Source: Nitratireductor sp. ZSWI3
Lineage (GTDB): Bacteria > Pseudomonadota > Alphaproteobacteria > Rhizobiales > Rhizobiaceae
Reading direction: 5' to 3'
NCBI RefSeq assembly: GCF_024655565.1
Contig: NZ_JANKOF010000001.1
Span: 186,001-250,000 of the forward strand
DNA length: 64,000 nucleotides
Both the position numbers and the translations under genes were made by a program. Positions 1 to 64,000 of the stretch are shown in pieces. The notes beneath the pieces were generated by a model, which saw nothing but the letters and a program-made list of their open reading frames with translations, was not told the origin of the DNA and ran no database searches. Each line of letters opens with the position of its first letter. Position 1 is the stretch's first letter.

Positions 1-2
1 AA

Positions 3-1385
3 TGCTGCTGCGATCTCCTGGTCTCGCCCGTCGCCGCAGGGATGCAGCTCAACATCGCTCCGTTTCGCAGGCGCGTTCTGGCTCACCGCATGACGGAGCT
101 CATGGAGCGGCACGGAATAGACCATCCGGCTTTCCTGCGTGAGCGCCTAAAGGTCGACCCGGCTCTGGCCGATGAAGTCATTGCAGAAGTGACCATCGGC
201 GAGACCTACTTCTTTCGCGATCCCGCCCAGTTCGATCTCATTCGCGATGAGGTGCTGCCGCACCTGTTGCGGGCACGCCCGGAAGGCTCGCCGTTGAAGA
301 TATGGAGTGCAGGATGCTCGACGGGTGAGGAGGTCTATTCGCTCGCGATCCTCGCCGAACAGATGGGCCTCGGCGAAAAAGTGCAGATCATCGGCACGGA
401 TGTCTCGGGCAGGGCGCTGCACCAGGCGGCCGCGGCACGCTATCGCTGCAGCTCGCTGAGAGGGGAGGCCTCGAAGCGCGCAATGCCCTATCTCGCCCCG
501 CATGGCGATCGCCTGCATCTGCGCGAGCATCTGAAAGGCAGAGCCAGGTTCTTCAAGTTCTGCCTGGGCAGGGATGAGCTTCCCGCACCAACCAGGGGGC
601 TCGCGGAAATGGACCTGATCTTATGCCGCAACGTGCTCATCTATATGGAGCCGGACGCGATAAGACGCATCGCGCGCCAATTCTATCAATGCCTCGGAGA
701 CGGCGGATGGCTTCTGCTCGGGCCATCCGATCCGCCGTTGTGGGAGCATGCCCCGTTTGCCACATACGTCACACGCGCGGGCGTTTTGTACAGGCGTGGT
801 GCACTGAGGCAATCCGACGATCTCGCCTGCGGCGAGGCACCAGCCCGTTCGAAAGCATCCGGTTCCGTCCCCGGCGATGCCCCCCCGGCGTTGGAGCGCA
901 TCGGCGAGGCGGCAACCATCAGCGCCCGCCTCAAGGAGGCAAGCCTCGGCTCAGCCGGCGAAGGCGCGATCGCGCGCCGCATCCGCTCTCTCCTGCACAA
1001 GGAGGCAACCGGCGAGGCCGCCGCACTTGCCGCGAAAGCGGTGAGAAAGCACCCGCTTTCTGTCAGGCTGCATTACCTTCATGGCAGCGCCCTGCTGGCG
1101 GCGAGGCAGTATGAGGATGCGGCAGCCGCGTTCCGGCGGCTGCTGTATCTCGACAGAAGCCTTGCGGCCGCGCATTTTTTCCTTGGGCGCTGTCATCTGC
1201 CCGGCAATCGCCAAGCCGCTCTGCACGCCTTTGAAGAGGCCCACGCGCTGTGCGTGAGGCGACCGCACGATGAACGCGTGGAGTTGATGGAGGATGTTAC
1301 TGCCGGGCAGCTGGTCCTCCGCATTGGCAGCGAAATAGCCGATGTGCGGCGCTCGATCCAGGAGGGTTCTCATGTCGCCCGATAG
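3..1385 (+). CDS. cheR: CheR-type MCP methyltransferase with TPR tail (5' end outside window)
   Basis: SAM-dependent methyltransferase expected to methylate glutamates of the chemoreceptor encoded two genes downstream. The SAM-binding loop SAGCSTGEEVYSL and the upstream ETYFFRDPAQF segment are typical of CheR. The C-terminal ~120 residues carry TPR-like helices (YLHGSALLAARQYEDAAAAF and following), as in WspC/FrzF-type CheR proteins. The first ATG is at 42, but the frame is open to the window edge and the helical N-terminal CheR domain would be cut by an ATG-42 start, so the true start probably lies upstream. First visible gene of a cheR-cheW-mcp-cheA-cheB operon; its end overlaps the cheW start by 14 bases. 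Confidence 0.88.
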   Translation, partial: CCCDLLVSPVAAGMQLNIAPFRRRVLAHRMTELMERHGIDHPAFLRERLKVDPALADEVIAEVTIGETYFFRDPAQFDLIRDEVLPHLLRARPEGSPLKIWSAGCSTGEEVYSLAILAEQMGLGEKVQIIGTDVSGRALHQAAAARYRCSSLRGEASKRAMPYLAPHGDRLHLREHLKGRARFFKFCLGRDELPAPTRGLAEMDLILCRNVLIYMEPDAIRRIARQFYQCLGDGGWLLLGPSDPPLWEHAPFATYVTRAGVLYRRGALRQSDDLACGEAPARSKASGSVPGDAPPALERIGEAATISARLKEASLGSAGEGAIARRIRSLLHKEATGEAAALAAKAVRKHPLSVRLHYLHGSALLAARQYEDAAAAFRRLLYLDRSLAAAHFFLGRCHLPGNRQAALHAFEEAHALCVRRPHDERVELMEDVTAGQLVLRIGSEIADVRRSIQEGSHVAR

Positions 1386-2013
1386 GAACAAGGGGCGCTC
1401 CGTCGATTGGAGCGTTGTGCGCCAGCGGCTCACCCTGGCCATGGATGCGGTCACCAGCCTCCAGGATCCGGCCAACGAGATGCGGCGGCGCAAGCTCGAG
1501 GCCCGTGCCAAGGCTTTCGAGCGGTCCCGCGCCGCCGACCGGAGCGAGGTTGCGGCGGTGGGATCGGTTCATTTCGATCTGGCAGGCCGGCGGTTTGCGC
1601 TGGAAGCGGATTACGTTCACGAATTGGTGCCGATACGTTGGATAACGCCCCTTCCGAGAGCGCCGCGCTTCGTGATGGGGCTTTATGACCTGCGCGGACA
1701 AGTGTTTCCGGTCTTCGATCTTCAGATCCTTCTTGATCCTGGCACGGGTGGATCGTCCGCCTCGAATTGGGGGGTCGTTTGCGGGCAGCATCGGCCCGAG
1801 TTCCTGATCGCGACATCGGGCATAGCGACGATCACGGCAGGCGTTCCGCAGCCGGTCGCACCGGCTGAGGGAGTTGCGAGCGTCGCATGGATTCGCGGGA
1901 CGGCCGCCGACAGCACGATCGTTCTGGACGGCGCCACGCTGGTCACGGACCCGCAACTGTTCCTCGAAGAGGTCAGGAGCACCGCTCAGGGCGAAGGAAA
2001 GGAAAAGGGATAA
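1372..2013 (+). CDS. cheW: CheW-like coupling protein
   Basis: Adaptor linking receptor to the CheA kinase. The central and C-terminal part has the CheW fold pattern: [20 protein letters not shown], then [20 protein letters not shown]. About 60 residues of basic, helical sequence precede it, longer than a minimal CheW. An in-frame ATG at 1342 exists, but ATG 1372 has a strong ribosome site (ggaggg at 1361-1366), so I start there (213 aa). Its stop codon overlaps the next ATG (taATG), implying translational coupling to the receptor. Confidence 0.85.
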
Positions 2014-3632
2014 TGAGCATTCTGCCAAGACGGAGCCTTTATGGCACCCTGGGCGTGCCGATGATCCTGTTCGTCGCCGCCTGGGCTGTCCTGGTGAGCT
2101 TCGGATTGGTGACCTTCGAAAAGGTTCGCTCCGATCTTGCGGTGACGTCCTATCTGGGCAGGGAGCACGTCTTTTACCGGTTGCTCTATCTGGCTTCCCG
2201 CTTGCCGAGCCCGACGGACGGGCAGACCGTCGCGGCCGATATGCGCAAAGCCATGGATCAGAATGAGAGCCTGCTTGCGATGATGATCAATGGCAGTTCC
2301 GAAGAGGGGTTGCCGCCGGCGACGGATCCGCACGTCTTGGCGGAGCTCGAGGAAAGCCGCCAGTATTGGTCGACGGCCATAAGGCCGGCGCTCGAAAATG
2401 CCATCGCGAACGCTCCCTTGTCGGGAGCCGAGATGGATCATCTGGAGCGTCTCGTGGGAGCCTATGTGACGCGGCTCAACCGACAGATCATCTTCATGGA
2501 GCGCGCCGCGGGCGCCAGGCTGGGGCAGGCTCGCCTCCTGCTCGTCGCCTCTTCCGCGGTTGTCGTCGTCGGCTTCTTCACCATGCTGCTGCTTCTCCAC
2601 CATTTCGCCCAGCGCGCAAAAATGCTCGTCAAGACCACGCAGGACATAAGCGCCGGGAACATGGAGCAGAGGGCGCCCGAGAACGGCGTCGACGAGCTGG
2701 CACAGCTCGGAGCCTCGTTCAACGGCATGACAGCCAAGCTCCTGGCCATGATCGACAGCGAGCGGAACGATCGCACGAAGCTCGAGGAGCTTGTCGCGAC
2801 GATTGCCGACACGGCGGAGCACCTCTCGTCGTCCGCAACCGAGATTCTGGCGGGCGCGTCGCAGCAGGTCGAGGGAATGCGCGAGCAGTCCACCGCGGTC
2901 AGTCAGACAACCACGAGCGTCGACGAGGTCCTGCAGACGGCGGAGCAGGCGACACAGCGTGCGGAAAAGGTCGCGGCTTCGTCGGAGACGGCTGTCAGCG
3001 TCAGCAGCGCCGGCCGCAAGGCCGTCGATGAAACGGTGGCCCTCATGCACGCCGTCAGCGACCGGACGGAGGCGATAGCGGAGGATATTCTCGCCCTTGC
3101 CGAAAGCAACCAGGAGATCGGCGAGATCATCACGGCCGTGACCGAGATCGCCGATCAGACGAATCTGCTCGCCCTTAACGCGGCCATCGAAGCCTCCCGC
3201 GCCGGCGATCACGGACACGGCTTCAGCGTCGTCGCAACGGAGATCAAGGCCCTGGCAGACCAGTCCAAGGCGGCGACCGACAAGGTCCGCCGAATTCTCT
3301 TGGACATCCAGAAGGGCACGAATGCGGCGGTGATCGGAATGGAGGAGGGGGCGAAAAGCGTCAGCCAGGCCTTGGAGAAGGTGAACGGGGCGGGCGAGAC
3401 CATCAGGCAGCTCGAGGGCATCATCGCCGACGCCGCCAGATCCGCTGCCCAGATCGCCGCTTCGGCCGGCCAGCAGAGAACGGGCATGAAGCAGATTCAC
3501 GAAGCGATGCACCACATTCAGCAGACCAGCGTGCAGAACCTCGCCGCGGTCCGCCAGGCGGAGCAGGCCGCCAGGGACCTCAACCGGTTTGGGGACCGCC
3601 TGAAGGCGATGCTGGACGGGCGCAAGGAATAG
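2013..3632 (+). CDS. Methyl-accepting chemotaxis protein
   Basis: Inner-membrane chemoreceptor of 539 aa. TM1 spans about residues 10-32 and TM2 about 174-197, bracketing a ~140-residue mostly helical periplasmic sensor of the four-helix-bundle type. A HAMP linker follows, then the cytoplasmic signalling domain with the conserved hairpin tip at about 370-420 ([20 protein letters not shown], then [17 protein letters not shown]). No C-terminal CheR-binding pentapeptide is present. The start at 2013 overlaps the cheW stop; a longer in-frame ATG at 1887 would extend antiparallel through cheW coding sequence and is rejected. The ligand is unknown; the operon resembles Wsp-type surface or contact sensing. 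Confidence 0.88.
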
Positions 3633-3634
3633 AC

Positions 3635-5758
3635 ATGGCAAGAAGCCTGATCGACAAGCAATTGATGGACATGTTCACACGGGAGGTGCAGGAGCGCGCG
3701 AGCGAATTCGAGCATCTGCTGCTTTCCCTGGAAGAACTGCAGGAGGTGCAGGCACGGCGGAGCGCGATGGAGCGGCTGCTGCGCATCGCGCACAGCCTGA
3801 AGGGCGCCGCCGGTCTGGTGGAGGTGCGCCCGGTCGAGGCGATCTGCCATAAAACGGAGGATCTGCTTGCCCTTCTCGTGCGAGAAGAACGCCCCGTCCG
3901 GAAGGATGAGTTCGATGCTTTGCTGGCAGCGGTAGACGCTGTCGGAGAATGCGGGCGCAAGCTGGCCGAAGGCGCGGGCCTCGATAAGACGTCGGTCCAG
4001 CCCGCCATGAATAAACTCCACGCCTCGCTGCAGGAGGCGCCGGGCGAGAAAGCCGCCGACGACGAAGCCGGGGCGGCTCAGGCAGGCAAGGCCTCCATGC
4101 CGCCCGTCCGTGTCACGGATCTCGACGGATCCATGCGGATTTCCGGAGAGCGGCTGGACACCCTTCTTTACCGGAGCGGGGAGCTGGTTGCGGCGAAATC
4201 CCGGCTCGCGTCGAAGGCTGCGGAAGCAAATTCATTGCGCGAGCAGGCGCGGCTCCTGCGTTCCTCCAACCAATCCCATTCGAGCACGCCCGTATCCCTG
4301 GAGCGCGATCTGCGGTCGCTGACTTCGGGTCTTGCAGAAGACGCGCGGCTGATCGGCAGTCTGGTGGATGCGCTTGACTATGAAATCCGGCGAGCGCGCA
4401 TGCAGCCTCTCTCGGAAGCCTGCCAGGGGCTTCCCCGACTGGTCCGGGACCTCGGCGCGGCATCCGGCAAAACGGCGGAGCTGCGTATCATCGGCGGCGA
4501 GATCGAGATCGACAGATCGATTGCCGCAGGGCTTCAGGACTGTTTGCGCCACCTTGTCCGCAATGCGATGAGCCACGGGATCGAGACACCCGACATCCGC
4601 CGCAAGGCCGGTAAACCGGGGAAGGGCCGCATCGACATCTCGGCCACGCTGTTGGGCGACCGTCTTCAGTTGCACGTCGAGGACGATGGACGCGGTTTCA
4701 ACGTCGCCTCCCTCGTCAGGGCCGCGCGTGATCTGGGCCTCCCTGAGCCGGTGGACGAGCGGCAGCGGCTGCGTCAGGCGTTCGAGCCCGGCGTGTCGAC
4801 CTCGCCGGCGCTCACCGAACTGTCGGGCCGCGGCGTCGGGCTCGACATCGTGCGCGAGACGGTCGAGGCGCTGCGAGGGACCGTGGAGGTCGCGCACGCA
4901 TCGAGCGGCGGCGCCGCCTTCACTATGACCCTGCCGCTGACCCTGGCCACGGTGCGGGCATTGGAGGTTTCCGTAGGCGGGCAGATCTTCGCCTTCGACA
5001 CCGCTTCGATCCGCCGGGTAGGCAGGGTGCGCACCGCCGCTCTGCCGAAGGCGGGGCAACGGAACGTTCTCGATGGCGAGGTGCGAATCCTCGACCTGGC
5101 TGACTGGCTTGGTCTTCCGGCAGCAAGCCTCACCGAGATGCCGGACCATCGCCCGGTGGTCTTCATCGGGCCGGCCGGCGGCGAAACCGCGGTGATCGTC
5201 GACCGGATCGTCGGAAAAGAGGAACTTCTCGTGCGTCCGTTGGGCCCCCGCCTTGCGAATCTGCGCTGCTACAGCGGCGCCACGGTTCTGACCGACGGTC
5301 GCGTGGCGCTGCTGCTGAGCACCGCTGCACTGGCGGAGGCAGCCATGTCGGAGGAACTGTTCGGAACCGACGCCTACACACGTCCACTGCCGCCGGTGCG
5401 GAAAGTCCTAGTGGTCGACGATTCCCCATCCGTACGGATGCTCGAAAAGCTCATTCTCGAAGCGGCCGGCTATACGGTCGTTCTGGCAGCAGACGGATCA
5501 GAGGCCTGGAAGCATTTGTGCGAGCATGGCGCCGATATCGTCGTGGCGGATATCGATATGCCGGAAGTCGACGGACTCGAGCTGACCAGAACCATAAGAC
5601 GATCCGGAAAGTTCGCCGGCCTGCCGGTCATTCTCGTGACCGGGCGGGATACGGCGGAGGAAAAGGCAGAGGGCCTGCAGGTGGGAGCTGATGCCTATAT
5701 CGCGAAGAACGGTTTCGACCAGCAGCTCTTCCTGGACACGGTCCGCCAGGTGGGTTGA
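3635..5758 (+). CDS. cheA: Hybrid chemotaxis kinase CheA with C-terminal receiver
   Basis: Sensor histidine kinase of 707 aa, WspE/FrzE-like. An N-terminal Hpt domain carries the phosphorylated His in IAHSLKGAAG (His53). A linker, dimerisation helices and the HATPase domain follow (N box LRHLVRNAMSHGIE, G box VEDDGRGFN, then GRGVGLDIVRE), then a CheW-like regulatory domain. The C-terminal receiver (about 587-705) keeps its acidic pair in VVDDSPSVRM, the phospho-acceptor in VADIDMPEVDG and the conserved Lys in AYIAKNG. No separate CheY is encoded here, so the fused receiver may be a phosphate sink or the output. It starts two bases after the receptor stop. Confidence 0.92.
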   Translation: MARSLIDKQLMDMFTREVQERASEFEHLLLSLEELQEVQARRSAMERLLRIAHSLKGAAGLVEVRPVEAICHKTEDLLALLVREERPVRKDEFDALLAAVDAVGECGRKLAEGAGLDKTSVQPAMNKLHASLQEAPGEKAADDEAGAAQAGKASMPPVRVTDLDGSMRISGERLDTLLYRSGELVAAKSRLASKAAEANSLREQARLLRSSNQSHSSTPVSLERDLRSLTSGLAEDARLIGSLVDALDYEIRRARMQPLSEACQGLPRLVRDLGAASGKTAELRIIGGEIEIDRSIAAGLQDCLRHLVRNAMSHGIETPDIRRKAGKPGKGRIDISATLLGDRLQLHVEDDGRGFNVASLVRAARDLGLPEPVDERQRLRQAFEPGVSTSPALTELSGRGVGLDIVRETVEALRGTVEVAHASSGGAAFTMTLPLTLATVRALEVSVGGQIFAFDTASIRRVGRVRTAALPKAGQRNVLDGEVRILDLADWLGLPAASLTEMPDHRPVVFIGPAGGETAVIVDRIVGKEELLVRPLGPRLANLRCYSGATVLTDGRVALLLSTAALAEAAMSEELFGTDAYTRPLPPVRKVLVVDDSPSVRMLEKLILEAAGYTVVLAADGSEAWKHLCEHGADIVVADIDMPEVDGLELTRTIRRSGKFAGLPVILVTGRDTAEEKAEGLQVGADAYIAKNGFDQQLFLDTVRQVG

Positions 5759-5763
5759 TTTCC

Positions 5764-6795
5764 ATGCTCCGCCTCCTCCTCGTGGCACGAAATGCGGAAC
5801 TGCAGTCGCTTGTCAGGCGGACGGTCGATCATGACGAGGGCGTCGAATTGGTCGGCATCGCCGGAGGCCAGCAGGAGGCGATCGAAGAGGTAAAGCGGCT
5901 CCGGCCCGACATCCTCGTCATAGAGCCAAAGCTGGATGGCCTCGAAGGCGCGGACGTGGTGAAGGAGATCATGGTCGAGGCTCCCCTGCCGATCGTCATG
6001 ATCTCTCCCGTTTCCGATCCCGACCTGGCGGGTCTTGCGATCGAGGCGCTGGCATCGGGAGCGCTGGCGATCCTTCCCGCGCCGCTGGAAGCCGACGGGC
6101 GGGTGGACGGGCCATCGGCGCGAAAATTCCTGTCGAGCCTCGCGGCCATGTCCCAGGTGAAGGTGGTGAGACGCTGGCGCACGCGAGGCAGCGCGCCTGC
6201 TCCTCAGGGCGCTCATCGTGAGCCTGTCCGGATCGTCGGGATCGTCGCTTCGACGGGCGGGCTGGCGGCGATCAAAACGATATTGAAGGGATTGCCGCCA
6301 CAGTTCCCCGTGCCGGTTCTTGCCGTTCAGCACGTCGCGAGCGGGCATATGGAAGCGGTCGCCGCTTCGCTCAACGTGGAAACCGCACTCACCGTCAAGG
6401 TCGCGGCAGACGGCGATATCCTCGCGCCGGCGACGGTCTATCTGGCGCCGGACGGGCGTCACATGGGTGTGAGCGGAAAGAAGCGGATCCGCATAGCGGA
6501 CGATCCGCCGCTCGACGGCTTCCGGCCGTCGGGGACATATCTCTTCTCCTCCTTGGCAGGCGCATTCGGCGATGGATGCCTCGCCGTCGTGCTCACCGGG
6601 ATGGGCAGTGATGGTACCGAGGGCCTCAAGGCGATCCGCGCCGCCGGCGGCCTGGCCATGGCTCAGGACGCCGCGAGTTCAGCCGTGTTCGGGATGCCCA
6701 AGGCGGCCATCGATTCCGGTCTGGTCGACCGCATCGTGCCCTTGGGCGAGATGCCCGCAGACATCGCGCGCCTCGCCGGCCTCGCCGTTTCCTGA
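5764..6795 (+). CDS. cheB: CheB methylesterase with degenerate receiver
   Basis: Protein-glutamate methylesterase reversing CheR methylation. The C-terminal catalytic domain is intact: nucleophile Ser in VASTGG, His in AVQHVASGH and Asp in TGMGSDGTEG. The N-terminal receiver is not: the usual DD pair near residue 8 reads LLLVARNAE, and the phospho-acceptor Asp is replaced by Glu in RPDILVIEPKLDG, where the alignment to WspF-type CheB runs without gaps. The esterase is therefore probably not activated by CheA phosphorylation. ATG 5764 follows a ggtggg ribosome site; a TTG at 5755 overlapping the cheA stop is the alternative start. Confidence 0.88.
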   Translation: MLRLLLVARNAELQSLVRRTVDHDEGVELVGIAGGQQEAIEEVKRLRPDILVIEPKLDGLEGADVVKEIMVEAPLPIVMISPVSDPDLAGLAIEALASGALAILPAPLEADGRVDGPSARKFLSSLAAMSQVKVVRRWRTRGSAPAPQGAHREPVRIVGIVASTGGLAAIKTILKGLPPQFPVPVLAVQHVASGHMEAVAASLNVETALTVKVAADGDILAPATVYLAPDGRHMGVSGKKRIRIADDPPLDGFRPSGTYLFSSLAGAFGDGCLAVVLTGMGSDGTEGLKAIRAAGGLAMAQDAASSAVFGMPKAAIDSGLVDRIVPLGEMPADIARLAGLAVS

Positions 6796-6835
6796 TGCGG
6801 TTGTCGATCATGCGACCAAGAGGACGCATCGCCAC

Positions 6836-7807
6836 CTATTGAATGCCGGCGATCTGGATCGCAGCGGGTGTGATGATGACCGCGAAGAGAACGGGCAGGA
6901 AGAAGACGATCATCGGCACGGTGAGCTTGGGCGGCAGGGCGGCCGCGCGTTTTTCGGCCTCGCTCATGCGCATGTCCCTGTTTTCCTGCGCCATGACACG
7001 CAAGGCATGCCCCAGCGCGGTGCCGTATTTTTCTGCCTGGATCAGGCTGGTCACGACGGCGCGCACGCCCTCCACTCCGGTCCGCTTGCCGAGATTCTCA
7101 TAAGCCTGGCGGCGGTCCTGCAGGTAGGACAGCTCGGCGGTCGTCAACGCCACCTCCTCCGCGATCTCCGTGGATTGGGTGCCGATCTCCTCGGCAACCT
7201 TGCGGAATGCGCTCTCGATGCTCATGCCGGCTTCCACGGTGATCAGCAGCAGGTCGAGCGCTTCCGGCCAGGTGCGGCGGATGGCTTTCTGGCGCTTGGT
7301 GATCCTGTTCCTGATGTAGATGGCCGGAGCGAAATATCCGAGCGCTCCGATGGCGGCGGCAAGACCGAACACCGCGAAGACCGGTACCGCAGGCTTCAGC
7401 AGGAAGAGGAAATAAAGCGTGGCAATCGCAAACATCACGATCGGAGCGATCAGTCTCACGGCGAGGAACGTGGTCACCGGCGCGCTGCCGCGATAACCGG
7501 CCATCCGCAACCTGTCGGCGATCCCGCTGTCCTCGGCCTGCTTGGCAAGGTTGAAGCGCTCGACGATCGTCTTGAAAAGCTTGCGTGGCTCGCTGCGCAG
7601 CGACTTGGGCTTGTCTTCCGGGGCAAGGCGCGCCCGCTCACGCTTGCGCAGCAGCTCACGTTCGTTCTCCACCTTGCGCATGCGGCGGCCGAGATCGTCA
7701 CGGAACAGATAGGGCCACGACACCACGACGACGGCCGAGAATGCGGCAATGGCCGCCATGACCGCCGAGAGATGGTCGGGAGCGGGGATATAGGAGGTGA
7801 AACCCAT
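6836..7807 (-). CDS. tadC: Tad pilus inner-membrane platform protein TadC
   Basis: GspF/T2SF-family membrane protein of 323 aa. One N-terminal TM segment, two further central ones (IVMFAIATLYFLFLL and FAVFGLAAAIGALGYF) and one C-terminal one flank the conserved cytoplasmic T2SF domain (WPEALDLLLITVEAGMSIES ... YGTALGHALRVMAQENRDMR). With TadB it forms the platform turned by the CpaF ATPase during Flp pilus assembly. Last gene of the leftward tad operon, it converges on cheB with 40 bp between the two stop codons. Confidence 0.9.
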   Translation of the reverse strand: MGFTSYIPAPDHLSAVMAAIAAFSAVVVVSWPYLFRDDLGRRMRKVENERELLRKRERARLAPEDKPKSLRSEPRKLFKTIVERFNLAKQAEDSGIADRLRMAGYRGSAPVTTFLAVRLIAPIVMFAIATLYFLFLLKPAVPVFAVFGLAAAIGALGYFAPAIYIRNRITKRQKAIRRTWPEALDLLLITVEAGMSIESAFRKVAEEIGTQSTEIAEEVALTTAELSYLQDRRQAYENLGKRTGVEGVRAVVTSLIQAEKYGTALGHALRVMAQENRDMRMSEAEKRAAALPPKLTVPMIVFFLPVLFAVIITPAAIQIAGIQ

Positions 7808-7816
7808 CTCATAGCC

Positions 7817-8836
7817 TCAGAAATCGAAGTTGATCATCTTGCGCATGACAAGGATGCCCATGCCCATCCAGAGCGCACAGCCCACGAGCACCAGCTTGCC
7901 GGTCAGGGTCGTGAACAGCAGCGACATGTAGTCGGGACTGGTCACATACACGGCCGCGGATACGAGAAACGGCAGCGCGCCGATAATGCCGGCGGATGAT
8001 TTCGCCTCCGAACTCATCGCCTTGATCTTGGCGCTCATCTTCTTGCGTTCGCGCAACACCTTGGAGAGGTTGCCGAGTGCTTCCGAGAGGCTGCCGCCGG
8101 TGCGGCTCTGCAGCGCGATGACGATGGCAAAGAAGTTGGCTTCCGGCAGGGGGACGCGTTCCCACAGCCTTTGAACCGCTTCGTCGAGAGGGATCCCCAG
8201 GGTCTGGTCCTGGACGATCGACACGAATTCGCTGCGGACCGGCTCCTGCGCCTCGGTCGCGATCACGCGCAGGCAATCTCCCATGGGCAGGCCGGATTTC
8301 AGGCCGCGCACGATCACATCGATGGCATTGGGGAACTCCGCCGTGAAGCCCTTGAAACGCCGTTTGCGCAGCATCCCGACATAAAGATGCGGCAGCAGCA
8401 GCCCGCCCGCCACGGCAAAGCCGAGGGAGACGAGCATTCCGGCTCCAGAGACAAAGGCAAGCAGCAGGGACGCGGCCCCCGAGACGGCGCAGGCGATGTA
8501 ATAGCGCTTCGTCGACCAGCTCAGGCCCGCCTGCCTGATCCTGCCTGAAAGCGTTGGCTTGCCGGCCTTCCTGCTCTTCGCCTTTTGTTTTTCCTCGAGC
8601 TCCCGCAGCGTCTTTTCCACCGATCTGCGGCGGTCGCGCTCCTCGTCGGCCGAGGGTGCGGCACCCGCTTCAGCATCGGCGGTCGCCAGACCCTGAAAAC
8701 GCCGCTTGAAGGAACTGGGCTGGGCAAGCCGCGGGTAAAAGACCGCCGCGGTCACTCCTGCGACGCTCAGCGTCGCGAAGGCGAACACCACAATCGGAAA
8801 GAAGGTCGGTCCGAACAACGAACTCAATTCAGTCAT
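7817..8836 (-). CDS. tadB: Tad pilus inner-membrane platform protein TadB
   Basis: T2SF-family protein (339 aa), partner of TadC. One N-terminal TM, a charged linker with the basic stretch KQKAKSRKAGK, paired central TM segments, a T2SF domain (FPNAIDVIVRGLKSGLPMGD ... SRTGGSLSEALGNLSKVLRE) and C-terminal TM segments (LFTTLTGKLVLVGCALWMGM). The ATG at 8836 is preceded by gagagg. A GTG one codon upstream gives a two-Met start. Nine bases separate its stop from tadC. Confidence 0.9.
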   Translation of the reverse strand: MTELSSLFGPTFFPIVVFAFATLSVAGVTAAVFYPRLAQPSSFKRRFQGLATADAEAGAAPSADEERDRRRSVEKTLRELEEKQKAKSRKAGKPTLSGRIRQAGLSWSTKRYYIACAVSGAASLLLAFVSGAGMLVSLGFAVAGGLLLPHLYVGMLRKRRFKGFTAEFPNAIDVIVRGLKSGLPMGDCLRVIATEAQEPVRSEFVSIVQDQTLGIPLDEAVQRLWERVPLPEANFFAIVIALQSRTGGSLSEALGNLSKVLRERKKMSAKIKAMSSEAKSSAGIIGALPFLVSAAVYVTSPDYMSLLFTTLTGKLVLVGCALWMGMGILVMRKMINFDF

Positions 8837-8848
8837 CACACCGTCCTC

Positions 8849-10264
8849 TCAGGCTGCCGCTTTCGTTTCCGCGGCGTCCAGCGCCGCCGCAAGCCGGGCC
8901 TCCTCGCCGTAGTAGCGAGCCCGGTCCCAGAAGGCCGGACGGCCGATGCCGGTGGAGCGGTGCCTGCCGATCAGCTTGCCGTTGGCGTCCTCGCCGAGGA
9001 TGTCGTAGACGAAAAGATCCTGGGTGGTGACGACGTCGCCCTCCATTCCCAGGACCTCGGTGATGTGGGTGATGCGGCGCGAGCCGTCGCGGAGGCGGGC
9101 GGCCTGGACGATCACGTCCACCGATGAAACGATCATCTCGCGAATGGTCTTCGAAGGCAGCGCGAAGCCGCCCATGGTGATCATGGATTCAAGGCGCGAA
9201 ATCGCTTCGCGCGGTGAGTTGGCATGCAGCGTTCCCATCGAGCCGTCATGGCCGGTGTTCATCGCCTGCAGGAGATCGAAGGCCTCCGGCCCGCGCACCT
9301 CGCCGACGATGATGCGCTCGGGCCGCATGCGCAGGCAGTTCTTGACGAGGGCCCGCATGGTGATCTCGCCCTGTCCCTCGATGTTCGGCGGCCGCGTTTC
9401 CAGGCGGACCACATGCGGCTGCTGCAGCTGAAGCTCTGCCGCGTCCTCGCAGGTGATGATGCGCTCGCCCGGTTCGATGTAGCCGGTCAGGCAGTTGAGC
9501 AACGTCGTCTTGCCCGATCCCGTGCCGCCGGAGATCAGCACGTTGCAGCGGACGCGGCCGATGATCCTCAGGATCTCGGCCCCCTCCGGCGTGATCGAAC
9601 CGAAGCGCACGAGCTGATCGAGGGTCAGCTTGTCCTTCTTGAATTTGCGGATGGTGAGGCTGGGTCCGTCGATCGCCAATGGAGGTGCGATGACGTTGAC
9701 GCGCGAGCCGTCCGCCAGGCGCGCATCGCAGATCGGGCTCGATTCATCGACGCGGCGGCCGACCTGGCTGACGATACGCTGGCAGATGTTCAGAAGCTGT
9801 TCGTTGTCGCGGAAGCGGATGCTGGTCTCTTGCACCTGCCCGCCCACTTCGATGAAGACCTGCCCCGCACCGTTGACCATGATGTCGGCGATGTCGTCGC
9901 GCTTGAGCAGCGGCTCGAGCGGGCCGTAGCCCAGAATGTCGTCGCAGATCTCGCCGAGCAGCGTGTCCTGCTCGGCCTGCGAGAGGCCGGCCTTCTTGGC
10001 GGCGACGATGTCGTTGACGATCGCACCGATTTCCTGGCGGGCCTGAAGCTCCTCCATCGTCGACAAAGCAGCCACGTCGATGGCGGCGATGAGCGTGCTG
10101 AAGACGTCTTTCTTCAGATGGTAGTAATGGTCCGGTTTTCCCGCGGAGATGCGCGCCGGTGCTGCCGCCGGCTTTTGCGGCAGGCGTGCCGGTTCCGGCT
10201 CGGCGATCGGAAGAGCCTTGCTTTCAACGGACTGAACTTGCGCGGCGGATTTTCTGCCAATCAT
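8849..10264 (-). CDS. cpaF: CpaF/TadA secretion ATPase
   Basis: Hexameric traffic ATPase of 471 aa powering Flp pilus polymerisation. After a variable, Pro/Ala-rich N-terminus and the CpaF N-domain, the core contains Walker [13 protein letters not shown], an Asp box, Walker [21 protein letters not shown] and a His box [16 protein letters not shown]. Length and order match the CpaF family. It lies directly downstream of the pilin terminator, so its expression should depend on readthrough from the pilin promoter or on a weak internal promoter. Confidence 0.95.
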
Positions 10265-10303
10265 TGCTCTTGTCCCGAACGTTTCCGCACAACCGGTACC
10301 TGG

Positions 10304-10328
10304 AAAAAAGGGGGGCCGTGCGCCCCCC
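10304..10328 (-). terminator. Strong intrinsic terminator after the pilin gene
   Basis: On the - strand a perfect 7-bp G/C stem (GGGGGGC / GCCCCCC, loop of 5) is followed immediately by six T residues (the a-run 10304-10309 on the + strand). It sits 34 bp past the flp stop and 40 bp before the cpaF start. The position suggests a highly expressed short pilin transcript with partial readthrough into cpaF-tadBC. Confidence 0.8.
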
Positions 10329-10361
10329 GTATTGCCCTTCCAGAAAAGCCGGAAGCTTCCT

Positions 10362-10535
10362 TTAGAGGGTGGGGTTCAGCCGGTTGGCGATCGCCTGGAA
10401 CGTGTTGCTGACGTCTGTGCCGACGAGGCCGACGGCCGTGATGATGACGACGGCGATGAGGCCGGCGATGAGGCCGTATTCGATCGCGGTCGCGCCGGAT
10501 TCATTCTTGGCGAAGCGGGTGACGAGGTTCTTCAT
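10362..10535 (-). CDS. flp: Flp/Fap-family type IVb pilin
   Basis: Major Tad pilin of 57 aa. The short basic leader MKNLVTRFAKNESG is followed by ATAIEYGLIAGLIAVVIITA, the Flp signature; cleavage is expected after the Gly of ESG, with Glu and Tyr at mature positions 4-5. The prepilin peptidase is CpaA at 13779-14291. I prefer ATG 10535 because it matches relatives such as Caulobacter PilA; an in-frame ATG at 10547 would add MDRI. It has its own upstream region of ~260 bp and its own terminator. Confidence 0.92.
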   Translation of the reverse strand: MKNLVTRFAKNESGATAIEYGLIAGLIAVVIITAVGLVGTDVSNTFQAIANRLNPTL

Positions 10536-10796
10536 GATTCGATCCATCTACTGGTTGCTGGGTTGCGCCGACACCACCATGGATCGGCGTCACAGGCTGT
10601 CGGTCGGTTGCCTCATCGCTCTGTGTGAGCCTCATATAGCTGCGTTAACCATGGCGCTCCATTCAGCCTGATGGCCGACCGCTTTGGCGCGATCTTCGGC
10701 CACATGGCCTAATACGCCTGCTCGGGTCGGCACGGCGGATGCCGTGCGCACGTCATTCGTCCGGCTGGGGTCTTCGAAGCTGCGCGATGCTGGGCT
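10536..10796. promoter_or_regulatory. Upstream region of flp (probable pilin promoter region)
   Basis: A 261-bp non-coding stretch between tadE and flp. It contains an 8-mer TTAACCAT (10645-10652) matching the CtrA half-site described in Caulobacter, and a 16-bp sequence ccattcagcctgatgg (10659-10674) that recurs upstream of tadG. It also holds a GC-rich hairpin (GCACGGC / GCCGTGC, 10730-10747) with no T-run. No -35/-10 pair stands out. Pilin genes are CtrA targets in Caulobacter; the link here is inference from motif and position. Confidence 0.45.
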
Positions 10797-11216
10797 TCAG
10801 CTTACCGGAATGCGTCTGGAGACGCTGAGAGCGAGAGGACTGTCGCTGACGCCCGGTACGAGGAAGGTGAACGGATAGCGGATCGACAGCGTGCGATACG
10901 GCACGCCGTCGACGGTTTCTACACCGACCGCGATCTGCAGCTGATCCACATCTCCGTCGAAAGCGTCACGAATGGCGTTTTCAAATCCGATGGCAGCCTC
11001 GCTCGCAGAAGCACCGGCAGGTATCTGACCGATCAGCACCTTACGGGCGGCGACGTCCGCCGCATAAGCCAAGTCGTTGCGTATGAAAAGGGCGCGGCCG
11101 AACTCGACGACGCCGAGGCTGACCAGGAGCAGGGGCATGCAGACGATCGCAAATTCGACCGCCGCCGCCCCCGACCGGCATTTCGCGAGGCGATTGAGCG
11201 CGCGCAGCATGGGCAT
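10797..11216 (-). CDS. tadE: TadE-like pseudopilin
   Basis: Minor pilin-like protein of 139 aa. After a short basic leader comes SGAAAVEFAIVCMPLLLVSL, the TadE signature of a Gly-type processing site and a membrane helix, followed by a ~100-residue periplasmic domain. Probably processed by CpaA and needed for pilus assembly. The ATG at 11216 overlaps the stop of the upstream cpaE-tadE gene (TGATG), so the two TadE-type domains are translationally coupled. A GTG at 11219 is an alternative. Confidence 0.82.
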   Translation of the reverse strand: MPMLRALNRLAKCRSGAAAVEFAIVCMPLLLVSLGVVEFGRALFIRNDLAYAADVAARKVLIGQIPAGASASEAAIGFENAIRDAFDGDVDQLQIAVGVETVDGVPYRTLSIRYPFTFLVPGVSDSPLALSVSRRIPVS

Positions 11217-12961
11217 CACTGAATCTGGATTTCGGCGGACGAACTCAGCCGGAAATCCGCCAGTATCTCCGGCAGCGACATGGCGTCGTAGGTCTTCGAA
11301 GCCTGTAGCCGGTAGAACACGAACGGCGCTGCCGAGCTTGCACAGGAAACCGTGCAGGCCGGCGCGTCGGCAGGCGCCACGTCGGCGTTTTCCGGGCAGG
11401 CGCAGTAGCGTTTCACCAGGTCGAAAGTGACCCCCGCAGAGGTTCCTGTCTGCCCGAGGGTGGATTCCATCACTTTCTGCACTGCGGCCTCGCCCGGATC
11501 GGACATTGCCGCCTGTGCGCCGGCGCGCAGCGCGTGGTCCATGGCCGTGCGTTCATGAAGGGCGAGCCCCACATCCGCCATTGCCACCAGCGAAAACGCC
11601 AGGACCGGCGCGATGAGCGCGAATTCGACGGCGGAAACACCGCTCTCGGACGAAGCCAGTTCCGCCGCCTTGCCGTTGGCAAAAGGCAGCTTGTCCTGCC
11701 AGCGGCGGCGCCTGAATGTTCCCAGGAACGCCTGCAGCTGGAATTTCTTTCCGCTTCTCTTGTCACGCTGGCCACTCACCCGCCACGCCAGCTCGCTCAT
11801 CGCCCGCGCAGCCTTCGAGCCACGGGCGACTTTCGTCACCATACGGCCTTCGTTGGCAGCTTTGCCGAACGCCGGCGCGTCGAACGGCACCGTCACCCAT
11901 TGCTCCACGCCGACCGCCGCCGCAAAGTCCTTGAGCTTGACTTCCGGCAGTTTCGGCGTGCCGACGCGATTGAGGACGAGCCGTGGGGGCGGATCGTTTG
12001 GTCGGGCCTTTTTGAGAAACTCGATGATGTTCTTGGCATTGCGCATGCTCGCCAGGTCCGGCGTTGCGGTTATGACGATCTCATCCGCGCTCAGCAGCGC
12101 CTTCTTCGTCCACGGGGTCCAAAGATGCGGAATGTCGAGGACGAGATGCCACGAACTCGATCTGGCGACGTCCAGCAGCCGGTCGACGTCTTCCTCTTTC
12201 AGGTTGAAGGACCTGTCGAAGGCGGCATTGACGGGCAGCAGGTGCAAACGTTCCGAGTGCTTCACCGCGATACGCTTGAGCAGGACTTCATCGACGCGAT
12301 CCACGCCGTCGATGACGTCCGCCATTCCCTGGGGCGCATCGACGTCGAAATCCAGGCCGACTGTGCCGAATTGCAGGTCGAGGTCGGCGACAAGGACGTC
12401 GGCGTCCGACCGGTCCACCATCGCGGCGGCCACGTTGTGGGCGATCGTGGAGGATCCGCTGCCTCCTTTGGCGCCGATGAAGGCGATGATGCGCCCCAGT
12501 TTCTGCTCGACCGAATTGCGGAAGCAGCGCGACACAGCCTCGACGAACGCCATGGGCGCGACGGGGGCGACGAGATAGTCGTCCACGCCCGCTTCGACGA
12601 GCTCGCGATAAAGATTGACGTCGTTGGAAGAGCCGATGACGATCACCTTGGTGCCGGCGATGCATTCGAGCGCCAGCGCTTCGAGCTCCGCCATGAGCTT
12701 TCCATTCTGCTCATGGCTTTCGACGACGACGAGGTTCGGCGAGGGTGTGCCTCGATAGAAGGAAGCAGCCTCGGCCATGCCGCCGTCGCGGACCGACAGG
12801 CTGGCCCGCACCATGCGGCGGTCAAGCGCGCCGGTGCGGATCGCCTCTGCCAGATCCGCGGACCTGCAGAAGGCGGTGATGTCGATCTTCGGGATCGTGT
12901 GCAGCACCTGAGGCGCGTTGATGGGATCCATGTCCCGTTCTTCAATTGCGATCTGGGTCAT
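11216..12961 (-). CDS. cpaE: CpaE/TadZ ATPase fused to a TadE-like pseudopilin domain
   Basis: A 581-aa protein joining two Tad components usually made separately. Residues ~25-150 form a receiver-like N-domain. Residues ~155-410 are a MinD/ParA ATPase with a deviant Walker A (IGAKGGSGSST, ~162-172) and DLDLQFGTVGLD, as in CpaE/TadZ, which localises pilus assembly. After a basic linker (GTFRRRRWQDKLPF) a complete TadE-like unit begins at ~435: SESGVSAVEFALIAPVLAF as processing-site-like and membrane segment, then a periplasmic-type region with four clustered Cys (CAC...ACTVSC). The ATG at 12961 follows the cpaB stop by one base; an earlier GTG at 12976 is possible. Confidence 0.85.
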   Translation of the reverse strand: MTQIAIEERDMDPINAPQVLHTIPKIDITAFCRSADLAEAIRTGALDRRMVRASLSVRDGGMAEAASFYRGTPSPNLVVVESHEQNGKLMAELEALALECIAGTKVIVIGSSNDVNLYRELVEAGVDDYLVAPVAPMAFVEAVSRCFRNSVEQKLGRIIAFIGAKGGSGSSTIAHNVAAAMVDRSDADVLVADLDLQFGTVGLDFDVDAPQGMADVIDGVDRVDEVLLKRIAVKHSERLHLLPVNAAFDRSFNLKEEDVDRLLDVARSSSWHLVLDIPHLWTPWTKKALLSADEIVITATPDLASMRNAKNIIEFLKKARPNDPPPRLVLNRVGTPKLPEVKLKDFAAAVGVEQWVTVPFDAPAFGKAANEGRMVTKVARGSKAARAMSELAWRVSGQRDKRSGKKFQLQAFLGTFRRRRWQDKLPFANGKAAELASSESGVSAVEFALIAPVLAFSLVAMADVGLALHERTAMDHALRAGAQAAMSDPGEAAVQKVMESTLGQTGTSAGVTFDLVKRYCACPENADVAPADAPACTVSCASSAAPFVFYRLQASKTYDAMSLPEILADFRLSSSAEIQIQ

Positions 12962-12962
12962 G

Positions 12963-13766
12963 TCAGCTGCCTTCACGGCCGAAAGAGGGGAACTCGACGG
13001 TCCTCAAAGTGTCGCCGCCGAAAATCCGTATGGTCCTGGTGCGCTTCGCTTCCGCCATGATTGCGGTGGGCTCGGCCTTGTCGGAGGCGGCGCGCAGGGC
13101 CAGCGAGATGGAGCCCGACGCTTCGGCTGCCGTGATCAGGGGAATCTGCTGCGGATCCACCTCGAGCGTGGCGGTCTTGCCGACGACGGGAGCCCCGTCG
13201 CTCACGCCGGTCGCGGTTTGATCGACAGCGAGAACGCGGATGTTGGAGAGGATCGTTCGGCTCGACACTTTTTCCCCGCCCTCCTGTCCGGAATTCACCC
13301 TGGTGTGGATGAGATCCACGCGGTCGTTCGGCAGGATGAACCCCCCTGCCGTGCTCTCGGCCGTAACCCGAACGGCAATCGCACGTTTTCCTGAGGGGAG
13401 CTGACCGGACAGGAAGCCGGCGCCCGGCTGGGCGAGCCGGTCGTCACGGATCGGCTCGCCGGCCACGAATCCGCCGCGCACCAGTGAGCCCTTGAGCGCC
13501 TCGGGTGCGTCCGGCTGCGCAGCACGGCTCATGAAGACGGCCGGGACGTCTCCCGCCGTCCACGGCTGCCAACGCAGATCCGTTTCCTTGAGCACGGTTC
13601 CATGCGCAAGGTTGGATGCGGCCACCAGCACTTCCTTGTCGGGCGCCGCCACCTCGTCGGTGACGACGGCCGCGGACGCGGTCGGCTGGCCGGCCGTTCC
13701 CATGGCCAGCCATGCGGCGACACCGCCGCAGGAAAGCGCCAGGACGAGAATGAGGATACGGAACAT
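12963..13766 (-). CDS. cpaB: CpaB/RcpC pilus assembly protein
   Basis: Periplasmic, membrane-anchored Tad component of 267 aa. An N-terminal TM/signal segment (FRILILVLALSCGGVAAWLA) is followed by a SAF domain (VLVAASNLAHGTVLKETDLR) and the RcpC/CpaB C-domain (AIAVRVTAESTAGGFILPND). CpaB normally partners the secretin CpaC and the lipoprotein CpaD, encoded next to it; here the next gene is cpaE and no secretin gene is in the window. Confidence 0.9.
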   Translation of the reverse strand: MFRILILVLALSCGGVAAWLAMGTAGQPTASAAVVTDEVAAPDKEVLVAASNLAHGTVLKETDLRWQPWTAGDVPAVFMSRAAQPDAPEALKGSLVRGGFVAGEPIRDDRLAQPGAGFLSGQLPSGKRAIAVRVTAESTAGGFILPNDRVDLIHTRVNSGQEGGEKVSSRTILSNIRVLAVDQTATGVSDGAPVVGKTATLEVDPQQIPLITAAEASGSISLALRAASDKAEPTAIMAEAKRTRTIRIFGGDTLRTVEFPSFGREGS

Positions 13767-13778
13767 CTCTTTGCCTCG

Positions 13779-14291
13779 CTAGATAACGGCTGAGAAGGAC
13801 GGGCTATCGGCCAGGAGCAGGAGTGCAGCGACCGACAGGGCGACGCCATAGGGAACGCCGTGCGAGGCCCCGAGCAGCCGCCCTGTCCATGCCGCCTGCT
13901 GCAGAAAACCGGGCAACGGCATCCGTCGGAGCTGGATCAACGCCAGGGTGAACAGCGCACCGACCACCGCGACGTAGAGGAGATAGGTGAATGCCTGATC
14001 CGCGCCCAGCCACAGAACGGCCACCGCGGCAAGCTTCGCGTCGCCCCCGCCGATCCAGCCAAGGGAGAAAAGCAGGAAAGCGCCTGCAAGCACGATCGCC
14101 GCGACGGACGCGGCCGTGAGCATCTCGTCGGATCCGACCCCGGCAAGGGGCGCGAAAACCATATAGGCGGCGGCCAGCAGCAGCACGAGCCGGTTTGTGA
14201 TCGTCATCGTCGCCACATCCTTCAGTGCGGCATAGATCATGCCGCCCGCGAAAAGGAGGAGTGCAGCCCATGCTGCAAAGGTGGAGATCAT
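13779..14291 (-). CDS. cpaA: Prepilin peptidase CpaA/TadV
   Basis: Inner-membrane aspartyl protease of 170 aa that removes leaders from Flp and TadE-type prepilins. It has several TM segments and two catalytic Asp regions: the first in ALKDVATMTITNR, the second in WIGGGDAKLAA (the GxGDxK motif of type IV prepilin peptidases). It is short and lacks the N-methylation domain, as usual for CpaA. I start at ATG 14291, which has ggag about eight bases upstream, rather than at 14327. Confidence 0.9.
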   Translation of the reverse strand: MISTFAAWAALLLFAGGMIYAALKDVATMTITNRLVLLLAAAYMVFAPLAGVGSDEMLTAASVAAIVLAGAFLLFSLGWIGGGDAKLAAVAVLWLGADQAFTYLLYVAVVGALFTLALIQLRRMPLPGFLQQAAWTGRLLGASHGVPYGVALSVAALLLLADSPSFSAVI

Positions 14292-14510
14292 CTCGGGCTC
14301 CGGTAAGGTTTGAGCGGGAGACGGCACCGATGAACGATGGCGAGCCCGCAGTTGCCGGCAATTTGATGCTTGGCCGCCGAAAGCGCCATTCAGCCTGATG
14401 GTCTAATGCCACGGGCCGTCCCGTCGGCGGGACTAGGCCGTGTGGCTGAATCGAGCAGGAGCGTGCAAACCGCTATATCGGCGGCCATCACTGCAATGCC
14501 GGAGATGGCT
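14292..14510. promoter_or_regulatory. Divergent promoter region cpaA / tadG with repeat shared with flp
   Basis: A 219-bp non-coding region separating the leftward tad operon from the rightward TadG-like gene. It carries a second copy of ccattcagcctgatgg (14386-14401, same orientation as the copy at 10659-10674), followed in both places by a related ctaat-type sequence. The copy here lies ~95 bp from the cpaA start and ~110 bp from the tadG start. Nature unknown; a shared regulatory element is plausible. Confidence 0.4.
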
Positions 14511-15800
14511 ATGAAGCTGCATTCCCGCACCGCGAAGCACCGAAGCCGGCCGGGCCTCCCCGGCAGGCTGGCCCGAGACGAAAAGGGCGCGGTGGCCGTC
14601 GTCGCGGCCATCGTGTTTCCTGTGGTCATCGGCGCGATGGGGCTCGGTGCGGAAACCGGCTACTGGTTTCTCAAGCAGCGTAAGCTGCAGCATGCGGCGG
14701 ACGTGGCCGTCTATGCGGCCGCGGTTCGTTATCGTGCCGGAGACGCCCAGGCCGCGATGGAAGCGGCCGCCCTGCGCACGGCGCGCGGCACCGGCTATCA
14801 GCCCGACATAGGCACCCTCTTGGTGGAGCCCTCGTCGGGATCGACGACAACGAGCGGAAAGATCTCGGTTGAACTGACCGAAACGCATGCGCGGCTTTTC
14901 TCCTCGGTCTTTTCCAGTGAACCGCTCGTTCTTGCCGCTCGGGCCGTCGCCGAGGTGAAGGGCGGCTCGAAAGCATGCGTCCTCGCGCTCTCGACGTCGG
15001 TCTCGGGCGCCGTCACCGTGACGGGATCGACGGACGTGAAGCTGACGGGATGCAGCGTCGCCGCGAATTCGACTGCGACGGATGCGTTCCTGATGCGGAA
15101 CGGCAGCGCCCTCATGTCGACCGACTGCGTGTATTCCGTCGGCGGAGCGATCACCACAACGGGCCTGACCTTGACCGGCTGCAGCCAGCCTGTGGTCTCT
15201 GCTCCGCCCGTCTCTGACCCCTTTGCCGACATCGTCGAACCGGACGAAATGCAGATCGACCAGCTTCCTTGCCGGTCGCTGTCCCACATCTCGACCTCAA
15301 CCTATTCGTTCGACACGTTTCCCACGGGCGAGGAGGCGCTTCGTTTTTGTGGAGGGCTGGACATCAAGGGCACCATCGTCCTCAAGCCCGGTCTCTACAT
15401 CATCGACGGCGGTGAGCTTACGGTGACGGCAGGGGCATCGCTTACCGGCAATGGCGTGACCTTCCTGCTCGCCAATGCGGCAAGGGCCAACCTGACCGGA
15501 AATTCCGACATCACGCTTTCCGCCCCGACAACCGGCCCCTATGCCGGCTTGCTGCTGTTCGGCAGTCGCCTTGGAACGGGCGTTGGTCATACCGTCACGG
15601 GCAACACCGAATGGAGCCTGCAGGGTGCGATCTACACACCGACCGGAGCGATCGATTTCACGGGCAACTCCACCGTGACCGGCGGGTGTCTGCAGATCGT
15701 CGCCGACCGCGTCACCTTCACCGGCAACTCCACCATGGAGACCTGCACCGACGAGGCGAACAAGATCGTCGTCGGGCGGACTGTTGCGATCGTGGAGTGA
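14511..15800 (+). CDS. TadG-like pilus/surface protein with beta-helix-like repeats
   Basis: A 429-aa protein with a TadE/TadG-type N-terminus (RDEKGAVAVVAAIVFPVVIG, one TM) followed by the TadG N-domain (KQRKLQHAADVAVYAAAVRY). From about residue 150 the sequence turns to short, Thr/Gly/Asn-rich strands with recurring TGN motifs (LTGNG, LTGNS, VTGNT, FTGNS twice), suggestive of a beta-solenoid exposed in the periplasm or beyond. The ATG at 14511 has ggag six bases upstream; the longer frame from 14370 runs through the divergent promoter region. Transcribed opposite to the main tad operon. Confidence 0.8.
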   Translation: MKLHSRTAKHRSRPGLPGRLARDEKGAVAVVAAIVFPVVIGAMGLGAETGYWFLKQRKLQHAADVAVYAAAVRYRAGDAQAAMEAAALRTARGTGYQPDIGTLLVEPSSGSTTTSGKISVELTETHARLFSSVFSSEPLVLAARAVAEVKGGSKACVLALSTSVSGAVTVTGSTDVKLTGCSVAANSTATDAFLMRNGSALMSTDCVYSVGGAITTTGLTLTGCSQPVVSAPPVSDPFADIVEPDEMQIDQLPCRSLSHISTSTYSFDTFPTGEEALRFCGGLDIKGTIVLKPGLYIIDGGELTVTAGASLTGNGVTFLLANAARANLTGNSDITLSAPTTGPYAGLLLFGSRLGTGVGHTVTGNTEWSLQGAIYTPTGAIDFTGNSTVTGGCLQIVADRVTFTGNSTMETCTDEANKIVVGRTVAIVE

Positions 15801-15874
15801 CCGTCCGCAATCATCGAAAAGGCGGGCTGCAAGCGGCATTCGCCGAAACGCAACTGCCGGCCCCTCCCGAGCGA

Positions 15875-16618
15875 TTATTCGGATGTCGCCCCGGCGGCGG
15901 GAAGTTCCATTTCGGGGAAGCGGTTTGCCTTCTGTCCGGCGAGCAGCACCCAGTTTTGCAGAGCGTCCAGCTCGGAAGACTGCGGCAGTTGCTCGCCGCG
16001 CAGATCCGGCGGCACCTGCCAGCCCGGATCGATGCCCTCCATGTTCGGCAATTCGTGCGCGATACCCTTGTGGCAGTCGATGCAGGTCGCCTCGCCGGAC
16101 AGCAGGTAGCGCGTGTGGATCTCCGCTGCCCGCGCCGTCTGCCGCGACAGGTCCATGGCCACCGAGGAATGGCAGTTGCGGCACTCAAGGCTGTCATTTG
16201 CTTTCAGGCGCGCCCATTCATGCTGGGCGAGTTCGAGACGCTTGTCGAGAAACTTGCGGCGGGTGCTGATCGTCCCGAAGATCTTGCCCCACACCTCCTT
16301 CGACGCCTGCATCTTCCGGGCGATCTTGTCGGTCCATTCATGCGGTACGTGACAATCCGGGCATGAGGCGCGCACACCTGACCGGTTGGCGAAGTGGATG
16401 GTGCGGGTGAGCTCCTCGTAGACGTTGGTCTCCATCTCGTGACAGGAGATGCAGAAGGCCTCGGTGTTGGTGATCTCGAGTGCCGTGTTGAACGCGCCCC
16501 AGAAGATCACGCCCCCGAGAAAGCCGCCGAGCGTCAGGAACCCCAGGCTCAGCGTCGCCGCCGGCGTGCTGACGAGCGACCAGGCCCAGCGCACGACCCG
16601 CTTGATCCGCCCGAGCAC
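15875..16618 (-). CDS. napC: NapC tetraheme c-type cytochrome
   Basis: Membrane-anchored quinol dehydrogenase that passes electrons from ubiquinol/menaquinol to NapB-NapA. One N-terminal TM ([20 protein letters not shown]) precedes four CXXCH haem sites (CISCH, CPDCH, CRNCH, CIDCH). At 247 aa it is somewhat longer than usual at the C-terminus. The start is GTG, directly abutting the napB stop. Last gene of napEFDABC, converging with the TadG-like gene. Confidence 0.95.
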
Positions 16619-17116
16619 CTATTCGTCTCCCGCATGCTCGACGCCCAGCTCGATCATGTCCTTGAAGACGTTGTCGACGAGCGGGGCGGTGTCGGCCTGG
16701 GGGACGTGACAAGCCGTGCAGAAATAGCGGCGCGGCGAGACATCGGCCAGCATCTGGCCGTCGCGGTTCATGTAGTGTGTCACGCTGATCATCGGTGCGC
16801 CGGAGCCTTGCGTGAACTCGCGCTTGTGGCAGGACAGGCAGCGGTTTGTGTTGACCGACAGCTGATAGCCCTGGATGGAATGGGGGATGACCGGCGGCTG
16901 TTCGGGATAGGCGCGCATCTTGCGCACGTCGTCCGTGACCCAGCGGGGAATGGGATCGGCCGCGACATTGTCCATCGGCGGATTGGCGCCCGAAAGTTCG
17001 GGAACCGCGCTCATCTGGGCAAGGGCCGCTGAGCCGGTGACTAGGATCGACAGGAGCGCTGCGAGAGCGTATTTCTGCCGCGCGCTCAGGCGAGACGTTC
17101 TATCTTCACCGCGCAT
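16619..17116 (-). CDS. napB: NapB diheme cytochrome subunit
   Basis: Small periplasmic electron-transfer subunit of nitrate reductase, 165 aa. A Sec-type signal ([20 protein letters not shown]) is followed by two haem motifs, CLSCH and CTACH, and by the expected distal ligand histidines ([18 protein letters not shown]). The ATG at 17116 overlaps the napA C-terminus by 31 bases, suggesting coupling. The frame stays open upstream, but that part is napA shadow. Confidence 0.93.
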
Positions 17117-19590
17117 TTCTTGAAATCCGTCTGTTTGGAAATGGGGTCGGTGGCATCCAGCGTCACCTTGTTGATGAGTTGGCTGGCGTCGAACCAGGGC
17201 ACGAAGACGACACCGCGCGGCATGCGGTTGCGGCCCTGCGTCTCGATCCTGCTTCTGATTTCGCCGCGCCGCGAGACGACGCGCACCTCCATGCCCTGGT
17301 TGAGGCCTTTGCGGCGCGCATCGTCGGCGTTCATGAAGCATACGGCACCCGGAAAGGCGCGATAGAGCTCGGGAACGCGCATTGTCATGGAGCCGGAATG
17401 CCAATGCTCCAGAACGCGCCCGGTGACGAGCCACAGGTCGTATTCATCGTCCGGGGACTCCGCGGGCGGCTCGTAGGGCACGGCGAGGATGACCGCCCGC
17501 CCGTCCGGCCGGCCGTAGAACTTCACGCCTTCGCCGGGCTTCACGTAAGGGTCGTGTCCCTCACGGTAGCGCCAGCGCGTCTCCTGGCCGTCGACCACCG
17601 GCCAGCGCAGGCCGCGCTCCTGGTGGTAGCGGTCGTAGGGCGCCAGATCGTGCCCGTGGCCGCGCCCGAACTCGGCATATTCCTCGAACAGGCCCTTCTG
17701 TATGTAGAAGCCGAATTCGGTTGCTTCGTTGTTGGCGTATTCCGGGTCCAGCTCGTCGAGCGGGAAGCGGTCCACCTTGCCGTTGCGGAACAGGATGTCG
17801 AACAGCGTGCGCCCGCGATAGTCCGGGTTCGCCGAGAGCATGTCCTCGGGCCACACCTCGTCGGTGGTGAAGCGCTTGGAGAATTCGGCGAGCTGCCACA
17901 GATCCGACCGCGCCTCGCCGGGCGCCTGGACGAGCTGGTGCCACACATGGGTGCGCCGCTCGGCATTGCCGTAGGCGCCTTCCTTTTCCACCCACATGGC
18001 GGCCGGCAGGATGACGTCCGCCGCCATCGCGGTGACCGTCGGATAGGCATCGGAGACGACGATGAAATTGTCCGGATTGCGGTAGCCGGGATAGGTCTCC
18101 TGGCTGTTGTTGGGCGCCGCCTGAAGATTGTTGTTGACCTGGATCCAGTAGAAATTGAGCAGGCCGTCACGAAGCATGCGGTCCTGCTGCACGGCGTGGT
18201 AGCCCGGCTGATCCGGCAGCAATCCCTCGGGCAGCCCCCAGATTTCCTCGGCATGATGCCGATGCTCGGGGTTTGTCACCACCAGATCGGCCGGCAGGCG
18301 GTGCGCAAACGTTCCGACCTCGCGCGCCGTGCCGCAGGCCGAAGGCTGCCCGGTCAGCGAGAACGGGCTGTTGCCCGGCTCGGAGATTTTTCCGGTCAGG
18401 AGATGGATGTTGTAGACCATGTGATTGGCCCACACGCCGCGCACATGCTGGTTGAAGCCCATGGTCCAGAGCGACATCACCTTCTTTGCGGGGTCGGCGT
18501 AAAGCTCGGCCAGCTCCTCCAGAAATCCCGGGTCGGCGCCCGAAAGCTCGGCCGCCATCTCGAGCGTGTAGTTCGACACGAACTGCTTGAAGGTCTCGAA
18601 GTCGATGGGCTCCATGCGGCCGGGATCGGAGGCGCCGGTGGCGTTGATCTCGAGCTCGTGCTCCGTCCTGAGCCCGTAGCCGATGTCGACGACGCCGCGC
18701 ATGAAGGTGGTGTGGTCGTTGATGAATCGCTCGTTGACCCGGCCCGTCTGGATGATGTGGTTGGCGATGTAGTTGAGGATGGCAAGATCCGTCCCGGGCT
18801 TGAAGATGATCGGGATGTCGGTCAGGTCCATCGAGCGGTGGGTGAAGGTGGACAGCACCGCGCAGCGCACATGCGGATTGCCAAGCCGGCGGTCGGCGAC
18901 CCTGGTCCACAGGATCGGGTGCATCTCGGCCATGTTGGAGCCCCACAGGACGAAGGCGTCCGCGTGCTCGAAATCGTCGTAGCAGCCCATCGGCTCGTCG
19001 CTGCCGAAGGCGCGGATGAAGGCGGTCGCCGCCGAGGCCATGCAATGGCGGGCGTTCGGGTCGAGATTGTTCGAACGGAAGCCTGCGCGCATCAGCTTGG
19101 TCGCCGCGTATCCCTCGAAGATCGTCCACTGGCCGGAACCGAACATGCCGATGGCGGTCGGCCCCTTGTCGCGCAGCACCTGTTTGCACTTGTCGGCCAT
19201 GACGTCGAAGGCCTCGTCCCACGAGACCGGCTCGAAGTCGCCCTCCTTGTCGAAGACGCCGTTCCTCTTGCGCATCAGCGGCGTGGTGAGGCGGTCTTCG
19301 CCATACATGATCTTGGACAGGAAATAGCCCTTGATGCAGTTGAGGCCGCGGTTGACCTCGGCCTGCATGTCGCCGTGGGTGGCGACCACCTGGCCGTCCT
19401 TGACGCCGACCATCACGCCGCATCCGGTGCCGCAGAAGCGGCACGGCGCCTTGGACCATTTGATCTCCAGCGCGCTGACCCCGCCGGGAACGGGTTGTGC
19501 GGAGGCCGGGAGCGCTATTCCCGCCGCTGCCGCCGCGATGGCTGCCGCCTGCGCCTTGAGCACGTCGCGTCGGGTCGGTTCGGCCGTCAT
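17086..19590 (-). CDS. napA: Periplasmic nitrate reductase catalytic subunit NapA
   Basis: Reduces nitrate to nitrite at a Mo-bis-MGD centre in the periplasm; 834 aa. A Tat signal (TRRDVLKAQ, then an Ala-rich h-region) directs export of the folded enzyme. The [4Fe-4S] ligands are in CRFCGTGCG plus Cys of LNCIKG, and the Mo ligand Cys is in [12 protein letters not shown]. The start overlaps the napD stop by four bases (ATGA). Confidence 0.97.
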
Positions 19591-19850
19591 GATGGTGTCT
19601 CCTCCAGTTCCTCGACATGTTCGAACACCATGTTCGCGGCGATGACGCCCGGGGTCAGGGCGATCGATGCCAGCCTGTCGCCCAGCTCTCCGGTGCTGCG
19701 CCCTTCCATGACCACGACGATGCGCGCCGCATCGTGAGCGTGGACCTCGGTGGCCTGCATGGCGGAGATCGCGGCGATCACGGCCTGGGCGCGTTCCGGC
19801 CGCACGCAGACGACCGCGCTCGATACATGCAGGAAGGACCGCTCAGGCAT
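19587..19850 (-). CDS. napD: NapD chaperone for NapA Tat signal
   Basis: Small cytoplasmic protein (87 aa) of the NapD family, which binds the NapA Tat signal peptide and delays export until the Mo cofactor is inserted. Recognised by [20 protein letters not shown] and [17 protein letters not shown] and by its position between napF and napA. It overlaps both neighbours by a few bases. Confidence 0.9.
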
Positions 19851-20130
19851 GGACAGCCTCGCGATGCTCCGGCATCAGGCTGATCGCCCCGACCGGACAG
19901 GTCGTTATGCATCGCCCGCAACGCGTGCAAAGGTCGTCTGCGAGTTCGGGAACGAACAGTCTGCCTGGCCCCGGCCTGAAACCGATCGCGTCCTCGGGGC
20001 AGGCATCGCGGCAGGCCATGCAGGCCACGCCCGAGCGGGCCAGGCAGGCATCGGCGATCTCGATCGCTGCCTCGCCGCCGGCCGCCCCGGATGTGCGCCA
20101 GTTGCCGGTCAGGAAGAGCCTGCGGTTCAT
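19843..20130 (-). CDS. napF: NapF ferredoxin-type protein (short form)
   Basis: Cytoplasmic iron-sulphur protein, thought to help mature NapA. Only 95 aa with two cluster sets: Cys29...CMACRDACPEDAI and CTRCGRCITTCPV. Longer NapF proteins have additional clusters. The N-terminus MNRRLFLTGNWR is typical of the family. The frame continues upstream to 20430, but that stretch overlaps napE in another frame, so I start at ATG 20130. Confidence 0.85.
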   Translation of the reverse strand: MNRRLFLTGNWRTSGAAGGEAAIEIADACLARSGVACMACRDACPEDAIGFRPGPGRLFVPELADDLCTRCGRCITTCPVGAISLMPEHREAVHA

Positions 20131-20149
20131 GGGCGTGTCCGACAATCGC

Positions 20150-20344
20150 TCAGCCTCCCGGCGGTCCCGGAGGGCCGAAGACGATCTGCCACATCCACAC
20201 GAGAAAGCCGTAGCCGCCGACGACGCCGACGGCGAGGATCGGCCAGATGCCGAAAGCCAGCACCAGGAAGGTGAGCAGTTCCTTCCGCCTGGGAGCGCGG
20301 CCCATATCGCCCGCTGCGGCCAATTCCTGTTTGTCCTGGGGCAT
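20150..20344 (-). CDS. napE: NapE small membrane protein
   Basis: First gene of the nap operon, 64 aa. A charged N-terminus with RRKELLTFL precedes one TM helix (LAFGIWPILAVGVVGGYGF), the NapE pattern; it ends in Gly/Pro-rich sequence. Its function is not established in the family. A promoter must lie in 20345-20474, but I see no clear FNR box (TTGAT-N4-ATCAA) there. Confidence 0.85.
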   Translation of the reverse strand: MPQDKQELAAAGDMGRAPRRKELLTFLVLAFGIWPILAVGVVGGYGFLVWMWQIVFGPPGPPGG

Positions 20345-20474
20345 GAGAACCTCATGTGCCTTGGACCCGCGCCCAGTCTCCTCCGCGGCGCTTCGCCGCG
20401 ATGATAACGCAGGCGGACGAGGAATTTCAACGCGCGGTTATGGGAATATCATCCGGCCCGCATGCCCGGAGTGC

Positions 20475-23105
20475 TCAGCGGTGGCGCTTGTCCCACCATT
20501 TTTCGAATTCCATGACCGCGAGCAGGGTGGAGGCCGCAAGCAGCAGCCAGGCCCATTCGACGAGACTCACAGGAGCAAGGCCCAGCGTGTCGCTCAATCC
20601 CGGCATGTACATGGCGCCGATGTGCAGCGCCTGTGCGGCGATCACGCCCAGGACCAGGAACCGGTTGGACAGGAAGCCTCGGCGGAAGACCGAGTGGTGC
20701 TCGGAACGGCTGTTGAAGGTCTGGAAGTTCTCGAACAGCACGAAGAGGAGGAGCAGCATGTTGCGTGCGGTGTCGGGATCGGTGCCTTTCTCGAGAAGCC
20801 ACCAGAAGAGCGCGAAGCCGCCGAACCCCATGACCACCGTCGAGTGCACGATGCGGCGGATCATCACCCGGTCGAAGATCGGCTCGCCCGGCCTGCGGGG
20901 CGGGTAGGCGAGTTCGTCGCCTTCGGCCTTTTCCGTTGCCAGCGCGATGTCCTGTATGCCGTTGGTGACAAGGTTCAGCCACAGAAGTTGCACCGGCAGG
21001 AGCGGCATGGGCAGGCCCAGCGGGATCGCCAGCAGGAACAGGACGACTTCCGCCGCTCCCGTCGACACCACCATGAACACCACCTTGCGGATGTTTGCAT
21101 AGGCAATGCGGCCTTCCCGTATGCCGGCGACGATGGAGGCGAAATTGTCGTCGGTGAGCACGATGTCGGCGCTCTCGCGGGCCACGTCCGTGCCCTTGCG
21201 CCCCATGGCCACGCCGACATGGGCGTGGGTCAGGGCGGGGGCGTCGTTCACGCCGTCGCCGGTGGCCGCCACGAAATGCCCGCCGCGCGCCAGCGACAGG
21301 ACGATGCTGAGCTTCTGCGCCGGGTCGACGCGGGCATAGATGCGGGCTGTGCGCGTCAGGCGGTCGAGCTCGGCTTCGCCGGCCTCTTCCGCCCGGCGCA
21401 CCGCTTCGCCGGTGACCACCTGCGCCTCGGTGAACTGCAATCCCGCCTGCGCGGCGATCGCGGCCGCGGTGCGCGGATCGTCGCCCGTCACCATCGCCAC
21501 CTCCACGCCAGCAGCGCGGCAGTCGGCGATCGCCTGGGGGACTTCGGAGCGGATCGGATCCTGCATCCCCGCCATTCCGAGGAAGAGGAGGTCGACCAGA
21601 TGGCCATGGCCGTACCGGCCGTCCCCGACTTCCGCAACCGTGCCTTCGGCGAAGGCAAGCACACGCAGGCCGCGCGCCGCCATCTCTTCTTTCTGGCCGA
21701 GCAACGTCGCGTGGTCGATGGGCACCGGCCCGCCGCCGGTATCCATCTGCGCGGCCATCGCGATCAGGGTTTCCGGCGCACCCTTGACGAAAATGCGCAC
21801 GCCCTTGCCGCGCCGGTGGAAGGAGGCGGCATAGCGGATGTCGGGCTCATAGGGGATGCGTGCGACGAGCGGGTATGTCTCCTGCACATCCTCATACCTG
21901 ATTCCCGCCTTGCGGGCGGCCGCCAGCAGCGCCACGTCGACCGTGTCGCCAAGTCCCTTCCAGCCGGTCACGTCCCGGGAAAGACGCGCCTCGTTGGGAA
22001 GGCTGGCGGCCTTCAGCAGTGCCGACACCCGCCCCCGCGCGTCGAGGTCGCCGGGACAGGTGCTGTGGACGGCGCAGGCTTCAAGGTCCTCGCCGGCCTC
22101 GAACACGAATTTCGTCCCCTCCGGCAGGCAGACATCCGTGACGGTCAGTTCGTTGAGCGTCAGCGTGCCGGTCTTGTCGGTGGCGATGATGGTGCAGGAG
22201 CCGAGCGATTCCACCGCCGGCATGTTGCGCACGATGACATGGGCAGCCGCCATGCGCCGCATGCCGACGGCAAGCGCGATCGAGATGGCGACCGGCAAGC
22301 CTTCGGGGATGGCGCTCACGGCAAGCCCGACCGCCATCAGGAAGAGCGTGTGGAAGGGCATGTCGCGCAGGCTGCCGACGATGATGAGGAGCACCACCGA
22401 TATGCCGACGGTGACGGCGATCAGGCGCGAGAAATGTTCGAGCCGGATCATCAGCGGCGGCTGCGTCATGGGCCGCTTGCCGATTTCGCCGGCGATGCGG
22501 CCGAGCTCGGTTGTGTGTCCCGTCGCCGAGACGACGCCGCGGCCGCGGCCCCGCGTGACCAGCGTTCCCGCATAGGCACGGGAGGCGGGCGGGTCCGGAG
22601 CGGCCGGGCTCTTTCCCACCGCCGCCGATTCGCCGGTCAGGAGCGACTCGTCCACCTTCAGGTCGATCGCCTCGAGGAGCTGGATGTCGGCCGAGACACG
22701 ATCCCCGGCCTCCAGCAGCACGAGGTCGCCGGGCACCAGTTCCCGCGCATCGAGCCTGCGCGCGGAGCCGTCGCGCACGACGTGCGCCTGCGCCACCTCG
22801 TATTGCCGCAGCGCCGCTGCCGCGCGTCCGGCCGAATACTCCTGGGCGGCACCGACGATGCCGTTGACGAAGAGGACGGCGCCGATGAAGAGAGCGTCGC
22901 TTACATCACTCAGGGCCAACGAGACGAGCGCCGCCGCCAGCAGGATATAGATCAGCGGGCTCAGGAACTGCCGCAGGAAGACCGCGAGCAGCGACGGCGG
23001 TCGGGGCTCCGGCAGTGTGTTTGGACCGAAGCGGGCAAGGCGGGCGGCGGCCTCGGCCTCACTGAGGCCGGCAAACTGCTCCATGGTGGCGCCGCTGATG
23101 TTCAT
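20475..23105 (-). CDS. P2-type cation-transporting ATPase
   Basis: Ion-pumping P-type ATPase of ~876 aa. N-terminal cation-ATPase domain (LARFGPNTLPEPRPPSL), A-domain TGES, TM4 motif IPEGLPVAI, phosphorylation site DKTGTLT, hinge TGDGVNDAPAL, and the TM6 segment NLVTNGIQDIALATE. This is the P2 pattern (SERCA/PMCA/MgtA-like) rather than heavy-metal P1B; the ion cannot be read with confidence. I start at ATG 23105; the open frame to 23258 lacks family similarity. It is in line with nap but separated from napE by 130 bp. Confidence 0.85.
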   Translation of the reverse strand: MNISGATMEQFAGLSEAEAAARLARFGPNTLPEPRPPSLLAVFLRQFLSPLIYILLAAALVSLALSDVSDALFIGAVLFVNGIVGAAQEYSAGRAAAALRQYEVAQAHVVRDGSARRLDARELVPGDLVLLEAGDRVSADIQLLEAIDLKVDESLLTGESAAVGKSPAAPDPPASRAYAGTLVTRGRGRGVVSATGHTTELGRIAGEIGKRPMTQPPLMIRLEHFSRLIAVTVGISVVLLIIVGSLRDMPFHTLFLMAVGLAVSAIPEGLPVAISIALAVGMRRMAAAHVIVRNMPAVESLGSCTIIATDKTGTLTLNELTVTDVCLPEGTKFVFEAGEDLEACAVHSTCPGDLDARGRVSALLKAASLPNEARLSRDVTGWKGLGDTVDVALLAAARKAGIRYEDVQETYPLVARIPYEPDIRYAASFHRRGKGVRIFVKGAPETLIAMAAQMDTGGGPVPIDHATLLGQKEEMAARGLRVLAFAEGTVAEVGDGRYGHGHLVDLLFLGMAGMQDPIRSEVPQAIADCRAAGVEVAMVTGDDPRTAAAIAAQAGLQFTEAQVVTGEAVRRAEEAGEAELDRLTRTARIYARVDPAQKLSIVLSLARGGHFVAATGDGVNDAPALTHAHVGVAMGRKGTDVARESADIVLTDDNFASIVAGIREGRIAYANIRKVVFMVVSTGAAEVVLFLLAIPLGLPMPLLPVQLLWLNLVTNGIQDIALATEKAEGDELAYPPRRPGEPIFDRVMIRRIVHSTVVMGFGGFALFWWLLEKGTDPDTARNMLLLLFVLFENFQTFNSRSEHHSVFRRGFLSNRFLVLGVIAAQALHIGAMYMPGLSDTLGLAPVSLVEWAWLLLAASTLLAVMEFEKWWDKRHR

Positions 23106-23339
23106 CTGGTCGACTGCCTCGGCTTGTCCTCGTTCCGGTCCTGTCCGAAGCGATGCGGCGCTCGGCGGGAGGCCGCGGTTTCCGTTCTGGTTTCGCAAGC
23201 CGAACATGCCTGGGGTTGTTTTGCCTTGATCGGCATCAAGCGGGCTGCGTCCCTGCAATGCAGCCTGAAAACCGATGATCGGATCCGTGGATGCACAAAG
23301 GACGCGGCAAGCCCTTGAATCTGTGCATCGCGCTTTCCG

Positions 23340-23951
23340 TTAGGTGCCGGTGAGCAGTCTGAGCGCGATCGCCCACATCACACAGGCGATGAGCGTCTCC
23401 AGAACACGCCACGCCAGCGGCCGTTCAAACAGGGGGCGAAGCCGGGCGGCGCCGTAGCCGAGCGCGAAGAAGAACGCGAAGGACCCCAGAATGGCGCCCA
23501 CGGCGAAGGACGCCCGATTGCCGGCGAACTGGGTCGAAATGGTTCCCAGGAGAACGACCGTGTCGAGATAGACATGCGGGTTCAGCCAGGTGATGGCGAG
23601 ACAGGCCACCAGCGTGCGGAACAGGTCGGTCATCTCCCGCGAGGTGTCGGCGGCCAGCGCCGCGTTCGAGCGCAGCGCCGACAGCAGGCTCTTGGCGCCA
23701 TACCAGAAAAGGAAGGTGGCTCCGCCGAAGCGCATGACGGGCTCGAGCCAGGGCAACCATTTGGTGATCGTCTGGAAGCTGGTCACCCCGACCGTGATGA
23801 GGATGGCATCCGAAACGGCGCAGGCCAGGCAGACCGCCAGGACGTGTTCGCCACGCAGGCCCTGCCGCAGCACGAATGCGTTCTGCGCGCCGATGGCGAC
23901 GATGAGGCTCAGGCCCATCGTCAGGCCCGTGAAGAACACCATCATGTCCAT
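23340..23951 (-). CDS. argO: LysE/ArgO-family basic amino-acid exporter
   Basis: Inner-membrane exporter of 203 aa with about six TM segments. The N-terminus GLSLIVAIGAQNAFVLRQGL is the LysE/ArgO signature, and TWLNPHVYLDTVVLLG is conserved in the family. It exports arginine and/or lysine to avoid toxic accumulation. It diverges from an ArgP/LysG-type regulator 94 bp away, the classic arrangement in which the regulator activates the exporter in response to basic amino acids. Confidence 0.9.
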   Translation of the reverse strand: MDMMVFFTGLTMGLSLIVAIGAQNAFVLRQGLRGEHVLAVCLACAVSDAILITVGVTSFQTITKWLPWLEPVMRFGGATFLFWYGAKSLLSALRSNAALAADTSREMTDLFRTLVACLAITWLNPHVYLDTVVLLGTISTQFAGNRASFAVGAILGSFAFFFALGYGAARLRPLFERPLAWRVLETLIACVMWAIALRLLTGT

Positions 23952-24004
23952 GTGAAGGGGCCTAATCCATAAAACGGACCCTTGAGTTATGCGGGTTTGA
24001 TCGG

Positions 24005-24026
24005 TTAGACAAATTAAAGATACTAA
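24005..24026. promoter_or_regulatory. Candidate ArgP/LysG operator
   Basis: An AT-rich inverted element ttag-N14-ctaa lies in the 94-bp argO/argP intergenic region, 20 bp before the regulator start, in an otherwise GC-rich neighbourhood. LysR-type regulators bind such dyads between divergent genes. Support is positional only. Confidence 0.3.
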
Positions 24027-24045
24027 GCTTGATTAAGGAATCCTA

Positions 24046-24942
24046 ATGATTGACTACGCCGCCGCACGCGCCGTCGCCGCGATCGTCCGGACCGGCAGCT
24101 TCGAAAAGGCCGCCGCCGCGCTGAACGTGACCCCGTCCGCCGTCTCGCAGCGCGTCAAGCATCTCGAGGAGCGGTTGGGCGCGGTGCTGGTCGAGCGCGG
24201 CACGCCGTGCTCGGCGACGGAGAAGGGCCTTTGGCTCTGCCGGCACATGGAGCGTGTCGGCATGCTCGAGAAGGAGCTGATGGAGCATCTTCCGGGGCTG
24301 GCCGATCCCGGCTCCCCGGCGGCACGGGTGACGCTGAACGTGGCCACCAACGCCGACAGCCTCGGGACCTGGTTTCTCGATGCCCTTGCCGCTTTCACCA
24401 GGCAAACCGACTACCTGGTGGACATTGCCATCGATGACGAGGACCACACGGCCGATTGGCTTCGCCGCGGCCGGGTCGTTGCCGCCGTGACCTCGACGGA
24501 AAGCCCCATCCAGGGCTGCCGCGTGACCCCGCTTGGCGCGCTTCGCTACCACGCGACGGCGAGCCCGGATTTCGTCGCGCGCTATTTCCCCAACGGCGTT
24601 ACGGCCGAGGCTTTCGAGAAGGCGCCGGCTCTCACCTTCAACCAGAAGGACCGTCTTCAGGCCATATGGGCGAGGCGGGTCTTCGGTCGCGAGATGATCT
24701 TTCCCACGCACTGGCTCCCTTCGACGCAGAGCTTTCTCGAGGCAAGCCTCGCGGGAATGGGATGGGCCCTCAATCCCGTCCAACTCGCCGGCGATCACCT
24801 GCAGTCGGGACGGCTCGTCGAGATCGTTCCCGGAGCGACGCTGGAGCGTCCGCTGTTCTGGCAGATCAATCGATCGGCGGCCGATCAACTGACCAGTCTG
24901 ACGCAGAGTGTCCTCGCCGTCGCCGGCCTCAAGCTCGGCTGA
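24046..24942 (+). CDS. argP: LysR-family regulator ArgP/LysG (IciA)
   Basis: Transcription activator of 298 aa. An N-terminal winged HTH (FEKAAAALNVTPSAVSQRVK) is followed by a LysR substrate-binding domain with ArgP features (ALTFNQKDRLQAIWARRVFG, FIPT-type HWLPSTQSFLEASLAGMGWA). Divergent from argO; expected to sense lysine or arginine and control the exporter and itself. Confidence 0.9.
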   Translation: MIDYAAARAVAAIVRTGSFEKAAAALNVTPSAVSQRVKHLEERLGAVLVERGTPCSATEKGLWLCRHMERVGMLEKELMEHLPGLADPGSPAARVTLNVATNADSLGTWFLDALAAFTRQTDYLVDIAIDDEDHTADWLRRGRVVAAVTSTESPIQGCRVTPLGALRYHATASPDFVARYFPNGVTAEAFEKAPALTFNQKDRLQAIWARRVFGREMIFPTHWLPSTQSFLEASLAGMGWALNPVQLAGDHLQSGRLVEIVPGATLERPLFWQINRSAADQLTSLTQSVLAVAGLKLG

Positions 24943-25027
24943 ACGGGACAGGAGGGCATTGCTTCGCTCCCGCATTTCGGGAGAATGACCGAACACTTTG
25001 AGAGCACAAAAGAGCAGGTATCCGAGC

Positions 25028-25666
25028 ATGAGCATGACGAGCGACGCCCGTTTCTGGGACCGGGCTTCACGGAAGTACGCGATGGGCGCGGTCGCGGATC
25101 AGGCCGGATACGAGCGCACGCTGGACCGCACCCGCGCCTTGCTGGGGCGGGGCGACCGGGTGTTGGAACTGGGCTGTGGAACAGGCACGTCCGCTTTGCT
25201 GCTCGCGGACCATGTGAAAACCTATCTCGCGACGGATTTTTCCGTCCGGATGATCGCGATCGCCGACGAAAAACACGCCGCCGCTCCCGTCGCGAACCTC
25301 GTCTTCAAGGTTGCGACCGCGGAAATGCTTGCGAGCGAGGCGACACGGTTCGATGCGGTTCTGGGATTCAACTATCTCCATCTGGTTCGCGACCTGCCCG
25401 GCACGCTGCGAAGCATCCATGCCCTGCTTGCGGCCGATGGCCTGTTCATCTCCAAGACGCCGTGCGTCGGCGACATGAATCCGTTCATCCGGTTTGCCTT
25501 GCTGCCGGGAATGCGGATGATCGGTAAAGCACCCTACGCCGGGGTCTTCCGCGCGGAGGAGCTGAGCCGGCACATATCTGCCGCAGGCTTCGACATCCTT
25601 GCCACGGAAAGCCACGCAAGCACGGGCAACGAGGCGCGTCCCTTCATCGTGGCGCGCAAGGCCTGA
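25028..25666 (+). CDS. Class I SAM-dependent methyltransferase
   Basis: A 212-aa methyltransferase with motif I VLELGCGTGTSALLLADHV, motif II DAVLGFNYLHL and the post-motif LLAADGLFISKTPCVGDM. The N-terminus (ARFWDRASRKYA) resembles small UbiE/Mtase_11-like enzymes of unknown substrate. ATG 25028 and 25034 are both plausible; the frame also has an earlier start at 24998. It follows argP by 85 bp; no functional link is evident. Confidence 0.75.
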   Translation: MSMTSDARFWDRASRKYAMGAVADQAGYERTLDRTRALLGRGDRVLELGCGTGTSALLLADHVKTYLATDFSVRMIAIADEKHAAAPVANLVFKVATAEMLASEATRFDAVLGFNYLHLVRDLPGTLRSIHALLAADGLFISKTPCVGDMNPFIRFALLPGMRMIGKAPYAGVFRAEELSRHISAAGFDILATESHASTGNEARPFIVARKA

Positions 25667-25821
25667 GCATATCCCGCAGCCTTCGTGATCTCTGCTCCGG
25701 GGACCGGACAGGTCCCGTGGAAGTCTCGCATAGGCCGCTCTACCGGAACGGAGAATACGGTGGCACGGAGCATCTACGACAATCTTTGTGCACCCGCTAC
25801 AACGGGGCTATACCGCTTGCG

Positions 25822-27723
25822 ATGCGCCAACCGCTCTCGAATCTCGTTTCCGACCTGATCGGCCTGCTTCCGCAGGATGAGCGAAAGCTTCTGCATTGGC
25901 TGTCCGTTCAGGACGGGGACGGCGATCCGCCCACCGTGACCGTTGCGAGCCATCAGCGTGGTGCGGCGCAGCGGCTGGCGGCAAGACTTCCGCACGTGGT
26001 CAGCTATCGCAGTGAGGAACGCACCCTCGTCGTCGAGACCGCCGATCTTGCGGATGCCCTCAAGGCGATCTTTCTCGACCGGTCGCCGCAGGCCTTCGAG
26101 CTCGATCCGGTTGCCCGGATCATCGCGGCGCAGGAGCGGGAAGATCATCGAGAAGCGCTGTCGCTGTTCGAGGAGAATGGCGGCGTCTATTTCATCCATT
26201 TTCATGGGAACGACGCCTGCCTGGACGTGCTGAACCGCTTCCCGAAGAAGGTGGTGGACGCGCAGGAGACGCTGACGCTCGCTCTTGCCATGCACGCGCT
26301 GAAAGCGGGCAACGTGACGCGTGCGCGCTTCCTGATGGTGCGACGGTTCGGCGACGAGATGCACAGCCTGGAAGCGGTGATCCGGAACCGGGAAGACTAT
26401 TCGCTGGCCGTGCGCCAATTCCGCTTCCTCATGGCGATCTACGAGGATCAGGCGGTCTCCAACGACCTGCGAACATTGCTGTTCGACATGCTCGCCGAAT
26501 TGCCCGTCGACGATCATCTGCATCGCGGCAGCTTCTACAACGCCATGCTCTCCGTCTGCCTGCAGCGGCAGGAACTGAACGAGGCCGAGGAGGTCGCAAA
26601 GCGTGCGCACCATCATTACCAGGAGGCGCAGGCGCATCTGCTGCTCTTCTACATCGAACTGCACCGAGTGGTTTTTTCGCTGCAGCGCGGCATGCTGGGC
26701 GAGGCCGAGCGCTGGGTTGCGCAGGCGCGCCAGGCGCTCGATCGGGTTCGCTTCGATGCGCCGGCGGACCGGCGCCTGCTCGATCTGCTCGACGGCGTGG
26801 TCGCCTATGAGAAGGGCGAGCCGGAATATCTCGTGCGTTTCATCGCAAAGGAGTTCGACAAGTTCGCCTATGGCGAAATCTGGCCGACGGTGGTCGAACT
26901 CGCGCTCGTCTACTGCTCGCAGGTGGTCAGCCGGCAGGTCGGGCTCGGCGCGGCGATCAGCTTCCTCGACAAATGGCGTGTGCAGGAGTGGCGGTCTCGG
27001 CGCTTCAACCTCGCCATCACCATGCGGGAAGTCGATCTCCTGCAAAGCGCCAATCGCTGGCAGGCCGCCGCCGACAGGCTGATGGCGGTTCAATCGCGCA
27101 TCAACCTGACATGGGTGGAATCCGCAGAGGATGCCCTTTCACGCCTGGTCGATCCCATCGAAATAGAGCTTGCCATGGCGTGGCTGCGCCATCTCATCCA
27201 GCATCTGCCGCGGCGGCCCCTGCTGCGCGATCAGATCGATGCGCTGCTGCGCAACGAGCATATCGGCGGGCGGGACCGGGGCAGGCTGCGTTTGTGGGCG
27301 GCCTATCTGGCGCGCCTGCACCGCGACGTCACCCGGGCGCGCCACCTCTTCTCGGAACTGCTGGACGACGTCGTGCGCATGGGCACGACCACGCATCTGC
27401 TCGGCGACATCGGGCTTATGGACGCCTTGCTCGATGACAAGCGCATCGCAACGCATGTGCTGTCCAGCGCCGACAGGCGAGCGGCGGTGCGCAAGCTTCA
27501 CGGGTTCTCGCCGAAGCGGGAGCGCGACGGGATGCCGCTGACCGCCCAGGAACTGCGCGTGCTGCGCCTGGTCGCCGAAGGCGGGACCAACAAGTTCGTG
27601 GCGCGCCAGCTGCGGCTTTCGGAAGTCACGGTGAAGTTCCACCTCACCAACATCTACCGCAAGATGGGGTGCCGGAAGCGCGCGGAGGCGATCTCGGGGG
27701 CGCGTTCGCTCGGCTGGATCTGA
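25822..27723 (+). CDS. LuxR-family regulator with TPR-like body, no ATPase domain
   Basis: A 633-aa regulator whose C-terminus is a LuxR HTH (LTAQELRVLRLVAEGGTNKF then LRLSEVTVKFHLTNIYRKMG). The long middle part is helical with TPR-like repeats, as in MalT/LAL proteins, and the N-terminus (LIGLLPQDERKLLHWLSVQD) resembles their winged-helix linker. No Walker A is visible, so the STAND ATPase half of a classic LAL regulator is missing. ATG 25822 is the likeliest start; an upstream in-frame start at 25717 adds a non-conserved 35 residues. It immediately precedes the ABC/hydantoinase operon on the same strand. Confidence 0.78.
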   Translation: MRQPLSNLVSDLIGLLPQDERKLLHWLSVQDGDGDPPTVTVASHQRGAAQRLAARLPHVVSYRSEERTLVVETADLADALKAIFLDRSPQAFELDPVARIIAAQEREDHREALSLFEENGGVYFIHFHGNDACLDVLNRFPKKVVDAQETLTLALAMHALKAGNVTRARFLMVRRFGDEMHSLEAVIRNREDYSLAVRQFRFLMAIYEDQAVSNDLRTLLFDMLAELPVDDHLHRGSFYNAMLSVCLQRQELNEAEEVAKRAHHHYQEAQAHLLLFYIELHRVVFSLQRGMLGEAERWVAQARQALDRVRFDAPADRRLLDLLDGVVAYEKGEPEYLVRFIAKEFDKFAYGEIWPTVVELALVYCSQVVSRQVGLGAAISFLDKWRVQEWRSRRFNLAITMREVDLLQSANRWQAAADRLMAVQSRINLTWVESAEDALSRLVDPIEIELAMAWLRHLIQHLPRRPLLRDQIDALLRNEHIGGRDRGRLRLWAAYLARLHRDVTRARHLFSELLDDVVRMGTTTHLLGDIGLMDALLDDKRIATHVLSSADRRAAVRKLHGFSPKRERDGMPLTAQELRVLRLVAEGGTNKFVARQLRLSEVTVKFHLTNIYRKMGCRKRAEAISGARSLGWI

Positions 27724-27852
27724 ACAAGAACCTATACCAGATTTGCCAAAACCTAGACCTTTCGAGCGTTGAAGCCGACGGCCGGGCCGCCGCAAGATGA
27801 ACCGAGCAAAGATCGCGCGGCGACAGCGCGACATCTCGGGGATCGCCATCGG

Positions 27853-28881
27853 ATGCAGGAGAACTATCTCTACACGTTCGCAAAACGCATCGCCGGCTTC
27901 GTCGGCGTGCTGTTCGTCCTGTCGCTGATGATCTTCATCCTGGCCCGCGTCGTTCCGGGCGATCCGGCGCGCATCGCGCTCGGTCCCAGCGCCTCGCAGG
28001 AGCAGGTCGATGCGATGCGGATGCAGATGGGCCTGGACCGGCCGCTGACCGAGCAATATGTCAGCTATGTCGCCAACGCCCTCAGGGGCGATCTCGGTCG
28101 CTCCCTGATTTCCGGCCGTCCCGTCACGAGAGAGATCGCCGCACTGCTGCCGGCCACGCTCGAGCTGGTGCTGGCGACCGTCATCCTGATGGTCCTCATC
28201 GCCGTTCCGCTCGGCGTCGTCACCGCGCGCTATCGCAACAGCTGGATCGACAATACGGGCCGCTTTTTCTCGATCGTCGGCGTGACGATGCCGAGCTTTC
28301 TGTTCGCGATCCTGCTCCAACTCTTCGCGGCCTACTTCCTGTCCGACTGGCCCATCATCGGCCGCATCGACCACACGCTTGCCGCGCCGGCCGGCCCGAC
28401 GGGGCTGCTGCTGGTCGATTCGCTCTTGCATGGCCGCTTCGACGTCTTCGCCGACGCCTTCCAGAGGCTTCTCTTTCCCGCCATCGCGCTGGCCATGTCC
28501 GGCATCGGCCAGATCACGCGCATCACGCGCTCGGCGATGATCGAGAACCAGCGTCGCGACCACGTGCTGACGCTGCAGTCGTTCGGCGTGCCGGACCGGG
28601 TGATCGTCTTCCGCTATCTCCTCAAGCTGTCCTCCATCGCGCCGCTCACGATCATGGGGCTGGAGTTCGCGTCTCTCATCGGCAACGCCTTTGTCGTCGA
28701 GCTGGTGTTTTCCTGGGGCGGCTTTGCCTCCTACGGGCTGAACGCGATCCTGCAGAAGGACCTGAACGCGGTGATGGGCGTGGTGCTTTTGTCGGGCCTG
28801 TTCTTCATCGTCGCCAACATCATCATCGACATCATCCTGCTCATGCTCGACCCGCGCCTGCGGCTGAAGGAGGCGCGCTGA
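27853..28881 (+). CDS. Dipeptide/oligopeptide-type ABC permease (DppB-like)
   Basis: Inner-membrane permease of 342 aa with the DppB N-terminal TM and signature (LARVVPGDPARIALGPSAS, then GLDRPLTEQYVSYVANALRG) and the cytoplasmic EAA-type loop near QSFGVPDRVIVFRYLLKLSS. Starts at ATG 27853 after ggatgcagg; the track frame upstream is intergenic. It overlaps the next permease start by one base (TGATG). Likely imports peptides or peptide-like heterocycles for the enzymes downstream. Confidence 0.9.
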   Translation: MQENYLYTFAKRIAGFVGVLFVLSLMIFILARVVPGDPARIALGPSASQEQVDAMRMQMGLDRPLTEQYVSYVANALRGDLGRSLISGRPVTREIAALLPATLELVLATVILMVLIAVPLGVVTARYRNSWIDNTGRFFSIVGVTMPSFLFAILLQLFAAYFLSDWPIIGRIDHTLAAPAGPTGLLLVDSLLHGRFDVFADAFQRLLFPAIALAMSGIGQITRITRSAMIENQRRDHVLTLQSFGVPDRVIVFRYLLKLSSIAPLTIMGLEFASLIGNAFVVELVFSWGGFASYGLNAILQKDLNAVMGVVLLSGLFFIVANIIIDIILLMLDPRLRLKEAR

Positions 28882-29756
28882 TGGCCGCCAATGCGACCCG
28901 CGAACTGGAGGCGCTGACGCCGCGCTACATGGCGTGGTATCGCTTCACGCGAAATCCGACCGCCATCATCGGCGCGTTGATGGTGACCTCCGTGGTGCTG
29001 GTGGCCGTGCTGGCGCCGCTGATCGTGCCTTATCCCGAACATGCAGGCGCGGCCGTCAATTTCCGGGCCCGTCACGTAGCGCCGGATCTCGCCTACTGGC
29101 TGGGCACCGACAAGGTCGGCCGCGATATCCTGACGCGCGTCATCTACGGTTTCCGGGTCTCGCTGCTGCTCGTCGTCGGCGTGCTGGCCGTTGCGGTTCC
29201 GCTGGGCGCGGCGCTCGGCCTGGCCGCCGGATACTTCGGCGGCTGGACCGAGCGCATCATCACCGGTCTCACCAACGTCATGCTGGCGATTCCCCCGCTG
29301 GTCATGGCGCTTGCCGTCGGCAACGTGCTGGAGCCGAACCTCGTCAACGCGATGATCGCCATCACGCTGCTGTGGTGGACGTGGCATGCGCGGCTCGTCT
29401 ACCGGGTGTCGAAATCGATCGCGGCGGAGGATTTCGTGGAGGCCGCGCGGCTTGCCGGCGCCAGCCATTGGCACGTGCTGACGCGCGAGATCCTGCCGAA
29501 CTGCATCTCCGTCATTTCGGTGAAGACGACGCTTGATGCCGCCTTCGTCATCCTGTTCGGCGCGACGCTCTCCTTCCTCGGGCTCGGCGTCAAGCCGCCG
29601 ACACCCGATCTCGGCTCCATGGTCGCCGACGGGCGTCAGTTCCTGCCGGAAATGTGGTGGGGCGTGCTCGCGCCGGGCTTTGCGATCTTCTACGCGACCC
29701 TCGGCTTCAACCTGCTGGGCGACGGCCTGCGCGACATGTTCGACGTGGAGGTCTGA
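28881..29756 (+). CDS. Dipeptide/oligopeptide-type ABC permease (DppC-like)
   Basis: Second permease subunit, 291 aa. An N-terminal OppC-type TM is followed by GTDKVGRDILTRVIYGFRVS, the DppC signature, and the EAA loop AARLAGASHWHVLTREILPN. The C-terminus (LGDGLRDMFDVEV) is typical. Forms a heterodimer with the DppB-like protein. Confidence 0.92.
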   Translation: MAANATRELEALTPRYMAWYRFTRNPTAIIGALMVTSVVLVAVLAPLIVPYPEHAGAAVNFRARHVAPDLAYWLGTDKVGRDILTRVIYGFRVSLLLVVGVLAVAVPLGAALGLAAGYFGGWTERIITGLTNVMLAIPPLVMALAVGNVLEPNLVNAMIAITLLWWTWHARLVYRVSKSIAAEDFVEAARLAGASHWHVLTREILPNCISVISVKTTLDAAFVILFGATLSFLGLGVKPPTPDLGSMVADGRQFLPEMWWGVLAPGFAIFYATLGFNLLGDGLRDMFDVEV

Positions 29757-29758
29757 CA

Positions 29759-31438
29759 ATGGCAAACCTTCTCGACGTCACCGGCCTCAACGTCGCCTTC
29801 CGCACCTATGGGCGCCGTCATCACCTGCTCAAGGATGTGGCGCTGTCGATCCCCGAGGGTGGGCGCGTCGCGCTGATCGGCGAGACCGGATCGGGCAAAT
29901 CCGTGACCAGCAAGGCGATCCTGGGGACGCTGCCACGCAATGCGGACGTGGAGGGCGGGGAAATCCTGTTTCGCGGCGAGAACGTGCTCGACATGCCACG
30001 CCCACGCCGAGACGCGCTGAAGGGCACGGCCTTCTCCGTCATCATGCAGGACCCGCTGTCGTCCTTCAATCCGGTGTTCAGGATCGGCCGGCACCTCGAT
30101 GACGTGATGTACTATGCCGACCGGCGCCTGGGACGCAGAAGCAGCGCCGGGCACCGCCGCGATCGCATCTTCGAGGTGCTGCGCAGGGTGCAGCTCGACG
30201 ACCCGCGGCGCATCGTGGACGCCTATCCCTCGCAGCTTTCGGGCGGCATGCGCCAGCGTGTGCTGATCGCGTTGTCGCTGTTGCACCAGCCGGACCTGCT
30301 GATCGCCGACGAGCCGGGCACCGCGCTGGATGTGACCACGCAGGACGAGATCATGAAGCTGATCAACAGGCTGGTCGCTGAAAACGGCCTGTCGCTCCTG
30401 ATGATCACCCACAATCTCGGCGTCGTGCGGCAGATGGCCGACGACGTCTATGTCATGCGGCATGGCGAGATCGTCGAGCATGGCGCGCTTTCGACGATAT
30501 TCTCCAGCCCGCGACAGGCCTATACGCGCCAGCTGATCGAGGCCATCCCGCCGCTCTACGGTGCGAAGGTGGAGGACCAAAAGCCGGCCGAGGCCGATCC
30601 CATCGTCGAGATGCGCGGCGTCACCAAGATGTTCGAGCAGAAGCCCTGGATCGGGCAGGGCACGCGGCACGTCGCCGTCAATGACGTCTCCCTGTCGGTG
30701 CGCCGGGGCGAAGTGTTCGGGCTGGCCGGTGAATCCGGCTCGGGAAAGACCACCGTCGCACGCATGATCATGGGTCTCATCGGTGCGACGGAGGGCTCGG
30801 TCACGGTCGACGGCAAATCCGTCGAGGACGAGCGCGGCAGCGACGCCTTCCGGCGTAAGATCCAGATCGTCTACCAGAATCCGGGCACCTCGCTGAATCC
30901 CAAGCGCACGGTCGGGCAGGCCCTCAGCGTGCCGCTCGCCTTTGCCGGCATGCGCGGCGCGGCGCTGGAAGAGCGTATAGTGGAACTGCTGCGCCAGGTG
31001 GACCTGCCGGCCAATTATGTCGGCAAGTATCCGCATGAACTGTCGGGCGGCCAGAAGCAGCGCGTCGCCATCGCGCGTGCGCTTGCCGCCGATCCGGAAA
31101 TCATCGTCCTCGACGAGCCGACCTCGGCGCTGGACGTGTCGGTGCAGAAGAACGTCATCGCGCTCCTGACGCGGCTGCGCGAGGAGCTGGGCCTCACCTA
31201 TCTCTTCATCTCGCACGACCTTTCCCTGATGCGCAATTTCTGCAGCCGCATCGCGATCATGCTGCGTGGAGAAATCGTCGAGGCCGGCGCGCCGCGCGAG
31301 GTCTTCGACAACCCGCGGCACCCCTATACCCGCGCCCTGATTGCCGCCGTCCCGGTGATCAGCGACGAGGAAGAAACACGCAAACCCCGCGTGAGCGACG
31401 AGGAGCGCAGGCGCTACCTCGTCGACACGGCGGCCTGA
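29759..31438 (+). CDS. Fused double ABC ATPase (DppD-DppF-like)
   Basis: One 559-aa polypeptide carrying two ATPase domains that peptide importers usually make as separate DppD and DppF. Domain 1 has Walker A GETGSGKS, signature LSGGMRQRV and Walker B LLIADEPGTALD. Domain 2 has GESGSGKT, LSGGQKQRVAIARAL and [12 protein letters not shown]. Both end with the oligopeptide-transporter C-terminal extension (PRQAYTRQLIEAIPP; PRHPYTRALIAAVP). ATG 29759 follows the permease stop by two bases. Confidence 0.92.
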   Translation: MANLLDVTGLNVAFRTYGRRHHLLKDVALSIPEGGRVALIGETGSGKSVTSKAILGTLPRNADVEGGEILFRGENVLDMPRPRRDALKGTAFSVIMQDPLSSFNPVFRIGRHLDDVMYYADRRLGRRSSAGHRRDRIFEVLRRVQLDDPRRIVDAYPSQLSGGMRQRVLIALSLLHQPDLLIADEPGTALDVTTQDEIMKLINRLVAENGLSLLMITHNLGVVRQMADDVYVMRHGEIVEHGALSTIFSSPRQAYTRQLIEAIPPLYGAKVEDQKPAEADPIVEMRGVTKMFEQKPWIGQGTRHVAVNDVSLSVRRGEVFGLAGESGSGKTTVARMIMGLIGATEGSVTVDGKSVEDERGSDAFRRKIQIVYQNPGTSLNPKRTVGQALSVPLAFAGMRGAALEERIVELLRQVDLPANYVGKYPHELSGGQKQRVAIARALAADPEIIVLDEPTSALDVSVQKNVIALLTRLREELGLTYLFISHDLSLMRNFCSRIAIMLRGEIVEAGAPREVFDNPRHPYTRALIAAVPVISDEEETRKPRVSDEERRRYLVDTAA

Positions 31439-31468
31439 GAATCCGATCAGAAAGGCAGGACAAGAACG

Positions 31469-33025
31469 ATGTATCGTCTAGGGATCGATGTCGGCGGCAC
31501 GAACACCGACGCGGTGATCATGCAGGGCCGCAACGTGCTGTCGGGCGTCAAGGCCTCGACCACCGAGGATGTCACTTCCGGTGTGATCGAGGCGATGGAA
31601 GCGGCAATCTCCAAGGCCGGTGTCGACCGGGCGAAGATAACCAACGTGATGATCGGCACCACGCATTTCACCAATGCGGTGATCGAGCGTCGCCATGTCA
31701 ATCCGGTGGCGGTGATCCGCCTCGGCCTGCCGGCGACCGCCTGCCTGCCGCCGATGGTCGATTGGCCCGACGATCTGCGCGAGGCGGTCGGCGGCCATGG
31801 CTATCTGGTGCGCGGCGGCTATGAGTTCGACGGGCGCGAGCTCGCAGCGCTCGATCTCGACGAGATCGACCGCATCGCCGACGACATCGCCGCCAAGCGC
31901 ATCGGCGCTGTCGCCATCACCTCCGTGTTCGGCCCCATCAACGCCAGGATGGAGGAAGAAGCGCGGGCGCGGCTCCACAAGAAGTGCCCGGACGTTCCGG
32001 TGGTGCTGTCGAGCGAGATCGGCCGCATCGGCCTGCTCGAGCGCGAAAGCGCGGCGGTGATGAATGCGAGCCTGCTCAAGCTCAGCGCCCGCACCGTCGA
32101 CGCGTTCGCCCATGCGCTGAAGTCGGCGGGCCTCGATTGCCCGTTCTTCATCACGCAGAACGACGGCACCCTGATGGGTGCCGAGATCGTCAAGCGCTTC
32201 CCGGTCCTGACCTTCGCATCCGGCCCCACCAACTCGATGCGCGGCGCTGCCTTTCTCACCGGCGTGCGCGACGGCATCGTCGTCGACATCGGCGGCACCA
32301 CGACCGACATCGGCTCGCTGCAGCACGGCTTCCCGCGCCAGGCGGCGACGGTGGTCGACATCGGCGGCGTGCGCACCAATTTCCGCATGCCGGACGTGTT
32401 CTCGATCGGACTGGGCGGCGGATCGCTGGTGCGCCAGAAGGGCGATGCGGTAACGGTCGGTCCGCAATCGGTCGGATACCGGATCACGAAGGAGGCGCGC
32501 GTCTTCGGCGGCGACACGCTGACGACCACCGACATCGCGGTGGCGCGCGGCGAGGCATCGGTGGGCGACGCATCGAAGGTGGCCGATCTCGACCCGGCGC
32601 TGCTGGATGCCGCCCGCGAAGAGATAACCCGCATGCTGGAGCGGGCCATCGAGCGCACGCGGCTGTCTCCGGATCCGATCCCGGTCATCGCCGTCGGCGG
32701 CGGCTCGATCCTCATGCCCGACCGGATCGGCGATCTCGAGGTGATCCGCCCGGACAATTTCGCCGTCGCCAACGCGGTCGGCGCGGCCATCGCGCAGATC
32801 AGCGGCGAGGTCGACCGCATCTTCTCGCTGGAGAAGGGGCTGACGCGCGAGATCTGCCTGAAGCAGGCGGAAGACGAGGCGCGCGAAAAGGCGATCCGCT
32901 CCGGCGCGGATGCCGCGACCATCGAAACCATCGAGCGCGAGGACGTGCCGCTGGCCTATCTGCCGGGCAATGCCACACGCATTCACGTCAAGGTCGTCGG
33001 AGAAATGGGTGGTCACGATGCTTGA
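31469..33025 (+). CDS. Hydantoinase/oxoprolinase-family protein (HyuA-like)
   Basis: A 518-aa protein of the HyuA/oxoprolinase A family. The N-terminal GIDVGGTNTDAVIMQGRNVL and the later VDIGGTTTDIGSLQHGFP are the actin-like ATP-binding motifs of the family, and GTTHFTNAVIERR is conserved in the N-domain. It is shorter than full hydantoinase A (~700 aa) and there is no HyuB partner; this short form is commonly found beside DUF917 proteins. Substrate unknown; ATP-dependent opening of a five-membered lactam or hydantoin ring is the family reaction. Confidence 0.85.
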   Translation: MYRLGIDVGGTNTDAVIMQGRNVLSGVKASTTEDVTSGVIEAMEAAISKAGVDRAKITNVMIGTTHFTNAVIERRHVNPVAVIRLGLPATACLPPMVDWPDDLREAVGGHGYLVRGGYEFDGRELAALDLDEIDRIADDIAAKRIGAVAITSVFGPINARMEEEARARLHKKCPDVPVVLSSEIGRIGLLERESAAVMNASLLKLSARTVDAFAHALKSAGLDCPFFITQNDGTLMGAEIVKRFPVLTFASGPTNSMRGAAFLTGVRDGIVVDIGGTTTDIGSLQHGFPRQAATVVDIGGVRTNFRMPDVFSIGLGGGSLVRQKGDAVTVGPQSVGYRITKEARVFGGDTLTTTDIAVARGEASVGDASKVADLDPALLDAAREEITRMLERAIERTRLSPDPIPVIAVGGGSILMPDRIGDLEVIRPDNFAVANAVGAAIAQISGEVDRIFSLEKGLTREICLKQAEDEAREKAIRSGADAATIETIEREDVPLAYLPGNATRIHVKVVGEMGGHDA

Positions 33026-34136
33026 TCGTGCGGAAGGCAGGTGGCGTCTCGACGAGCCGATGGTCGAGGCGCTGGAAATCGGCTCCGGCATCCTCGGCAC
33101 CGGCGGCGGCGGCAACCCCTACATCGGCAAGCTGCGTGTGCGCCAGGCGCTGCGCGAGGGCCACGTGATGGAGATCGTTCCGCTCGACAGTCTTCCCGAC
33201 GATGCCCGCGTCGTCGCCATGGGCGGCATCGGCGCGCCGCTGGTCTCGCATGAGCGCATCAAGGAAGGGCGCGAGGGTCTGCGCTGCGTGCGCGCGCTGG
33301 AAGAGCGGCTCGGCATCAAGGTGGACGCGATCGCCTGCGAGGAGATCGGCGGACAGAATTCGATGGAGCCGCTGATCGCCGCCGCCATGGCCGGTCTGCC
33401 GGTCGTCGACTGCGACGGCATGGGGCGGGCCTTCCCGGAGATGCAGATGACGAGCTACGCCATCTATGGCCATCGCTCGACACCGAGCGTCATGTGCGAT
33501 CCGCACGGCAATGTCGTGATCTTCGACCATGCGATTTCGGAGCTTTGGCACGAGCGCATGGCGCGTGCCTGCGTCGTCGCGCAGGGCGGTGCGTCGACCT
33601 TGGCCAGCGCGCCCATGTCCGGCGAGTTCATCAAGCGCTTCGCCATCCCGAATTCCTATTCCAAGGCGATCGCGCTCGGAAACGCGGTGCTGGAAGCGCG
33701 GCGCGCGCATCGCGACCCGGTCGAGGCGATCTGCCGAAGCGAGGACGGCAGGGTCGTCTTCCGGGGCAAGATCACCGACCTGAAGCGGCATCTGGCCGGC
33801 GGCTTCGTGCGCGGCGAGGCGATCATCAAGGGCTTCGACAGCTATGACGGAGACGAGGCCTCGGTCCACATCCAGAACGAGTTCCTGATCTTTTCCCGCA
33901 ACGGCGCGGTGGAGGTGATCGTGCCCGACCTGATCGTGATCCTCGACGCCGACAGCGGCGAGGCGATCTCGACGGAGATGCTGCGCTACGGCCAGCGCGT
34001 GGCGGTGCTGGCGATCCCGTGCCACCCGCTGCTGCGCAGTCCCGAGGCCCTCGAGGTCGTCGGCCCCAAGGGCTTCGGGTTCGACGACCTGGTCTTCAAG
34101 CCCATGAGCACGGATGGTGAGGGAGGCGCGGCATGA
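33018..34136 (+). CDS. DUF917-family protein (S-methyl-thiohydantoin desulfurase family), copy 1
   Basis: A 372-aa DUF917 (PF06032) protein. Typical motifs: GSGILGTGGGGNPYIG near the N-terminus, ACEEIGGQNSMEPLIAAAMA, and PVVDCDGMGRAFPEMQM. Starts at ATG 33018, overlapping the HyuA-like stop by eight bases; the longer frame from 32910 is HyuA coding shadow. The family has been renamed after an S-methyl-thiohydantoin desulfurase, but the activity of this copy is unknown. Coupled to a paralogue directly downstream. Confidence 0.85.
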   Translation: MLDRAEGRWRLDEPMVEALEIGSGILGTGGGGNPYIGKLRVRQALREGHVMEIVPLDSLPDDARVVAMGGIGAPLVSHERIKEGREGLRCVRALEERLGIKVDAIACEEIGGQNSMEPLIAAAMAGLPVVDCDGMGRAFPEMQMTSYAIYGHRSTPSVMCDPHGNVVIFDHAISELWHERMARACVVAQGGASTLASAPMSGEFIKRFAIPNSYSKAIALGNAVLEARRAHRDPVEAICRSEDGRVVFRGKITDLKRHLAGGFVRGEAIIKGFDSYDGDEASVHIQNEFLIFSRNGAVEVIVPDLIVILDADSGEAISTEMLRYGQRVAVLAIPCHPLLRSPEALEVVGPKGFGFDDLVFKPMSTDGEGGAA

Positions 34137-35221
34137 CCTCGTTTTCGGTGACGGCCGACGACATGGAGGCGATCGCGCTCGGCGGCGCCTTTCTCGGCAC
34201 GGGTGGCGGCGGCGACCCCTATATCGGCAAGCTGATGGCCAAGCAGGTCATCGCCCGGCACGGGCCGGTGAAGGTCATCTCGGCCGACGATCTCGCCGAC
34301 GATGCGCTGTGCATACCCGTCTGCATGATGGGCGCGCCGACCGTCATGGTCGAGAAGCTGCCGAACGGGGAGGAGGCCCGCGAGGCGCTCAGCCAGCTCG
34401 AGACCTTCCTCGGCCGCAAGGCCGATGCTCTGCTCTGCATCGAGGCCGGCGGCCTGAACTCGACGATCCCCTACGCCGTCGCGGCAGCCACCGGTCTGCC
34501 TCTCGTCGACGGTGACGGAATGGGCCGGGCCTTTCCCGAACTGCAGATGGTGACGCTGACGATCCATGGCATCTCGGCCACCCCGATGGTGCTGGCCGAC
34601 GACAAGGGCAACAGCTCGGTCATCAACGCGATCTCGAACCGGTGGACCGAGCGGCTGGCCCGCTGCCAGACCGTCGAGATGGGCGGGGCGGCGCTCGTTG
34701 CGCTCTATCCCATGAGCGGTGCACAGGTGAAGCGCGGCATCCTGCATGGCTCCATGTCGCTGATCAAGGAGATCGGCGAGACGATGGCGTCGGAGCGCAG
34801 GGCCAACCGCAATCCTGCGGATGCGCTGGTCAGGCGGCTCGACGGCAAGCGCCTCTTCACCGGCCGGGTGGTCGACATCGACCGCCGCACGGTCGGTGGT
34901 TTCGCGCGGGGCAGGGCCGAGTTCAAGGGCATGGACGAGGACGAGGGACGCAACTTCACGGTCGAGTTCCAGAACGAGTTCCTGATCTGCCGCGACGACA
35001 AGGACGATCTCCTGGCGGTGACGCCGGATCTGATCTGCGCGCTCGACGCCGATGGCGGCCTGCCGGTGACCACCGAGCAGCTCCGCTACGGCCTGGCCGT
35101 CACCATCATCGGGCTTTCTTGCGACCCGCAATGGGCGACGCCCGAAGGCCTCGAACTCGTTGGCCCCCGCTACTTCGGCTACGAGCAGGACTACGTGCCC
35201 CTGAGAGAATTGTCCCGTTGA
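34133..35221 (+). CDS. DUF917-family protein (S-methyl-thiohydantoin desulfurase family), copy 2
   Basis: Tandem paralogue of the preceding gene, 362 aa, start overlapping its stop (ATGA). It keeps the same landmarks: LGGAFLGTGGGGDPYIGKLM, CIEAGGLNSTIPYAVAAATG and PLVDGDGMGRAFPELQM. The two copies diverge clearly (for example EEIGGQNS versus EAGGLNS), suggesting a heteromer or different substrates rather than a recent duplication. Confidence 0.85.
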   Translation: MTSFSVTADDMEAIALGGAFLGTGGGGDPYIGKLMAKQVIARHGPVKVISADDLADDALCIPVCMMGAPTVMVEKLPNGEEAREALSQLETFLGRKADALLCIEAGGLNSTIPYAVAAATGLPLVDGDGMGRAFPELQMVTLTIHGISATPMVLADDKGNSSVINAISNRWTERLARCQTVEMGGAALVALYPMSGAQVKRGILHGSMSLIKEIGETMASERRANRNPADALVRRLDGKRLFTGRVVDIDRRTVGGFARGRAEFKGMDEDEGRNFTVEFQNEFLICRDDKDDLLAVTPDLICALDADGGLPVTTEQLRYGLAVTIIGLSCDPQWATPEGLELVGPRYFGYEQDYVPLRELSR

Positions 35222-35263
35222 GAAGGACGAAAACCGGTTGGAACCACAGAAGAGGAACCTGAC

Positions 35264-36835
35264 ATGAGATCGATCAAACATGCGCTTGCCGCGGCAACGC
35301 TTGCCGCGGCCACCGCGCTGACTGCCCCGGCAGTCGCGCAGGACAAGCTTTCGCTTGTCGTCAACGTCGTCCAGATCTTCGGCACCGTCGACCCGGCCAA
35401 GGTGACCGACTACACCGAATATATGGCCGCCGTGAACCTCTATGACGGCCTAACCACCGTCAGCAGCGAGGGCGAGGTGATCCCGCAACTCGCCGAAAGC
35501 TGGGAGATTTCCGACGACAACCGGACCTACACTTTCAAACTCAAGCAGGGCGCCACCTTCCAGGACGGCAGCCCGGTCGAAGCCAAGGATGTCGTCTACA
35601 CGATGCAGCGCCTGCTGGCGCTGAACGAGGGGCCGGCCTATCTTTTTTCCGACCTCGTCCAGCCGGACAACGTCAAGGCGATCGACGACCACACCGTTGA
35701 GATCCTAATCGACCGGGTCTACGCGCCGTTCATTTCCGTCACGCCGTTGATCCTGGTCGTCAATTCCGACGTCGTTTCGGAGCAGGACGGCGAATGGGGC
35801 GAGGACTACCTCGCCGAGAACAGCGCCGGCGCAGGGCCCTACAATCTCAGCGGCTGGACGCGCGGCGCGGAGATGATCCTGCAACGCTACGAGGGCTATC
35901 ACGCCGGCTGGCCCAACGATCGCCCGATCGATGAGCTGCGCTTTGTCGTCACGCGAGACGAGGCAACCGTGCGCGCGCTGGCGCAACGCGGCGAACTCGG
36001 CATGTCGTCGCAGTATCAGAGCAGCGAGACCTACGGTGCCATCGAGGCGCTGGACAATTACAAGCTGATCGAGGCCAGCACCGCCACCGGCTTCTATCTC
36101 AAGGTGAACAACCAGGTCGCGCCGACGGACGACATCCACATACGCCGGGCGATTGCATATGCGCTGGACTATGCCACGATCCGCGAAGTCATCTATCCCG
36201 GCGGCGAGATGAAGAGCGTCTTGTCGCCGCTCTTTGCCGAAGCCCATCTGGATGGTCTTCCGTCGCCGGAATTCAGCCTGGAAAAGGCCGCCGAGGAGGT
36301 CGCCAAGTCGAAATATGCCGGCGGGCAGCCGATCAAGCTCAGCCATGCCTATGTCGCCAACACGCCGTTCGAGGAAGAGATCGGCCTGCTGTTCAAGTCG
36401 ACGCTGGAGACCATCGGCTTCGAAGTCGACCTGCAGCCGGAGCCCTGGAACCGCATCACCGAGCTTGCCACCAAGGTAGAGACGACGCCGCACACCTCGC
36501 AGGTGTTCTACGGGCCGACCTATCCGTCGCCGGATTCGGTGTTCTTCGTGCAGTATCACTCACGTGCGGCCGGAACCTGGTCGTCCATGTCCTGGGTCAA
36601 GGATCCGAAGATCGACGCCATGATCGACGAGTCGCGCCAGACGGTGGACGAGGCCGCGCGCAACGCGATCTACAAGGACATCCAGGCGCACATGCACGAG
36701 ACGATGGCGGAGATCCCCTTGCTGACGCAGCTCAAGCGCATGGCTGCCCATTCGTGCCTGCAGGGCTATGCCGAAGTGCCCATGCAGAGCTGGGACTACG
36801 ACTTCTCGCGGATGTGGTGGGCCTGCGAGGGGTGA
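35264..36835 (+). CDS. Peptide/nickel-type ABC substrate-binding protein
   Basis: Periplasmic SBP_bac_5 protein of 523 aa. A Sec signal (HALAAATLAAATALTAPAVAQ) precedes the family core: NLYDGLTTVSSEGEVIPQLA, the motif YTFKLKQGATFQDGSPVEAK and VRRA-type IRRAIAYALDYATIR. It is last in the operon, after the enzymes, instead of beside the permeases. Expected to deliver substrate to the DppBC-like permeases. A strong hairpin terminator follows. Confidence 0.92.
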   Translation: MRSIKHALAAATLAAATALTAPAVAQDKLSLVVNVVQIFGTVDPAKVTDYTEYMAAVNLYDGLTTVSSEGEVIPQLAESWEISDDNRTYTFKLKQGATFQDGSPVEAKDVVYTMQRLLALNEGPAYLFSDLVQPDNVKAIDDHTVEILIDRVYAPFISVTPLILVVNSDVVSEQDGEWGEDYLAENSAGAGPYNLSGWTRGAEMILQRYEGYHAGWPNDRPIDELRFVVTRDEATVRALAQRGELGMSSQYQSSETYGAIEALDNYKLIEASTATGFYLKVNNQVAPTDDIHIRRAIAYALDYATIREVIYPGGEMKSVLSPLFAEAHLDGLPSPEFSLEKAAEEVAKSKYAGGQPIKLSHAYVANTPFEEEIGLLFKSTLETIGFEVDLQPEPWNRITELATKVETTPHTSQVFYGPTYPSPDSVFFVQYHSRAAGTWSSMSWVKDPKIDAMIDESRQTVDEAARNAIYKDIQAHMHETMAEIPLLTQLKRMAAHSCLQGYAEVPMQSWDYDFSRMWWACEG

Positions 36836-36877
36836 GCGAACGAAGGCCGGTAGCTGCAACCGTCATCGCTCCGGTGA

Positions 36878-36915
36878 AAGCAAGGGGCCGCGATGCAAGT
36901 CGCGGCCCCTTGCTT
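36878..36915. terminator. Bidirectional intrinsic terminator
   Basis: A perfect 16-bp inverted repeat (36878-36893 / 36900-36915; core aaggggccgcga) with a 6-base loop lies between the convergent binding-protein gene and aapP, its right arm touching the aapP stop codon. On the - strand the stem is followed by a short T-run. It should end both transcripts. Confidence 0.75.
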
Positions 36916-37652
36916 CATACGGCGACGAGCTTCGACAGGAAGCGGCGGCTCCGCTCGTCCTGGGGGGCGTCGAAGAAGCGATCCGGCGGAGCAGTCTCGA
37001 CGATCTGTCCGGCCTCCATGTAGACGACCCGATCGGCCACCCGGCGCGCAAAGCCCATTTCATGCGTCACGACGACCATGGTCATGCCCCCTTCTGCGAG
37101 CGTCACCATCGTCTCCAGAACCTCGCTGATCATTTCGGGATCGAGCGCCGATGTCGGCTCGTCGAAAAGCATGATCTTTGGCTCCATGCACAGGGCCCGG
37201 GCGATCGCGGCACGCTGCTGCTGCCCGCCCGAAAGCTGACCGGGGAATTTGGCTGCCTGGTCGAGGATCCTCACCCGGTCGAGATAGTCGCGCGCACGCG
37301 CTTCCGCTTCCTTGCGGGGTGTCCTGCGCGACAGGATCTGCGGCAACGCGCAGTTCTCGAGCACGGAAAGATGCGGGAACAGGTTGAAATGCTGAAACAC
37401 CATCCCCGCCTCGCGCCGCACCTCCTCGATATTGCGCAGATCATCCCCGAGTTCGATCCCGCGGATCCGGATGGCTCCGGAATCGTGGCGCTCCAATCTG
37501 TTGAGGCATCGGATAAGCGTCGATTTTCCCGATCCGGATGGTCCGCAAATGACCACACGTTCCCGCTCGGCAACCGCAAAATCAACATCCCGCAATGCGT
37601 GATAGGAACCGTAGTACTTGTTGAGTTCAGTGACTTCGATCGCTTGTGTCAT
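36915..37652 (-). CDS. aapP: Amino-acid ABC ATPase (AapP/GlnQ-like)
   Basis: ATPase of a polar amino-acid importer, 245 aa. Walker [21 protein letters not shown]-loop [16 protein letters not shown], signature [15 protein letters not shown], Walker [16 protein letters not shown] and the switch [20 protein letters not shown]. Start overlaps the aapM stop (ATGA). Last gene of a leftward lyase-aapJQMP operon. Confidence 0.93.
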
Positions 37653-38716
37653 GACTGGCTTCTTGATTTGATGCCTGTTTCAAGATGGCGGGAATACCGC
37701 GCGATCCCGAAGCAGATTATGAAATAAATGCCCGCCACAAAAAGGTAGGCTTCGATCGAGGGTGCCGGCCAGGCCGGGTCGGTCGCCGCGCTGCGAGCGG
37801 CGCTGAGCATGTCGAAGACGCCCACGATGAGGACGAGCGATGTGTTCTTCACCATCACGATTGCCGTGTTCGTGAGCGGTGGGATCACCTTCTGGATGGC
37901 CTGCGGCAACACGATGTGCCAGACCGCCTTCCAGTAGGGAATGCCGAGGGCCTGCGCGGCTTCCACCTGCCCCGGGGGCAGCCCCTGGAGCCCGCCGCGA
38001 ATGACCTCGGCGAGATAGGCTGCTGCAAAGACCGTCAGTGCGGCGAGCGTGCGCCCCAGCTTGTCGATCGTCCAGTCGGCAGGCAGGAACAGCGGCAGCA
38101 GGATCGCCGCCACGAACAGGAGCCCGACCAGAGGCAGGCCGCGCACGATCTCGATGAGGAAGATCGAGAGGCCGCGCACGACCGGCAGCGATCCGCGGCG
38201 TCCGAGCGCCAGGATCACGGCAAAGGGAAAGGCCAGACCGAGGGACAGAACCGCAAGGAGCAGCGTGACCGGCAAGCCGCCCCATTTCGACGTCGGCACA
38301 GGGCTGAGACCGAAAATCCCGCCCCCCATCAGCACCAGCATGACCGCGATGCCGGCGCTCCAGACGAGCATCAGTCGTCCGCCCCACAGCCGGGGCGACA
38401 GGGTGAGCAGCACCAGCGCAAGGATGAGCGCGATCACGAGGATGGCGCGCCATTGCGCTTCCGGCGGATAAAGGCCGAACAGGATCAGCCGCAGTTTTGC
38501 GGCGATGAAGGCCCAGCATGCGCCCCCGCCCCGGCAGTCGGCGGGCGCGGCAACGGCCCAGTGGGCGTCGAGGATTGCCCATTCGAACACGGGAACGAGG
38601 GCGACCAGGATGGCGATCGACACCAGCGTGAGCACGGCCGACATGCGGTCGCCCCACAGGCGTGCCACCAGGCGAAGAGGGAATGCTGCGCTTGTGATTG
38701 ACTTCGAACGTGTCAT
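37649..38716 (-). CDS. aapM: Amino-acid ABC permease (AapM/BztC-like)
   Basis: A 355-aa permease of the Aap/Bzt type. A long N-terminal extension with several TM segments precedes the core permease; the EAA-type loop is EAAQALGIPYWKAVWHIVLP, and VMVKNTSLVLIVGVFDMLSA is characteristic of AapM/BztC. A periplasmic loop contains CRGGGACWAF. Pairs with AapQ. Confidence 0.9.
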   Translation of the reverse strand: MTRSKSITSAAFPLRLVARLWGDRMSAVLTLVSIAILVALVPVFEWAILDAHWAVAAPADCRGGGACWAFIAAKLRLILFGLYPPEAQWRAILVIALILALVLLTLSPRLWGGRLMLVWSAGIAVMLVLMGGGIFGLSPVPTSKWGGLPVTLLLAVLSLGLAFPFAVILALGRRGSLPVVRGLSIFLIEIVRGLPLVGLLFVAAILLPLFLPADWTIDKLGRTLAALTVFAAAYLAEVIRGGLQGLPPGQVEAAQALGIPYWKAVWHIVLPQAIQKVIPPLTNTAIVMVKNTSLVLIVGVFDMLSAARSAATDPAWPAPSIEAYLFVAGIYFIICFGIARYSRHLETGIKSRSQS

Positions 38717-38720
38717 GGCT

Positions 38721-39863
38721 TCAGCGCTCCACCAGCGCGATCCTGGCGTTGAACCAGTTCATCAGCAGCGAGACCGACAGCGAGATCGTCAGAAACACGC
38801 CCAGCATGATCATGATGCTTTCAAGGGCCTGGCCGGTCTGGTTGATGACCGTGTTGACGATCAATCCCAGCTCCGGATAGCCGACGGCCACCGCCAGCGT
38901 CGTGTTCTTCACCGTTGACAGATATTGCGACGTCATCGGCGGAACGATGATCCGCAAAGCCTGCGGCAGGATCACCTTGAACATGATCTGGCGCTCCGTC
39001 AGGCCCAGCGCCCGTCCGCCCTCCCACTGGCCCTTGCCGACGGCTTCGATGCCGCCGCGGATGATCTCCCCAGCAAAGGCAGCCGTATAGAGCGAAAGTC
39101 CGATGATGATGGCCGTGAATTCGGGCGACAGATAGGACCCGCCGCGGAAGTTCAAGCCCGTCAGGACGGGGCTTTCCAAACCGATAGGGCGCCCCGCGAG
39201 CCACCAGACCACGATGCTTGCCAGAACCCAGAGGCCGGACGCGCCGGTCACACGCCATGCCGTCGGCACGTTGGCTGGCCAGCGCCGCGCGGTGAGGGCG
39301 AAGGCCGCTGCCAGCAGAGCGGAAAGTGCGAAAACCCATCCTGCACCCTGGCCGAGCGTCAGCGCGGGCGCATAGACGCCGCGCAACGACAGGAAAACGC
39401 CGGGCAGCGGGTTCAGTGCGAGCCTTGGCGCAGGGAAGACCGAAGTGGCCACGCCGTAGCAGAACAGAAGCTGCACGATCAGGGGAATGTTGCGGAACAC
39501 GGTGACGTAGGCGGCGGCAAGGCGTGACAGCATCGGATGGGCCGAGAGCCTCGCCAGGGCCAGCGCGAGGCCTCCCGCTGTCGCCAGCCCGATCGTGATC
39601 ACCGACAGCCAGATCGTGTTGGCAACCCCGACGACATAGGCCCACAGAAAGCTGTCCGACGGTGTGTAGGCGACGACCGTCTCGGAGATCGGAAACCGGG
39701 CCGGGCGGGTGAGGAATCCGAAACCGGTGCGGATGCCGCGTTCGGCCAGATTGTCGATCGTGTTGCCGCCGATCCACCACAGCAGGCAGGCCAGACCGCC
39801 CAGAAGGGCGATCTGAGCCGTCCAGCCGCGGAGCCTGCTCGAATACCAGAGCGTGCGCAGCAT
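38721..39863 (-). CDS. aapQ: Amino-acid ABC permease (AapQ/BztB-like)
   Basis: A 380-aa permease. The N-terminal NTIDNLAERGIRTGFGFLTR, the TM cluster and the EAA loop (GGRALGLTERQIMFKVILPQ) match AapQ/BztB. The C-terminal VKNTTLAVAVGYPELGLIVN is conserved. Four bases separate it from aapM and three from aapJ, so the genes are co-transcribed. Confidence 0.9.
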   Translation of the reverse strand: MLRTLWYSSRLRGWTAQIALLGGLACLLWWIGGNTIDNLAERGIRTGFGFLTRPARFPISETVVAYTPSDSFLWAYVVGVANTIWLSVITIGLATAGGLALALARLSAHPMLSRLAAAYVTVFRNIPLIVQLLFCYGVATSVFPAPRLALNPLPGVFLSLRGVYAPALTLGQGAGWVFALSALLAAAFALTARRWPANVPTAWRVTGASGLWVLASIVVWWLAGRPIGLESPVLTGLNFRGGSYLSPEFTAIIIGLSLYTAAFAGEIIRGGIEAVGKGQWEGGRALGLTERQIMFKVILPQALRIIVPPMTSQYLSTVKNTTLAVAVGYPELGLIVNTVINQTGQALESIMIMLGVFLTISLSVSLLMNWFNARIALVER

Positions 39864-39866
39864 GGG

Positions 39867-40892
39867 TTACTGGAACGCCAGCGGGAACATCAGCCCGCCG
39901 TCCTTGTACAGCGCGTTGTAGCCGCGCTCGAGCTTCAGGGGACTGTGCTCGCCGACATTGCGATCGAACATTTCGCCGTAGTTTCCGAGCGCCTTGATGA
40001 TCTGGTAGGCGAAGTCGTCCTTCAGTCCCAACGCCGTGCCGTTGCCGGGATCCGTGCCCAGGAAACGGGCGATGCGCGGATCCTCGCTTTGCAGCATCTC
40101 CTCCGCATTGGCCTGCGTGATGCCGAAATTCTCGGCGGCGATCAGCGCCTGGATCGACCAGCGGACGATGTCCAGCCACTGATCGTCGCCCTGCCGGACG
40201 GCAGGCGTCAGAGCGTCCACATAAGGTGTTGCGGGGAAGATGATGTAGTCGTCGGGATTTTTCGCCATGCTCGCGCGCACGGAAGCCAGCGCTCCGGCAT
40301 CGGTGATCAGCGCATCGCAGCGCCCCGAGAAGAACGCCTGGCGCGCGGCCGACGTGTTGTCGAAGACCACGGGCTGCAGGTCGAGCTGATGTTTCGTCGA
40401 CACGTCGTTCACCACGACCTCGGTGGTCGACCCCGTCTGGACGCAGACCGAGGCACCGGCCATGTCCTCGACCTTCGCGATGCCGAGCGACTTCGGCATC
40501 ATGAAGCCGGTGTACTCGAAATAGTTCGGCTGGGTGAAATTGATGCCGTTCGCATCGCGCTGAAGCGTCCATGTCAGCGTCCGCGGCAACACGTCGATCT
40601 CGCCCGTCTGCAGCGCGGGGATTCGCTGCTGTCCCGACAAGGGCACGAAATCGACCGCGTCCTTGTCTCCGAGAACGGCGACCGCCACGGCGCGGCAGGT
40701 CTCCACGTCCAGTCCACGCCAGTAGCCGTCTCCATCGGGGGCGCCGAAGCCCGGCGTGCCCTGGCTCGCGCCGCAGATCAGTCGGCCCCGTTCCTTGACG
40801 GTTTCAAGGGTGGTGGCGGCTTGTGCCGCCGTGGCAAGGAGCAGACTTGCCATCGGCGCCAGCAGGGCGGTGAGCTTGAGGTGATCCATCAT
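39867..40892 (-). CDS. aapJ: Amino-acid ABC binding protein (AapJ/BztA-like)
   Basis: Periplasmic binding protein of 341 aa, the usual AapJ length. Sec signal (LTALLAPMASLLLATAAQAA), then TLETVKERGRLICGASQGTP and GYWRGLDVETCRAVAVAVLG, then the C-terminal MFDRNVGEHSPLKLERGYNA, all diagnostic of the AapJ group. Ribosome site aggagga precedes ATG 40892. Close paralogues import many L-amino acids; the neighbouring lyase suggests a sulphur amino acid, which is inference. Confidence 0.92.
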   Translation of the reverse strand: MMDHLKLTALLAPMASLLLATAAQAATTLETVKERGRLICGASQGTPGFGAPDGDGYWRGLDVETCRAVAVAVLGDKDAVDFVPLSGQQRIPALQTGEIDVLPRTLTWTLQRDANGINFTQPNYFEYTGFMMPKSLGIAKVEDMAGASVCVQTGSTTEVVVNDVSTKHQLDLQPVVFDNTSAARQAFFSGRCDALITDAGALASVRASMAKNPDDYIIFPATPYVDALTPAVRQGDDQWLDIVRWSIQALIAAENFGITQANAEEMLQSEDPRIARFLGTDPGNGTALGLKDDFAYQIIKALGNYGEMFDRNVGEHSPLKLERGYNALYKDGGLMFPLAFQ

Positions 40893-40933
40893 GTGTTCCT
40901 CCTGTCGGTTTCTCTTTGCGTTCTTGCTTTTGG

Positions 40934-42106
40934 TCAGCTGGTTTCATCCCGCGCCAGGCGCTCGAAGAAGCGGCGCAGGTCGGTGCGCAGGTCCTCGGGG
41001 TCCTCGATGCCGATGCTGAGGCGCAGGATGATGCGTTCGTTGCGCGGATCCGGCGTGGTGCGATGGCCGGAAATGGCCATCGGGGCGATCAGGCTGCGCG
41101 TCCCGCCCCAGGAGGCGCCGATGGCGAAGATCTCCAGCCCGTCGAGGGCGATGGCGAGACGCTCCTCCCACGCTTCGGGAAGAACCACGGAAAACAGGCC
41201 GCTCGCTCCGGCGAAATCCCGTTTCCAGATCTCGTGTCCGGGATTGTCCGGAAGGATCGGCGACAGGACTTCGACCGGATAGCGGGCGGCGATCTCGGTG
41301 GCGATTTCACCCGCGACCCGCCCGCAATGAGCGATGCGCAGCGCCATGGTTTCAAGCCCGCGCAAAGCCAGCGAGATGGCATCCGGCGCGGTGTGAAAGC
41401 CGAGCATCCGCATGATGTCCCGCAACCCCTTGCGCAGGGCCGGATCGCTCACGCTGACTGAGCCCATCAGTATGTCGGAATGGCCGCCGGGGTATTTCGT
41501 CAGGGCCTGCATGGAGAAATCCACGCCATGCGCAAGAGGCTTGAAGAGCAGGGGGGTCGCCCAGGTGTTGTCGATGCCGGTCAGGATGCCCCGCCGGCGG
41601 GCATAGGCCACGATCGCCGGGACGTCCTCGATCTCCATCGTGGTCGACCCCGGGCTCTCCATCCAGATCAGGCGTGTGCTCGCCGTCGCGAACCTTTCGA
41701 TTTCAGGGCCCGACCCCGGTGGATATGTGGACCAGGAAATGCCGAGCGTGGACAGGAAATCCCGGCAAAGCCCGTTGACGGGCGGATAGGCGGTTTCGGC
41801 GATCAGCACGTGATCGCCGGGTTTCAGGACGCTCAGGAAGACAACGGCCACCGCCGCCTGGCCGGAAGGCAGAATGACGGTCTTGCATCCGCCCTCCAAC
41901 GCGGTGATCTGCGCCTCCAGAACCCGCTGGGTCGGGGTCCCGTGCATTCCGTAGGAATAGCTGTCCAAATCCCTGTCGCCCCGCGTGGCATAGGCTTCGG
42001 CATTTTCGAACACGATTGTCGAGGCCCGATGCGTTGCGACGCAAAGGGACGCGAATTCGTCTTCGGCGACGGCGGGGTGATGAACGGTCAGGGTAGAGTC
42101 GCGCAT
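40934..42106 (-). CDS. Cys/Met-metabolism PLP enzyme (cystathionine beta-lyase-like)
   Basis: A 390-aa PLP-dependent trans-sulfuration-family enzyme close to cystathionine beta-lyase MetC. SYSYGMHGTPTQRVLEAQIT matches the substrate/PLP-phosphate region, LPSGQAAVAVVFLSVLKPGD the PLP-stacking segment, TGIDNTWATPLLFKPL the Asp, and MQALTKYPGGHSDILMGSV contains the Schiff-base Lys. I start at ATG 42106 (ggaga six bases upstream); the frame to 42277 overlaps the divergent lysR. It leads the aapJQMP operon with a 41-bp gap. The ribosome site is buried in a hairpin. Confidence 0.88.
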   Translation of the reverse strand: MRDSTLTVHHPAVAEDEFASLCVATHRASTIVFENAEAYATRGDRDLDSYSYGMHGTPTQRVLEAQITALEGGCKTVILPSGQAAVAVVFLSVLKPGDHVLIAETAYPPVNGLCRDFLSTLGISWSTYPPGSGPEIERFATASTRLIWMESPGSTTMEIEDVPAIVAYARRRGILTGIDNTWATPLLFKPLAHGVDFSMQALTKYPGGHSDILMGSVSVSDPALRKGLRDIMRMLGFHTAPDAISLALRGLETMALRIAHCGRVAGEIATEIAARYPVEVLSPILPDNPGHEIWKRDFAGASGLFSVVLPEAWEERLAIALDGLEIFAIGASWGGTRSLIAPMAISGHRTTPDPRNERIILRLSIGIEDPEDLRTDLRRFFERLARDETS

Positions 42107-42107
42107 G

Positions 42108-42134
42108 AATGTCTCCGGTTGGCCTGGAGACATT
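42108..42134 (-). promoter_or_regulatory. Hairpin burying the lyase ribosome-binding site
   Basis: A perfect 9-bp inverted repeat (42108-42116 / 42126-42134, loop 9) lies in the leader of the PLP lyase. In the mRNA the 3' arm is GGAGACAUU and contains the only good Shine-Dalgarno sequence, ending two bases before the ATG at 42106. It could regulate translation, or at DNA level act as an operator for the divergent LysR. Confidence 0.5.
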
Positions 42135-42194
42135 TGCAGAACGCATCTAGTACGTATACTGATGTGACGGCATGGCTCTATGTGAAAAACTGAT

Positions 42195-43070
42195 GTGAAG
42201 TATCGCCAGATCGAAGCCTTCCACGCGCTCATGATCTCCGGGTCGACCGTTCGGGCGGCCGAGATAATGGGGATCACGCAGCCTGCCGTCTCGCGCCTGA
42301 TCGCCGAGCTCGAACATGCGGTGCGCTTTGCGCTGTTCGATCGGGTTCGCGGGCGGCTGGTGGCAACGCCGGAGGCGCATCTGTTCTTTCGCGAGGTCGA
42401 TGAAAGCTTCAGGGGATTGGATCGGTTGCGTGCATCCGCGGCCGCGATCCGGGACTATGGCGAAGGCAATCTCAGAATAGGCTGTTTCGCGGCGGGCAGT
42501 GTGAGCCTGGTGCCGGCCGCGATCCGTGCTTTCCGCATCAAGCATCCCGCCATTCGCCTGACGTTTCATGTGAAGTCGTCGGCCGACATCCGCAACGGCG
42601 TCGTCGACGGGCAGTACGATATCGGCCTGGCGGCGGACGAGATCGACCGCGCAGGCGTCGATACGCAGGTTTTTGGAAGCTATGCCGGTGTGATCGCGAT
42701 GCCCGGCGATCACCCTCTGGCCCGGCATGAAGTGCTCGAGCCGGCTCATCTGAAGGGGGTTCCGCTGCTGGGCCTCGTCGCGGAGGACCGCGCCCGTCAA
42801 AGGTTGGACGCGCTGCTCGGCGCCGAGGGGATAGTGCCCGACTATGTTCTGGAAACGCCGAACTCCGCGACGATCTGTGCGCTCGCCGAGGAGGGGAATG
42901 CGGTGGGGCTGGTCAATCCCATGGTGATAGCCGATTTCCGCAGCCGCGGCCTGACATTTCGCCCTTTTGCACCCAAGGTGATGTTCCGCTCGCTGCTGCT
43001 CTATCCCGCAAACACCCAGAAGTCGCGTCTGGTGCTGGAGTTCTGCAAGGCCCTCTTGTCGCAGCGCTGA
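42195..43070 (+). CDS. LysR-family regulator divergent from the lyase-aap operon
   Basis: A 291-aa LysR regulator with HTH STVRAAEIMGITQPAVSRLI and a typical binding domain. The start is GTG 42195 (GTG AAG TAT CGC), 88 bp from the lyase start. Divergence from the lyase-aapJQMP genes makes them the probable targets; the element ctagtacgtatact (42147-42160) between them has a short agta/tact dyad suitable for a LysR site. The inducer is unknown. Confidence 0.85.
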   Translation: MKYRQIEAFHALMISGSTVRAAEIMGITQPAVSRLIAELEHAVRFALFDRVRGRLVATPEAHLFFREVDESFRGLDRLRASAAAIRDYGEGNLRIGCFAAGSVSLVPAAIRAFRIKHPAIRLTFHVKSSADIRNGVVDGQYDIGLAADEIDRAGVDTQVFGSYAGVIAMPGDHPLARHEVLEPAHLKGVPLLGLVAEDRARQRLDALLGAEGIVPDYVLETPNSATICALAEEGNAVGLVNPMVIADFRSRGLTFRPFAPKVMFRSLLLYPANTQKSRLVLEFCKALLSQR

Positions 43071-43156
43071 CGTGTTTGGCGGTTCCCGCATCTCCATGCC
43101 GGCGGCTTCCCTGCTTGCGCGGTCGCCCGCCGGTCCGGCTGGAGCGCAACCATCGC

Positions 43157-43621
43157 TCAGACTTTGCGCTTGCCCCCGTGATGCGGCAAAAACTTCGAAT
43201 TCTGCCTTGTGCCGGCAATGCGCACATCGGCATCGTGGGTCTCCAGGCCTTCCAGGATGGGGCAGCCGGGACGCGCATCCCCTGCGCATTTCATCGCCAG
43301 ATCCTCAAGCGCTGCGGCCATCTGCTCCAATTCCTGGATCTTCAGTCGAAGCTCGGCGATGTGATCAAGAGCGATCCGCTTGACGTCGGTGCTTTGCCGC
43401 TCGCGGTTTGTCCAAAGGTCCAGAAGCTTCTGGATGTCGGCAACCTGGAAGCCGACGTCGCGCGCTGCGCGGATGAAGCGCAGCACGTGAACATTGTCTT
43501 CCGAATAGTCGCGATACCCCGAAGCCGTGCGGTCGGCCGCCGGAATGAGCCCGATCTCCTCATAGTAGCGGATCATCTTCGCCGAGACGCCCGATGCCTT
43601 CGCCGCTTGTCCGATGTTCAT
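43157..43621 (-). CDS. cueR: Copper-responsive MerR-family regulator CueR
   Basis: A 154-aa regulator. MerR HTH MNIGQAAKASGVSAKMIRYY at the N-terminus, a long dimerisation helix, and the metal-binding loop CAGDARPGC (Cys-x7-Cys), the Cu(I) signature of CueR. The C-terminus is longer than in E. coli CueR. ATG 43621 is chosen over 43681 because the family begins with this Met. Downstream of copA on the same strand, so it belongs to the copA operon and is autoregulated through it. Confidence 0.92.
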   Translation of the reverse strand: MNIGQAAKASGVSAKMIRYYEEIGLIPAADRTASGYRDYSEDNVHVLRFIRAARDVGFQVADIQKLLDLWTNRERQSTDVKRIALDHIAELRLKIQELEQMAAALEDLAMKCAGDARPGCPILEGLETHDADVRIAGTRQNSKFLPHHGGKRKV

Positions 43622-43677
43622 TGGTTCTTCCTCATGCGGGGCAGCCGGTCCCACGAGGGACCGGCCACGATGGTTGA

Positions 43678-46167
43678 TCAATGGGCGGCCTTGAACCGGC
43701 GGAGCCTCAGCGCATTGCCGAGCACGAAGACACTCGACAGGGCCATGGCGCCCGCCGCGATGACCGGCGTGAACAGGATGCCGAAAGCCGGATAGAGCGC
43801 CCCCGCGGCGACCGGGATCAGGGCCGTGTTGTAGGCGAAGGCCCAGAACAGGTTCTGACGGATATTCGTGATCGTCGCCTTGGACAGGGCGATCGCGTTC
43901 GGCACGCCCAGAAGGCTGCCCGACATCAGCACCACATCCGCTGCCTCGATGGCGACGTCCGTGCCGGTGCCGATGGCAAGGCCCACATCCGCCTCGGCGA
44001 GCGGCGGGGCATCGTTGATGCCGTCGCCGACGAAGGCGAGCTTGCCATACCGGCTCTTGAGCGCGCGGACGGCATCGACCTTGCCGCCCGGCAACACTTC
44101 GGCCACGACCTCGTCGATGCCCAGCCGCGCCGCGACCGCCCTGGCGGTGCGGGCGTTGTCGCCGGTGATCATCGCGACCTTCAGGCCGAGATCGTGCAGG
44201 GCCTTGATCGCGGCGGGCGTCGTGTCCTTGATCGGATCGGCGACGGCGATGATCGCCGCAAGCGCGCCGTCGATCGCCGCATAAAGCGGCGACTTGCCCT
44301 CGTTCGCCAGGCGTTCGGCAGCCGCGCCGAAAGCCGCGACGTCATGGCCGAGTTCGCTCATGTAGCGATCGGCGCCGATCTCGACGCGCTTGCCGTCGGC
44401 CACCGCCTTCACCCCGAAGCCGGTAAGCGATTCGAACGCCGACACGAGCGGCAGAACGAGGCCTTCTCCTTCCGCGGCGTCCACGATCGCACGGGCGATC
44501 GGGTGCTCGGACCTGGTCTCGACGGCGGCGACGAGGCTGAGGACCTCCGTCCGGACGAAACCGGGGCTGAGCTCCAGATCCGTCAGTGTCGGCTTGCCTT
44601 CGGTCAGCGTGCCGGTCTTGTCGAGCGCGACGACCTGGGCGTCTTTCAGCAGTTGCAGTGCCTCGCCCTTGCGGAACAGCACGCCGAGCTCCGCACCGCG
44701 GCCGGTGCCCACCATGATCGAGGTCGGCGTCGCCAGACCCATGGCACAGGGGCAGGCGATGACCAGCACCGCCACGGCGTTGACCAGCGCGAAGGTCAGC
44801 GCGGGCGAAGGCGCAAAATAAAGCCACGCCGCGAAGGTGAGCGCTGCCACCGCGAAGACGGCCGGCACGAACCGCATGGTCACCTTGTCGACGAGGGCCT
44901 GGATCGGCAGCTTGGAGGCCTGCGCTTCCTCGACCAAGCGAATGATCTGCGAAAGCACGGTGTCACTGCCCACCGCCGTCGCACGGAACGCAAAGGCACC
45001 CGTCTGGTTGACGGTGCCGCCGACAACCTTGCTGTCGATGGACTTCGACACCGGGATCGGCTCACCCGTAATCATCGATTCGTCGACATAGCTGTCGCCC
45101 TCGATCACCTCGCCATCGACGGGAATGCGTTCGCCGGGCCTGACCTCGACGATATCGCCGGTGATGACCGCAGCAAGCGGCAGATCCTCCGCCTTGCCGT
45201 TTCGGCGAACGCGCGCGCTGCGAACCTGGAGCCCCGCCAGGCGCTTGATCGCCTCGGATGTGCGGCCCTTGGCACGGGCCTCGAGCAGCCGGCCGAGCAG
45301 GATCAGCGTCACGATGACGGCGGCGGCTTCATAATAGACGTTGATTGTGCCGGGCGGCAGGAAACCCGGCGCGAAGGTTGCGACCAGCGAATAGAAATAG
45401 GCCGCGAGCGAGCCGATGGCGACCAGCGAGTTCATGTCCGGCGCACGGCGCCAGAGCGCCGGAAGCCCCTTTTCATAGAAGCGGATGCCGGGGACGAAAA
45501 GAACGATCGTCGTCAACACAAACTGGATGTACCAGCTCCATTGCATTCCGATGGTGCGCGCGATGAGGTCATGCACGCCGGGGATGAAGTGGGCCCCCAT
45601 TTCCATCACGAAAACCGGCGCGGTCAGCACGGCGGCAAGCGTGAAATCGCGGGTCAGCTCGCGCAGCTCGGCTTCTTTCTTCTCGGCGTGCGCGGCATCT
45701 TCGTCGGTGCGCTCGGCGCCGATCGCCTTCGCCTCGTAGCCGGCGCCCTCGATCGCCGCGATCAGGATTGCCGCCTCGGCCGATCCCTTGATGGTCGCCC
45801 GCTCGGTCGCAAGGTTGACGACGGCTTCGCTGACGCCGGGAACGGCTTTCAGGGCGCGCTCGACATTGCCCACGCAGGAGGCGCATGTCATGCCTTCGAC
45901 CGCGAGCTCGACAGAACCGGCGCCGGCGGCGCCCGCCGGTACGAAATAGCCGGCGTTCTCGACCGCCTTGACGAGCGTCGCGCGCTCGATGGCTGCGTGC
46001 GTCGTGATGCTCGCCTTTTCAGTGGCGATGTTGACCGATACGGTTTCGACACCGGGCACGGCCGCAAGCGCGCGTTCGACGTTGCCCACGCAGGAGGCGC
46101 AGGTCATGCCCTCGATGGGCAGGGATATAGAGGTCGTCAGGTCTGTTTCTCGAACTGGGGCATTCAT
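43678..46167 (-). CDS. copA: Cu(I)-exporting P1B-1 ATPase CopA
   Basis: An 829-aa copper efflux pump. Two N-terminal HMA domains each carry [16 protein letters not shown]-domain [13 protein letters not shown]6 metal site [10 protein letters not shown], phosphorylation site [19 protein letters not shown] in the N-domain, hinge [14 protein letters not shown] (P for the commoner A), then the TM7 YN and TM8 MALSS residues that define Cu(I) transport. Expressed leftward from a CueR-type operator at 46213-46229. Confidence 0.96.
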
Positions 46168-46207
46168 GGGGGTGTTCCTGTTCCGGTATTCGAATGTGAA
46201 CGGAAGA

Positions 46208-46288
46208 TGGGGCTTCCCACCATGGGAAGGTCAAGGGGCATTTTTTTCTTTTCGAAAGTCCTTGACCTTCCCATGGTGGGAAGCCCCA
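46208..46288. promoter_or_regulatory. Divergent CueR-controlled promoters in a perfect 29-bp inverted repeat
   Basis: Two identical 29-bp arms face each other (46208-46236 and 46260-46288) around a T-rich 23-bp spacer. Each arm holds a -35 TTGACC and an overlapping 17-bp dyad CTTCCCATGGTGGGAAG (46267-46283 on +; its mirror 46213-46229). Rightward, TTGACC (46262-46267) is followed after 19-20 bp by an ACTTTA-like -10 toward copZ. Leftward, the same -35/dyad points to copA with a poorer -10. Overlong spacing with an internal dyad is the MerR/CueR promoter design. Confidence 0.8.
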
Positions 46289-46325
46289 CTTTAAGCGCCG
46301 TGAGATCAAACCAAGGAGATTTCTC

Positions 46326-46520
46326 ATGGAACTCAAGATCGAAAACATGACCTGCGGCGGTTGTGCCCGGGCCGTCGCAAAGGCCATCCAGTCCGTCGAT
46401 CCGGACGCCAGCGTCGAGGCAAATCCCGAGGCGCGCACGGTCAGGGTCGAAACGACCGCCTCTGCGGCGTCGCTTCGGCAGGCTTTGCAGCAGGCCGGCT
46501 ATCCGGCGGCGGCAAACTGA
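46326..46520 (+). CDS. copZ: CopZ-like heavy-metal-associated copper chaperone
   Basis: A 64-aa single HMA domain protein. [20 protein letters not shown] contains the CxxC Cu(I) site, and the betaalphabeta-betaalphabeta pattern fills the whole length. Delivers Cu(I) to CopA. Ribosome site aaggag lies nine bases before ATG. Driven by the rightward half of the CueR double operator, opposite to copA. Confidence 0.92.
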
Positions 46521-46534
46521 TCGTGGCGAAGACG

Positions 46535-46930
46535 ATGAACAAGCTCACCCCGATCTTCATTGCCGGTGTGGCCGCCGTCAGCGCGGGGCTGGCCATCGCC
46601 CAAAGCCAGTTGAAGGCAGACGATACGATGCCGGCCGATCATTCCACGCACGGAACACCGGCCGCCGCATCCGACGCTTCTTCCACGCAGGCGTTCGCGG
46701 CAGCCAATGACCGCATGCACAAGGACATGATGATCGAATTCAGCGGCGACGCCGATATCGACTTCATGCGCGGCATGATCCCGCACCATCAGGGTGCCAT
46801 CGACATGGCGAAGGTGGTGCTGCAGTACGGCAAGGACGCGCAGGTCCGCAAGCTTGCCGAAGAGGTGATCGAAGCCCAGGAAGGCGAGATTGCCATGATG
46901 AAGAAATGGCTCGCCGAGCGTGGAGAGTGA
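46535..46930 (+). CDS. DUF305-family His/Met-rich exported protein
   Basis: A 131-aa secreted protein. Signal peptide [20 protein letters not shown], then a His/Met-rich domain with [20 protein letters not shown] and [12 protein letters not shown], the DUF305 signature. Family members bind copper in the periplasm (CopM-type). ATG 46535 is 15 bp after copZ stop, so the two form one copper-induced operon. A GTG at 46523 is an alternative start. Confidence 0.88.
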
Positions 46931-46932
46931 CG

Positions 46933-46953
46933 GAGGCGGCCTTGAGCCGCCTC
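46933..46953 (+). terminator. Probable terminator after the copZ operon
   Basis: An 8-bp stem gaggcggc / gccgcctc with a 5-base loop begins three bases past the DUF305 stop. The nearest T-run (cctttt) is about 15 bases further on, so it is an imperfect rho-independent terminator. Confidence 0.45.
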
Positions 46954-47017
46954 ACCGCCGGGCCTTTTCCTTGACAGGATTGCGTTCGGCCTGCACCTTA
47001 AAGCGGCCCCGAACCCG

Positions 47018-47842
47018 TCAATCCTGCGACCGCTGAACCTCCTCGCGCAGCCAATCGCAGAAGCTGCGCGCCGCCGGGCGCTGGTCGCCTTCGCGGATCA
47101 GGGCGAAATACCAGTCCGGCCCTTTCAGCACAGTGGCCAACGGTGCGACGAGCAGTCGATCCTCCAGAAGGGACCGAAAGAGCGTCGGCGAGAGCAGCGC
47201 CACGCCGAGGCCGCCCACCGCCGCATTGGCGATGAGTTCGAAGATCGAATAGTCCACGGAGGCGAAGCGCAAGCCGCCCGGCATGGACCGCTCGGCCCGC
47301 GCGAACCACTTTGCCCAGTCGGGATGAGGCAGGAGGTCGAAGTTTGCCAGATCCTCCGGCGCAGCGAGAGTCCGTGATCCGAGCAGGTTTGGCGCGACCA
47401 TCGGCGTCACGTCGACAGGCATGAGAGGGTATTCGTCAAGCCCATCCCATCCCCCGCGTCCCGTCCGGATGGCGACATCGAAGGCCGTCGGATCACGCAC
47501 ATCCGAGGAAATGTCGAGCTCGATGGAGGCCCCGCCCGCTGCTCGGTAGCCCGACAGGCGCGGCGCCAGCCAGCGGGATGCAAATGTAGGCGGTGCTGTT
47601 ACCCTGAGCGGCGTCGTCCCTGCCCGAAACGCATCGAGGGCATTGTTGAGATGGTCCAGTGCGTTGCGAACCTCGCACGCCAGCGCTACAGCGGCAGCGG
47701 TCGGAACAACCCTGCGCCCCGCGCGCGTGAACAAAGGCTGGCCGAGTTCGGCTTCGAGGCTGCGGATGCGCAGGCTGACGGCGGCGGGCGTCAGCGCCAG
47801 GCGATCGGCCGCGCCGGCAAAGCTGCCGACGCTCACGCACAT
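47018..47842 (-). CDS. GcvA-type LysR regulator with unclear start
   Basis: LysR regulator with HTH SFAGAADRLALTPAAVSLRI and a GcvA-like effector domain (APPTFASRWLAPRLSGYRAA). The first ATG, 47842, gives 274 aa but cuts the first helix: the in-frame codons just upstream read VESLRIFE, the expected start of a GcvA HTH, yet no ATG, GTG or TTG occurs before the stop at 47894-47896. An ATG at 47897 lies in another frame (MTRKTNHSTLC then stop). So the gene uses a rare start, carries a frameshift, or is sequence-damaged. Divergent from the PhzF-like gene. Confidence 0.75.
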   Translation of the reverse strand: MCVSVGSFAGAADRLALTPAAVSLRIRSLEAELGQPLFTRAGRRVVPTAAAVALACEVRNALDHLNNALDAFRAGTTPLRVTAPPTFASRWLAPRLSGYRAAGGASIELDISSDVRDPTAFDVAIRTGRGGWDGLDEYPLMPVDVTPMVAPNLLGSRTLAAPEDLANFDLLPHPDWAKWFARAERSMPGGLRFASVDYSIFELIANAAVGGLGVALLSPTLFRSLLEDRLLVAPLATVLKGPDWYFALIREGDQRPAARSFCDWLREEVQRSQD

Positions 47843-47977
47843 TTCGAAGATCCGGAGGGATTCAACAGAGGGTCGAATGATTAGTTTTCCTTGTCATACG
47901 GGCAAGGAATGCGCGTTTTGCCGCCGCGATGGCTTGATGCACAGTCCTTCTTAAATCGGAAGGATAGGAGTTCCGCC

Positions 47978-48865
47978 ATGTCGCCGCAATCGAGCACTGC
48001 AACCCTGATAGCCGGGCTGATCGACGTCTTCGCCGATGCCGCGCTGTCTGGCAATCCTCTGGCCGTCGTCGAAGACGCAGATGGACTTTCCGAGGCGCAG
48101 ATGCGCCGGATCGCCGGCGAGTTCAACCAGGCCGAAACGACCTTCGTCATGCGCAGCGGCCGGGCCGATCTCAAGCTCCGCTCGTTCACCGCAGCGGGCG
48201 CGGAAGTTGGCGGTGCCGGTCACAACGCGCTGGGAGCCTGGCTCTGGCTGGCGCAGGAAGGCAGGCTCGGCCCGATCGACGCTCCCCGGCTGTTCCACCA
48301 GGAGATCGGCAATGAGGTTCTGCCGATCGAGCTCCGCCCCGTCGACGGGCGGATCTTTGGCCATATGAAGCAGGCAAGGCTCAAGCTGGGGCCGGCGCTC
48401 GTCGAGGTTCCACCCCTGGCGGCGGCCCTCGGCCTGGCGCCGGAAGATATCTGCGCCGAGCCGGCTCCGCGCGTCGCCGATACGGGCGTGGCGCACCTGC
48501 TGGTGCATCTGCGCGATGCTGCGGCGGTCGATCGTGCTGAGCCTGCCAGCAAGGGCCTCCTCAAGCTCCTCGGCGCGGTCGCGGCCGAAGGCTGCTATGT
48601 CTATGCCCTGGAAGGCCCTGTGCCACAGCGCGCCTATGCGCGGTTCTTCAACCCCACGGTCGGGTTATTGGAAGATGCGGCGACCGGCACGGCGGCCGGG
48701 CCTCTCGGCGCTTACCTTGCAAGCGAAGGCCTGATCTCGGACTCCATCGAGGTCGAACAGGGCACCAGGATGGGGCGGCGCAGCATCCTCCAGGTCAAAC
48801 TGGCCCCGGAGCCCGAGATTTCCGGCGCCGGCATCGTCGTCATGCGCGGCACGCTTTCCATCTGA
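47978..48865 (+). CDS. PhzF-family isomerase/epimerase
   Basis: A 295-aa PhzF-fold protein. The catalytic Glu is in FNQAETTFVMR, followed by the conserved FTAAGAEVGGAGHNALG and, in the second half, EDAATGTAAGPLGAYLASEG. The family isomerises or epimerises small acids (phenazine or diaminopimelate-like chemistry), but no phenazine genes are nearby, so the substrate is unknown. ATG 47978 follows aggataggag. Divergent from the LysR gene at 47018-47842, its likely regulator. Confidence 0.88.
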   Translation: MSPQSSTATLIAGLIDVFADAALSGNPLAVVEDADGLSEAQMRRIAGEFNQAETTFVMRSGRADLKLRSFTAAGAEVGGAGHNALGAWLWLAQEGRLGPIDAPRLFHQEIGNEVLPIELRPVDGRIFGHMKQARLKLGPALVEVPPLAAALGLAPEDICAEPAPRVADTGVAHLLVHLRDAAAVDRAEPASKGLLKLLGAVAAEGCYVYALEGPVPQRAYARFFNPTVGLLEDAATGTAAGPLGAYLASEGLISDSIEVEQGTRMGRRSILQVKLAPEPEISGAGIVVMRGTLSI

Positions 48866-48968
48866 ACTGCAACGGACGAACCACCGAAAACGACAGGGTG
48901 CGCGGCCTCACGCCGGACGCCGGCGCGAGCGCCCAGCTTCGACGACACATCAGCAGGATGGGAACGAC

Positions 48969-50201
48969 ATGATCCTGACCCGCCGCAACTTCAACAGAGG
49001 CGCGCTTTCGCTGCGCGCCGCCATCGCCAGCACACCCGCAACCGCACAATCCCAGGAGGAAGGCCAAATGCTCTCGATCACTCCCTATAAGATTGAGATC
49101 GGCGACGAAGCGATCGCTGATCTCAAAGACCGTCTCGGCCGGGTGCGCTGGCCCGAGCCGATCACCGAGGATTGGTCACGCGGCCAGCCCATCAAGCTCG
49201 TCAAGGAGCTGGCCGATCAGTGGCGGAACGCTTACGACTGGCGCGCACACGAGCGCGAGCTCAACCGCTATCCTCACTTTATGACTGAAATCGACGGCCA
49301 GCCGATCCATTTCATGCACATCAAATCGCCGGTGCCCGATGCCTTGCCCCTGATCCTCAGCCATGGCTGGCCCGGCAGTTTCGTCGAGTTCTTCGACCTC
49401 ATCGGGCCGCTGACGGACCCGAAGGCACATGGACTCGACGAGTCGATCGCTTTCGATCTGGTCATCCCATCGCTGCCGGGCTTCGGTTTCTCAAGCCCGA
49501 TGAGGTCGCCGGGCTGGGACAGCGCGAAGACCGCCAAAGCCTGGGACAGGCTGATGAAAGGGCTGGGCTATGAGCGCTACGGTGCCCATGGCGGCGATGC
49601 CGGCGCTCTTGTCGGGCGCGAGCTTGGAATACTGGCGCCGAAAGGCCTCGTCGGCACACATCTTCTTCAGATATTCGCCTTTCCCTCGGGCCAGCCGGGC
49701 GAGATGGAGAAGCTCTCCCCATTCGAACTGGAGGGAATGGCAAACCTCGCCAATTTCGAAAAATACGGCGGATACCAAGCCATCCAGTCGAAACGCCCTG
49801 GAACGCTCGCCTTCGCCCTCGTCGACTCGCCGGTCGGCCAATTGGCCTGGAACGCGGAGTTGTGGTTCGGCTTCGAGGGCGCCGGTGCCGACCATATGGA
49901 CCGCGAGCTCTATCTGACCATCAACTCCATCTACTGGTTCACCGCCACCAGCGGGTCGGCCGCCAACGTCTATTACGAGGACACCCAGACCGGAGCGGGA
50001 TATCGGGAAACAAACAATCCCACACCCACTGGCGTTGCCGTGTTCCCCGAGGACTTCCGATCCGTCCGCAGCTTCGCCGCGCGCTCCAACAACATCGTCC
50101 ACTGGACCGAAATGCCCCACGGCGGCCACTTCGCCGCCTCCCAGGCGCCGGACCTCCTCGTGGCGGACATTCGCAAGTTCTTCGGGAGCTTGACCGGCTA
50201 G
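48969..50201 (+). CDS. Epoxide-hydrolase-like alpha/beta hydrolase, copy 1 (possible Tat leader)
   Basis: Alpha/beta hydrolase with the EHN N-terminal domain (IADLKDRLGRVRWPEPITED). Oxyanion motif HGWPGS, nucleophile Asp in AHGGDAGALVG, lid Tyr-rich region and C-terminal His in MPHGGHFAA fit microsomal-type epoxide hydrolase. The first ATG (48969) adds LTRRNFNRG and a weak hydrophobic stretch resembling a decayed Tat signal. An internal ATG at 49068 has the much better ribosome site aggaggaagg, so the enzyme may be cytoplasmic. A second homologue lies at 58863-60047. Confidence 0.85.
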   Translation: MILTRRNFNRGALSLRAAIASTPATAQSQEEGQMLSITPYKIEIGDEAIADLKDRLGRVRWPEPITEDWSRGQPIKLVKELADQWRNAYDWRAHERELNRYPHFMTEIDGQPIHFMHIKSPVPDALPLILSHGWPGSFVEFFDLIGPLTDPKAHGLDESIAFDLVIPSLPGFGFSSPMRSPGWDSAKTAKAWDRLMKGLGYERYGAHGGDAGALVGRELGILAPKGLVGTHLLQIFAFPSGQPGEMEKLSPFELEGMANLANFEKYGGYQAIQSKRPGTLAFALVDSPVGQLAWNAELWFGFEGAGADHMDRELYLTINSIYWFTATSGSAANVYYEDTQTGAGYRETNNPTPTGVAVFPEDFRSVRSFAARSNNIVHWTEMPHGGHFAASQAPDLLVADIRKFFGSLTG

Positions 50202-50567
50202 GCTTTATGCGTGATGCGCATGAGAGATATCCCAATAAATGCATTGGACAGATGTGCCGCCGAATGGTTCAACAACAGGTGCAAGGCATCGATCCTTGTG
50301 TTCGGGGCTTTGACCCGTTGCGGATTGGCGAAAAGTCATCCCTTTCATGGAGCTGGTGGTGCGTTTGAAGACAATCAAAAACGCGAAACCTTGGTGGGGA
50401 ACAACAACAAACACAACCAGTGCATCTCCAGGAGAAACGGATGCACTCGCGGCCTTCGGGCGGGGTGTGGACGTCTCATGCATACACCAAGCGGCGGGGC
50501 AGGCTAGGGGCCCGGCGACCAGTTCTTCGTATTCGATCATCCAAGCAGAAGAATCCGGAGACAAATC
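50202..50567. promoter_or_regulatory. 366-bp non-coding leader of the tricarboxylate-transporter operon
   Basis: No ORF here looks like a protein. Near its left end is ccaataaatgcattgg (50232-50247; dyad CCAAT/ATTGG). Its aaatgcattggaca part (50237-50250) recurs exactly upstream of pxpA (54501-54514). The tctC start is ~320 bp further on, so the promoter is either far upstream with a long leader or elsewhere in this stretch. I see no terminator or riboswitch-like fold by eye. Confidence 0.4.
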
Positions 50568-51515
50568 ATGAATTTACTTCCCAAGATACTGTTGGGGCTC
50601 AGCGCGCTGACCTTGGCCGCGACGGGTGCAGCGCCGGCCATGGCCGAGTACCCGGAGAAACCGGTGACGATCATTGTCGGGTTCGGTGCCGGCGGCGGCG
50701 TCGACACGGTCAGCCGCGCGGCGGCGAATGCGCTTGGCGAAAGCCTTGGCCAGCCGGTCACCATCAAGAACCAGCCGGGTGCCGGCGGCGGGCTCGCCAC
50801 GACCGCGCTCAAGGCGATGCCGGCCGACGGCTACAACGTCGTCGCCACCACCTCGACGACGCTGACCTTCGATCCGCATACGCAGGAGCTTGCCTTCAAT
50901 GTCGACGACTTCGACTACATCGCCGCTTTCGGTGTGTTTCCCGAGGCGCTGATCTCGCTGCCTGGCCGCGGCTGGAAGACCTTTGCCGACACGCTGGCCG
51001 AAGCCAAATCCAAGGGCGAGCCGATGAGCTACGCCTCCACCACCTCGGTGGACCGCGTGGTGGTCGGGATGATCGCCAAGCAGGAAGGCGTCACACTCAA
51101 CCCCACGCCGACCAAGGGCGGCGCGGAGGCGGTGGCCCAGACGCTGGGCGGCCATGTGGATTTCGCCTACAGCTCCGGCACCTATTACGCCCAGGCCGAG
51201 GCGGGCAATCTTCAGGTTCTGGCTGTCTTCGGCGACGAGCGCATCGACGGCTTCCCCGATACGCCGACCCTGCAGGAACTGGGCTACGACATTTCCAGCA
51301 TGAACATGGTCCTCTTCCTGATCCCCAAGGGCGCGCCCGACGAGGTCAAGGCCAAGCTGACGGAAGCCTTCGGCGCCGCCGCAAAGGACCTGCAGTTGCT
51401 GGACACGCTGAAGAAGCGGAACATGGGTTCGTTCGTGCCGGTGGGCGAGGAGATTTCCACCCTCATCCACAAGCAGAGCGAGCAGTTCAAAGCGGCTGTC
51501 GAAGCAAGCAAGTAA
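50568..51515 (+). CDS. Tripartite tricarboxylate transporter binding protein (TctC/Bug)
   Basis: Periplasmic binding protein of 315 aa. Sec signal (LLGLSALTLAATGAAPAMAE), then the Bug-family YPEKPVTIIVGFGAGGGVD, and VTIKNQPGAGGGLATTALK. Captures a small carboxylate for the TctAB-like membrane complex encoded directly downstream; the ligand cannot be read from sequence. Confidence 0.93.
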   Translation: MNLLPKILLGLSALTLAATGAAPAMAEYPEKPVTIIVGFGAGGGVDTVSRAAANALGESLGQPVTIKNQPGAGGGLATTALKAMPADGYNVVATTSTTLTFDPHTQELAFNVDDFDYIAAFGVFPEALISLPGRGWKTFADTLAEAKSKGEPMSYASTTSVDRVVVGMIAKQEGVTLNPTPTKGGAEAVAQTLGGHVDFAYSSGTYYAQAEAGNLQVLAVFGDERIDGFPDTPTLQELGYDISSMNMVLFLIPKGAPDEVKAKLTEAFGAAAKDLQLLDTLKKRNMGSFVPVGEEISTLIHKQSEQFKAAVEASK

Positions 51516-51516
51516 G

Positions 51517-51978
51517 ATGAACGGCGACATTCAGGGCAGGCGCATTTCGCGCTTGCCCCAGTTCAGGAAGGCCCTTGGCGAATTGATCGTCGTCGGAGGC
51601 GCCAGTCTGGCCATGATCTTTTGGATCATCCCGGCCCAGACGAGCGCAGGGGGCGAACTGGGTCTTTCGCCGCAACTGGTGCCGACGGTCTGCTCGGCGG
51701 CAATCGGTCTTCTGACCCTGTTCCGTTTCATCGCGACTTTGATTTCGACACCGACGCGGGAACCCGGCGACGATGCGCCGATCCACTATGCGCTGAGCAT
51801 GATTGCCGCCACCGTGGCCGGCATTGCCGCGATCGCCTATCTGGGCTGGGCCGTCGGCGGGGCGGTCCTTGCGCTGCTGGTGCTTCTGGTGCTCGGCGAG
51901 CGAAGGGCGCTCATGCTTGCGGCGCTGCCGGTTCTGGTCGCGGTGCTGTTGTTCCTGATCCAGAAGATGGGGATCTAG
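51517..51978 (+). CDS. Tripartite tricarboxylate transporter small subunit (TctB)
   Basis: A 153-aa membrane protein with four TM segments, pattern of TctB (LIVVGGASLAMIFWIIPAQT near the start, LALLVLLVLGERRALMLAAL near the end). It begins one base after tctC stop and ends one base before tctA start. Confidence 0.88.
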   Translation: MNGDIQGRRISRLPQFRKALGELIVVGGASLAMIFWIIPAQTSAGGELGLSPQLVPTVCSAAIGLLTLFRFIATLISTPTREPGDDAPIHYALSMIAATVAGIAAIAYLGWAVGGAVLALLVLLVLGERRALMLAALPVLVAVLLFLIQKMGI

Positions 51979-51979
51979 G

Positions 51980-53491
51980 TTGGAGAACATTCTTCTCGGC
52001 GCGGGCGACGCCTTCTCGCTAACGGCGATCGCGGCCGTGTTCGGGGGCATCCTGCTCGGCTACATCGTCGGCGTGGTGCCGGGGCTCAGTCGGCCGGCGG
52101 CGCTCGCGGTTGCGGTTCCGCTGACCTATTACATGACGCCCATCGCGGCCATTGCGTTTCTGGTCGGCGTGACGAAGGCGAGTGCGGCGGGCGGCGCCAC
52201 GGGCGCCATCATGCTCAACACGCCGGGCGAGCCGAGCTCGGCGGCCACCTGCTATGACGGTTATCCGCTGGCGCGGGCGGGCAAGGCCGCCAAGGCGTTG
52301 AAGATCGCGCTGTATTCATCGGTGTTCGGCGACATGGTCTCGACGCTGGTGCTGATCGCGCTCGCCATGCCGCTCGCCTCCTTCGCCCTGAAGATGGGAC
52401 CGGTGGAGATGACGTCGGTGATGATCTTTGCGCTGACCTTCATCGCGGCCCTTTCCGGCACGTCTCTCACCAAGGGGCTGGTGTCGGGCATCTTCGGCAT
52501 CCTGCTTGCGACCGTCGGCCTCGACCCGGAAAGCGCCACGCCGCGCCTGACCTTCGGCATGATCGAGCTTTTCGACGGAATACCCCTTGTGTCCGCCACC
52601 GTCGGCATGCTGGCCTTCACGGAAATGCTGGTTCAGGCGGAGGCCTATATCAGGGCGCGCAAGACCGGCGAGGAAATCCAGAAGATGGAACTCCTGCCGG
52701 ACGACAATGGCGTTTCGCTGGAAGAGGTCCGCGAGGTGGCGCCGACCGCCGTCCGTTCGACGCTGGTGGGGATCGCGGCAGGCATCATCCCAGGGCTGGG
52801 GCCCACCATCGGCGCGTTTCTCGCCTATGTCGTGGCCAAGAAATTTGCCAGGCCCGGCGACCGTTACGGCGAGGGCGACATCAAGGGCGTCGCTGCCACC
52901 GAGGCGGCGGACAATGCCGTGCTGCCGGCAAGCTTCATTCCGCTCTTCGCCATCGGCTTGCCGGGCAGCGTTTCGGCGGCGATCCTGGTTGCCGCGTTCA
53001 TGATGCACGGCGTCGTGCCGGGCCCGCTGGTCTTCGAGCAGCATCCGCGCCTGATGTACGGCATCTATGTCTCGATGCTGGTGGCAAGCTTCTGCATGCT
53101 GATCGTGGGCCGGGTCGGTCTCACCTTCTTCGCGCGGATCGGCAGCGTTCCGGCTGTCATCATCATCCCGATGGTGATCGTCTTCTGCACGCTCGGATCC
53201 TTCCTCGAACATCATGCGATGTTCTCGGTCTATGCGATGGTGGTGCTCGGCGTGGTCGGGTACTTCATGCAGCGCTACGGCTATTCGGTCGTCACATTCC
53301 TCATCGGCTTCGTGATCGGGCCGCTGTTCGAGCTGTCGCTCCGCCAATCGATCATCGTCACCAATCATCGGCTGGAGGCGGTGCTGCAACACCCCATCGC
53401 CCTAGGCTTCCTGGTGATGTCGGTGGCGGCGGCGATCTTCTTCGTCAAGCCGGCGGGCAAGCTCGCCCAGGCGCAACAGACCGGCGTCTGA
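51980..53491 (+). CDS. Tripartite tricarboxylate transporter large subunit (TctA)
   Basis: A 503-aa permease with about twelve TM segments. Signature GYIVGVVPGLSRPAALAVAV and the conserved KASAAGGATGAIMLNTPGEP, repeated in modified form at GIAAGIIPGLGPTIGAFLAY. The start codon is TTG 51980 (TTG GAG AAC). Converges with a LysR gene across a hairpin terminator. Confidence 0.93.
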   Translation: MENILLGAGDAFSLTAIAAVFGGILLGYIVGVVPGLSRPAALAVAVPLTYYMTPIAAIAFLVGVTKASAAGGATGAIMLNTPGEPSSAATCYDGYPLARAGKAAKALKIALYSSVFGDMVSTLVLIALAMPLASFALKMGPVEMTSVMIFALTFIAALSGTSLTKGLVSGIFGILLATVGLDPESATPRLTFGMIELFDGIPLVSATVGMLAFTEMLVQAEAYIRARKTGEEIQKMELLPDDNGVSLEEVREVAPTAVRSTLVGIAAGIIPGLGPTIGAFLAYVVAKKFARPGDRYGEGDIKGVAATEAADNAVLPASFIPLFAIGLPGSVSAAILVAAFMMHGVVPGPLVFEQHPRLMYGIYVSMLVASFCMLIVGRVGLTFFARIGSVPAVIIIPMVIVFCTLGSFLEHHAMFSVYAMVVLGVVGYFMQRYGYSVVTFLIGFVIGPLFELSLRQSIIVTNHRLEAVLQHPIALGFLVMSVAAAIFFVKPAGKLAQAQQTGV

Positions 53492-53506
53492 CCGGAATGG
53501 TGAAAA

Positions 53507-53525
53507 GCCCGCCCGCCCGGCGGGC
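53507..53525. terminator. Bidirectional terminator between tctA and lysR
   Basis: A 7-bp stem GCCCGCC / GGCGGGC with a 5-base loop, flanked by an a-run on the left (T-run on the - strand) and cctctt on the right. It sits between convergent stop codons. Confidence 0.6.
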
Positions 53526-53533
53526 CTCTTCCT

Positions 53534-54445
53534 TCAGGGGACCGGCGTCAGCCCCTTGCCGCGAAAATCGGCATGGACCTCCAGAAGATCGACGAAGGCG
53601 GGCAGGCTTGCCGGCCGATAGCGGTTCGGATGCCAGAGGGCGAAGACCATGTCGCTGATCGTGTGGCCGGCCGAGACGAGCGCGGCCGAATTGTCGAGAT
53701 GGTGGACCTCGCGCGCGGAGGAGGAGACCACGGCGATGCCATGCCCGTCGCGCGCCAGCGAGATCAGTGTGTGCGTGCTGTCGCTTTCCAGCATGATGCG
53801 CGGGCGTATGCCGACACCGGCGCAGGCATGATCGAAGAGCTGGCGGGTCAGGAAGCCGCGCCTGAGAACGAGAAAGCGGTCGTCCGAAAGTTCCCGGATG
53901 TCGATCGCGCGGGCCCCCTTGGCGGGATGGCTCTCGGGCAACACGGCGAAGAGCTCGGCCTTGAAAAGTTCGCGGCCGACGAGATTGCAGGTGTTGGTGC
54001 GGCTCGCCACCGCCATATGCACGCCGCCATTCTCGACGAGTTCGACAAGGGCGTCGTTATGCGCCTCGCTGATGACCAGGTTCACATTCGGATAGAGGCG
54101 GGCGAATTCCGTCATCACCGGCGAGATGAGGCCGGAAATGGTCTGCGGGGAGGCGCCGATGCGCAGCAGGCCCACATGGCCGTGCTCCAGCCCGTAGGCG
54201 CGGTTGATCAGCGCCTGCGCCTGATCGAGAAGCTGGGCCGAATGCATGAGAAGATCGTCGCCCTCTGCCGTCAGCACCAGCCGTTTTCCGATGCGCTCGA
54301 ACAGCTTGACGCCGAGCTTGCGTTCCAGCGCCTGTATCTGGCGGGAGAGCGCCGGCTGGCTCAAATGCACGACTTTCGCGGCTCCCGAAACGCTCAATCG
54401 TTCGGCCACGGCGACGAAATTCTGCAGCTCCTTGAGCTCGAGCAT
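53534..54445 (-). CDS. LysR-family regulator of the tct/pxpA region
   Basis: A 303-aa LysR regulator: HTH SVSGAAKVVHLSQPALSRQI and a standard effector domain. It sits between the TctCBA transporter and the divergent pxpA gene. Direct ATGCAT-type repeats and a T-N11-A dyad lie just upstream, and part of that element also occurs before tctC, so both units are probable targets. It would thus tie carboxylate uptake to the PxpA/ammonia-lyase enzymes. Confidence 0.87.
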   Translation of the reverse strand: MLELKELQNFVAVAERLSVSGAAKVVHLSQPALSRQIQALERKLGVKLFERIGKRLVLTAEGDDLLMHSAQLLDQAQALINRAYGLEHGHVGLLRIGASPQTISGLISPVMTEFARLYPNVNLVISEAHNDALVELVENGGVHMAVASRTNTCNLVGRELFKAELFAVLPESHPAKGARAIDIRELSDDRFLVLRRGFLTRQLFDHACAGVGIRPRIMLESDSTHTLISLARDGHGIAVVSSSAREVHHLDNSAALVSAGHTISDMVFALWHPNRYRPASLPAFVDLLEVHADFRGKGLTPVP

Positions 54446-54470
54446 GATGTTTTCCCCCGGTGTTTTATCA

Positions 54471-54514
54471 ATGCATACGATGCATATCGATGGCTATTTT
54501 AAATGCATTGGACA
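54471..54514. promoter_or_regulatory. Candidate LysR operator: ATGCAT repeats and element shared with tctC leader
   Basis: Between lysR and pxpA, ATGCAT occurs at 54471-54476, 54480-54485 and 54503-54508. The first two make TGCAT-N3-ATGCA (54472-54484), a T-N11-A LysR-type dyad. The third lies within aaatgcattggaca (54501-54514), identical to 50237-50250 upstream of tctC. Confidence 0.5.
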
Positions 54515-54593
54515 CAGCAATCAATCGCTGACAGATTGCCGCTGCAAGCACGGTAACGATGGTTGCGAAGCGGCATCGGGTCGGAGATTCAAT

Positions 54594-55370
54594 ATGAAAA
54601 TCAATATCAACGCCGATATTGGCGAAGGCTTTGGAAAATTCAGAATGGGCAATGACGAGGAGCTTATGCGCCTCATCGGCTCGGCCAATATCGCGTGTGG
54701 GATGCATGCCGGCGATCCCACCATCATGGTGCAGACGGTGGAGCTCGCAAAACGCGAAAACGTCTCCATCGGCGCGCATCCGGGCTTCAACGATATCTGG
54801 GGATTCGGCCGCCGGCAGATCCGCATGAACCCGCTCGATCTCGAATACTCGGTGACCTATCAGATCGGCGCCCTGCAGGCGCTGGCGGCCTCGCGCGGCG
54901 CCCGCGTGACGCATGTCAAACCGCATGGCGCGCTCAACAACATGGCGCATGACGACAGCGATGTCGCGATGGCGGTGGGGCGTGGCATCAAGGCGGCCGA
55001 TCCCGAGCTCATCTTCGTTGCCAATGCCGGCTCGCAGATGACGCGTGCCGGCGAAAAGCTCGGACTGCGCATCGCCAATGAATCCTACGTGGATCGCCGC
55101 TATGACGACAACGGCAAGATGCTCTCGCGCGAGCTTGAGAACTCCGTGATCCGTTCGCCGGAAGAAGCGAGCGAGCAGGTGGTGCGGATACTGGAGGAAG
55201 GTGCGCTCTTCTCCGTCAGCGGCAAGCGCATTCCCGCCGAGGTCCACACCTTCTGCATTCATGGCGACGAGCCGACCGCCGTGCCGGTGATGAAGGCCGT
55301 GCGGGCGAAGTTTGCCAAACGCGGCATCGAGGTTGTAACAATTCCGCAGATGCTGGGCATGGACGCCTAG
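54594..55370 (+). CDS. pxpA: 5-Oxoprolinase subunit A (LamB/YcsF family PxpA)
   Basis: A 258-aa LamB/YcsF protein. The N-terminal MKININADIGEGFGKFRMG and the motifs ANIACGMHAGDPTIM, VSIGAHPGFNDIWGFGRR and THVKPHGALNNMA are diagnostic. PxpA hydrolyses 5-oxoproline to glutamate together with PxpB and PxpC, but neither partner is in the window. Instead a diaminopropionate ammonia-lyase-like gene follows, and the transporter and LysR lie upstream, so this copy may act on another cyclic amide. The frame extends upstream to 54246, overlapping lysR; ATG 54594 is the family start. Confidence 0.9.
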   Translation: MKININADIGEGFGKFRMGNDEELMRLIGSANIACGMHAGDPTIMVQTVELAKRENVSIGAHPGFNDIWGFGRRQIRMNPLDLEYSVTYQIGALQALAASRGARVTHVKPHGALNNMAHDDSDVAMAVGRGIKAADPELIFVANAGSQMTRAGEKLGLRIANESYVDRRYDDNGKMLSRELENSVIRSPEEASEQVVRILEEGALFSVSGKRIPAEVHTFCIHGDEPTAVPVMKAVRAKFAKRGIEVVTIPQMLGMDA

Positions 55371-55382
55371 TGGTGCGATCGC

Positions 55383-55403
55383 AACAGATGGTACCCATCT
55401 GTT
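55383..55403 (+). terminator. Hairpin after pxpA
   Basis: A perfect 9-bp stem aacagatgg / ccatctgtt with a 3-base loop, 12 bp past the pxpA stop, followed by only one further T. It could be a weak terminator or transcript-end stabiliser. Confidence 0.4.
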
Positions 55404-55421
55404 TCCTGCCAGGCTCATCCT

Positions 55422-55446
55422 CCCTCATGGTGAGCTTGTCGAACCA
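55422..55446. repeat. Possible fragment of a dispersed palindromic repeat
   Basis: The stretch ccctcatggtgagcttgtcg followed by aaccacg resembles the short CTCAT-GGT-GAGCTTGTCGAACC-type intergenic palindromes common in Hyphomicrobiales genomes, recalled from general knowledge. Only one, degenerate copy is in the window, so it cannot be confirmed here. Confidence 0.3.
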
Positions 55447-55547
55447 CGCACAGGGTCGATGCAACGGACTGTCATGCGCAATGGCGTTCGAAGGACGCGT
55501 GGCGCTCGAGACGGCTATCCGGTGAAGCTCCATTTCAAGAGGTCCGC

Positions 55548-56777
55548 ATGTTCATCGCCAATAGGACGGCCGATTACGGCAAGCCGCTCTCGCAGGAGGA
55601 TGCCGCACTTCTCGGTGCCGAGGCGGCATCGCAGACGGAGCGGTTCCTGTCCCATCGGGAAGGCCATGCAGAGACACCGCTGCGGGCCTTGCCCGGGCTT
55701 GCCGGACAACTTGGCGTCGGTTCGATCCACGTCAAGGACGAGGGGCTTCGGCTGGGGCTTGGCAGCTTCAAGGCGCTTGGTGGTTCCTATGCGGTCATTC
55801 GCCTCGCACTCGAGGAAGCCTCGCGGCGGCTCGGGCGGAATGTGGACGTGGCCGAGCTGCAATCACCGGAGGTGAGGGCCGTGTCGGCCGGGCTGACGGT
55901 GGCCTGTGCCACGGACGGCAATCACGGGCGCTCCGTGGCACAGGGCGCGAGCCTGATCGGCGCGCGGGCGATGATCTTCGTCCATTCGGGCGTCAGCCGG
56001 AAACGGGCCGACGAGATCGCCCGCTTCGGAGCCGAAGTGATCCGTGTTGAGGGCAATTACGACGAGTCCGTCGCCGAGGCGAACCGGGTTGCCGAACAGA
56101 ACGGCTGGACGGTCGTTTCCGACACGGCATGGCCGGGTTACGAACGCATCCCGGGTCTCGTCATGCAGGGCTACGTGCCTCTCTTGCGTGAGGCGCTGCG
56201 CGCGATGTCCGAACCGCCCACCCACGTCTTCATGCAGGCTGGCGTGGGCGGCGTGGCCGCTGCCATTGCCGGTCATCTGGCGGTGACTTTCGGCGCTGCA
56301 AGGCCCCGCTTCGTCGTCGTGGAGCCCGCGCGAGCCGCTTGTGTTTTCGAAACAGCGAAGGCGGATCGCATCGTCAGGATCGAACATGGTGAGCCAACCG
56401 TGATGGCGATGCTCGAATGCTATGAGCCGTCGCTCGTCGCCTGGCGCATCCTGTCGCGCGTCGCCGATGGTTTCATGACCGTGGAAGAGGAGGATGCCGT
56501 TTCGGCGATGAGACGGCTTGGCCGCCCTCTGGAAGGCGATCCCGCAATCGTCGCCGGCGAGAGCGGTGGCGTGGGGCTCGCAGGCCTCATTCGCGCGCTC
56601 GGAAATGAGCGCGCATGCAGGATGCTTCAGCTCGATGCTCTATCGCGGATTTTCCTCGTCAACACGGAAGGTGCCACCGACCCCGGGCTCTATGAGAAAC
56701 TCACGGGCCTGCGGCCCGAGGCGGTTGGTGGCGCTGTCGGTTTCCGTTTTGGCGCGGGAACCAACGCCGAGATCTGA
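55548..56777 (+). CDS. Diaminopropionate ammonia-lyase-like PLP enzyme
   Basis: A 409-aa fold-type II PLP enzyme. The Schiff-base Lys is in GLGSFKALGGSYAV, the substrate/cofactor segment is ATDGNHGRSVAQGASLIGAR, and QAGVGGVAAAIAGHL is the phosphate-binding glycine loop. These match diaminopropionate ammonia-lyase (DpaL/YgeX), which splits 2,3-diaminopropionate to pyruvate and two ammonia; a related threonine dehydratase-like activity is possible. Ribosome site aagaggt precedes ATG 55548. It lies 177 bp after pxpA, with a hairpin between. Confidence 0.87.
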   Translation: MFIANRTADYGKPLSQEDAALLGAEAASQTERFLSHREGHAETPLRALPGLAGQLGVGSIHVKDEGLRLGLGSFKALGGSYAVIRLALEEASRRLGRNVDVAELQSPEVRAVSAGLTVACATDGNHGRSVAQGASLIGARAMIFVHSGVSRKRADEIARFGAEVIRVEGNYDESVAEANRVAEQNGWTVVSDTAWPGYERIPGLVMQGYVPLLREALRAMSEPPTHVFMQAGVGGVAAAIAGHLAVTFGAARPRFVVVEPARAACVFETAKADRIVRIEHGEPTVMAMLECYEPSLVAWRILSRVADGFMTVEEEDAVSAMRRLGRPLEGDPAIVAGESGGVGLAGLIRALGNERACRMLQLDALSRIFLVNTEGATDPGLYEKLTGLRPEAVGGAVGFRFGAGTNAEI

Positions 56778-56951
56778 GCTTGACGTTCGTTCGGTTTCCT
56801 GAAGCGTGGCCGTGATGCGCTGCGACACCCGCCAGGCTTCAGGCATTCGTCGAATGGCTTACTGATTGAAGTCTCTCTCTGTCACGATTGCAACGCGGCT
56901 GGCCAGATTGCCCCACCGCAAACCGCGGCGGGGCTCCCGATACCGGTGGGA

Positions 56952-57353
56952 TCAGGCAAGCTGGCGATCGGCTCCAGCTATGCCCTCCATGCAAAGCCAG
57001 CGATGCCGGCGTTCAGGCCAGTGAAGCATCTGCGGTGGCGGAAAGTCCGGATCTTCAAGACAGCCTGCGGACAGGGAGATCGCATCCTTGAGCACTTCAG
57101 CGGTCATGAAGACGATGGATCCGCAAACGGGGCAAAAATGTTGCTCCATCCATCCTCCAGATGGTCCGATCCTGCGCCAGGACTTCACCTCTCCCTTTTG
57201 GCTGGCGATCGCCGCCTTCGGGTAGATCACGCGGTAGGAGAAGGCCGAACCGGTGCAGCGCTGGCACTCGGCGCAGGCGCAGGCATAGACTCGCCGCGGC
57301 TCCCCCACACAGACGAGTTTCACCTTGCGGCAGGAACAGGTTGCCGTGCGCAT
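56952..57353 (-). CDS. GFA-family (CENP-V fold) zinc protein
   Basis: A 133-aa member of the glutathione-dependent formaldehyde-activating (GFA) family. Zn-binding Cys sets are CSC near the N-terminus, CACAECQRCTGSAF, and FCPVCGSIVF. Function of most members is unproven. ATG 57353 lies five bases past the upstream imine-reductase-like stop; ATG 57365 overlapping that stop is the alternative. Co-transcribed with that gene. Confidence 0.8.
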   Translation of the reverse strand: MRTATCSCRKVKLVCVGEPRRVYACACAECQRCTGSAFSYRVIYPKAAIASQKGEVKSWRRIGPSGGWMEQHFCPVCGSIVFMTAEVLKDAISLSAGCLEDPDFPPPQMLHWPERRHRWLCMEGIAGADRQLA

Positions 57354-57357
57354 CGAA

Positions 57358-58272
57358 TTATGCATCCGCCTTCTCCATGTCGGGGTGGATGACATCGCGC
57401 CGGAACAACGGAGCGAGCGAAGCGAAGTCGGCGCTTGCACCGTTTTGCGCGAGCGCGCGGTGAAAGAACCCATCCATGGTGTGTGGCAGGGTTGCGTCCA
57501 GCCCTTGCTCCTCGCAGAATTCGAGCAGGTGTTGGAACGCGCTGTGGTGAGCGCCGATGGAAGCCAGTGTCTTCTCGTCACCTGCGAAGCGACCGCTCCG
57601 CGTGCGGTCGATCAAATCGAGCAGCGCTGCATCGACAACGGGCTTGAAGGCGAGAAACTGATTGTGGAACGTCTCGATGTCGATGCCTTCAGCCTGCGCA
57701 ACCGCCAAACCTTGCAAGGCGCCGAACAGACCGCCCCACATCTGGGTGAGCAGCGCGATGTCCAGGGCGGAAGCTTGTCCCGGCGCATCGCCGACATATC
57801 GCGTCTGGCCGCCGAGAGTGAGGAGTACGGGCTCACTGGTTTCGAACGCCGATTTTGACCCGGAATACAGGAGTGCCGCCTCCGGCCGCCCGATGAAATC
57901 CGGTGTGGCCATGATCGCACCGTCCAGATATTCGGCACCCTGTGCTTCGGCCCAGGCCGCTTCCTCGCGGGCCAGCCTCGGCGAGCCGGAGGTAAGCTGG
58001 ACGATGATCTTGCCGGACAGGAGAGCGGCCACCCCGTCGCCTTTCAGCACTGCGTCGCTCGCTGCGTAATCCAAGACGTTGACGAAGATGACGTCCGATT
58101 GCCCGACGACCTCTTCGACGCTGCGGCCGCTCTTCGCCCCCAGAGCGATCAGGTGTGCGCATTTTGCAGCCGTGCGATTCCACACGCTCGTGGAATAACC
58201 GTTGTTCAAGAGCGTCCTGACAATGGAGGAGCCCATGCGTCCTGCGCCGAGGACGCAGACTTCCTGTTTCAT
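57358..58272 (-). CDS. NAD(P)-dependent imine reductase-like oxidoreductase
   Basis: A 304-aa enzyme of the 6-phosphogluconate/beta-hydroxyacid dehydrogenase superfamily. Rossmann motif VLGAGRMGSSIVRTLLNNGY, NRT at the NADP-selecting position, and VQLTSGSPRLAREEAAWAE. In the C-domain the usual catalytic Lys is absent and APGQASALDIALLTQMW follows the imine-reductase pattern, with Asp in the ALxDxALL position. It could reduce cyclic imines; the physiological substrate is unknown. Divergent from an HxlR regulator and coupled to a GFA protein. Confidence 0.82.
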   Translation of the reverse strand: MKQEVCVLGAGRMGSSIVRTLLNNGYSTSVWNRTAAKCAHLIALGAKSGRSVEEVVGQSDVIFVNVLDYAASDAVLKGDGVAALLSGKIIVQLTSGSPRLAREEAAWAEAQGAEYLDGAIMATPDFIGRPEAALLYSGSKSAFETSEPVLLTLGGQTRYVGDAPGQASALDIALLTQMWGGLFGALQGLAVAQAEGIDIETFHNQFLAFKPVVDAALLDLIDRTRSGRFAGDEKTLASIGAHHSAFQHLLEFCEEQGLDATLPHTMDGFFHRALAQNGASADFASLAPLFRRDVIHPDMEKADA

Positions 58273-58406
58273 AATTTCTCTCCGTGGCTCAAGGCCGCTT
58301 GAAGGTTTTCTGTTTGGGCGCGCGCAGTGCGAAGTTATAAGAACGCCGCTGGGGATGAAGTACGCACCTTGCGGTAAGCGTCCAAAACTGTCAGGAGCCC
58401 GACAAT

Positions 58407-58748
58407 ATGAGCAGCAAGGAGCCGGACGACTGCGGGTTCAACGCGGCGCTGCAAGCGATCGGCGGAAAGTGGAAACCGTCATTGCTGTGGGCTCTGCATC
58501 TGCGTCCGCATCGCTTCGCCGAGTTGCGGCGGCTGCTGCCCGGCATCAGCGAGAAGGTGCTTGCTCAGCAATTGCGGCGGATGGAAGCCGACGGCCTGGT
58601 CAATCGGCACGATTATGGCGAGGTGCCGCCACGGGTCGAATACTCGATCACTCCCCTCGGGCTCAGCTTGAACGATGCGGTGACCGCAATGTCGAAATGG
58701 GGAAAGCAGCACGAAAGCTGGAAAGCGCGCCAAGGCGCTCCAGTTTAA
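58407..58748 (+). CDS. HxlR-family winged-helix regulator
   Basis: A 113-aa regulator with the HxlR core: IGGKWKPSLLWALHLRPHRF, FAELRRLLPGISEKVLAQQL and RMEADGLVNRHDYGEVPPRV. The N-terminal Cys in PDDCGFNAAL fits the thiol-sensing members. Divergent from the imine-reductase-like/GFA pair 134 bp away, its likely target. Inducer unknown; electrophile sensing is typical of several family members. Confidence 0.88.
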   Translation: MSSKEPDDCGFNAALQAIGGKWKPSLLWALHLRPHRFAELRRLLPGISEKVLAQQLRRMEADGLVNRHDYGEVPPRVEYSITPLGLSLNDAVTAMSKWGKQHESWKARQGAPV

Positions 58749-58862
58749 AAGTTTTCAGGCCGGCTGGCGCGTCATCGCCGCGGATTGAGACATCGGTGTT
58801 GTACCATCTGGGACGGCCAATCCGCGGTGTCGGTTCTCACGCCTGCGTCAACGACGTCATGA

Positions 58863-60047
58863 TCAACGAAAGCCAGCGGCGAGGACTGCCGCGAGGCCTT
58901 CTCGCAGGTCCTTGACGAAATATCCGGGCACCTCCAGCGACGGAAAATGCCCCCCGGTTTCGGGTGTCCTCCATCGGACGATCTGTCGGTACCGCTCCTG
59001 TGCCCAGACGCGGGGACACTTCTCGATGTCGTGGGGATAGATGCTGATTGCCGACGGGACGTCGACCCGGAGTTCGGGGTCGAGCGCGTTCACGCCGCCA
59101 TGGCTTTCGTGATAGATGCGGGCCGCCGAGGCGCCGGTCCGCGTCAGCCAATACAATGTGACATTGTCGAGGATGCGATCGATGGAAATCGTCTCGAAGG
59201 GGCTATCGTCGGTATCTGTCCACTCGGCGAATTTGTCGAGGATCCAGGCGAGAAGTCCGACCGGTGAATCGACAAGCGAATAACCGATGGTCTGCGGCCG
59301 GGTCGCCTGCTGCTTCGCGTACGCCGCCCGGTGGTGCCAGAAATCACGGGTTTCCTCGATCCATTTGCGCTCGGCCGCCGTCAGCCCGTCCGTTGTCAAA
59401 CAGGGCGGTGCTTGCGCCAGGGTTGTGTGGATGCCGAGAACCCGCCCTGGGAATCGGCCGCCGAGGACCGTGGTGATCACACCTCCCCAGTCGCCGCCAT
59501 GGGCTGCGAACTGGCCGTAGCCGAGCCTTCCCATCAGTTCGACCCATGCTGCCGCAATCTTCCCGACCCCCCATCCGGTAGTGGCCGGTTTGTCGCTGTA
59601 GCCAAAGCCCGGCAGCGACGGAACCACGACGTGGAACGCTGGCGCTTCTGGATCCTCCGGATCGGCCAGATCGTCAATGACGTCGATGAACTCAGCGATG
59701 CTGCCCGGCCAGCCGTGCGTCAGGATCACGGGAGTGGCATCCGCTCGGGCGGATCGGCGGTGCAGGAAGTGGATCCCCAGACCGTCGATGATCGTGCGGT
59801 ACTGGCCGATCCGGTTGAGGCGCGCCTCGAACGGCCGCCAATCATAGTCGGTGCGCCAGTGGTTCACGATATCGACGAGATCGGCGAGAGGAACGCCCTG
59901 TTCCCATCGGCGGGGATGGGGTGCGGGGCGATAGACCGTCTCGGCTTCCGGCAGCCGCGCTGCGGCCAGCCGCGTGCGCAGATCATTGAGATCGGCGTCG
60001 GTGGCGTGGGTCTCGAACGCTTGGACCTCGCCGGTTGGACAGTTCAT
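58863..60047 (-). CDS. Epoxide-hydrolase-like alpha/beta hydrolase, copy 2
   Basis: A 394-aa alpha/beta hydrolase with the EHN domain (LNDLRTRLAAARLPEAETVY). Oxyanion HGWPGS, nucleophile Asp in AHGGDWGGVITT, and the catalytic His in ETGGHFPSLEVPG. Same family as the protein at 48969-50201 but without any leader and with GGDWG in place of GGDAG. ATG 60047 overlaps the stop of a 64-aa small protein gene, so the two are coupled. Divergent from a LysR gene. Confidence 0.9.
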   Translation of the reverse strand: MNCPTGEVQAFETHATDADLNDLRTRLAAARLPEAETVYRPAPHPRRWEQGVPLADLVDIVNHWRTDYDWRPFEARLNRIGQYRTIIDGLGIHFLHRRSARADATPVILTHGWPGSIAEFIDVIDDLADPEDPEAPAFHVVVPSLPGFGYSDKPATTGWGVGKIAAAWVELMGRLGYGQFAAHGGDWGGVITTVLGGRFPGRVLGIHTTLAQAPPCLTTDGLTAAERKWIEETRDFWHHRAAYAKQQATRPQTIGYSLVDSPVGLLAWILDKFAEWTDTDDSPFETISIDRILDNVTLYWLTRTGASAARIYHESHGGVNALDPELRVDVPSAISIYPHDIEKCPRVWAQERYRQIVRWRTPETGGHFPSLEVPGYFVKDLREGLAAVLAAGFR

Positions 60048-60238
60048 GAGGTGCCCCTGCCGACGTGAGCGGCCGCGGCATAGCGCTTGAGCGTTGCAAA
60101 GCATCGACGAACAATTTTGGCCCGCTCGATCCGTCCCTGGTTTCGGATCCGGTGAACGGTCTCCTGATCGATGCCCGCAACCCGAAGCTGACGGGTGGAG
60201 ACATCTTCGGTGTGGTAGTTAGAAAAACTAAAAGCCAT
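60044..60238 (-). CDS. Small basic protein of unknown function
   Basis: A 64-aa protein starting AFSFSNYHTEDVSTRQLRVA and ending in Arg/Ala-rich helices (RNQGRIERAKIVRRCFATLK). I do not recognise the family with confidence. It is supported as a gene by a strong ribosome site (aaggaag six bases before ATG 60238) and by its stop overlapping the start of the epoxide-hydrolase-like gene. No signal peptide or TM segment. The predicted helix is strongly basic and might bind nucleic acid or a membrane, which is inference. Confidence 0.6.
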   Translation of the reverse strand: MAFSFSNYHTEDVSTRQLRVAGIDQETVHRIRNQGRIERAKIVRRCFATLKRYAAAAHVGRGTS

Positions 60239-60331
60239 CTGACTTCCTTTCCGTTTATCTTCTCGATGAAACATAGGGAATAATGGCATTCAGGGCTTGT
60301 CAGAAAAGCTGCATTGCCGTTAGTTTTTCTA
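60220..60331. repeat. 12-bp inverted repeat across the divergent small-protein/lysR starts
   Basis: TAGAAAAACTAA at 60220-60231 and its exact reverse complement TTAGTTTTTCTA at 60320-60331 flank the 100-bp divergent start region. The left copy lies in codons 3-7 of the small protein, the right copy just before lysR ATG 60334. It may be an operator pair for the LysR protein. Confidence 0.4.
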
Positions 60332-60333
60332 TC

Positions 60334-61227
60334 ATGTCGAGACGAAACGAGATCGCTTGGTTGCCGCTGAATTCGCTTCGTGCTTTTGCGGCGGTCCATG
60401 AAACCGGCTCTGTCGGCGCTGCCGCCGCCATGCTCAAGGTGACGCATGGCGCGGTAAGCCAGCATCTCCGGGGCCTGGAAGATCGTTTGCAGCGCAAATT
60501 GTTCACCCGCTCCGGCAACCGTCTGGTCATGCTGCCGGAAGCCGCGGACCTGGCGGACAGTCTGCTGGGGAATTTCAGGGCGATTGCCGGTGATATCGAC
60601 CGATTCCGACGTGACGACAACATCCTCAACATCACCGTGACGCCGCATTTCGCCCAGTACTGGCTGCTGCCGCGGCTTGGCGGGTTTCTGCAACGTCATC
60701 CGGAAATCGATCTGCGCATCAACGCCGACGCGACAGCGCATGATCTCGCCCAAGGTGATTTCGATGCCGCTGTCAGGCATGGTGACGGCAACTGGCCGGG
60801 GTTGAACTGCGAAAGGCTTCTTGAAAGCAGGGATGTCGTCGTGGCGGCGCCTTCGGTTGTGGAGTCCGTTTCCGTCGAGACGCCTCAGGACCTGACCAAG
60901 CTGCCGTGGATCCTGGATGAGGACCGGGAGCTCGAAATGTCGAACTGGTTCGATGACCATGGCCTGGCCCATCAAGATCATCCACGGATCACCCGCCTGC
61001 CGAGCGCCTTGACGCTTGTCGCGGCACTTGACGGGCACGGCGTGGCGTGGCTGCCCCACGTTTATGCTGCGCCTTATTTGGCCAGTGGGCGCCTGGTGCA
61101 ATTGTTCAGCGACGACCGGTGGCCGGCACAGAACACACACCACTATTATCTGTGCTGGTCAGACAGCAAGAACCGTCCGGGCTTCAGGACGTTCCGGCGA
61201 TGGATAAGGCGGCAGCTTTCCGGATAG
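60334..61227 (+). CDS. GcvA-type LysR regulator
   Basis: A 297-aa regulator: LPLNSLRAFAAVHETGSVGA begins the HTH, TVTPHFAQYWLLPRLGGFLQ begins the effector domain. ATG 60334 gives the usual GcvA-like N-terminus (MSRRNEIAW); ATG 60283 is in frame, has a plausible agggaa ribosome site and would add 17 residues. Divergent from the small protein/epoxide-hydrolase pair, its probable target. Confidence 0.87.
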   Translation: MSRRNEIAWLPLNSLRAFAAVHETGSVGAAAAMLKVTHGAVSQHLRGLEDRLQRKLFTRSGNRLVMLPEAADLADSLLGNFRAIAGDIDRFRRDDNILNITVTPHFAQYWLLPRLGGFLQRHPEIDLRINADATAHDLAQGDFDAAVRHGDGNWPGLNCERLLESRDVVVAAPSVVESVSVETPQDLTKLPWILDEDRELEMSNWFDDHGLAHQDHPRITRLPSALTLVAALDGHGVAWLPHVYAAPYLASGRLVQLFSDDRWPAQNTHHYYLCWSDSKNRPGFRTFRRWIRRQLSG

Positions 61228-61358
61228 TCGAGCAAGGAAACCGGCTTCTACAGACACCGGTCGCAGCCAGCAGAAGCTCCGTTGCAGACCAGGCCGCGCT
61301 GGCGCGTTCTCGTCAAGACGCCTCGGTTGGAACGCTCAGGCAGATATCCGGTCTGCGA

Positions 61359-61733
61359 TCAAAGGAGGGCAGCCGGCTGCGAAGCCGCAATGTCCGGATT
61401 GTCTGCGCCCTGTTTTCCAACGTTGCTTTCGGTGCTCTCCCACCAATCGCCCAGCGCATCGATGAGAGGCACCAGTCGTTCTCCCTCCGGTGTCAGATCG
61501 TACTCGACACGCAGCGGGTAGCCGCCAAATTCGGTGCGACGGACGATGCCTGCGTCCTCCAGTTTGCGCAGCTCGAGCGTCAGCATCTTGTGGGAGATCG
61601 TCGGATTGTCCCGGCGAAGATCGCTGAACCGCTTGGTGCCCTCCTGCAGATAATAGATCAGCAGTGTCGGCCAGCGACCGCTGAGGATCTGCATGACCTC
61701 TTCGATGGGGCAGCGGGAAACAAGGTCTTTCAT
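61359..61733 (-). CDS. HxlR-family winged-helix regulator
   Basis: A 124-aa HxlR regulator. CPIEEVMQILSGRWPTLLIY carries the single N-terminal Cys and helix 1-2; RFSDLRRDNPTISHKMLTLE and LRVEYDLTPEGERLVPLIDA complete the core. ATG 61733 is the family-like start; an ATG at 61778 adds 15 unconserved residues. Divergent from a GST gene about 110 bp away, suggesting electrophile-responsive control of it. Confidence 0.88.
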   Translation of the reverse strand: MKDLVSRCPIEEVMQILSGRWPTLLIYYLQEGTKRFSDLRRDNPTISHKMLTLELRKLEDAGIVRRTEFGGYPLRVEYDLTPEGERLVPLIDALGDWWESTESNVGKQGADNPDIAASQPAALL

Positions 61734-61840
61734 CGGCAGCTCATGGTAACAAAAAGGTGCGTAATTTACTTGCGGCAACGACCCGTTAAGGTCCGGCTCC
61801 GCTGCGCAGCGTGATCATCAGAAATCACGGAGAACAAAAC

Positions 61841-62548
61841 ATGGAACCTATCCTCATATATGGCTTCCCGGCGGGAAGCTCCATGGGGCTCGTCGCTGCG
61901 CTCGAGTGGCTGGGGCATTCCTACAGGCTCTGTCGCGTCGACATGCTCGGCGAGATGCGGGAGCCATCCTACAGGCGGCTCAATCCGCGCGTCGAGACGC
62001 CGGCCCTGATCACCGACCGGGGCGATGTGCTGACGGAAACCATGGCGATCGCCGCCTGGTTGGAGGCGCGTGACACGAAACGACGGGTCAGCTTCGATCC
62101 GCTGTCGCGCGAGGCGGAACGCATGCACCAACTCATGGCGTTCATCAATACGGGCTTCACCGGTGCGTTCGGGCCGCTTTGGGCCGCGATGGAAATGCAG
62201 CCGCCCAACCCGGCGATGCAATCGGCTCTGAGGGAATGGGGCAGCGAAAGCGTCATCGAACGCCATGACCGGCTCGAAGAGATGATCGGAGACACCCGGT
62301 TTCTGATCGCCGATCAGCCGACGCTGGCTGACGGCATTCTGATCGGGGTTGCCCGTTGGCTCGATTTCCATCAGGTGGCCGACAAGGCCCGCTGGCCGAA
62401 ACTTGCCGCCCTTAGAACCCGCATCGAGGCCGATCCGGCCGTCATTCATGCCGCGTCGCTGGAGAACGGTGAGATGTCTCCGGGAAACGGGGCGTGCCGA
62501 GGCCATGTCCCGTTGACGGAAGTCATCGACCGGTTCGGCTCGAAATAG
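61841..62548 (+). CDS. Glutathione S-transferase family protein
   Basis: A 235-aa GST. The N-terminal thioredoxin fold starts ILIYGFPAGSSMGLVAALEW, with the cis-Pro region NPRVETPALI and the Glu/Thr gamma-glutamyl site LTETMAIAAWLEA. A helical C-domain contains ADQPTLADGILIGVARWLDF. The catalytic residue is likely Ser in PAGSS. ATG 61841 chosen over 61811. Substrate unknown; divergent HxlR gene next door. Confidence 0.85.
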   Translation: MEPILIYGFPAGSSMGLVAALEWLGHSYRLCRVDMLGEMREPSYRRLNPRVETPALITDRGDVLTETMAIAAWLEARDTKRRVSFDPLSREAERMHQLMAFINTGFTGAFGPLWAAMEMQPPNPAMQSALREWGSESVIERHDRLEEMIGDTRFLIADQPTLADGILIGVARWLDFHQVADKARWPKLAALRTRIEADPAVIHAASLENGEMSPGNGACRGHVPLTEVIDRFGSK

Positions 62549-62761
62549 CCACTGCGCGCGGCCCGCAATCGATGCCGGCCGCGCGCAAACGCCCTGCACC
62601 TCGAGCCAACGCCGCGATCTCGACCAGGCTGACCCAAGCTCGACCTCCGCAGACAACCGCTTTGCGCTCCATCGCGCCAAAGCAGACACCGACCAAAGGA
62701 AGACCAGTTCCCGTCTGCCTGCGGTGGACGCCGGGGACTCGCGCACCGTCGACGTGTAACA

Positions 62762-63556
62762 CTAGCCCGAACGGAGCGGCTTGCCGGCGCAGATCGCGTA
62801 GCGATATTGCGTCGCGCGCTCCATCGCCTTCAGGAGGCTCATATGCCGCGCCTGTGCGCGGTGGATCGCTCCGAGGCGGGTGTCGATGGTCGGCGCCTCG
62901 AAGCCTGCCTGTGCGAGCAGGCCGCAAATGTCCTCGGCCCGCGCACCGTTCGAAAAGTGGACGCGCGACAGGATGCTGCGATGGCGCGCAGTCATCTGTG
63001 TGCCGGGATCGACCGGGCCCGATCTGGCCAGCCTCAGCCTTTCGACGATCCGGCGCAGACGGGACGCCCAGGTTTCGGTGACGAAATCTCCGTCGACGAT
63101 CAGCAGGCGCCCGCCCGGCCTCAGCAGCCTCAGCCATTCGGCGAAGGCCGCTGCAGGATCGACGAGCGTCCAGACCAGATGCCGGGTGACGATGACGTCA
63201 TAGCTTTCCCGCTCTTCCATGGTGCGCTCCGCATCGCCGAGCAGAAAGCGGATGTCGCTCCCTCTCTGGCGTGCCTTGGCCTGCGCTCTGGCAAGCATGG
63301 CCTCCGACCAGTCCAGCCCAGTCACCTCGAAGCCCAGATCATGCATGAGATGGGAGACAACTCCGGTTCCGCATGCCAGATCCAGCGCCCGACGGCCTGC
63401 GCCGGAGCCCAGATGCCTGAGGATCAGCCTGTGCCAGGCCCGGCGTTCGGCATCGCAGAAGATTTCGTGCCCCACCGAGAGGTCGAACGTTTCTGCGCGC
63501 GCCGACCAGTAGTCCCGAATTTCGTCCCTGAGTGCGTAGTTGGCCAACTCCGTCAT
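62762..63556 (-). CDS. SAM-dependent methyltransferase
   Basis: A 264-aa class I methyltransferase: motif I ALDLACGTGVVSHLMHDLGF, GLDWSEAML, YDVIVTRHLVWTLVDPAAAF and LLRPGGRLLIVDGDF. The N-terminus IRDYWSARAETFDLSVGHEI resembles methyltransferases found beside metal-chelate ABC genes. ATG 63556 with aaggtg upstream; a GTG one codon earlier is possible. Divergent from the binding-protein gene at the window end, about 105 bp apart. Confidence 0.82.
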   Translation of the reverse strand: MTELANYALRDEIRDYWSARAETFDLSVGHEIFCDAERRAWHRLILRHLGSGAGRRALDLACGTGVVSHLMHDLGFEVTGLDWSEAMLARAQAKARQRGSDIRFLLGDAERTMEERESYDVIVTRHLVWTLVDPAAAFAEWLRLLRPGGRLLIVDGDFVTETWASRLRRIVERLRLARSGPVDPGTQMTARHRSILSRVHFSNGARAEDICGLLAQAGFEAPTIDTRLGAIHRAQARHMSLLKAMERATQYRYAICAGKPLRSG

Positions 63557-63661
63557 CACACCTTGCGATCCCCGTTTGGAATCGCTCTAAAAGATAATTC
63601 TTGAGAAGAGAAGTCTTATTTTATAAGTCGATGCATGAAGTCAATTTTCAGCGAGAGCGTC
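63557..63661. promoter_or_regulatory. AT-rich divergent promoter region
   Basis: A 105-bp intergenic region, much richer in A/T than its surroundings (ctaaaagataattcttgag; ttattttataa at 63617-63627). Such sequence before a metal-chelate binding protein suggests an iron-responsive operator (Fur, Irr or RirA), but no consensus box is clear enough to name. Confidence 0.3.
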
Positions 63662-64000
63662 ATGAATTTCCGTACGATCGTTGCCGCCACGGCGGTGGTC
63701 GCAGCAATCCTGTCCGCGCCTTTATCCGCAAGCGCCGAAACCGCGATGGTGACCGACGTCACCGGACGAAAGGTTGAAGTGAATGTGCCCGTGGAACGCG
63801 TCATCCTGGGCGAGGGGCGGCAGATTTATCTGGTGGCTGCGCTCGACACGGACAATCCCTTCAAGCGTGTGGTGGGATGGCGCGAGGATTTCTCCCAAGC
63901 CGATCCGGACAATTACGCCGTCTATCTCGAGAAGTTCCCCGAGATGGCGGACATTCCCACCTTCGGCGGTTTCAAGGACGGTACTTTCGACGTGGAGCAG
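63662..64000 (+). CDS. Metal-chelate-type ABC binding protein (3' end outside window)
   Basis: Partial gene, first ~113 codons. A signal peptide (IVAATAVVAAILSAPLSASA) precedes MVTDVTGRKVEVNVPVERVI, the start of FecB/BtuF-type iron-siderophore, haem or cobalamin binding domains. ATG 63662 has gagag upstream; ATG 63635 is in frame and adds nine residues. Divergent from the methyltransferase, a pairing seen in iron-chelate uptake loci. Confidence 0.8.
   Translation, partial: MNFRTIVAATAVVAAILSAPLSASAETAMVTDVTGRKVEVNVPVERVILGEGRQIYLVAALDTDNPFKRVVGWREDFSQADPDNYAVYLEKFPEMADIPTFGGFKDGTFDVEQ

Follow-up and report, generated by a model that had tools for sequence, protein, structure and literature searches.

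The window analyzed here, a 64,000-nucleotide stretch of the Nitratireductor sp. ZSWI3 genome, raises the question of whether the pilus ATPase CpaE/TadZ and the membrane pseudopilin TadE are really made as one chain and, if so, what becomes of that chain.

A cpaE-tadE fusion gene

A first-pass annotation had reported a continuous 581-codon frame at 11216 to 12961 without naming its strand. The coordinates were right, and the strand is minus: 581 sense codons run from an ATG at 12961 to a stop at 11216 to 11218 with no internal stops, and an in-frame GTG lies upstream of that ATG, at 12976. A plus-strand reading of 11216 to 12961 as a gene contains a stop and was ruled out. The gene and its parts, with the basis of each call, are as follows.

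11216..12961, minus: cpaE-tadE fusion gene, 581 codons plus stop (frame, Pfam, intact orthologues)
12512..12889, minus: receiver-like (REC) domain, residues ~25 to 150 (4MYR match, AlphaFold2 model)
11768..12493, minus: ParA/MinD-type ATPase domain, residues 157 to 398 (Pfam, alignment, structure matches)
11642..11767, minus: basic linker, residues 399 to 440, with SES directly before the site (pLDDT, dN/dS)
11624..11641, minus: predicted prepilin-peptidase site, G441^VSAVE446 (Gly and Glu in 35/35 fused rows; TadE domain starts here)
11219..11641, minus: TadE pseudopilin domain, residues 441 to 581, a hydrophobic helix and then a four-Cys domain (Pfam, model, standalone relatives)

A CpaE/TadZ, a linker predicted to be disordered, and a TadE pseudopilin are thus joined in one minus-strand chain, and the fusion is real. 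The earlier description of a receiver-like and ParA-type CpaE followed by TadE was borne out by Pfam, by a structural match, and by the hydrophobicity and cysteines of the C-terminal part. Pfam placed AAA_31 at residues 157 to 320 (E = 2.3e-12, above the cut-off) and TadE (PF07811) at residues 441 to 482 (E = 2.1e-9; 37.8 bits against a cut-off of 22.9), and NCBIfam returned only MinD/ParA-type models for the fusion protein, all under their curated cut-offs. Residues 22 to 152 resembled 4MYR, the solved receiver-like domain of Sinorhizobium meliloti CpaE2, in a sequence search (E = 1.3e-45) and in Foldseek (TM score of 0.97 by target length, 60% identity); the domain also matched 4N0P (Caulobacter CpaE). 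The ATPase domain carries a Walker A-like KGGSGSS, which follows the pattern KGG[ST]GSST in the alignment, with the first Lys replaced by Arg in one row (G145). The six most hydrophobic 19-residue segments of the protein all fall within residues 442 to 468, and four Cys lie within its C-terminal 80 residues, as they do in 35/35 fused rows.

The full-length AlphaFold2 model was modest (mean pLDDT, 70.9; pTM, 0.42), with low confidence at residues 197 to 252. Values of pLDDT fell below 50 across the linker (residues 399 to 436), and the pilin helix began at residue 439. The TadE domain was modeled as a long helix, a second helix, and three strands (mean pLDDT, 80.7). A fold search of this model against the PDB gave no significant match (best E = 0.49), and a sequence search of the domain against solved structures gave none either (best E = 0.11).

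The chain has an atypical receiver domain, a ParA/MinD-like ATPase with a deviant Walker A (the term in the accessible text of PMC13170226), and a place in a tad/cpa cluster, all features of CpaE/TadZ proteins. It also has the PF07811 domain, the GXXXXEF site (G441^VSAVEF; motif as given in the accessible text of PMC10934763), and the hydrophobic helix of TadE pseudopilins. A CpaE/TadZ protein, however, is a soluble chain that ends after the ATPase, whereas this frame runs on into TadE (cleavage would restore the ending), and a TadE has a short hydrophilic leader on a separate gene, whereas the leader here is 441 residues long. By its domains and its site the protein fits both families, as CpaE and TadE joined in a single chain, but without the separate chain or the short leader.

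Organization of the Tad cluster

The minus-strand gene order is cpaA, cpaB, cpaE-tadE, second tadE, flp, cpaF, tadB, and tadC; a TadG-like gene diverges from them on the plus strand. The genes around the fusion are as follows.

14370..15800, plus: TadG-like protein with Tad N-terminal domain (Pfam, synteny)
13779..14327, minus: cpaA prepilin peptidase (Peptidase_A24), both Asp motifs (Pfam, motif reading)
12963..13766, minus: cpaB/rcpC (Pfam, NCBIfam)
10797..11219, minus: second TadE-type pseudopilin, start overlapping the fusion stop (frame, Pfam)
10362..10547, minus: Flp/Fap major pilin (Pfam)
8849..10264, minus: cpaF/tadA ATPase (Pfam, NCBIfam)
7817..8839, minus: tadB-type platform protein (T2SSF) (Pfam, synteny)
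6836..7807, minus: tadC-type platform protein (T2SSF) (Pfam, synteny)

A second TadE joined to the fusion by stop/start overlap had also been claimed, correctly: its GTG overlaps the fusion stop by 4 nt at 10797 to 11219 on the minus strand, and the same overlap occurs in 21/21 full-length named-species loci. The CpaA of the operon keeps both Asp motifs, KD...T and GGGD, which we take to hold the two catalytic aspartates. Four secretin matches were found in the genome, none of them inside this cluster.

Distribution of the fusion

The same architecture, which the first-pass annotation had proposed to look for in related genomes, was found in 10/394 sampled genomes of the same family (the window's own, two of genus g90, and seven of genus g45) and at 21 loci of named species. 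Among the matches listed, the share with the fusion was 7/7 in g45, 2/7 in g90, and 1/10 in the window's own genus. The named-species loci came from a scan of 84,980 species genomes with the fused alignment, which is pattern based, can miss relatives, and may omit the window's own genome; 21 of its 22 loci hold an intact full-length fusion, namely, those of Chelativorans alearense, C. multitrophicus, C. salis, one Mesorhizobium MAG, and 17 Sinorhizobium/Ensifer genomes. The 22nd (L142) is a fragment matching residues 89 to 136. Among plasmid records, 73/215 matches cover at least 80% of the query, and those listed at that coverage are from Sinorhizobium. The S. meliloti plasmid records listed share 58.5 to 60.7% identity with the window's fusion, most of them over residues 1 to 581 and in the same cluster. 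In RefSeq, one such plasmid gene carries the single annotation "AAA family ATPase," and a TadE comes next with an overlap of 4 nt.

In wider searches, among the matches listed, only the window's own reached past residue 480, both in the order (397 genomes, E ≤ 1e-112) and in the class (385 genomes, profile of the fused rows, E ≤ 1e-60), at strict cut-offs and with sampling by which divergent fusions could be missed. One order match (G614; query residues 21 to 480, with a stop inside) was considered as a near-fusion and rejected, as its sequence is cpaE and then cpaF, with no tadE.

A 14-row alignment was built from the 10 genome copies and 4 of the 73 plasmid records with at least 80% query coverage. 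Together with the 21 named-species loci it gave 35 fused rows, which reduce to 28 distinct sequences because 7 genes occur in both sets, and which contain 27 distinct junction segments. Two loci were left out of these rows: L142, as a fragment, and that of S. meliloti RCAM1115 (L033), for a stop in its linker.

Predicted processing site and fate of the fused chain

The first-pass annotation had offered membrane anchoring and cleavage as alternatives and chosen neither; the sequence leans to cleavage, on the Gly found in 35/35 rows, the CpaA motifs, and the lack of a common internal start. Across the 35 fused rows, with their 27 distinct segments, there is no variation at Gly(-1), Ser(+2), Ala(+3), Glu(+5), or Phe(+6). 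The pattern that located the junction segment included Gly, Glu, and Phe, yet 0/35 rows failed to match it. None of positions -21 to -2 is invariant, with Glu -8 and Leu -7 nearly so (25/27 distinct segments); the last eight leader residues are fairly conserved, which blunts the contrast at Gly(-1). According to the accessible text of PMC10191384, prepilin peptidases have two conserved Asp residues and act at the cytoplasmic face near the membrane. The residue before their cut is a small one, and Glu(+5) is important for assembly (PMC10191384, PMC6497953, as accessible). In S. sanguinis, Gly(-1) to Ser blocks processing and Gly to Ala does not (PMC6497953, accessible text).

CpaA probably cuts the fusion after Gly441 into CpaE and TadE. 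We favor cleavage because Gly(-1) and Glu(+5) are invariant, the linker is modeled as disordered, with the pilin helix starting at residue 439, and CpaA has its Asp motifs. Since linker residues 399 to 436 are predicted to be disordered, the folded ATPase need not block the site. Cleavage is also favored by the likeness of the TadE half to standalone pseudopilins that carry this site after an ordinary leader. Against it, TadE proteins typically have Gly(-1) and Glu(+5), whose persistence may be partly a matter of descent, with Glu(+5) of importance in assembly as well, and no processed prepilin is known to us whose leader is of such length.

Under cleavage, the fused chain would enter the inner membrane via its TadE helix, with CpaE cytoplasmic and the four-Cys domain periplasmic. 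The operon's CpaA would then cut after Gly441, freeing CpaE (441 residues, ~48 kDa) and mature TadE (140 residues, ~14.5 kDa); the calculated masses are 62.6 kDa for the full chain and 48.1 and 14.5 kDa for the two products. Freed CpaE could enter the ring that CpaE forms around CpaF, and mature TadE, together with the second TadE and the TadG-like protein, would help to prime the pilus tip, where roles for minor pilins of the TadE/F/G type have been proposed (PMC12075869 and PMC13170226, as accessible). CpaE would then be a giant leader peptide, and both products would be made 1:1 at the membrane. We infer the topology, the cleavage, the tip role, and a gain from co-delivery, as we do the direction of the fusion. 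In situ modeling in Caulobacter gives six CpaE dimers per machine (PMC13170226, accessible text), and since few tip pseudopilins are presumably needed, a 1:1 supply looks wasteful. The chances seem about even that the gene encodes a natural polyprotein matured by prepilin peptidase, with a 48-kDa ATPase as leader and positioning and priming parts supplied 1:1 and released at CpaA. The uncut precursor could also act as a checkpoint, retaining the tip pilin at the CpaE ring as long as CpaA has not acted. If true, a prepilin peptidase would here separate two parts of one machine.

It is unlikely, though a serious alternative, that the chain stays uncut and that TadE is a permanent transmembrane anchor fixing CpaE, and hence the position of the motor, at the inner membrane. 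The order of cytoplasmic ATPase, basic segment, hydrophobic helix, and periplasmic-type domain makes a workable topology, and CpaE has been modeled as an inner-membrane-associated ring, with minor pilins at the machine base before assembly (PMC13170226, accessible text). Joined parts also have a precedent in PulL of the T2SS, a pilus-type machine with two joined components (PilM-PilN), although these are different proteins (PMC10191384, accessible text). Under this reading, the TadE anchor would replace reversible binding via the CpaE C-terminal amphipathic helix; hydrophobic moments of the CpaE C-terminal tails were 0.42 to 0.69 in 14 fused proteins versus 0.25 to 0.70 in 7 unfused ones, and the tail is predicted to be disordered. 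To our knowledge, the PulL joint has no prepilin-peptidase site. An anchor, however, would have no need of Gly(-1), yet of the last 21 residues before the cut it alone is invariant, and the four TadE-domain Cys kept in every fused row are beyond an anchor's needs. In addition, a dominant negative effect has been suggested for unprocessed PilE1 of S. sanguinis (PMC6497953, accessible text).

Partial processing, in which a full-length anchor would coexist with cleaved products at a ratio set by CpaA access or pilus state, seems improbable. It draws on the same sequence facts as the cleavage and anchor readings, and a very long leader could slow cleavage, but nothing sets it apart from full cleavage.

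TadE might also be made alone by internal initiation, in which case the fusion would matter little. In-frame ATG, GTG, or TTG codons do occur at residues 380 to 440 in 13/14 rows, but G145 has none, and no start position is common to all 14, the most frequent (388) being present in 5/14. The linker, moreover, appears to be maintained as protein: dN/dS across residues 400 to 436 was 0.07 to 0.32 in 6/6 pairs, indicating purifying selection, its GC3 of 0.76 is of the coding type, and its length differences are in frame. Internal initiation is thus very unlikely to be the explanation.

The first-pass annotation had named a stop or frameshift at the junction as grounds for rejecting the fusion. 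The frame is open in the 14 family genome and plasmid rows and in the 21 named-species loci, and the junction is intact in 28 distinct sequences, but not every isolate has it whole: in the linker of S. meliloti RCAM1115 (CP050559.1), CpaE is parted from TadE by an in-frame stop, possibly a natural variant or a sequencing error. Despite this stop and two plasmid records, CP130055 and CP130046, that align with the fusion in 2 and 3 pieces, an assembly or frame artifact or a decaying gene can practically be dismissed, given intact copies in 21 named-species assemblies and 10 family genomes (7 of them the same genes) and dN/dS of 0.03 to 0.32 in all four regions of 6 pairs.

Origin of the fusion and unfused relatives

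Standalone CpaE/TadZ proteins such as Caulobacter CpaE (4N0P) likewise combine a receiver-like domain with a ParA/MinD-type ATPase and belong to a tad cluster. The unfused CpaE relatives that were read, unlike the fusion, end after a basic tail, without a pilin domain, and standalone TadE proteins (G207, G668, G653, G199, and others) are encoded by separate genes and have short leaders. In a CpaE tree of 76 rows (67 different, as several gene copies are duplicated), the fused ATPase domains formed one clade with a support of 100/100. A search with the TadE part matched 12/394 family genomes: all ten with the fusion and two more, G207 and G199, in which cpaE and tadE are separate and overlap by 4 and 7 nt, respectively, in different frames. 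These two genomes share the order cpaB, cpaE, tadE, second tadE, cpaF, tadB, tadC, and TadG-like, with the TadG-like gene in both, and flp in G207, placed otherwise than in the window. Relatives that all encoded two separate genes would have argued against the fusion; unfused G207 and G199 exist, yet the whole clade is fused.

In an order sample of 387 genomes, eight others had a similar TadE, which comes after a TadG-like match in 8/8 and before a second TadE in 7/8, the eighth being at a contig end. Of the ten genomes with a standalone TadE, G492 (L113) and G475 (L114) were missed by the pattern and left out of the TadE comparison. The fused TadE rows formed one group (91/96, under the starred level) beside G207, G668, and G653. 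Identity to the fused domain was 50% for G207, 41% for G668, 41% for G653, and 35% for G199, with four more distant standalone TadEs at 22 to 33%. The standalone proteins share the GXXXXEF site, and 7/8 of those read have four Cys, with two in G199.

The data are read most simply as one frame-joining event at a cpaE/tadE pair that overlapped, with the direction inferred from gene order and tree: a single ancestral event would have joined cpaE to a pseudopilin gene overlapping it in another frame. Origin from the G207 lineage itself was unsupported; in the CpaE tree, where placement is subject to long branches and a midpoint root, G207 CpaE groups with family f28, and G199, G060, and G046 are nearer the fused clade. 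An attempt to class the fused TadE by tree as CpaJ or CpaK was abandoned because chromosomal paralogues sit on very long branches.

The fusion in Sinorhizobium meliloti

CpaE2 (sma1573) of the pSymA flp-2 Tad cluster in S. meliloti is apparently the same fusion, a link to the cpaE2 locus tag that rests on the gene order in PMC10934763 and on the 4MYR match. In the accessible text of that paper, cpaE2 is named a docking protein, and the words "fusion," "fused," "chimer," and "bifunctional" are all absent from the main text; the wider literature searched, in which most subscription papers are absent, held no mention of a CpaE-TadE fusion in its accessible portions. The flp-2 cluster makes pili, as concluded from deletions of pilA2, cpaF2, and the two platform genes sma1564 and sma1562, with cpaE2 left undeleted there, and it has no homologues of smc04118 (CpaK-like; CpaK = TadF), cpaC1, cpaD1, or smc02824 (PMC10934763, accessible text). 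The C-terminal half of CpaE2 would be a second pseudopilin of the flp-2 cluster, hidden by annotation, whether CpaK or another TadE type. A tractable laboratory species with a functional flp-2 pilus, S. meliloti offers a direct route to testing a cut against an uncut fusion. The fusion may thereby serve as a natural handle on the route of CpaE/TadZ to the membrane and on minor-pilin priming of the pilus, two questions of Tad biology.

Genomic surroundings

The source genome (G000) holds at least two tad-type loci beyond the one in the window: another tad cluster on contig C77, whose separate CpaE has 43% identity, and a more distant one on C2. Further TadE matches lie on C2 and C15, the C15 gene being without another Tad match in the 10 kb read.

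A chemosensory operon at 42 to 6795 on the plus strand abuts the Tad cluster and encodes CheR with TPR, CheW, an MCP with HAMP, a CheA-receiver hybrid, and CheB, a make-up that we presume to be like that of a Wsp-type system. In Chelativorans (L085, L086) and S. meliloti (L030), too, CheA- and CheB-like genes adjoin the fused cluster. This proximity suggests chemosensory control of the pilus. Beyond the TadG-like gene, at 15875 to 20430, lies a periplasmic nitrate-reductase-like cluster, judged from the look of its translations, whose genes we take to be those of NapA, NapB, and NapC. Long antisense open reading frames also occur, including one of 508 aa opposite the fusion (11534 to 13060, plus strand); these look like products of the high GC content (0.643) rather than genes.
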